Source of the DNA: a virus
Length of the DNA stretch: 20,919 bases
Virus record (IMG/VR): IMGVR_UViG_3300017788_000217
Span: 1 to 20,919 of that record
Direction: 5' to 3' (one strand)
A model generated the notes under the pieces. The model did no database searches, was not told the origin of the DNA, and was given only the letters and a program-made list of their open reading frames with translations. Below are positions 1 through 20,919 of this stretch, one piece after another. A program made the translations under genes and the position numbers. The stretch's first letter is position 1; each line of letters begins with the position of its first letter.

Positions 1-1
1 A

Positions 2-409
2 TCTGAAGGAACTTCGGGACAGTTTGCGTTAATCTTTGGAACTCAAGGTTCTGGAGTATCTAATCCTCAAGAGAGACTAAGGATCAACAATGCTGGTAAT
101 GCTACGTTCTCTGGTACAGTTACAGCAAACTCTGATGAAAAACTTAAGGAGAACATTGTTGGTATTAGTAATGCACTTAGCAAAGTTCTTGATCTCAGAG
201 GTGTATACTTTAACCGTATTGGTCAAACTGAACGTGAGATTGGGGTTATTGCACAAGAGGTTGAGAAGGTTCTACCAGAACTGGTCTATGAAGGTTCTGA
301 TGGCACTAAATCTGTTGCATACCAGAATATGGTTGCGGTTCTGATTGAAGCTATTAAGGAGCAACAGCAGCAAATCAACGAACTCAAAGAACGACTGGAC
401 AATCTTTGA
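2..409 (+). CDS. Tail fibre C-terminus with peptidase S74 intramolecular chaperone (5' truncated)
   Basis: The reading frame is open from the left edge and gives 135 residues before the TGA at 407-409, so only the C-terminal end of a longer fibre is visible. The start is repetitive fibre-like sequence (GTQGSGVSNPQERLRI, then NAGNATFSGTVTANSD). The motif SDEKLKENI at about residues 41-49 matches the SDxxxKxNI signature of the S74 / endosialidase chaperone family, in which cleavage occurs just before the Ser after the fibre has trimerised. It is followed by GVIAQEVEKVLPELV, also typical of the family, and a C-terminal coiled coil (EAIKEQQQQINELKERL). The role would be host recognition at the virion surface, with the chaperone removed after folding. 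A strong terminator follows, so this is the last gene of its transcript. The family call is firm; which fibre it is (short, long or accessory) cannot be told. Confidence 0.88.
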   Translation, partial: SEGTSGQFALIFGTQGSGVSNPQERLRINNAGNATFSGTVTANSDEKLKENIVGISNALSKVLDLRGVYFNRIGQTEREIGVIAQEVEKVLPELVYEGSDGTKSVAYQNMVAVLIEAIKEQQQQINELKERLDNL

Positions 410-418
410 ACTGGTCGG

Positions 419-443
419 GGGGGGTTGACAACCCCCCTTTTTT
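419..443 (+). terminator. Rho-independent terminator after the tail fibre
   Basis: An 8-bp perfect stem (GGGGGGTT at 419-426 with AACCCCCC at 430-437) encloses a 3-base loop GAC and is followed by six T residues (438-443). It lies 9 bases after the tail-fibre stop codon. Its loop side carries the TTGACA that also looks like a -35 box. Confidence 0.92.
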
Positions 444-455
444 ATGGTGTATAAT
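425..455 (+). promoter_or_regulatory. Sigma-70-type promoter for the helicase-methyltransferase gene
   Basis: TTGACA at 425-430 and TATAAT at 450-455 are both perfect consensus hexamers, separated by 19 bases, slightly longer than the optimal 17. TG directly precedes the TATAAT. The ATG at 484 lies 28 bases downstream. The -35 hexamer lies inside the preceding terminator hairpin. No Shine-Dalgarno sequence is obvious before the ATG. Confidence 0.7.
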
Positions 456-483
456 ACTTGAGTAGTTCACAAGCATACTATTC

Positions 484-3400
484 ATGGCTCTGGTCAACAT
501 TTATATTGACACTCTTAAGAGCGGCGTTAATTCATTTAATTGTGGTCAAACTCAATTTAGTTATGAACAACGCCATAAAGACAGTGACTATGGTAAAGCA
601 AAGCAAACTCTTGCTCAAACCAAGGATGCATATGTTCAATGTGGATGGTGGGAAAAGGTATCAACACGTAATGATGGTAAAGACCGTGGTCATGATAAAA
701 TAATCCATTCTTTTTTTGATACTCTTCCTGGAATCAAAAGGATTGGCGGTCCTAATAGTGAGACCTTTGAGTTTGATCCTAAACTTTATACTCTTGATAT
801 GATTGTTCAGATTGTTCAAGAAAAATTCTTCTCTAATAAAGTACAAAAGTATGAAATATTTAACCCATTTCCTTTTCAGAATGAATTTTTGAAAAAAATT
901 TCCAATGCATGGAAGCAAAAGAAATATCTAGAGTTTCTTCTTTTTGGTAAATGTCGTGCTGGCAAATCAGTGATGGTTTTAAAGCACATTGTAGATAGTA
1001 ATTATAAACTTTCGGTAATTTGTTCGCGTCAAAAGTCTCCTGAGGAATCTTGGAAGAAAGATTCTAAGCGGTTCTTTCCTACAATCAAGTATATTTCTGT
1101 TAAAGATCCTTCTTGGGAAGTTCAACTTGAATATTGGATGAAGCGCGATGTTAATATTGTTCTTTGGGGAACAGTTCAAAGTATTATTAAGCGTCTTGAT
1201 AAGATTTCTAATGTTGATTTTCTTGCTTTTGATGAGTGTCATGTTGGTGGAACCGCTTCTCAATTTATAAAGGTTCGTGATACACTTAATACTCGTACTT
1301 GTTACATCTCTGGTACTGCTCATAAAGTTTCTTGGATGTTCCCTGAAGATGACCAGAAGTTTGTTTATACTTATTTTGATGAACAACTTGATAGTCAAAA
1401 AGGAGTATTTGAACGTCCACGTCCTAAAATGAATGTTGCTTTTGCAAAATATCAAACTTCTGCATATAAAGAATTGTTTGGTGATGATCCTGATGCGATG
1501 AAAAATATCTTTACCATGAAAGATGATAAGTTCCTTTATGAGTCTCTTGTTCGTGAGTTTATTCATAATTATTTTGGTCCTCAACGTGAGATTCGCATTG
1601 GAGAACGTCTTTTTAAAGGAACCTATCATATGATGGCAATGCCTAATGTTAAAGCATGTCACGCTTTCCAAGAATTGGTAAATTGTTATTACCCCGCTCT
1701 GGTTGTTACATCCGATACTACAAATGGACCAGATGATATCAATCGTTTTTTGAAAGAACATTCTAAAGCATTAATTCTTACACAATCTGCAAATGTTCTT
1801 GGTTTAACCGCGAAAAAAATTGATACTGTTATTAATTGTCGTGGAGGAGATTCAATTGAGTTCTGGACTCAGTTTGCCTTTCGTGGTGGTTCTGGTGACC
1901 ATGATTGGTGGGTAATTGATTTTGATGCTCAACGCTGTCTTCGTGTAATTCATGAGGCTTTTCAACTTGCATGTGACAATAATCCAACTCTTTCACAATA
2001 TAATGTGGTTGATTTTACTAATATTCATGAATGGAACAATGGATTTCAACTGCTTTCCAAAGAGATGCTTCAAGATGCCCTCTCTGCAGACACTGAAGTA
2101 ACTATTTCTACTATTACTAGCATCCTGGAATCTTTGGATTTTACTAAACTTAATGATTTTAATTTGAAGATTAAGTCTGCTATTACTACTATGATGAAGG
2201 AATCGCAACTCAATGATCAAGGTGCTAATAACAAGAGTTGTATTGTTCGGGAGATTGAACGGGTAAAAAAGATTGATGATTTTGATGAGTTGAAGAAACA
2301 AACCGTCAAGGCATTACTTGAGTCTATTCCTTTGACTATTTTCTACATTATCCGTAATGGACAAAACGTGTATTCAATTAATGATGTGATTGGTTCTGAA
2401 ATTTATCCTTTTGTTACTGGTGATTATGAAGGTATTTTAGAAGAAGTCGTTCGCCAAAATTCGCATATTGTTCAAACTCTTACTCGTCGTATTGGTGTTG
2501 TTTCTAATATCATTCAAACAAATATGAGGGATTCTGTATCCAATACAATTAATGAATTTTCAGTATCTTCACAAACTCAAAAGCATATCCCCACAAATCT
2601 TTTGGATTCTATGATTGATGACTGTAAGGATTTGTCTCAAACTTATATGTTTGGTGATCCCAGCGGATCTCATACTGCTCGACTTCTTGAGCGTGGAATT
2701 GATTCTCAGGATCTTACTGTTTGGGAGAGTTGCGATAGTCATCGAAATCGTGTAAAATATATTGATAATCGTGTAAAAGTGGTTGATTCTCATCCGAATA
2801 TGAAATTTACTACTATTCTTGCTAATCCCCCATATAATGATCCTACCGCTAAGGCAAAGAACAATAAACTTTGGCCTAAAATTGTTAAACAACACCTTGA
2901 GTTGCTTGCTCCTGGTGGAGATCTGTGTGAGGTAACTCCTGCTTCTGTTCTTGGCATCACTGGAGAGTTTAAAAAGTTTCTTAAACTCTTCTCTACGGTT
3001 TATAATCTCAAACTGATTGATTATACTGCAGATGATTATTTTACTGAAAAAGTAACTATTTGTCGTTGGCACCTTGTTAATGAATCTTATCAGGGTAAAA
3101 CCACTGTAATCACTAAAGAAGGTACGTTTGAATGGGATCTTCGTGATGGTGTTCCTGTATTTGGTGATGCTGTTTTGAAGCAGTCTATTCTGTTAAAGAT
3201 TGCTAATTCAAATCATCCTCGGATTCCTCTTAAAATTGGACAAGAGATTGCCACTGAAGATTATGTTCCCGATGGTAAGTATGAGATTTATCATTCTGCC
3301 AATAAACCCAAACGCACCAATGTTCTTCCTGATACTGGAGATGTGTTAAAGTTTGTCGTTCCATTCTCTTCCACATATAAGTCTCGGTTTATTACCAATG

Positions 3401-3645
3401 GATATGTTGGTATGCTTAATGTATGGTGTCCTATTCCTAATAAAGAAGAGGGTGAACGACTTAGTAAGATCTTTGACATCCCTTTAATCCAGATGTATGT
3501 TGAATCTTATAAAAAAACCGTTGGATTTACTGCTGCCATTAAGAATGGAGAAGTTCCTGAGATCACAGATTACAATAATCTGCCCGAGCAGTTTGGTCTT
3601 ATTGAAGAAGAAGTTGATTATCTGAAGCGTATTAATGTCCTCTAA
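484..3645 (+). CDS. SF2 helicase fused to an N6-adenine methyltransferase-like domain
   Basis: This 1053-residue protein has two recognisable parts. Residues about 120-500 form an SF2 ATPase/helicase: GKCRAGKS Walker A at 155-162, DECH at 250-253, motif III-like SGTA, and a motif VI-like QFAFRGGSG. Residues about 690-1050 resemble a gamma-class N6-adenine methyltransferase: QTQKHIP at 697-703, a weakened SAM-binding motif GDPSGSHTARLL at 724-735, and the catalytic NPPY at 781-784. This order recalls restriction-modification and defence proteins in which a translocase is joined to an Eco57I-like methylase, but no nuclease motif (PD-ExK) was recognised. Likely roles are methylation or remodelling of phage or host DNA. 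It overlaps the next gene by 11 bases. The gene is A+T-rich with T-ending codons. Domain assignments are strong; whether the methylase is active is uncertain because motif I lacks the usual GxG. Confidence 0.88.
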   Translation: MALVNIYIDTLKSGVNSFNCGQTQFSYEQRHKDSDYGKAKQTLAQTKDAYVQCGWWEKVSTRNDGKDRGHDKIIHSFFDTLPGIKRIGGPNSETFEFDPKLYTLDMIVQIVQEKFFSNKVQKYEIFNPFPFQNEFLKKISNAWKQKKYLEFLLFGKCRAGKSVMVLKHIVDSNYKLSVICSRQKSPEESWKKDSKRFFPTIKYISVKDPSWEVQLEYWMKRDVNIVLWGTVQSIIKRLDKISNVDFLAFDECHVGGTASQFIKVRDTLNTRTCYISGTAHKVSWMFPEDDQKFVYTYFDEQLDSQKGVFERPRPKMNVAFAKYQTSAYKELFGDDPDAMKNIFTMKDDKFLYESLVREFIHNYFGPQREIRIGERLFKGTYHMMAMPNVKACHAFQELVNCYYPALVVTSDTTNGPDDINRFLKEHSKALILTQSANVLGLTAKKIDTVINCRGGDSIEFWTQFAFRGGSGDHDWWVIDFDAQRCLRVIHEAFQLACDNNPTLSQYNVVDFTNIHEWNNGFQLLSKEMLQDALSADTEVTISTITSILESLDFTKLNDFNLKIKSAITTMMKESQLNDQGANNKSCIVREIERVKKIDDFDELKKQTVKALLESIPLTIFYIIRNGQNVYSINDVIGSEIYPFVTGDYEGILEEVVRQNSHIVQTLTRRIGVVSNIIQTNMRDSVSNTINEFSVSSQTQKHIPTNLLDSMIDDCKDLSQTYMFGDPSGSHTARLLERGIDSQDLTVWESCDSHRNRVKYIDNRVKVVDSHPNMKFTTILANPPYNDPTAKAKNNKLWPKIVKQHLELLAPGGDLCEVTPASVLGITGEFKKFLKLFSTVYNLKLIDYTADDYFTEKVTICRWHLVNESYQGKTTVITKEGTFEWDLRDGVPVFGDAVLKQSILLKIANSNHPRIPLKIGQEIATEDYVPDGKYEIYHSANKPKRTNVLPDTGDVLKFVVPFSSTYKSRFITNGYVGMLNVWCPIPNKEEGERLSKIFDIPLIQMYVESYKKTVGFTAAIKNGEVPEITDYNNLPEQFGLIEEEVDYLKRINVL

Positions 3646-4051
3646 AAATAAACACAATAAACTTCATGGGTCTAAATTAGATAGATCTGACGAACGGATT
3701 AAGCAGACTCAGGAGGTTTTTACTCCTCCTGAGTTGATTGATAAAATGATTGCTGAGATACCAGAAGAAGTTCTTAGGAATCCAAATTCTACTTTTATTG
3801 ATAACTGTGCTGGAGATGGCAACTTCTTAATTCAACTACTTAAAGCTCTTAGGAAGTATCATTCAGAGCAACATATTGTCGATAATATGTTATATGCTGT
3901 GGAGTTGATGGAAGACAATCATAAAGAGTTATGTCGTAGACTTGATGTTCCAACAGATCACCCGCATTATGTGTGCTATAATGCCCTTGAGTATCATTAT
4001 CGATTTGATGGTACGATGGGTCCAATCACCATTGACCAATTCTTTAACTGA
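3635..4051 (+). CDS. Partial N6-adenine methyltransferase, SAM-binding half only
   Basis: The 138-residue product shows the N-terminal half of a gamma N6-adenine methyltransferase. QEVFTPPELIDKMI (residues 26-39) is the motif X-like segment, FIDNCAGDGNFL (54-65) is a good SAM-binding motif I, and AVELMEDN is motif II-like. The chain ends where the catalytic NPPY should follow, and the TGA is itself part of the downstream terminator stem. It resembles residues 697-740 of the preceding fusion (QTQEVFTPPELIDKMI against QTQKHIPTNLLDSMI), so it looks like a partial duplicate that kept the better SAM motif. It could be a decaying gene, or a subunit that supplies SAM binding to the fusion protein in trans. 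The ATG at 3635 overlaps the end of the previous gene; no strong ribosome binding site is visible. Confidence 0.8.
   Translation: MSSKNKHNKLHGSKLDRSDERIKQTQEVFTPPELIDKMIAEIPEEVLRNPNSTFIDNCAGDGNFLIQLLKALRKYHSEQHIVDNMLYAVELMEDNHKELCRRLDVPTDHPHYVCYNALEYHYRFDGTMGPITIDQFFN
3707..3734 (+). other. 10-bp perfect hairpin inside the partial methyltransferase gene
   Basis: ACTCAGGAGG at 3707-3716 pairs perfectly with CCTCCTGAGT at 3725-3734 around an 8-base loop. The left arm holds a full AGGAGG Shine-Dalgarno sequence that would be hidden in the stem. No T-run follows, so this is not a simple terminator. It may be chance arising from coding for QTQEVFTPPE. Confidence 0.5.
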
Positions 4052-4081
4052 CCACTCATCAGAGGTTGGTCAGTAATTTTT
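4048..4081 (+). terminator. Rho-independent terminator after the partial methyltransferase
   Basis: CTGACCA at 4048-4054 pairs with TGGTCAG at 4067-4073 (extendable by an outer A-T pair), with further internal pairing of CTC with GAG. It is followed by TAATTTTT. The stop codon of the upstream gene forms part of the stem. The T-run is short and interrupted, so strength is moderate. Confidence 0.72.
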
Positions 4082-4085
4082 GCTG

Positions 4086-4091
4086 TATAAT
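4086..4091 (+). promoter_or_regulatory. -10 element for the SF2 helicase gene
   Basis: A perfect TATAAT preceded by TG lies just after the terminator and 12 bases before the ATG at 4104. No good -35 hexamer sits at the right distance. If this promoter is used, transcription would begin only a few bases before the start codon, giving an almost leaderless message. Confidence 0.5.
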
Positions 4092-4103
4092 ATTCTCATC
4101 GTT

Positions 4104-5342
4104 ATGACACCCATGCAACTCCGTTCTCACCAGTCCGAAGCACTTGCCATTATGGAGCGTATCCTCAAGGGGATGATCGTGATCCCCACTGGCGGGGGTA
4201 AGTCCCTGGTGGCGATCATGGATGCTGTTCGTCAGTTCATGTCTGGCGATAAGACTATCGTGGTCGTTGCACCTAGGTTGATGCTCGCTCGTCAGTTGTC
4301 TGCCGAGTTTGCTGAGCATATTACTAATGCATCGATTATGCATGTTCACTCCAACGCCGATCTTCCTTACTTTACAACGACTAAACCAAATCAAATCTTC
4401 TCCTGGTGCTATCACACTCAAGGTAATAAGTTGATCTTCACTACCTATCAGTCTTTGCATCGCATTCAGGAAGCAAACATTGCTGTAGATACGATTTACT
4501 ATGATGAAGCGCACAATTCAGTTAAAAAAAGCTTTTATCCTTCCGTCAAGTATTTCTCTTCTGCTGCTAACCGCAGTTATTTCTTCACTGCTACTCCTAA
4601 GTATTCTGCCACTGCTTCCAAACCTGGAATGAACGACACTGATGTGTATGGTAGCATTATCTACAATGTTCCTGCTCCACGCCTTGTCAGCAACGGTTCT
4701 ATTCTCCCCCCTAAGATCAACGCCATCAACGTTGGCAGCGTTCGTCTGAAGGGCGAGGAAGCAGCAGAGAGGGACTGTATGACTCTGTTGGACACTATTT
4801 ACAATGAAGACCACATGGAGAAGGTTCTGATTGCTGCTCCTAACACCAAGGTGATGATCCGTATGCTTGCCGAGACTGACTTCATGAAGGAAGTTCAGTC
4901 CATGGGATATGATCTCCTTTGGATCACCAGCAAGCATGGTGCATTCTTGAATGATCAGAAGATTACTCGTGAGCACTTCTTCCAACTCATCAAAGAGTTT
5001 GGTGCTGACCCTGGCAAAAAGTTTATTATTCTACACTATTCTATTCTGAGTGAAGGTATCTCTGTCCCTGGTTTGACTTCTCTGGTGCTTATGCGTCAGA
5101 TGAACGTCATTGAGATGTGTCAGTCTGTTGGTCGTGTTATTCGTCTTCATCTTGATGACGTAAAGCGTATTCAACAAGGCACTCTTACTCCTGGTAAACT
5201 CCAGGATTACACTAAGTCCTTTGGTCTTGTTCATGTTCCTGTTTACAGCAACGTAGGTATTGCCACGGTCAAGCGTCTACAAAACGTTGTGGACACCGTG
5301 TTTGTTGAAGGTCAACCTGCTATTGCTACTATTAAACGATGA
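4104..5342 (+). CDS. SF2 DEAH-type helicase (UvsW-like in organisation)
   Basis: This is a complete superfamily 2 helicase of 412 residues from the ATG at 4104. Motifs are LRSHQSEAL (Q-motif region), PTGGGKS Walker A at 28-34, DEAH at 134-137, FTATP motif III, LSEGISVPG (motif V region) and QSVGRVIRLH motif VI. The closest functional analogy in T4-like phages is UvsW, which remodels branched DNA and R-loops, but the protein is shorter and lacks an obvious N-terminal extra domain, so I do not assign the symbol. A TTG at 4080 in the same frame is possible but would lie inside the terminator and promoter region. An ATG at 4113 is another candidate; no Shine-Dalgarno sequence distinguishes them. 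G+C is visibly higher than in neighbouring genes, with many C- and G-ending codons. The stop overlaps the next gene (ATGA). Confidence 0.9.
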   Translation: MTPMQLRSHQSEALAIMERILKGMIVIPTGGGKSLVAIMDAVRQFMSGDKTIVVVAPRLMLARQLSAEFAEHITNASIMHVHSNADLPYFTTTKPNQIFSWCYHTQGNKLIFTTYQSLHRIQEANIAVDTIYYDEAHNSVKKSFYPSVKYFSSAANRSYFFTATPKYSATASKPGMNDTDVYGSIIYNVPAPRLVSNGSILPPKINAINVGSVRLKGEEAAERDCMTLLDTIYNEDHMEKVLIAAPNTKVMIRMLAETDFMKEVQSMGYDLLWITSKHGAFLNDQKITREHFFQLIKEFGADPGKKFIILHYSILSEGISVPGLTSLVLMRQMNVIEMCQSVGRVIRLHLDDVKRIQQGTLTPGKLQDYTKSFGLVHVPVYSNVGIATVKRLQNVVDTVFVEGQPAIATIKR

Positions 5343-5512
5343 AAGAAGGATTTATTACTGACGATGGATACGCTGCCGTTCCATTTGGCAATCAACTGAT
5401 GATCATTTACAATGGGCAGCAATTGGACGTTTGTAGAACTGTTCAATCTGCACACAATTATATTAAAAAACATCGAACACAACCTCAATCTGGAACGGTA
5501 TTTGTAAAATGA
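5339..5512 (+). CDS. Small unknown protein, 57 residues
   Basis: The ATG at 5339 overlaps the helicase stop as ATGA, and its own TGA overlaps the following ATG at 5509, so it is embedded in a chain of coupled genes. The product starts MKEGFITDDGYAAVPF and ends PQSGTVFVK. It has no signal peptide, membrane segment or known motif. The reading frame fills the gap between two real genes exactly, which is the main reason to accept it. Function unknown. Confidence 0.75.
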   Translation: MKEGFITDDGYAAVPFGNQLMIIYNGQQLDVCRTVQSAHNYIKKHRTQPQSGTVFVK

Positions 5513-5703
5513 AAACAAAATTTATTTGCTTGTCTCCAATCAGTAAGGAAGCAAAATCCCAGTTTACTCTTGATATGCTAAAGTTTCATTCTTGTAGGGT
5601 TAAAAATGAAGATGATGACCGCTACTATGTCGAATCTTTGAATAAAACGTGCTATTTTTGGGTAAATAAAGTATCTGATCCAAACTGGAGGATTGAAAAA
5701 TGA
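5509..5703 (+). CDS. Small unknown protein, 64 residues
   Basis: This gene begins at an ATG that overlaps the previous stop (ATGA) and ends in a TGA that overlaps the next start. The product (MKTKFICLSPISKEAK at the N-terminus) contains an FHSCRVKNEDDDRYYVES segment and ends NKVSDPNWRIEK. It looks like a compact alpha/beta protein, but I recognise no family. Base composition is A+T-rich like the genes downstream and unlike the helicase upstream. Confidence 0.78.
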   Translation: MKTKFICLSPISKEAKSQFTLDMLKFHSCRVKNEDDDRYYVESLNKTCYFWVNKVSDPNWRIEK

Positions 5704-5924
5704 AAATGGAACCAATCTCAGACCCAACTGCTCTAGTTAAAATTACAGTTGACAAAGAAGGACTCAAGACGATGATTCAAGCTGCTATCTGTGCGATCAG
5801 ATATGCTGAAGATTGGAACTTTGGGGATGAATATGATATGGCAGTAACTCCATATCATGATATGAGAGATCGTCTAATTGAAAAATATAAAGAGGTTTAT
5901 GCTGATGAAAACTTCACACTTTGA
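5700..5924 (+). CDS. Small acidic unknown protein, 74 residues
   Basis: The start at 5700 overlaps the previous stop, and the TGA at 5922-5924 overlaps the ATG of the following oxygenase. The product has an LVKITVDKEGLKTMIQAAI segment and an acidic, helical C-terminal half (DMRDRLIEKYKEVYADE). No catalytic motif or transmembrane segment is seen. It is translationally coupled to the oxygenase gene. Function unknown. Confidence 0.78.
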   Translation: MKMEPISDPTALVKITVDKEGLKTMIQAAICAIRYAEDWNFGDEYDMAVTPYHDMRDRLIEKYKEVYADENFTL

Positions 5925-6412
5925 TGAAGATGAATGAATTTTTAGTGGAAGATGAGGTAAGTAATTACTTTAATATTCTACTTGAGTTTGTTTGTAATTA
6001 TCCAAAAGTGTTTAAGGATGAAAGGCAAAGTTCTTTAAGTGGAAATTGTTTTTATACTTTAAATCTTTTGAATTATATTGATTCTGAAATCTTTTATAAC
6101 TATATTGATAAACTTCGTTTGTTATGTGAGGATTTTTTAAATAGACAATTAAAGTATTTTTATGTTCATATGATTAATTATGAAAATGGTGGTAGAATGA
6201 ACGTGCATAAACATGACCACAATGAAGATTATAGTTTTATACTTTACTTGAATTCTTGTAATGATGGAGAAACTATCCTTCATACAACTGAAGGTGAATA
6301 TAAAGTTACTCCTGAAAAAAATAAAGTATTACTATTTCCTTCAAACATACCACATTCAGCAGCATACTCTAAATATAAAAGAGTTCTTGTTGGTGGATTA
6401 AGAATTAACTAA
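5924..6412 (+). CDS. 2-oxoglutarate/Fe(II)-dependent oxygenase-like protein
   Basis: The C-terminal half has the double-stranded beta-helix pattern of 2OG/Fe(II) oxygenases: NVHKHDHNEDYSFILYLN at residues 93-110 (candidate iron ligands in H95-x-H97-D98), a distal histidine in SNIPHSA (H144), and an arginine at 153 (KRVLVGG) that could bind 2-oxoglutarate. It would hydroxylate or otherwise oxidise an unknown substrate using O2. The proximal motif is HxHD rather than textbook HxD, so the exact triad is uncertain. The first ATG after the upstream stop (5924, TGATG) is chosen; a second ATG at 5930 and an in-frame TTG at 5921 are possible. The product is 162 residues, short for the family. It heads a run leading to a radical SAM gene. 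Confidence 0.75.
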   Translation: MKMNEFLVEDEVSNYFNILLEFVCNYPKVFKDERQSSLSGNCFYTLNLLNYIDSEIFYNYIDKLRLLCEDFLNRQLKYFYVHMINYENGGRMNVHKHDHNEDYSFILYLNSCNDGETILHTTEGEYKVTPEKNKVLLFPSNIPHSAAYSKYKRVLVGGLRIN

Positions 6413-6416
6413 AAAT

Positions 6417-6593
6417 ATGGAAAAACAACAAAAAAGACGCGATGCATTTAATCTTTTTTATGAAAGCGTCTTAAAACCAGATCATGAGTTGCGTGAAGTT
6501 GCTCATGAGCAACAGTGTTATCATGAATTACTGGAGTGGAGGCAAGAAATACTTACATATTTGGATAAACGAAGAATAGAAGAATTTAATTGA
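6417..6593 (+). CDS. Small charged unknown protein, 58 residues
   Basis: An ATG at 6417, four bases after the oxygenase stop, opens a 58-codon frame ending one base before the radical SAM start at 6595. The product (MEKQQKRRDAFNLFYE at the N-terminus, ending YLDKRRIEEFN) is highly charged and predicted mostly helical, with one Cys. It has no leader-peptide features. Its position directly before a radical SAM gene makes a peptide substrate or partner thinkable, but nothing in the sequence shows that. Confidence 0.72.
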   Translation: MEKQQKRRDAFNLFYESVLKPDHELREVAHEQQCYHELLEWRQEILTYLDKRRIEEFN

Positions 6594-6594
6594 T

Positions 6595-7413
6595 ATGTTA
6601 AAAGTACCTCACGAGATACAATTACATGTTACTCACTCTTGCAATTTAACTTGTGAGGGATGCACTCATTATATGAATCAAGGGCACTCTGGTTCTGTGT
6701 CTCTTGAACAAGCATCTGAATGGATGGAGAAATGGGGCAAAAGAATCATTCCTCAAAGATTTACTTTGATGGGAGGAGAACCTGCTTTACATCCAGACTT
6801 AACCAAATTTGTGTATTTGGCAAGGGAGAAATGGCCAAATTCATATCTTGATTTAATTTCTAATGGATTTTATTTACATAAACATCCAGATCTTTGGGAG
6901 GCATTAAAAAAAACAAGAACAACTTTGGGTGTATCCGTTCATTCTGATGGTGATCCAGAATATAGGAAAAAGTTTGAACCAGTTTACAACTTGATGAAGG
7001 AATGGATTGCAAAGGGCGCACCTGTTGAGATGCGTCCATCCATTATTCACTGGATTCGTCAATATAAAGGATTTGGTGATAAGATGGAACCCTTTGAAGA
7101 TAATAATCCAAAATTGAGTTGGAAGTATTGTGTATCAAAGTTGTGTGTTCAACTACATGAAGGAAAACTTTGGAAGTGTCCTGCCCTGGCATATCTTCCA
7201 ATGCAGGCAAGTAAATACAACTTATCTGAAAAGTGGGATCCATATCTTAAATATGTGCCATTAGATTATGATTGCACGGATGAAGAACTAAAAGACTTTT
7301 TTACTCGCAAAGAAGAATCTTTCTGCTCCATGTGTCCTGCAAAAGAGGAGTATTTTATTCCTAAGAATCCACTCCTACCAGTAAGTTATTGGAAAAAATT
7401 ATATGACACTTGA
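6595..7413 (+). CDS. Radical SAM enzyme with C-terminal cysteine cluster (copy 1)
   Basis: The 272-residue product carries the radical SAM signature CNLTCEGC (C16, C20, C23), which binds a 4Fe-4S cluster that splits SAM, and the SAM-binding motif GGEP at 60-63. The C-terminal part has C179, C184, C195, C227 and a CSMC pair (C244, C247), suggesting an auxiliary cluster of the Twitch/SPASM kind. Five of these are kept in the paralogue at 10502-11353. The HVTHSCNL and MGGEPALHPDL segments are typical of peptide- or small-molecule-modifying members. Its last codons overlap the next gene by 11 bases, in the same position as in the paralogue. Substrate unknown. Confidence 0.92.
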   Translation: MLKVPHEIQLHVTHSCNLTCEGCTHYMNQGHSGSVSLEQASEWMEKWGKRIIPQRFTLMGGEPALHPDLTKFVYLAREKWPNSYLDLISNGFYLHKHPDLWEALKKTRTTLGVSVHSDGDPEYRKKFEPVYNLMKEWIAKGAPVEMRPSIIHWIRQYKGFGDKMEPFEDNNPKLSWKYCVSKLCVQLHEGKLWKCPALAYLPMQASKYNLSEKWDPYLKYVPLDYDCTDEELKDFFTRKEESFCSMCPAKEEYFIPKNPLLPVSYWKKLYDT

Positions 7414-8056
7414 TATTGGTCCAGTTTACCCAGAAGATCCTAGAAATGTAGAGTACTTTGATTTCTGTGGTAATAAAATCTATAGAGCTTACAATCTTCT
7501 GAGTATATATGATATGAGAAATCTCTTAGAAGAGATTGATAATGAATTGGAAGTTTGTGAGGATAAATGGGATTTATCTGTTGAGGCAACTAATAAATTG
7601 TCTCAACGTAAGTTGTGGTATAAGAAAAGTTGGACAAACTTTTTTAAATTAGTTAAAAAACATCTTTATAATTACTCAGAAATTACTAATGACCCAAAAG
7701 TAAAAGAGTATAAGGTACAATCATATTGGGCAAAACGTATGAGAGGAACGACAGATGAAAATTATGGCAATGAACTTTATATAAACTATGGAAACAGTCA
7801 TAGTCATGATAATTTTGATCTTGGTATGATTTATTATCTCAAAAATCCATCCAGAATATATGGGACTTTGATTGAAAATGAAGATAGAGAAATCATTATC
7901 CCAGGAGATGAGAATTCTTTATTGATTCATCATTCTCATATTAACCATCAACCAGTTATGCCACCACCAGTTGTGGCAAAAGAATATTATAGGTGTGTAA
8001 TAGTGGTTGATTTTATGCATCCATCAAAGGTAGATTACTATGAAGGCAAAAGATAG
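7403..8056 (+). CDS. Putative 2OG/Fe(II) oxygenase-like protein
   Basis: The 217-residue product has a C-terminal segment like the core of 2OG/Fe(II) oxygenases: GNSHSHDNFDLGMIYYL (H133-x-H135-D136), a histidine-rich LIHHSHINHQP near 175-184 that could give the distal ligand, and YYRCVIVVDF with R197 as a candidate 2-oxoglutarate contact. The HxHD pattern matches the gene at 5924, so the two probably belong to the same subgroup. The N-terminal 120 residues are helical and unfamiliar. The ATG lies within the last codons of the radical SAM gene, implying coupled translation and perhaps a shared substrate. The oxygenase call is weaker than for the 9954 and 18141 genes. Confidence 0.6.
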   Translation: MTLDIGPVYPEDPRNVEYFDFCGNKIYRAYNLLSIYDMRNLLEEIDNELEVCEDKWDLSVEATNKLSQRKLWYKKSWTNFFKLVKKHLYNYSEITNDPKVKEYKVQSYWAKRMRGTTDENYGNELYINYGNSHSHDNFDLGMIYYLKNPSRIYGTLIENEDREIIIPGDENSLLIHHSHINHQPVMPPPVVAKEYYRCVIVVDFMHPSKVDYYEGKR

Positions 8057-8273
8057 AATTAAATACGCAACCATAACTCAAAAGATTAATAAAAAACAAA
8101 TATCAGAGTTAACAGAAGAAGAGTATAACTGGTTGAAGTATCACCCAGATTTAATTCCTGAAATTAGAAGACATAAACAAAAAACTGACATTATGAATTG
8201 TACTGTTGGTAATAAGAATACCATTGAAGAAATTTTGTTTGATCTGGACTTGTCAGACAGGATGTATCGGTGA
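8040..8273 (+). CDS. Small basic unknown protein, 77 residues
   Basis: The ATG at 8040 overlaps the upstream stop by 17 bases and is preceded by a weak AAGG. The product begins MKAKDRIKYATITQKINKK, is lysine-rich at the N-terminus, and has an acidic C-terminal helix ending in DLDLSDRMYR. It contains a segment LTEEEYNWLKYHPDLIPEIR. No domain recognised. It sits immediately before the RNA ligase gene, separated by three bases. Confidence 0.75.
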   Translation: MKAKDRIKYATITQKINKKQISELTEEEYNWLKYHPDLIPEIRRHKQKTDIMNCTVGNKNTIEEILFDLDLSDRMYR

Positions 8274-8276
8274 TAT

Positions 8277-9017
8277 ATGGAATATTCATTTCCCATAATT
8301 TATAATATCTCTCAAATACTTAAAGAACTTAAAAAAGAAGACTATAATATTATTAATCATGATCAATTTTGTGTGGTTAATTCAAACAGTAATGAATCAT
8401 TTTTATTGAGAGAAATACGAGGGTTGGTATTTGGTCTTGATGGAAAAATCATCGCTAGACCATATCATCAAGCATTTTCTTTAGATCAAAGCGAAGAGAC
8501 TAATTTTGATAAAATCGTAAAAAAACTTAAGAACCTCAACGTATTTTTGGAAAAGCTTGATGGGACAATGATCTACCCAGTTCCAACAGGATATGGATAT
8601 AGGCTTACAACAAGGTATGGCATTAACCCAGTATCTTTTAATGCAGAGGTTTTTATATCAAGTAAAACATATTATAATGAATTTATTAAAATATGTTTGG
8701 CAAAAAATTGTACTCCTATTTTTGAATGGTGTTCCCCAAGAGATAAAATTGTGGTAGAATATCCAGAAGAAAACTTAGTTTTAACTGGACTGCGTAATAT
8801 CAAAACGGGAGTATATTGTAAATATATGTTCCTTCGTAAACTTGCAGTTAATTTAAAAATTCCTGTGGTAAATAAAATGTGTGTCAACTACTACGATATT
8901 GCTCAATATATTGATGATATAAAGAACGAACCTGAGAAAGAAGGAGTAGTTGTTAAGTTTGATAGTGGACACATGTTCTATATTAAATCAGAAGAATACT
9001 TACGCAAAAAAAGTTAA
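8277..9017 (+). CDS. T4 Rnl1-type RNA ligase lacking the C-terminal domain
   Basis: ATP-dependent RNA ligase motifs are present in order: motif I EKLDGTM with the AMP-accepting K93, a motif III-like PIFEWCSPRDKIVVEY, motif IV EGVVVKF and motif V FYIKSEEYL. The upstream stretch IRGLVFGLDGKIIARPYHQAFSL matches the N-terminal region of T4 RNA ligase 1. T4 Rnl1 is 374 residues and has a C-terminal domain for tRNA recognition; this 246-residue protein stops right after motif V, so it is a bare nucleotidyltransferase. Expected role: joining 3'-OH and 5'-phosphate RNA ends, such as tRNA broken by a host anticodon nuclease. A 3'-phosphatase gene follows two genes downstream, supporting RNA repair. 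Confidence 0.9.
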   Translation: MEYSFPIIYNISQILKELKKEDYNIINHDQFCVVNSNSNESFLLREIRGLVFGLDGKIIARPYHQAFSLDQSEETNFDKIVKKLKNLNVFLEKLDGTMIYPVPTGYGYRLTTRYGINPVSFNAEVFISSKTYYNEFIKICLAKNCTPIFEWCSPRDKIVVEYPEENLVLTGLRNIKTGVYCKYMFLRKLAVNLKIPVVNKMCVNYYDIAQYIDDIKNEPEKEGVVVKFDSGHMFYIKSEEYLRKKS

Positions 9018-9022
9018 CTTCT

Positions 9023-9499
9023 ATGGAACATTTAAAAATAAGACCAAACCAAACCATCCTTGTTCTCAACTCAAGCTATGAACCAATTAATTTTACTAAT
9101 TGGAAAAGAGCAGTGGTTTTGGTTTTAAAAGAAAAGGTCCAGGTAATATCTGAAAGAGTTATTAGACTGCTAAATTACATCAAAGTTCCAGTCAATTATG
9201 CTGCAAGATGTAAACCCTCTAGATCAATGATTTATAAGAGAGACCGCAACACATGTCAATATTGTGAATCCACAACCAGATTAACTATAGATCATATTCT
9301 CCCTCGTAGTAGGGGTGGGGAAGACTCTTGGGAAAACCTAGTGGTTGCATGTTCTTCTTGTAATACTAAAAAAGGAAATAACCTATTAGAACATACCAAT
9401 ATGAGATTGATTCGTCAACCAAGATCTCCTTGGAATAAAGTTGCTTTTGATCTTGCTAATTGTAATGTCCCCGAATGGAGGGAGTATTCGTATGAATAA
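9023..9499 (+). CDS. HNH endonuclease with zinc-binding cysteines
   Basis: The C-terminal half holds a standard HNH nuclease: two CxxC pairs (C78/C81 and C110/C113) for structural zinc, the catalytic DH at D90-H91, and N105 within WENLVVACSSCNTKKG. The N-terminal segment LVLNSSYEPINFTNWKRAVVLVLKEK is the usual lead-in of a widespread bacterial and phage HNH subgroup. The 158-residue length is normal. It may be a free-standing homing-type nuclease inserted between the ligase and phosphatase genes, or a nuclease working with them. Its last 8 bases overlap the phosphatase start. Confidence 0.92.
   Translation: MEHLKIRPNQTILVLNSSYEPINFTNWKRAVVLVLKEKVQVISERVIRLLNYIKVPVNYAARCKPSRSMIYKRDRNTCQYCESTTRLTIDHILPRSRGGEDSWENLVVACSSCNTKKGNNLLEHTNMRLIRQPRSPWNKVAFDLANCNVPEWREYSYE
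9477..9484 (+). promoter_or_regulatory. Strong ribosome binding site for the 3'-phosphatase gene
   Basis: GGAGGGAG lies 7 bases before the ATG at 9492, inside the end of the HNH gene. This site fixes the phosphatase start at 9492 rather than at the upstream in-frame TTG at 9441. Confidence 0.75.
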
Positions 9500-9953
9500 A
9501 CTTCGTAATCCTTGTGCAATTTTTGATTTGGATGGAACACTATGTAATGTAAAACACAGACAACAATTTATTGCAACTCATCCAAGAAATTGGGATGCTT
9601 GGAATGCTGGTATTCTACAAGACAGCATAAATGTTCCTGTAGGTATAGTTTTTAAGTCTTTAAAGACTACGTATTCTAAGTTAAAGTTGATTATCCTCAC
9701 TGGAAGAACAGATAACTATAAGGATGAAACTGAGTTATGGTTGAACAAAAATGCAATAGAATATGATGAATTGTATATGCGAAAAAAGGATGATCGTAGA
9801 GATGATTCTGTTGTAAAGGGGGAACTTGTGGATCTTTTGGAAAAGAAGTATAATATACTATGTGTTTTTGAAGACCGTAAAAGAGTTGTTGATATGTGGG
9901 TGAAACGAGGTATATGGGTATTCGATTGTGGTCAAACAAGAGGAGATTTTTAG
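9492..9953 (+). CDS. HAD-family polynucleotide 3'-phosphatase (Pnkp phosphatase domain alone)
   Basis: The 153-residue product is a HAD phosphatase: FDLDGTL with nucleophile D12 and acid D14, ILTGRTD (motif II, T70), K109 in RRDDSVVKGE, and EDRKRVVDMW with D128. The segments RRDDSVVKGE, DRKRVVDMW and the C-terminal TRGDF closely resemble the 3'-phosphatase domain of T4 polynucleotide kinase (T4 has RKDDVVKEE, DRTQVVEMW and SGDF). The kinase domain is absent. It should remove 3'-phosphate or 2',3'-cyclic phosphate ends to give 3'-OH for the ligase encoded two genes upstream. The next gene starts on the base after its stop codon. Confidence 0.88.
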   Translation: MNKLRNPCAIFDLDGTLCNVKHRQQFIATHPRNWDAWNAGILQDSINVPVGIVFKSLKTTYSKLKLIILTGRTDNYKDETELWLNKNAIEYDELYMRKKDDRRDDSVVKGELVDLLEKKYNILCVFEDRKRVVDMWVKRGIWVFDCGQTRGDF

Positions 9954-10505
9954 ATGTTCTTTCGTAAATTAAATAAACAGTTTTTTATAACCAATTACAA
10001 TAAAACTGGTAGAAAAATAGAGTATGGAATGGACACTCCATATGGATTCGCTGGTATTAAATACTCATACATTAGATCAGAAAATGAAACTGATTTACTT
10101 CAAGTAATACCAGAATCTTACAGAGATAATTGCACACTATCTTTGATGGAATTAAATTATAAGATTCCTCCTCATACTGATAGTAACATTGAGGCAATCA
10201 TCAACTTTTATATTAAAACTGACAGATGTGTAACGCAGTTTTATTATCCAAAAGAAGATGCATCTATCACTAAAATTGCAAATCAAACAGATGGTGCAAT
10301 CTTCCATGAAGGACATCTGAAAAAATCTGTAAGATTTATGGCACACCCTGGAGATGCATATCTCCTTGATGTATCTAAACCACATTCGGTCTATCCTATG
10401 GAAGCAGGACTCCCTGATCGTAAAGCAATTTGTTTACAAATTCTTTATAAGTCTTTTGATGAAGCAGTAGAGATGTTAAAAGAGACGGGATACATTGATG
10501 AATGA
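9954..10505 (+). CDS. 2OG/Fe(II)-dependent oxygenase
   Basis: The 183-residue product shows the full facial triad pattern: H74-T-D76 in IPPHTDSN, the distal H144 in DVSKPHSVYP, and R156 in DRKAICLQI as a candidate 2-oxoglutarate ligand. HPGDAYLLD before the distal histidine is typical of the double-stranded beta-helix fold seen in aspartyl/prolyl hydroxylase-like proteins. Substrate unknown. It begins directly after the phosphatase stop and ends overlapping the second radical SAM gene (ATGA), so oxygenase, radical SAM and carbamoyltransferase are translated as a coupled unit. Confidence 0.85.
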   Translation: MFFRKLNKQFFITNYNKTGRKIEYGMDTPYGFAGIKYSYIRSENETDLLQVIPESYRDNCTLSLMELNYKIPPHTDSNIEAIINFYIKTDRCVTQFYYPKEDASITKIANQTDGAIFHEGHLKKSVRFMAHPGDAYLLDVSKPHSVYPMEAGLPDRKAICLQILYKSFDEAVEMLKETGYIDE

Positions 10506-11353
10506 ATCAGTTTGATACTAAACAGATAGAATTGCATGTCACACATGCATGTAATTTTTCATGTGAGGGGTGTTCTCATTATTCCAATCATGGACATTCT
10601 GGCACACTAGCATTAGAAACTGCAAAAGATTGGCTATATATTTGGGGTCAAAGAGTCAGACCCAAAACATTTGTTATACTTGGTGGAGAACCAACTCTTA
10701 ATAAAGAATTGGTCGATCTTGTATATTTGGTGAGGATGATTTATCCTGATCCATATACTCAAATTGATTTAGTTTCAAATGCTAGTTTTTTGCACTTACA
10801 TCCTAAGTTACCAAAGGCTTTGATTGCGACTCAAACTAACCTTGCAATATCAATTCATAGTACAACACATAAAGATTACGTAAAAAAGTTTAAGACTGGA
10901 TATAATCTTGCTAAACAGTGGAAGCATAATCTTGGAGTTCATGTTGAATTCTGGGATTACACAAATGAACATTGGACTCCACAATATAAGGGATTTGGTT
11001 CACATATAACTCCTTACGAAGATAATAATCCTCGTAAAAGTTGGGAAAACTGTATATCCAAACATGCTATTCAATTGCATGAAAATAAACTTTGGAAGTG
11101 TCCAGCGTTGGCATATTTACCAATGCAATCTAAAAAATATAATCTTAGTGCTAAATGGAAACCATATTTAAAATATACTCCATTAGATGTAAATTGCACA
11201 GATAAACAATTAGAAGAATTTTTAGGTAGAGAAGACGAATCATATTGTTCAATGTGCCCTTCAAACAAGGTTAAAAATTTTGTAAAAGAAGATCCAACAC
11301 TACCAGTAAGTTATTGGGAGAAAAAGTATGATAACATGGGGAATATCATCTAA
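10502..11353 (+). CDS. Radical SAM enzyme with C-terminal cysteine cluster (copy 2)
   Basis: This 283-residue protein is a clear paralogue of the one at 6595-7413. It has CNFSCEGC (C17, C21, C24), LGGEPTL for SAM binding, the shared block KLWKCPALAYLPMQ, and CSMC near the end. Similarity is strongest in the C-terminal third, where the auxiliary-cluster cysteines lie; the counterpart of C184 is replaced by His-Ala. The end, LPVSYWEKKYDN, is almost the same as in copy 1 (LPVSYWKKLYDT). The last 26 bases overlap the carbamoyltransferase gene. Substrate unknown; the coupling suggests a product that is later carbamoylated. Confidence 0.92.
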   Translation: MNQFDTKQIELHVTHACNFSCEGCSHYSNHGHSGTLALETAKDWLYIWGQRVRPKTFVILGGEPTLNKELVDLVYLVRMIYPDPYTQIDLVSNASFLHLHPKLPKALIATQTNLAISIHSTTHKDYVKKFKTGYNLAKQWKHNLGVHVEFWDYTNEHWTPQYKGFGSHITPYEDNNPRKSWENCISKHAIQLHENKLWKCPALAYLPMQSKKYNLSAKWKPYLKYTPLDVNCTDKQLEEFLGREDESYCSMCPSNKVKNFVKEDPTLPVSYWEKKYDNMGNII

Positions 11354-12752
11354 TAGTCATAATGCTGCTATGTCAGTATTTGTAAAAGACGAATTGGTAT
11401 TCGCCAGTGAGAGTGAACGATTTAGTAAAATTAAAAATGATCCATACATATCAGACTCATTGTTAAATTATGCTTTGAGATATGGAAAACCAGAATTAAT
11501 CTGCTGGTATGAGAATCCTCTAAAAAAGAGGATGAGGCAAATTTATGCTGGTCAAGGACCATTTGTTAATAATTTTGAGAGATATTACGAGTGTGAACAT
11601 AAATTTTTTAACCATCATTATACTCATGCTTGTGGTGGTTATTTTACTAGTAAATTTAAACATGCTGCTGTTCTTGTTATTGATGCTATTGGTGAATTTC
11701 AAACACTTACAATTTGGGAAGCATCTGGTAAAGACTTAAAGTTAAAATATGAATTAAAATATCCAAATAGTATTGGTTTATTATATTCTGCAATGACTCA
11801 GCGATGTGGATTAAAACCTAATGAAGAAGAATATATCTTAATGGCATTATCTGCTTTAGGTGATAAGAGCAAGTTAAAAGATGCTATCTTTGAGGATTTT
11901 ATTACTGAAGATTTTACTACAAAAGTAAATTTACATCGTGGATGTAAGAATTGGAGACCAGAAGAATCTAAAGAAGATATTGCAGCTGCTACTCAAGAAG
12001 TATATGAAATACTTTTTAATAATGCATTGAGATTGACTAAAAAATTAGTTCATACTAATAATCTTGTATTGATGGGTGGATGTGCTTTAAATTGTGTTGC
12101 TAATCGACATGCATATAACCACTTTAAGAACGTGTGGATAATGCCAGCACCTGGAGATAGTGGTTCTGCGATTGGTGCAGTGTTAGCACATAAAAAGAAA
12201 CATATCAAATTTACTCCATATCTTGGATATTATTTGCCACATAAGCATACAAATATTCAAATAGTAAATTATTTGTATGAACATAAAGTTTGTGGTCTTG
12301 CGCGAGGTCGAGCAGAATTTGGACCAAGGGCATTGGGAGCAAGAAGTCTTATTGCAGATCCAACGGATCCAAATATAAAAGATAAGGTTAATAAGATAAA
12401 AAATAGAGAATCTTATAGACCATTCTCTCCAGTTGTTCCAATAGAGTTTGCAAATACTTATTTTGATATGCATCATGATTTAGTGGAGAGTCCATTTATG
12501 CAACATGCTGTTAGATGTAAGTATCCAGAAAAGTTTCCTGGGATCGTGCATGTTGATGGGACAAGTCGATTGCAGACTGTTAAAAAAAGTGATGCTCCTA
12601 GACTTTATAATCTTTTATATCAGTGGAAGGAAAAAACTGGACATCCTATGCTATTGAATACTAGTTTAAATATTAAAGGACAACCAATACTAAATGATGA
12701 AATAGATTGTGATACGTGGTCTAGACTTTATAATATTCAAATATTCTCATGA
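11328..12752 (+). CDS. NodU/CmcH/TobZ-family O-carbamoyltransferase
   Basis: The N-terminal Kae1-like domain starts WGISSNSHNAAMSVF and has the metal-binding HHYTHA (H96, H97, H100) and D119 in VLVIDAIGE, then MGGCALN (249-255) and PAPGDSGSAIGA (273-284). The C-terminal domain has the hallmark GRAEFGPRALGARS (327-340) and LLNTSLNIKGQPI. Enzymes of this family use carbamoyl phosphate and ATP to make a carbamoyl-adenylate and move the carbamoyl group to a hydroxyl of a sugar or small molecule. At 474 residues it is shorter than most members (about 550-600), mainly in the middle and at the extreme C-terminus. The ATG at 11328 lies in the end of the radical SAM gene and gives the expected N-terminus. 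It ends with an ATGA overlap to an SGNH hydrolase. Confidence 0.92.
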   Translation: MITWGISSNSHNAAMSVFVKDELVFASESERFSKIKNDPYISDSLLNYALRYGKPELICWYENPLKKRMRQIYAGQGPFVNNFERYYECEHKFFNHHYTHACGGYFTSKFKHAAVLVIDAIGEFQTLTIWEASGKDLKLKYELKYPNSIGLLYSAMTQRCGLKPNEEEYILMALSALGDKSKLKDAIFEDFITEDFTTKVNLHRGCKNWRPEESKEDIAAATQEVYEILFNNALRLTKKLVHTNNLVLMGGCALNCVANRHAYNHFKNVWIMPAPGDSGSAIGAVLAHKKKHIKFTPYLGYYLPHKHTNIQIVNYLYEHKVCGLARGRAEFGPRALGARSLIADPTDPNIKDKVNKIKNRESYRPFSPVVPIEFANTYFDMHHDLVESPFMQHAVRCKYPEKFPGIVHVDGTSRLQTVKKSDAPRLYNLLYQWKEKTGHPMLLNTSLNIKGQPILNDEIDCDTWSRLYNIQIFS

Positions 12753-13522
12753 CATTTTTAAAATTATTTGAAAGATTTGAACAAAAATTATTGCTTCCAA
12801 GTCAAGAATTAATCACTGGTCAACATGAGTGGTTTGATCAAGATACTGAAGAACTTTATAGAACGAATCTAAAAGATCAACCCAAAGACTGGTATTATAG
12901 ATTTAATAAAGTTGAATATAATTTAAATAGAGCTGGATATAGAACTAAAGATTTTAATCAAATAACTTGGTCAAAATCTATTGTAATATTTGGGTGCTCT
13001 CATGTATTTGGTGTAGGAACTTCTGAGGAAGACACAATATCTGGACAACTAGAACGTATGATTGATTGTCCAGTGATTAATTTGGGATCTACGGGGTCTT
13101 CTTCTTTGTTTACATTACATAACTCTATGTTGTTAAATGAATCATATCCAACACCAAAGGCAGTTATTAGTATTTGGACTTCACCATATAGAGTCCCCTA
13201 TTATACTGAGGATCGAGTGATGCATTGTGGAAATTGGAATTATGATAGGTTTAAACTTGGTTACTACTGGAATGTTGATAAGAACAATGCAATTACACAT
13301 TTAAAGTTAAATGTAATGACATTCCGAGAATTTTGGAAAAGTAAAACTAATTATTTTGATCTTAGTTTATTTTATGACACCGCTAAAATATTAGGTTGTG
13401 ATTATGTTAATCAAATTGATTCTGCCCGTGATTTGAGGAAACAAAAATCAGGGTTTTATCTATCTCATCAAGGTAAATTGACCAATAAAATCATAGCAGA
13501 AAGAATATTACATGCATTATAA
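12749..13522 (+). CDS. SGNH/GDSL-like hydrolase (copy 1)
   Basis: The 257-residue product has SGNH block I as IVIFGCSHVFGVG with the candidate nucleophile S84, and NLGSTGSSS (from N111) as the Gly/Asn blocks. The likely catalytic His is H240 in LSHQG. The canonical Asp three residues before it is replaced by Tyr; the nearest Asp is D228, because about nine residues are inserted relative to the paralogue at 14519. SGNH enzymes are esterases, acetylesterases or acyltransferases acting on lipids and glycans. The N-terminal signature WYYRFNKVEYNLNRAGYR is shared with the paralogue. ATGA overlap with the carbamoyltransferase gene suggests a common pathway. Activity is uncertain. Confidence 0.75.
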   Translation: MTFLKLFERFEQKLLLPSQELITGQHEWFDQDTEELYRTNLKDQPKDWYYRFNKVEYNLNRAGYRTKDFNQITWSKSIVIFGCSHVFGVGTSEEDTISGQLERMIDCPVINLGSTGSSSLFTLHNSMLLNESYPTPKAVISIWTSPYRVPYYTEDRVMHCGNWNYDRFKLGYYWNVDKNNAITHLKLNVMTFREFWKSKTNYFDLSLFYDTAKILGCDYVNQIDSARDLRKQKSGFYLSHQGKLTNKIIAERILHAL

Positions 13523-13551
13523 TTGCATCTTGACCAATAATGTGCTATCAT
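13523..13551 (+). promoter_or_regulatory. Extended -10 promoter before the small-gene run
   Basis: TTGCAT (13523-13528), a 17-base spacer, then TATCAT (13546-13551) preceded by TGC form a TGN extended -10 promoter. The -35 matches consensus at four of six bases. The next ATG is at 13574. Confidence 0.6.
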
Positions 13552-13573
13552 ACTGACAGATGCTATAGAGGAC

Positions 13574-13723
13574 ATGGCAAACCGCACATTTTCTGACAAA
13601 AATTCAAATGATTGGAGTTGGGAAGAGACTCCAGAAACAATTGAAGCATTAAAGCAACTTCATAATACTGTAACTCAGGTAAATGAGAATAAAGTTCTGA
13701 AACCAAAGCCTGTAAAGAAATGA
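13574..13723 (+). CDS. Small unknown protein, 49 residues
   Basis: An ATG at 13574, shortly after a promoter-like sequence and an AGAGGA ribosome binding site, opens a 49-codon frame whose TGA overlaps the next ATG. The product begins MANRTFSDKNSNDWSWEE and ends in a lysine/proline tail (LKPKPVKK). No known motif. Its promoter, ribosome binding site and coupled stop make it likely to be real. Confidence 0.75.
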   Translation: MANRTFSDKNSNDWSWEETPETIEALKQLHNTVTQVNENKVLKPKPVKK

Positions 13724-13932
13724 CAGAAGATAAGAAGTTGATTGATGATTGCTTTTACGTTGACTTAAAAAAATATGGACTCTGGTATTCAACAAACAAA
13801 GAAGGTAACGGACTTATCACGGCTCTCACTGAAGAGTCGTGTATCGAAGCGACCCGTTTTTATCTTAAAGGACGGCAGGAAGGTTGGCCTAAAACCAAAA
13901 CCTATGAAGGTAATGTAGGTGGAAAATTCTAA
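13720..13932 (+). CDS. Small unknown protein, 70 residues
   Basis: The gene starts in an ATGA overlap with the previous stop. The product (MTEDKKLIDDCFYVDL at the start, ending TYEGNVGGKF) contains GLWYSTNKEGNGLITALTEESCIEATRFYLKGRQEGW. This looks like a small alpha/beta fold, but I recognise no family. Its final bases overlap a GTG-started frame. Confidence 0.8.
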   Translation: MTEDKKLIDDCFYVDLKKYGLWYSTNKEGNGLITALTEESCIEATRFYLKGRQEGWPKTKTYEGNVGGKF

Positions 13933-14086
13933 AGAATATCCATATCATGAATTAGACCCAACAACTCCTTGGTATGAGTGGTTGATGTATTGTGAGATAT
14001 GTCATCAGTTAAACGTTGTTGGGCAACCATCTTTAGGTAGATTCGCTGCATATAGGCGTTATTTAAAATCGGTAGGTGTTTTATGA
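13919..14086 (+). CDS. Small unknown protein with GTG start, 55 residues
   Basis: A GTG at 13919, with GAAGG about 8 bases upstream, opens a 55-codon frame that fills the gap between two accepted genes and ends in a TGA overlapping the next ATG. The product has PTTPWYEWLMYCEICHQLN with a CxxC pair, then RFAAYRRYLKSVGVL. An internal ATG would remove most of the protein. The GTG start is inferred from gap filling and the ribosome binding site. Confidence 0.6.
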   Translation: MENSKEYPYHELDPTTPWYEWLMYCEICHQLNVVGQPSLGRFAAYRRYLKSVGVL

Positions 14087-14349
14087 TGATTAAAAAATTT
14101 GTTGACTGGTTTTTTGCATCAAACCAAGAGAAAAAGGTGATTGTAGATTGTGCTGACAACTTTGTTGGAAGTAAATTTAATCTGCTTGATTTGATTCAAT
14201 CTTTGGAAACAAGATTGGAAAGACTTGAAAGGGAGAACATAGAGACAACAAATGCACTCTATGAGATGGAGAACAGACTTCAAGCACAAATCGATGCCCA
14301 TTGCCCACCAATATATAATATGAATGATTATTCTTTGGGAGACAAGTAA
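14083..14349 (+). CDS. Coiled-coil unknown protein, 88 residues
   Basis: The ATG at 14083 overlaps the preceding stop (a second ATG follows at 14086), and the TAA overlaps the next ATG (TAATG). The product starts with an aromatic stretch, KKFVDWFFAS. Residues about 35-70 form a likely coiled coil (LIQSLETRLERLERENIETTNALYEMENRLQAQ). The C-terminus is polar. It may oligomerise or bind a partner; no function can be assigned. Confidence 0.8.
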   Translation: MMIKKFVDWFFASNQEKKVIVDCADNFVGSKFNLLDLIQSLETRLERLERENIETTNALYEMENRLQAQIDAHCPPIYNMNDYSLGDK

Positions 14350-14519
14350 TGTACGAACTTGATGATTTTGAAAAAGCATTGGCACATTTTGGGACAAGAG
14401 TAGATATTATTTGTGCTCTTGAAATGGGTGGAAAGATTGATTCACAATCTGCATATAAAGAAATTAAGGCAGAATTAAAAGAACTTAAAAGAGCAAAAAA
14501 GCAATACGGTAAAGAATAG
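14349..14519 (+). CDS. Small helical unknown protein, 56 residues
   Basis: The ATG at 14349 shares its first base with the previous TAA, and its TAG at 14517-14519 shares a base with the GTG of the following gene. The product (MYELDDFEKALAHFGTRVDI, then AYKEIKAELKELKRAKKQYGKE) is helical with a basic C-terminus. No motif identified. Its exact fit between neighbours supports it. Confidence 0.78.
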   Translation: MYELDDFEKALAHFGTRVDIICALEMGGKIDSQSAYKEIKAELKELKRAKKQYGKE

Positions 14520-15295
14520 TGAAGGTTAATCCCAATATCATAAGATCTATCAATTCTTCTGATTTTATTCCTCTTCCAAACATAACAGTTCAAAATTTTG
14601 AACAACTCAAATGGAAAGGTGATGATATATCTGGATCTTGGGATTTTTTTGGATCAGATGATTATAATAATTATCAAAATAATTTAAAAATACAAACCCC
14701 AAACTGGTATTATAGGCATAATCATATAAAATATACTCTTAATTCACATGGGTATAGATCAAAAGAATTCAAAGATATTAATTGGAAAGATTCTATAGTT
14801 ATTTTTGGTTGCTCGTATATCTTTGGGACTGGTGTGGATGATTCACATACAATACCTGCATTCTTAGAAAAACTTTGTAAAACATCTGTAATTAATTTGG
14901 GAATGGGTGGGTCATCCATACAATTTGCCTTACATAATTCTTTAATGCTTTATAAAAAGTATGGTTCTCCAAAATGTGTCATTTATGGGATGCCAGGTAT
15001 TACAAGATATTTGATGTATCAAAGAAATCATGTAGAATTAAAACTTGATTGTGATAATACTAAACTTGTAGATCATTTGGTTCCTTTTAATCTTGTAAAT
15101 GTTGAGTTAATTAGGAATTTATGGGAAAATAGGAGTCAATATTATGAATTTTCATTATTTCCAACAACATCAAAAATATTAGGATGTGATTTGTTTCATC
15201 CTATCCCCGATGATTATGCCAGGGACATGAGTCATCCTGGTATTGAATCCAACAAATTAATCGCACAAAAGATTTACAACACCTTCAGTTTATGA
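14519..15295 (+). CDS. SGNH/GDSL-like hydrolase (copy 2), GTG start
   Basis: This 258-residue paralogue of the 12749 product has block I as IVIFGCSYIFGTG (candidate nucleophile S99), NLGMGGSS from N126, and an intact DxxH pair at D236-M-S-H239 followed by Pro-Gly. The Asp-His pair and order match the SGNH hydrolase fold, with GCS replacing the GDS of block I. The GTG at 14519 overlaps the upstream stop (TAGTG) and gives a length equal to the paralogue. The shared N-terminal module (WYYRHNHIKYTLNSHGYRSKEF) points to a common origin. The substrate could be an acyl group on a glycan or lipid; it is not visible here. Confidence 0.8.
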   Translation: MKVNPNIIRSINSSDFIPLPNITVQNFEQLKWKGDDISGSWDFFGSDDYNNYQNNLKIQTPNWYYRHNHIKYTLNSHGYRSKEFKDINWKDSIVIFGCSYIFGTGVDDSHTIPAFLEKLCKTSVINLGMGGSSIQFALHNSLMLYKKYGSPKCVIYGMPGITRYLMYQRNHVELKLDCDNTKLVDHLVPFNLVNVELIRNLWENRSQYYEFSLFPTTSKILGCDLFHPIPDDYARDMSHPGIESNKLIAQKIYNTFSL

Positions 15296-15405
15296 TTAAA
15301 TATGTTAAGAAGATATTCAATACATTTTTAGAATATCTTGAGAATCAAAAAAGTAAAAGATTGGCCAAGCAATTAAGTAAAGAAGATCCTTTTATTTACA
15401 AGTAA
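15292..15405 (+). CDS. Very small basic protein, 37 residues
   Basis: An ATG overlapping the SGNH stop (ATGA) opens a 37-codon frame that ends just before the ATG of the AbrB-like gene at 15408. The product, starting MIKYVKKIFNTFLEYLEN, is lysine-rich and could form an amphipathic helix. Support is positional only; it may be a real small protein or a coupling spacer. Confidence 0.5.
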   Translation: MIKYVKKIFNTFLEYLENQKSKRLAKQLSKEDPFIYK

Positions 15406-15407
15406 TC

Positions 15408-15710
15408 ATGACAAAAATTTATGAGTCTCCTGATAAAGGAGAGACTATTAGAGAAAGAGAATTTAATCAGGTATCTGAACCTAAAAAGACTTGGACTTTG
15501 GAAGTTGAGAAGGTTCATGAAGAATATTTTATTAGTCTCCCAGATGATCTGCTTGATGCTGCTAACTTAAAGGAGGGTGACAATGTAGAATGGGTTGACA
15601 ATGGAGATGGTTCATTTATTATGAAAAAACTTCCTCCAATGACTTATGATGATATGATTGCTGAAGGTTGGACAATGACTGCAGATGGATTTTGGATAAA
15701 GGATAAATAA
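15408..15710 (+). CDS. AbrB/MazE-like (SpoVT-AbrB fold) protein
   Basis: Residues about 30-75 of the 100-residue product fit the swapped-hairpin AbrB/MazE fold: TWTLEVEKVHEEYFISLPDDLLDAANLKEGDNVEWVDNGDGSFIMKK, in outline a strand, the SLPDDLL loop, the LKEGD turn and a final strand. The C-terminal tail (MTYDDMIAEGWTM) is an extension. Such proteins bind DNA as dimers, either as antitoxins or as transcription regulators. No toxin gene (MazF- or PIN-like) lies beside it, so it is more likely a phage regulator. Confidence 0.8.
   Translation: MTKIYESPDKGETIREREFNQVSEPKKTWTLEVEKVHEEYFISLPDDLLDAANLKEGDNVEWVDNGDGSFIMKKLPPMTYDDMIAEGWTMTADGFWIKDK
15702..15709 (+). promoter_or_regulatory. T4-late-like promoter element before the tail-tip genes
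   Basis: GATAAATA at 15702-15709 differs at one base from the T4 late promoter core TATAAATA. A second similar element, GTAAATAA, lies at 15711-15718. The tail-fibre gene starts at 15737, so the spacing suits a late transcript. The element is A+T-rich and overlaps a stop codon, so chance is possible. Confidence 0.45.
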
Positions 15711-15736
15711 GTAAATAAAAGAAATATTATTGTAAG

Positions 15737-16300
15737 ATGGCAGCAACATTAACCGCTACTGGTTTAACCTTTGATGACGGAACTTCATTAAATTCAAAGT
15801 ATGGAGTTTTGGCACAAGGAACAGTATCGGTATTTTTTCAATCCTCAGCACCAACTGGATGGACAAAAGTTACCACTCATAATGATAAAGCACTGAGAGT
15901 TGTGTCTGGAACTGGTGGTGATTTTGGATTTGGTGGAGTATCTGGTGCTGGTGGATTGTCATTTAGCACAGTATTTCCAAGTAGCACTTCTCCAGTTAGT
16001 GTTAGTTTTAGTGCCGCAGTTCCTGTAAGTGGAACTGTTGGAGATACAACATTAACAACTTCACAAATACCGAATCATACTCATAACTCTCTTACTGGAG
16101 GAAGTGCATCTGCTGCTAGTGGGGGGTCTAGTTTTTTGGTAAGTGGAACAAATAATACTGGTGGAGTTGTATCTGCTGGGGGAATTGGAGGATCACATAA
16201 TCACCCATTCAGTGGTAATATAAATTTTACTGCAACTGGTAGTGGAACAATTGACCTGAGATTACAGTACATCGACGTTATTCTCTGCTCTTTTAATTAA
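15737..16300 (+). CDS. Tail-fibre/collar-like tip protein (copy 1)
   Basis: The 187-residue product is rich in Gly, Ser and Thr and has the collar-type pattern PTGWTKVTTHNDKALRVVSGTGG at about residues 39-61, an IPNHTH (H114, H116), SHNHPFSG (H154, H156) and the ending LQYIDVILC. Paired HxH motifs near the C-terminus recall metal-binding fibre tips such as T4 gp37 and gp12. It is probably a virion surface protein for host attachment. It is followed after one base by a clear paralogue and preceded by a late-promoter-like element. The start ATG is the first in frame; no strong Shine-Dalgarno sequence is visible. Confidence 0.82.
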   Translation: MAATLTATGLTFDDGTSLNSKYGVLAQGTVSVFFQSSAPTGWTKVTTHNDKALRVVSGTGGDFGFGGVSGAGGLSFSTVFPSSTSPVSVSFSAAVPVSGTVGDTTLTTSQIPNHTHNSLTGGSASAASGGSSFLVSGTNNTGGVVSAGGIGGSHNHPFSGNINFTATGSGTIDLRLQYIDVILCSFN

Positions 16301-16301
16301 T

Positions 16302-16877
16302 ATGGCAAGACTAACTTCTACTGGCATTTTATTTGATATTGCAGATACTACAAATTCTATTAATAGTTTTTATTGGTTGTATCCTGCTGGAACTGTAAAG
16401 GTTTTTTATCAAGCAGCAGCACCAACGGGATGGACTAGACTTTCTACTCAGAATAATAAAGCATTGCGTGTTGTTTCTGGAACAGGTGGTGGATCTGGAG
16501 GAACAACAAATTTTACAACAGTGTTGTCATCAGCAGTTGGTAATTTATCTGTAAGTATCAATAATACAATTCCAGTTGGATTAGCACCTAGCACTACACA
16601 AAATGTTGGTAATACGACGTTGGCATTGTCTCAATTACCAGATCACGTTCATGTGGGATTAACTGGAGGTACAGGAGGTTCTGGTGCTACTCCTTTTAGT
16701 TTTGCTGGAAGTAGACTTATATTTGGTGGTGTTCCTACAAGTGGAATGATACAAAGCACTGGTGGTGGTTCTCATACTCACCCATTTAGTGGATCTGTAA
16801 CCATAAATGAGATAAGAAATTATGGATTGAATTTATCAGTGCAATACATAGACACTATCATTTGCTCATTAAACTAA
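16302..16877 (+). CDS. Tail-fibre/collar-like tip protein (copy 2)
   Basis: This 191-residue paralogue of the preceding gene has PTGWTRLSTQNNKALRVVSGTGG (41-63), QLPDHVH (H115, H117), SHTHPFSG (H158, H160) and the end VQYIDTIICSLN. The first and last segments are conserved while the middle (residues 64-105 and 120-155) differs strongly, as expected for receptor-binding loops under selection. It may form hetero- or homotrimers with copy 1, or the two may recognise different hosts. Confidence 0.82.
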   Translation: MARLTSTGILFDIADTTNSINSFYWLYPAGTVKVFYQAAAPTGWTRLSTQNNKALRVVSGTGGGSGGTTNFTTVLSSAVGNLSVSINNTIPVGLAPSTTQNVGNTTLALSQLPDHVHVGLTGGTGGSGATPFSFAGSRLIFGGVPTSGMIQSTGGGSHTHPFSGSVTINEIRNYGLNLSVQYIDTIICSLN

Positions 16878-16880
16878 ATA

Positions 16881-16889
16881 TGTTATAAT
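16881..16889 (+). promoter_or_regulatory. Extended -10 promoter for the 16913-19295 unit
   Basis: TGT followed by a perfect TATAAT (16884-16889) makes a TGN extended -10 in the 35-base gap after the tail-tip genes; the -35 region is poor. The ATG is 23 bases downstream. CTAAATA just upstream (16874-16880) also resembles a late promoter, so the unit may be read both early and late. Confidence 0.6.
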
Positions 16890-16912
16890 ACAATTAATAT
16901 TCTGATGTAATC

Positions 16913-17248
16913 ATGGCTCAAATCAAACCTGGAAACTTTTGTCCTCTTATTCAATCCGATTGTAAAGGTCTTGAATGCTCTTGGTATGCCCAAATTAGAG
17001 GAACTAATCCAAATACAGGTGAACCAGTGGATGAATGGGCATGTGCTATTAATTGGTTACCAATGTTAATGATTGAAAATTCTCAACAACAACGTTCGAC
17101 TGGTGCAGCGGTAGAATCGTTTAGAAATGAGATGGTAAAAGCAAATGAAAGTAATATTAATGTTTTGTCCGCTGCTGCTCAAATGCTGCAACATGCAAGA
17201 GAGAATAAAGTTCTAACTGCTAACGTTCAAGAGGTAACAGAAGAATGA
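16913..17248 (+). CDS. Unknown protein with N-terminal cysteine cluster, 111 residues
   Basis: The N-terminal 45 residues contain four cysteines (C9, C17, C22, C43) in FCPLIQSDCKGLECSWY and EWACAIN, which could bind zinc or an iron-sulfur cluster. The rest is helical (ESFRNEMVKANESNINVLSAAAQML). It starts 23 bases after an extended -10 promoter and ends in an ATGA overlap with the next gene. No family recognised. Confidence 0.85.
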   Translation: MAQIKPGNFCPLIQSDCKGLECSWYAQIRGTNPNTGEPVDEWACAINWLPMLMIENSQQQRSTGAAVESFRNEMVKANESNINVLSAAAQMLQHARENKVLTANVQEVTEE

Positions 17249-18144
17249 AAAAATTTACATTAATTGAACAGGATCGATACATTGGTATTGATGATATTGG
17301 TATTTTCTTCGATGAAGATAAATGGTCTTTTGTAGACATAGAGCATATTTGGGCAATTCAGTGGCGTGCTGATGGAACTGAAAATGGCAATGGGTGGGTT
17401 GAATATGATTCTCCAGTCCCAAATACTCCTTGTACTCTTGCAGACCTAAAGCAGTATGTTGACCATTTTGATGCTGAATATGAGCGTCAAATGCTTATAA
17501 AGAGAGAGAAAGAAGAAGAAGATAGTAAAAAAAATCTCTCATGGCAAGATGCCATGAAGGAATTAGAAGAGCAAATGGAAGAGATGCAAAAGCGTCATGA
17601 GCAAAATATTGAGATTATGGGGGAAGATCATGATCATCAAATTGAAAAAGTTCATGAACGTATGGAAGAGATGCAAAAGCGTCATGAGCAAAATATTGGG
17701 ATTATGGGGAAAGATCATGATCATCAAATTGAAAAAGTTCATGAACGTGTAGCAGAAACACACGAAAATCTATTTTATTCTTTAGACACCTTACAAGATA
17801 ACATTGAAGAGAGTAAAACTGCATTCCAATCCGAACGTGGATATGATAATATCACCATTTTTGATGGCAGTGTAGACCCATCTCTATTTGATGATTCTGT
17901 TGATGAGTCATTCTTCGATGATAACAATACAGAATCTTTGTTAGATGGATATGATATGCAACAATTGAACAATAAACTCTTGGATGATACTATCAAAGAC
18001 TTTTCTAACATTGATTTAAGTGTATTGGATAGTGAGTTTAATCTTGAACTATTGTTTGAGGAAGACCCAACTGAGCAAGTTGTAAGTGAGATTGAAGAAT
18101 TGATTGAAGAAGTTGAAAATGAAGAGGATTCCACCACTAAATGA
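17245..18144 (+). CDS. Acidic coiled-coil protein with internal 29-residue repeat
   Basis: The 299-residue product has three parts. The N-terminal 85 residues (KKFTLIEQDRYIGIDDIGIFFD, then WAIQWRADGTENGNGWVEY) are globular and contain two aromatic strands. Residues about 86-185 form a charged coiled coil with two nearly identical 29-residue units (111-139 and 140-168) carrying EEMQKRHEQNI and DHDHQIEKVHER. The remainder is very acidic with loose SVDPSLFDD/SVDESFFDD-like units. No signal peptide or membrane segment. It could be a scaffold or binding protein; function unknown. It is coupled by ATGA overlap to the genes on both sides. Confidence 0.85.
   Translation: MKKFTLIEQDRYIGIDDIGIFFDEDKWSFVDIEHIWAIQWRADGTENGNGWVEYDSPVPNTPCTLADLKQYVDHFDAEYERQMLIKREKEEEDSKKNLSWQDAMKELEEQMEEMQKRHEQNIEIMGEDHDHQIEKVHERMEEMQKRHEQNIGIMGKDHDHQIEKVHERVAETHENLFYSLDTLQDNIEESKTAFQSERGYDNITIFDGSVDPSLFDDSVDESFFDDNNTESLLDGYDMQQLNNKLLDDTIKDFSNIDLSVLDSEFNLELLFEEDPTEQVVSEIEELIEEVENEEDSTTK
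17575..17748 (+). repeat. 87-bp in-frame tandem duplication, two copies
   Basis: Copy one spans 17575-17661 and copy two 17662-17748. By eye they differ at about two bases (GAGATT against GGGATT, and GGGGGAAG against GGGGAAAG). The unit length is a multiple of three, so the reading frame is kept, adding 29 residues. The near identity indicates a recent duplication. Confidence 0.93.
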
Positions 18145-19295
18145 TTTCTAAATTATTTGAAGACAACTATCTAGTTGTTCCTAATTTTATATCATCCCAC
18201 AAAGCAAAGCAATTAGCAGAAGATTTTAAACAATATGCAGATACTTATGATCTAAAAGAAGATCCTCAAGTATCTGATTGTAAAAGTAAGTATGATTACA
18301 TTTCTTTTGTTGAATTGCTATGTGAAAAAACAACTACAGTATCTCAGTTAATTGGAGAGACTGTAGTTCCAACATATTCTTATGCAAGAATCTATCAACA
18401 AGGTAATGAATTAAAACCTCATGTTGATAAGTGCCAGTGTGAGATATCTTTAACTGTTAATTTAGATTGTGATGAACCATGGGCAATATGGATTGAAACT
18501 CCTAAAAAGATAAAAAAAGAGGTAGTTTTAAATCCAGGTGATGCAATGCTTTATTTGGGCATGGAGGGTCTTCATTGGAGAGAACCATTCAAAGGAAAAT
18601 ATTGTAATCAGGTGTTCTTACATTATGTAAGAAGTCGTGGACCTTATTTTGCTAGTTACTTTGATAAAAACCACAGAATAACCAATGATACTATTAAACC
18701 AGTTGAGAATAAAGTTACTGTGTCTAAAAGTTTGAATAGCGTTGCAAGTTATATTAAAATCTATGATGATATTCTTACAAAAGAAGAATGTGACTTCATC
18801 ATAGAAGAATATAAGAATGCAGTGGAGTGGAGAACATCAGAAATTGGTGTGAGTGGTAATCAAAATACCTCAGTCAGAAATTGTGATATTATTAATATAT
18901 CTCTGGGTCATGTAATTGATGCCAATCAAGATATTAGAAAGAGAATAGATGATATTCTTTTTAATAAATCTGCACTTGCTGCAAAAAAGTATATTGCAGA
19001 CTTTCCTGATTGTTTTTTACAGTCTGATAGTGGATATGACCTTTTAAGATATCAAGAGGGTGGGTATTATATTCAGCACACTGATAACTTTAAGACACAA
19101 CCTAGAACGGTGTCTATGTCATTTAATTTGAATGATGATTATATTGGTGGTGAGTTTGCATTCTTTGATAGAGAGATGCAAATTAGAACAAGACCAGGTT
19201 CTGTTGTTGTATTCCCATCCAACTTCATGTATCCTCATGAGGTTATGCCTGTTATTAAAGGAACACGATACTCAATTGTCACCTGGTTCACTTGA
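18141..19295 (+). CDS. Protein with two 2OG/Fe(II) oxygenase domains in tandem
   Basis: The 384-residue product holds two oxygenase-type domains. The N-terminal domain (about 1-170) has H94-V-D96 in LKPHVDKC and a distal H145 in GLHWRE, preceded by NPGDAMLYLG, but no Arg at the usual 2-oxoglutarate position (CNQVFLHYV follows). The C-terminal domain (about 200-384) is a textbook prolyl-4-hydroxylase-like core: YDDILTKEECDFII entry helix, H313-T-D315 with YQEGGYYIQHTD, distal H366 in YPHEVMP, and R376 in KGTRYSIVTWF. The second domain is probably the active hydroxylase; the first may be degenerate or use a different cosubstrate contact. The substrate could be a protein side chain or a small molecule. 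It starts with an ATGA overlap, and its stop codon lies within a -35 box. Confidence 0.9.
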   Translation: MISKLFEDNYLVVPNFISSHKAKQLAEDFKQYADTYDLKEDPQVSDCKSKYDYISFVELLCEKTTTVSQLIGETVVPTYSYARIYQQGNELKPHVDKCQCEISLTVNLDCDEPWAIWIETPKKIKKEVVLNPGDAMLYLGMEGLHWREPFKGKYCNQVFLHYVRSRGPYFASYFDKNHRITNDTIKPVENKVTVSKSLNSVASYIKIYDDILTKEECDFIIEEYKNAVEWRTSEIGVSGNQNTSVRNCDIINISLGHVIDANQDIRKRIDDILFNKSALAAKKYIADFPDCFLQSDSGYDLLRYQEGGYYIQHTDNFKTQPRTVSMSFNLNDDYIGGEFAFFDREMQIRTRPGSVVVFPSNFMYPHEVMPVIKGTRYSIVTWFT

Positions 19296-19320
19296 CAACG
19301 ATTGCACTTGCTGGTATATT
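19292..19320 (+). promoter_or_regulatory. Strong sigma-70 promoter with extended -10
   Basis: TTGACA (19292-19297), exactly 17 bases, then TATATT (19315-19320) preceded by TGG make a near-consensus promoter. The upstream stop codon TGA is inside the -35 box. The ATG at 19344 lies 23 bases downstream. This is the best promoter in the window. Confidence 0.85.
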
Positions 19321-19343
19321 ATCAATAGTTGTTATTTTATTTG

Positions 19344-19565
19344 ATGGCACTGTCTCAATCTGTTGAAACAAGTCTGAAGGAAGCAGAATCTTCTCTTCGT
19401 AACGCCCTGTCCTATGCTGCTCGTCAAGAACGTTCTGTGGTTTGTAATGCAATCTCAAAGTTGATTGTTGACATTGACCACATTATGAGCTTTGATGGTC
19501 TTCTGGATAAACTGGAAAAGAGAATGGAGGGGGATAAAGGAACTTGGGGTCCGTTTGGTTCGTAA
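19344..19565 (+). CDS. Small helical unknown protein, 73 residues
   Basis: The ATG at 19344 is chosen over the in-frame TTG at 19329 because it is at the normal distance from the strong promoter. The product, beginning MALSQSVETSLKEAESSLRN, is largely helical and has a Gly-rich end (GDKGTWGPFGS). The upstream promoter is near consensus, so it should be well expressed early in infection. No family recognised. Confidence 0.82.
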   Translation: MALSQSVETSLKEAESSLRNALSYAARQERSVVCNAISKLIVDIDHIMSFDGLLDKLEKRMEGDKGTWGPFGS

Positions 19566-19570
19566 AGTTT

Positions 19571-19579
19571 TGTTACAAT
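19571..19579 (+). promoter_or_regulatory. Extended -10 promoter-like element
   Basis: TGT followed by TACAAT (19574-19579) lies just after the stop of the preceding gene. No good -35 is seen. A second element of the same kind, TGTTAGAAT, occurs at 19624-19632. Confidence 0.45.
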
Positions 19580-19623
19580 ACTCTAAAAACAATATTAAGG
19601 ATTACAACTTTATGATTAAATAA

Positions 19624-19632
19624 TGTTAGAAT
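19624..19632 (+). promoter_or_regulatory. Second extended -10 element, closer to the 19662 start
   Basis: TGT followed by TAGAAT (19627-19632) lies 29 bases before the ATG at 19662, the same distance as the other promoters here have to their genes. It overlaps the alternative ATG at 19623. ATTAAATA at 19614-19621 may add a late-type element. Confidence 0.45.
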
Positions 19633-19661
19633 ATGCTGACAATTTACGGGAGCGATCTAGC

Positions 19662-19826
19662 ATGACAATTTCCACCAATTCAAACAGCAAACTCACTGAA
19701 GATGAATGGCAGGAGATGATCGCTCTTAGGAATGCAATTAACACCAATCCAGCAACAGTTCACCCAGAAAAAATGGAGCAGTTTACTGAGTATCTTGTTC
19801 GTAGTATGAGGGAGATGGGAGCATAA
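19662..19826 (+). CDS. Small unknown protein, 54 residues
   Basis: The conserved-looking part is MTISTNSNSKLTEDEWQEM followed by a helical region (ALRNAINTNPATVHPEKMEQFTEYLVRSMREMG). The start at 19662 is preferred because GGGAG lies about 9 bases upstream and a promoter -10 at 19627-19632 would otherwise fall inside the gene. A longer version from the ATG at 19623 would add MLEYADNLRERSS and cannot be excluded. Function unknown. Confidence 0.75.
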   Translation: MTISTNSNSKLTEDEWQEMIALRNAINTNPATVHPEKMEQFTEYLVRSMREMGA

Positions 19827-19848
19827 GATTATAGATAATATATCTTAT
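19823..19848 (+). other. Inverted repeat between two small genes
   Basis: ATAAGAT (19823-19829) pairs perfectly with ATCTTAT (19842-19848) across a 12-base A+T-rich loop. No T-run follows, so it is not a typical terminator. It lies directly before the gene at 19859 and could be an operator or a weak RNA structure. Confidence 0.4.
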
Positions 19849-19858
19849 CTCAGCTAAA

Positions 19859-20347
19859 ATGGATTCTGATTTACTTGAATTATACAACAAAGGTGTAAAA
19901 ACAAAGGAAGATATAGAGTCGGATTATAAGAGCAGACTGGAAGAAAAAGAACGTGTTAAAAGCACGATTCTCCTTAAAACTGGTCTGCTTTGTCTTAGAT
20001 TAACTGAAGACTATTTTAGAGAGACTCGTTATATTTTAAGTAGAAGAGAGTTGGAAGAGGGTGAAACAGTAGAGATTAAGTATAAAAGAAGAGAACTTGA
20101 TAATAACTTGGATATTGGTTCTTTTGTTATAGATGATGACAATAGAAAATATTATCGAATCTTACAATTAACTGATACTGATACTCCAAAAACACATTGT
20201 TTTGTTGACATGAAGACTGGTATTGTGTATAAAGCACGTAACTCTACATCTGCAAATAAAAAACTGGCATGGGATATTGATGAATGCATTAGGGTAGCAG
20301 ATTGGAGAGGATATTACTTAAATGAGGATCCAAAAATAGGAGAATAA
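19859..20347 (+). CDS. Unknown protein, 162 residues
   Basis: The N-terminal third is helical and charged (LLELYNKGVKTKEDIESDYK, then LEEKERVKSTILL). The C-terminal half has strands and the segment THCFVDMKTGIVYKARNSTSANKKLAWDID, which resembles a small conserved phage domain I cannot name. The ATG at 19859 is the first in frame. An AGGAGA near its end serves the next gene, which starts three bases after the stop. Confidence 0.82.
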   Translation: MDSDLLELYNKGVKTKEDIESDYKSRLEEKERVKSTILLKTGLLCLRLTEDYFRETRYILSRRELEEGETVEIKYKRRELDNNLDIGSFVIDDDNRKYYRILQLTDTDTPKTHCFVDMKTGIVYKARNSTSANKKLAWDIDECIRVADWRGYYLNEDPKIGE

Positions 20348-20349
20348 TC

Positions 20350-20751
20350 ATGGGAATGTTTGACACAGTTAAAAGTTCTTACGATCTTGGTCCAGGTTAT
20401 CAAAAGGAATTACAAACAAAAGATCTAGATTGTGTAATGCATCATTACTGGATTGATCCAGTTGGTAGATTGTTTTTGATTGATGATTCTCATATTGCCG
20501 ACTTTGTACAAATAAATGAGGGTGATGATGAATATGATCCTAAAAGATTATATTTAAATTATAAATGGGTTCCAAATGGTATTCATGGTAAAGTGAGACC
20601 AGTTTATCATTATGGTGTTGTGGAGGTTTATCCTGCTATGTGGGATTCCAAATATTCACCTTGGCCTAGTTGTCAATTATATTTTAGATATGGTATGATT
20701 GAGAAGGTAGTTCAAGAAACAGAACGATTTCAACTAGCAAGAGGTTATTGA
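20350..20751 (+). CDS. Conserved phage protein of unknown function, 133 residues
   Basis: The product begins MGMFDTVKSSYDLGPGYQKE and continues QTKDLDCVMHHYWIDPVGRLFLID, a pattern I have met in many hypothetical proteins of cyanophages and other tailed phages. It is rich in aromatic residues (HHYW, YNYKW-like, YFRYGM). No catalytic motif is recognised. AGGAGA lies 6 bases before the ATG, a good ribosome binding site. The next gene starts on the base after its stop codon. Confidence 0.85.
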   Translation: MGMFDTVKSSYDLGPGYQKELQTKDLDCVMHHYWIDPVGRLFLIDDSHIADFVQINEGDDEYDPKRLYLNYKWVPNGIHGKVRPVYHYGVVEVYPAMWDSKYSPWPSCQLYFRYGMIEKVVQETERFQLARGY

Positions 20752-20919
20752 ATGTTCACCAATAGAGTACTGGGAACAGATAATAAGAGACTCACCCTGA
20801 ATTGGTGGGAGTATTGGATTGGTCATTGTTGGATGTCTGGTTGGCAATCTATTCATGGAGCCTTCCGTATCTGGCGTGATCTCATGACCGACAATTATAA
20901 GGATTATGCCTTGTTGGAA
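20752..20919 (+). CDS. Trp-rich unknown protein, 3' end outside the window
   Basis: An ATG immediately after the preceding TGA opens a frame that stays open for 56 codons to the window edge. The visible part has six tryptophans (NWWEYWIGHCWMSGW, then IWRDL) and could be a membrane-interface or compact globular protein. The gene is truncated by the window, so neither length nor family can be stated. Confidence 0.7.
   Translation, partial: MFTNRVLGTDNKRLTLNWWEYWIGHCWMSGWQSIHGAFRIWRDLMTDNYKDYALLE

Follow-up and report, generated by a model that had tools for sequence, protein, structure and literature searches.

An enzyme cassette between tail-fibre genes of cyanophages

The window, the whole 20,919-nucleotide stretch of viral DNA analysed here, carries a cassette of enzyme genes at 5924-15295, between tail-fibre genes of T4-like cyanophages. 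The cassette and its borders contain the following features.

2..409, + strand: C-terminal end of a tail-fibre/spike gene with an S74 chaperone domain (PF13884, E 1.6e-15)
484..3645, + strand: helicase-like and DNA-methylase-like protein, left border (phrog_22930, phrog_3689, phrog_16)
3635..4051, + strand: N6-methylase-like protein, left border (PF02384, E 2e-4)
4080..5342, + strand: SF2 DNA helicase, left border (PF04851, phrog_16; 48% to S-SCSM1 helicase 238)
5924..6412, + strand: OX1, 2OG/Fe(II) oxygenase type (PF13640, E 1e-6)
6417..6593, + strand: orf6417, small protein just before RS1 (found in 41/51 OX2-seeded contigs)
6595..7413, + strand: RS1, radical SAM enzyme with twitch-like C-terminal cysteines (PF04055, E 4e-13)
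7403..8056, + strand: OX2, 2OG/Fe(II) oxygenase type (phrog_81, matched by 7/15 aligned members)
8277..9017, + strand: RNA ligase of the T4 RnlA type, insertion (PF09511, E 7e-20; phrog_562; 15/51 OX2-seeded contigs)
9023..9499, + strand: HNH endonuclease, likely mobile insertion (PF01844, E 2e-16)
9489..9953, + strand: PNKP-type phosphatase, insertion with the RNA ligase (PF25109, E 2.5e-26)
9954..10505, + strand: OX3, 2OG/Fe(II) oxygenase type (predicted fold)
10502..11353, + strand: RS2, radical SAM enzyme, RS1 paralogue (PF04055, E 5e-10)
11328..12752, + strand: CTase, O-carbamoyltransferase (PF02543, PF16861, phrog_1601)
12749..13522, + strand: SGNH1, SGNH-fold hydrolase or acyltransferase (triad, predicted fold)
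14519..15295, + strand: SGNH2, SGNH1 paralogue (hhalign 100% to the SGNH1 profile)
15737..16300, + strand: col1, short tail-fibre-like protein with HxH motifs, right border (52% to S-SCSM1 ORF244)
16302..16877, + strand: col2, short tail-fibre-like protein (profile against S-SCSM1 ORF245 and ORF244, E 8.6e-38 and 1.1e-36)
18141..19295, + strand: OX4, two-part 2OG oxygenase closing the fibre module (PF13640, E 5e-20)

All eight enzyme genes named in the initial annotation (OX1-OX3, RS1, RS2, CTase, SGNH1 and SGNH2) are open reading frames beginning where they had been placed. The start and stop codon overlaps that it described are also present: OX1 overlaps the preceding small gene by one base, and further overlaps join RS1 to OX2, OX3 to RS2, RS2 to CTase, CTase to SGNH1 and, by one base, orf14349 to SGNH2; a 197-base gap lies 3' of SGNH1. 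The proposed two-arm layout holds, with paired paralogous RS and SGNH genes, RS1 adjoining OX2 and RS2 adjoining OX3. That annotation had left out the RNA ligase, the HNH nuclease and the PNKP-type phosphatase, which are placed between OX2 and OX3, as well as OX4 at 18141 and the tail-fibre location of the cassette. A promoter and terminator scan found no excess of promoter-like sites (58, against 60.8 in shuffles) and six terminator-like sites (3.8 in shuffles).

In the IMG/VR loci that reach both borders, the gene order is long fibre, methylase/helicases, cassette, short-fibre genes and OX4. Two records (G001 and G003) show the order head completion, tail tube, hub, lysozyme, long fibre, S74, helicase, cassette and short fibre; upstream of the S74 gene end in both is a long tail-fibre gene resembling S-SCSM1 ORF225. 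At the right border, ORF244, the S-SCSM1 relative of col1, is annotated as a tail fibre (virion protein), and OX4 has homologues in S-SCSM1 (ORF248) and S-SCSM2R (ORF301). The cassette-bearing genomes are those of cyanophages: photosystem genes (PF00124) occur two each in 4 of the 9 records, the other five, the window among them, being shorter fragments. The G003 record, with one photosystem gene at either end, is probably near-complete. Co-evolution of cassette and fibre was set aside, as the partial correlations on 19 loci (col2-RS2 0.54, col2-SGNH1 0.52, OX3-SGNH1 0.05) carry no significance test and include shared descent.

Oxygenases and radical SAM enzymes

2OG/Fe(II) oxygenases bind iron through a His-x-Asp/His ... 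His motif and 2OG through an Arg or Lys. The three genes annotated as such belong to this type by different routes: OX1 by Pfam, OX2 by its phrog_81 relatives and OX3 by predicted fold. The pattern fits OX1 (H97/H99...H144...K152), OX2 (H133/H135...H182...R197) and OX3 (H74, D76, H144, R156), with HxH instead of HxD as the iron motif of OX1 and OX2. In alignments, H95, H97, H99, H144 and K152 of OX1 (18 rows) and H133, H135, H182 and R197 of OX2 (15 rows) are invariant, and OX3 keeps H74 in 14/14 rows and D76, H144 and R156 in at least 90%; one OX3 relative (L038) has lost all of the last three. The best OX2 family member matches phrog_81, a PHROG 2OG-oxygenase family, at E 1.2e-5, and the window protein only at E 0.033, with no Pfam match. 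None of the 14 aligned OX3 members matches Pfam. OX3 is predicted to have a double-stranded beta-helix fold (pLDDT 85.8); 49 of the 50 structural matches listed are 2OG or other non-haem iron oxygenases, the best with Z 10.6 and rmsd 3.3 over 153 aligned residues. Matches of OX2 and OX3 to other oxygenase profiles were not significant (hhalign).

Cyanophages encode many 2OG oxygenases (24 in S-SCSM1, according to the available part of PMC9602691), which are often ascribed to host nitrogen metabolism. The proposal that they mainly drain 2-oxoglutarate and so steer host nitrogen control was made for cyanophage enzymes in PMC3037559 and repeated in PMC9602691, as excerpts of both indicate; for this cassette we regard it as extremely unlikely, since it leaves the linked radical SAM, CTase and SGNH genes and the fibre position unaccounted for.

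RS1 and RS2 are 55% identical. Enzymes of the twitch type (BtrN-like) have a CxxxCxxC motif and four further cysteines, C-x(9-15)-G-x4-C ... C-x2-C. The RS family fits this pattern, with N in place of G in the window RS2, and the extra cysteines noted earlier in both genes proved to be a family trait: C17, C21 and C24 of CxxxCxxC, as well as C184, C200, C249 and C252 (RS2 numbering), are invariant in 17/17 aligned rows. The best of 20 PDB matches is 7wzv (E 3e-11), and BtrN itself is absent among these 20 at E 0.1. We rejected a viperin-like antiviral role for RS1: viperin is its best NCBIfam match, but the score is 47 bits where the cut-off is 180, and the match spans only the radical SAM core.

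Carbamoyltransferase and SGNH hydrolases

The gene at 11328 matches PF02543 (E 3e-38) and PF16861 (E 8e-49), in agreement with its annotation as a carbamoyltransferase, and the related PDB entries (TobZ, GdmN, the novobiocin enzyme and 7xb6) belong to the TobZ/GdmN kind of carbamoyltransferase. H96, H100, D119, D277 and GPRALG, which we take to be metal- and ATP-site residues of the NodU/TobZ type, are kept in 34/34 aligned rows. With TobZ numbering placed on the alignment by motif spacing, all 34 of 34 rows have G and R at the positions of TobZ G421 and R423, compared with C and T in the 5-hydroxymethylcytosine (5hmC) enzyme; at the third position, that of W408, this family has L, I, V or Y and the 5hmC enzyme I. 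This alignment indicates that CTase is not of the 5hmC type at two of three diagnostic positions.

These residues bear on whether the oxygenases and CTase might act on the bases of phage DNA or RNA. In favour, a 5hmC carbamoyltransferase of phage type has been described (from the accessible portion of PMC8670742), methylase and helicase genes adjoin the cassette, and one glycosyltransferase beside a bacterial RS relative (L086) also matches, below cut-off, the TET-associated glycosyltransferase family PF20691. However, the thymidylate-synthase family PF00303 was found in none of nine records, most of them fragments but one a probably near-complete record of 246 kb, in a search whose control was positive. 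The TET/JBP domain PF12851 was likewise found in 0/9 records, an absence that carries little weight because no positive control accompanied it. On the thymidylate synthase result and the diagnostic CTase residues, we put DNA base modification aside as the main reading and consider nucleic acid hypermodification very unlikely.

SGNH1 and SGNH2 have only sub-threshold Pfam matches, and their earlier assignment as SGNH hydrolases was upheld by other means. The SGNH1 model (pLDDT 88.6) matches SGNH/GDSL structures, with CgnD on top (Z 14.3, rmsd 3.2, 190 aligned; next Z 12.7), and the Ser-Asp-His triad S84, D228 and H240 is invariant in 24 rows. For SGNH2, the hhalign match to SGNH1 is accompanied by invariant S99, D236 and H239 (8 rows). 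In the window's SGNH clade, an insertion of 8-9 residues separates the triad D and H. Catalytic residues are conserved in the alignments of OX1-OX3, RS, CTase, SGNH1 and SGNH2, the OX3 relative in L038 being the exception.

Conservation of the gene set

The genes had been expected to co-occur in related phages. RS1 or RS2 is present in 50 of the 51 contigs found by OX2 alone, and this co-conservation is largely within one lineage. RS2, OX3 and SGNH1 each occur in 44/51 and CTase in 36/51, many loci being cut by contig ends. The set varies between contigs: RS1, CTase and SGNH2 are not always present, CTase being absent from 8 of the 44 contigs with both RS2 and SGNH1, and RS1 from 10 of the 38 with OX1 and RS2. 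Only distinct sequences entered the family profiles; cassette locus counts differ from contig counts because several loci came from one contig. A megablast search with the whole cassette gave no match, and SGNH1 matched none of 50,697 phage records; RS2 and OX3 each matched two records and CTase 141.

We compared CTase loci among the best 80 of 567 candidates. SGNH directly follows CTase in 46/50 cassette loci, and an SGNH-like gene does so in 15/30 non-cassette loci, where 14 of the 15 calls come from a motif and a weak hhalign match. Two further candidate lists were examined as the best 80 of 116 and the best 80 of 195. Alongside non-cassette SGNH genes, the best matches are to other radical SAM families in 34/39 loci and to RS in 0/39, with models of those other families included.

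Such variability could also arise by accretion, in which unrelated accessory genes gather in a hypervariable slot and keep their order by descent, with no shared pathway. The slot in S-SCSM1 has different cargo (four 2OG oxygenases), some loci have the RNA ligase, HNH and phosphatase genes within the cassette, and RS1, CTase and SGNH2 are variably present. Nevertheless, only 1/51 OX2 contigs lacks RS, the CTase-SGNH adjacency recurs with differing SGNH types, and RS, CTase and SGNH appear together again in another gene context (L212). We therefore judge accretion rather unlikely.

A sugar as the probable substrate

The initial annotation had proposed a pathway that modifies a glycan, nucleotide or peptide. 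What stands of this is a co-conserved set that leans towards a glycan; DNA is disfavoured, and the set is less constant than a fixed pathway. The neighbourhoods of RS relatives, which sit beside sugar-nucleotide and glycosyltransferase genes, are the best clue to the candidate substrate and narrow it towards a glycan. In S-SCSM2R, the RS relative lies among genes annotated as glycosyltransferase, inosamine amidinotransferase and AHBA synthase, of which the aminotransferase was confirmed as PF01041. The same type of RS/sugar-gene set is found directly behind the fibre module in L069 and again in L208-L211. Other RS relatives accompany GDP-mannose dehydratase, carbamoyltransferase and SGNH (L212) or GDP-mannose dehydratase, an epimerase and GT11 (L213). 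Bacterial loci show O-antigen ligase, GT17, GT1 and GT2 (L085), UDPG/GDP-mannose dehydrogenase (L082), GT2 (L084), and GT25 with sulfotransferase and GT2 (L086); no sugar gene was recognised in L083. Some observations count against a sugar: RS is distant from these glycan-context proteins (33-47%), non-cassette SGNH genes go with other radical SAM families, and the window cassette has no recognised glycosyltransferase; GT2 (PF00535) was found in 0/9 records and GT25 in only 2/9. On the supporting side, G003 has GT25 genes and GT11 about 7.5 kb behind OX4.

From the genes, their families or folds, active-site residues, conserved order and fibre-flanked position, we infer a single pathway in which an exchangeable cassette, placed in the host recognition (tail-fibre) region, tailors a sugar, on a host receptor glycan or on the fibre, a reading to which we give a probability of about 0.5. 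Its steps might run as follows. RS1 and RS2, as twitch-type enzymes, would take hydrogen from the sugar ring, leading to oxidation, epimerisation or deoxygenation; OX1-OX3 would oxidise further C-H positions; CTase would use carbamoyl phosphate and ATP to carbamoylate a hydroxyl; and the SGNH enzymes would remove or transfer acyl groups. The product could be a rare sugar on the glycan of the host surface, where a receptor changed after infection would hinder re-adsorption or competing phages; the fibre itself is a less certain site.

The main chemical rival to the sugar reading is a crocagin-like pathway acting on a peptide or protein, with 2OG hydroxylation, carbamoylation, radical SAM peptide chemistry and SGNH cutting or releasing a peptide; the target would be either a peptide of the phage or loops in the adjacent fibre proteins. 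CgnD, the structure that SGNH1 matches best, is a RiPP enzyme, and the cassette adjoins fibre genes. Excerpts of two papers add that crocagin employs the dioxygenase CgnC, the hydrolase CgnD and the carbamoyltransferase CgnI (PMC10070186) and that radical SAM enzymes of the related SPASM type, PqqE and SuiB for instance, have peptide substrates (PMC9012708). By contrast, none of the small genes examined was recognised as a likely precursor gene; orf6417, the best placed, is conserved along its whole length, with no variable core in the rows seen. We know of no radical SAM enzyme in crocagin biosynthesis, and RS relatives accompany sugar genes. A peptide substrate is, on balance, unlikely.

A bolder form of the sugar reading is possible but doubtful: a modular radical-SAM/2OG/carbamoyl/acyl island tied to receptor-binding fibres would produce a sugar without known counterpart elsewhere, carbamoylated and altered by radical chemistry, place it on the fibre tip or host receptor, and thereby set host range or exclude competing phages, with different phages plugging different chemistries into one slot. 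If the sugar reading is true, it offers a testable alternative role for cyanophage 2OG oxygenases, chemical tailoring for host recognition, and a source of new sugar-modifying enzymes.

Comparison with known systems

The cassette resembles 5hmC systems in placing a carbamoyltransferase in phages, but differs from them, as far as the available text of PMC8670742 describes them, at two of three diagnostic residues and in that no thymidylate synthase partner was found in nine records. Crocagin biosynthesis, as outlined in part of PMC10070186, shares a dioxygenase, an SGNH-fold hydrolase and a carbamoyltransferase (CgnC, CgnD and CgnI), CgnD being the nearest fold to SGNH1. Unlike in that system, a peptide precursor and the peptide-binding CgnB and CgnE were not recognised here among the small genes examined.

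S-SCSM2R and L069 are like the window in having an RS homologue (44% and 42% to RS2, respectively), in a cassette behind the OX4 homologue, together with a 2OG oxygenase. They differ in that glycosyltransferases, an aminotransferase and a gene annotated as amidinotransferase take the place of CTase and SGNH. S-SCSM1 (Kyanoviridae, MK867354) shares the borders: a helicase on the left and, on the right, a tail fibre, a short tail fibre, ORF246, ORF247 and the oxygenase ORF248. Its slot differs, with no radical SAM, CTase or SGNH annotated and with four 2OG oxygenases (ORFs 240-243) that are not OX1-OX3 (profile E 0.056 or worse; best blastp 0.035). A relative of the ORF240 oxygenase precedes RS1 or OX2 in 35/51 OX2-seeded contigs and is absent from the window.

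The enzyme kinds are known; the set and its target appear not to have been described, as a literature search, covering sources in part, returned no paper apparently describing this combination. In T4-like marine phages (pelagimyophages and cyanomyoviruses), the available sections of PMC7029224 report glycosyltransferases in a host recognition cluster and mention radical SAM cassettes; the paired radical SAM, 2OG oxygenase, carbamoyltransferase and SGNH set is not named in those sections, and the window cassette, unlike that cluster, has no recognised glycosyltransferase. The cassette is like that cluster in being a tail-fibre region with variable cargo, and since the S-SCSM1 slot holds other oxygenases, it is best placed as a variant of known host recognition cluster cargo.

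Gene content of the cassette

The window, 20,919 bases from one IMG/VR virus record, covers part of the genome of a T4-like cyanophage. All eight genes that the initial annotation had named for the cassette (5924-15295) were present where it had placed them; a further oxygenase gene, OX4, lies to their right:

5924, OX1, 2OG oxygenase
6595, RS1, radical SAM enzyme
7403, OX2, 2OG oxygenase
9954, OX3, 2OG oxygenase
10502, RS2, radical SAM enzyme
11328, CTase, carbamoyltransferase
12749, SGNH1, SGNH hydrolase
14519, SGNH2, SGNH hydrolase
18141-19295, OX4, 2OG oxygenase

Family searches directly backed the assignments of RS1, RS2, CTase and OX1. OX2 gained support from its own family, in which 7 of 15 aligned proteins match phrog_81, a 2OG-oxygenase family. 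For the predicted structure of OX3, 49 of the 50 best listed structural alignments were to 2OG or other non-haem iron oxygenases; plain Foldseek ranked a cupin sugar isomerase first. SGNH1 gave a confident predicted model that matches SGNH/GDSL enzymes, and SGNH2 is its paralogue. The alignments retained the active-site positions, except that OX3 of one relative (L038) has lost the Asp, His and Arg. The best PHROG matches of OX4 carry the label ferrochelatase, which looks wrong given that the Pfam domain of OX4 is that of a 2OG oxygenase.

Gene order and conservation

Searches of IMG/VR with RS1 and RS2 yielded 73 loci, from which the gene order was read. As far as the loci reach, a fibre end with an S74 domain is followed by methylase/helicase genes, OX1, RS1, OX2, OX3 and RS2, and then by CTase, SGNH1, (SGNH2), the short-tail-fibre-like genes col1 and col2, two conserved genes and OX4. 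Some loci lack single genes and small genes change place; the shared order that the initial annotation had proposed to look for was common to all except L069 and L071. In two longer relatives (G001 and G003), genes for tail tube, baseplate hub, lysozyme and a long tail fibre precede the cassette region. The gene set is real, conserved and fibre-linked. Of nine records examined for photosystem genes (PF00124), the window among them, four have two matches each, and from this we infer that the hosts are cyanobacterial.

The conserved left border (484-5342) encodes a helicase-methylase protein, a separate N6-methylase-like protein and an SF2 helicase; the genes that PMC3037559 reports from 14 of its cyanophage genomes include an N6A-methylase and a helicase. 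Within orf17245, two 87-base tandem copies (17575-17748, 97% identical) encode a repeated EEMQKRHEQNI... segment.

To obtain loci not chosen by a radical SAM gene, we used OX2 alone as query. RS1 or RS2 was also present within the fetched stretch in 50 of the resulting 51 contigs. Since a single lineage accounts for most of the contigs, such co-conservation alone proves little, and recurrence elsewhere is better evidence for a unit. CTase was absent from 8 of 44 contigs carrying RS2 and SGNH1, as was RS1 from 10 of 38 carrying OX1 and RS2.

Among the best 80 of 567 CTase candidates, an SGNH gene directly followed CTase in 46 of the 50 that carry the cassette. In the 30 without it, an SGNH-like gene lay after CTase in 15 and before it in 1, 2 were cut short and 12 had none; in 14 of the loci with an SGNH-like gene, that gene belongs to another family, identified only from its GDSH motif plus a weak profile match (19% probability). 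The best 80 of 195 SGNH1 candidates gave 79 loci, 39 of them without the cassette, and 34 of these 39 carried other radical SAM families, confirmed by Pfam for representatives. Recurring among the 39, at L320, L254, L333 and related loci, is a distinct phage gene cluster that joins an SGNH gene to three radical SAM families other than RS (c0 in 34, c3 in 25, c2 in 22), along with a further protein, c1, in 32.

Cassette content also varies. The window and some relatives carry a T4 RnlA-type RNA ligase, an HNH nuclease and a PNKP-type phosphatase (8277-9953), of which other relatives have the HNH gene only; the ligase and phosphatase look like an inserted RNA-repair pair. Two loci (L043 and L052) contain extra oxygenases, a SET-domain protein (called by Pfam in L043, by likeness in L052) and a TalC-like transaldolase, named by eye. 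The SET-domain protein, found within the cassette of some relatives (93 residues in L043, 9027-9308), suggests a possible protein lysine methylation step.

Candidate substrates

The best-supported reading is that the cassette tailors a sugar, to which we give about even odds (0.5). On the question of substrate, the radical SAM family is the most informative. In S-SCSM2R, a 44% RS homologue lies a few genes behind an OX4 homologue, amid genes carrying the annotations glycosyltransferase, AHBA synthase and inosamine amidinotransferase. The aminotransferase domain was confirmed; the amidinotransferase is the record's own annotation, and neither it nor the tested glycosyltransferases had a Pfam match. 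The same set directly follows the fibre module in L069 and is repeated in L208-L211. L212 combines RS, CTase and SGNH with a GDP-mannose dehydratase, and L213 has RS with a GDP-mannose dehydratase, an epimerase and GT11.

Bacterial RS relatives (33-42% identity) adjoin O-antigen ligase, GT17, GT1 and GT2 in Desulfovibrionaceae, a nucleotide-sugar dehydrogenase in Patescibacteria and GT2 in a Rhodopirellula MAG; in Rhodopirellula rubra, the neighbours are GT25/sulfotransferase and GT2, preceded by a gene that weakly matches tape-measure proteins. At the Marinimicrobia MAG locus (L083), inspection by eye recognised no sugar gene; L081, which also lies inside a MAG, represents a relative of the window phage. 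RS shows the auxiliary-cluster cysteine pattern of twitch enzymes. One of these, BtrN, oxidises a cyclitol according to the accessible part of PMC9012708, but it was not among the PDB matches listed for RS. Against a sugar substrate, no cassette gene was recognised as a glycosyltransferase, and GT2 occurred in none of the nine records, GT25 in two; G003 has one GT11, about 7.5 kb behind OX4.

Alternatively, the target is possibly a peptide, perhaps in the fibres. The nearest structure to the SGNH1 model is CgnD. In crocagin biosynthesis this enzyme frees a peptide core, and the pathway, as far as the accessible part of PMC10070186 describes it, also uses a dioxygenase and a carbamoyltransferase. 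The cassette has the same kinds of enzyme, which keeps a peptide among the candidates.

Comparison with known systems

Among the papers that our literature searches listed, none appeared to describe this combination of enzymes, in line with the initial annotation; the enzyme kinds and the slot are already known. PDB relatives of CTase include TobZ, GdmN and the novobiocin enzyme. With TobZ numbers mapped by inference from motif spacing, CTase and the 5hmC carbamoyltransferase have different residues at two of the three positions that the accessible text of PMC8670742 names. In one relative (L099, from G001), a thyX-like gene, named by eye, has additional carbamoyltransferase genes nearby, one of which appears to be broken into two reading frames; PF16861 matches G001 four times.

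The borders recur in the isolated cyanophage S-SCSM1, where the homologues of col1 and col2 carry the annotations tail fibre (virion protein) and short tail fibre. Its short tail fibre (L077, 9539-10804) has a long FRQPR/YRVP-like repeat stretch between HxH motifs; none was seen in col1/col2. Between the borders, S-SCSM1 carries four 2OG oxygenases that the OX1-OX3 profiles fail to recognise. Relatives of its ORF240 lie in the cassette of 35 of the 51 contigs found with OX2 but not in that of the window, and the two kinds of cargo therefore overlap. In marine T4-like phages, the accessible text of PMC7029224 describes a host recognition cluster and briefly mentions radical SAM cassettes there. 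Given the shared borders and overlapping cargo, the cassette slot is part of that cluster.
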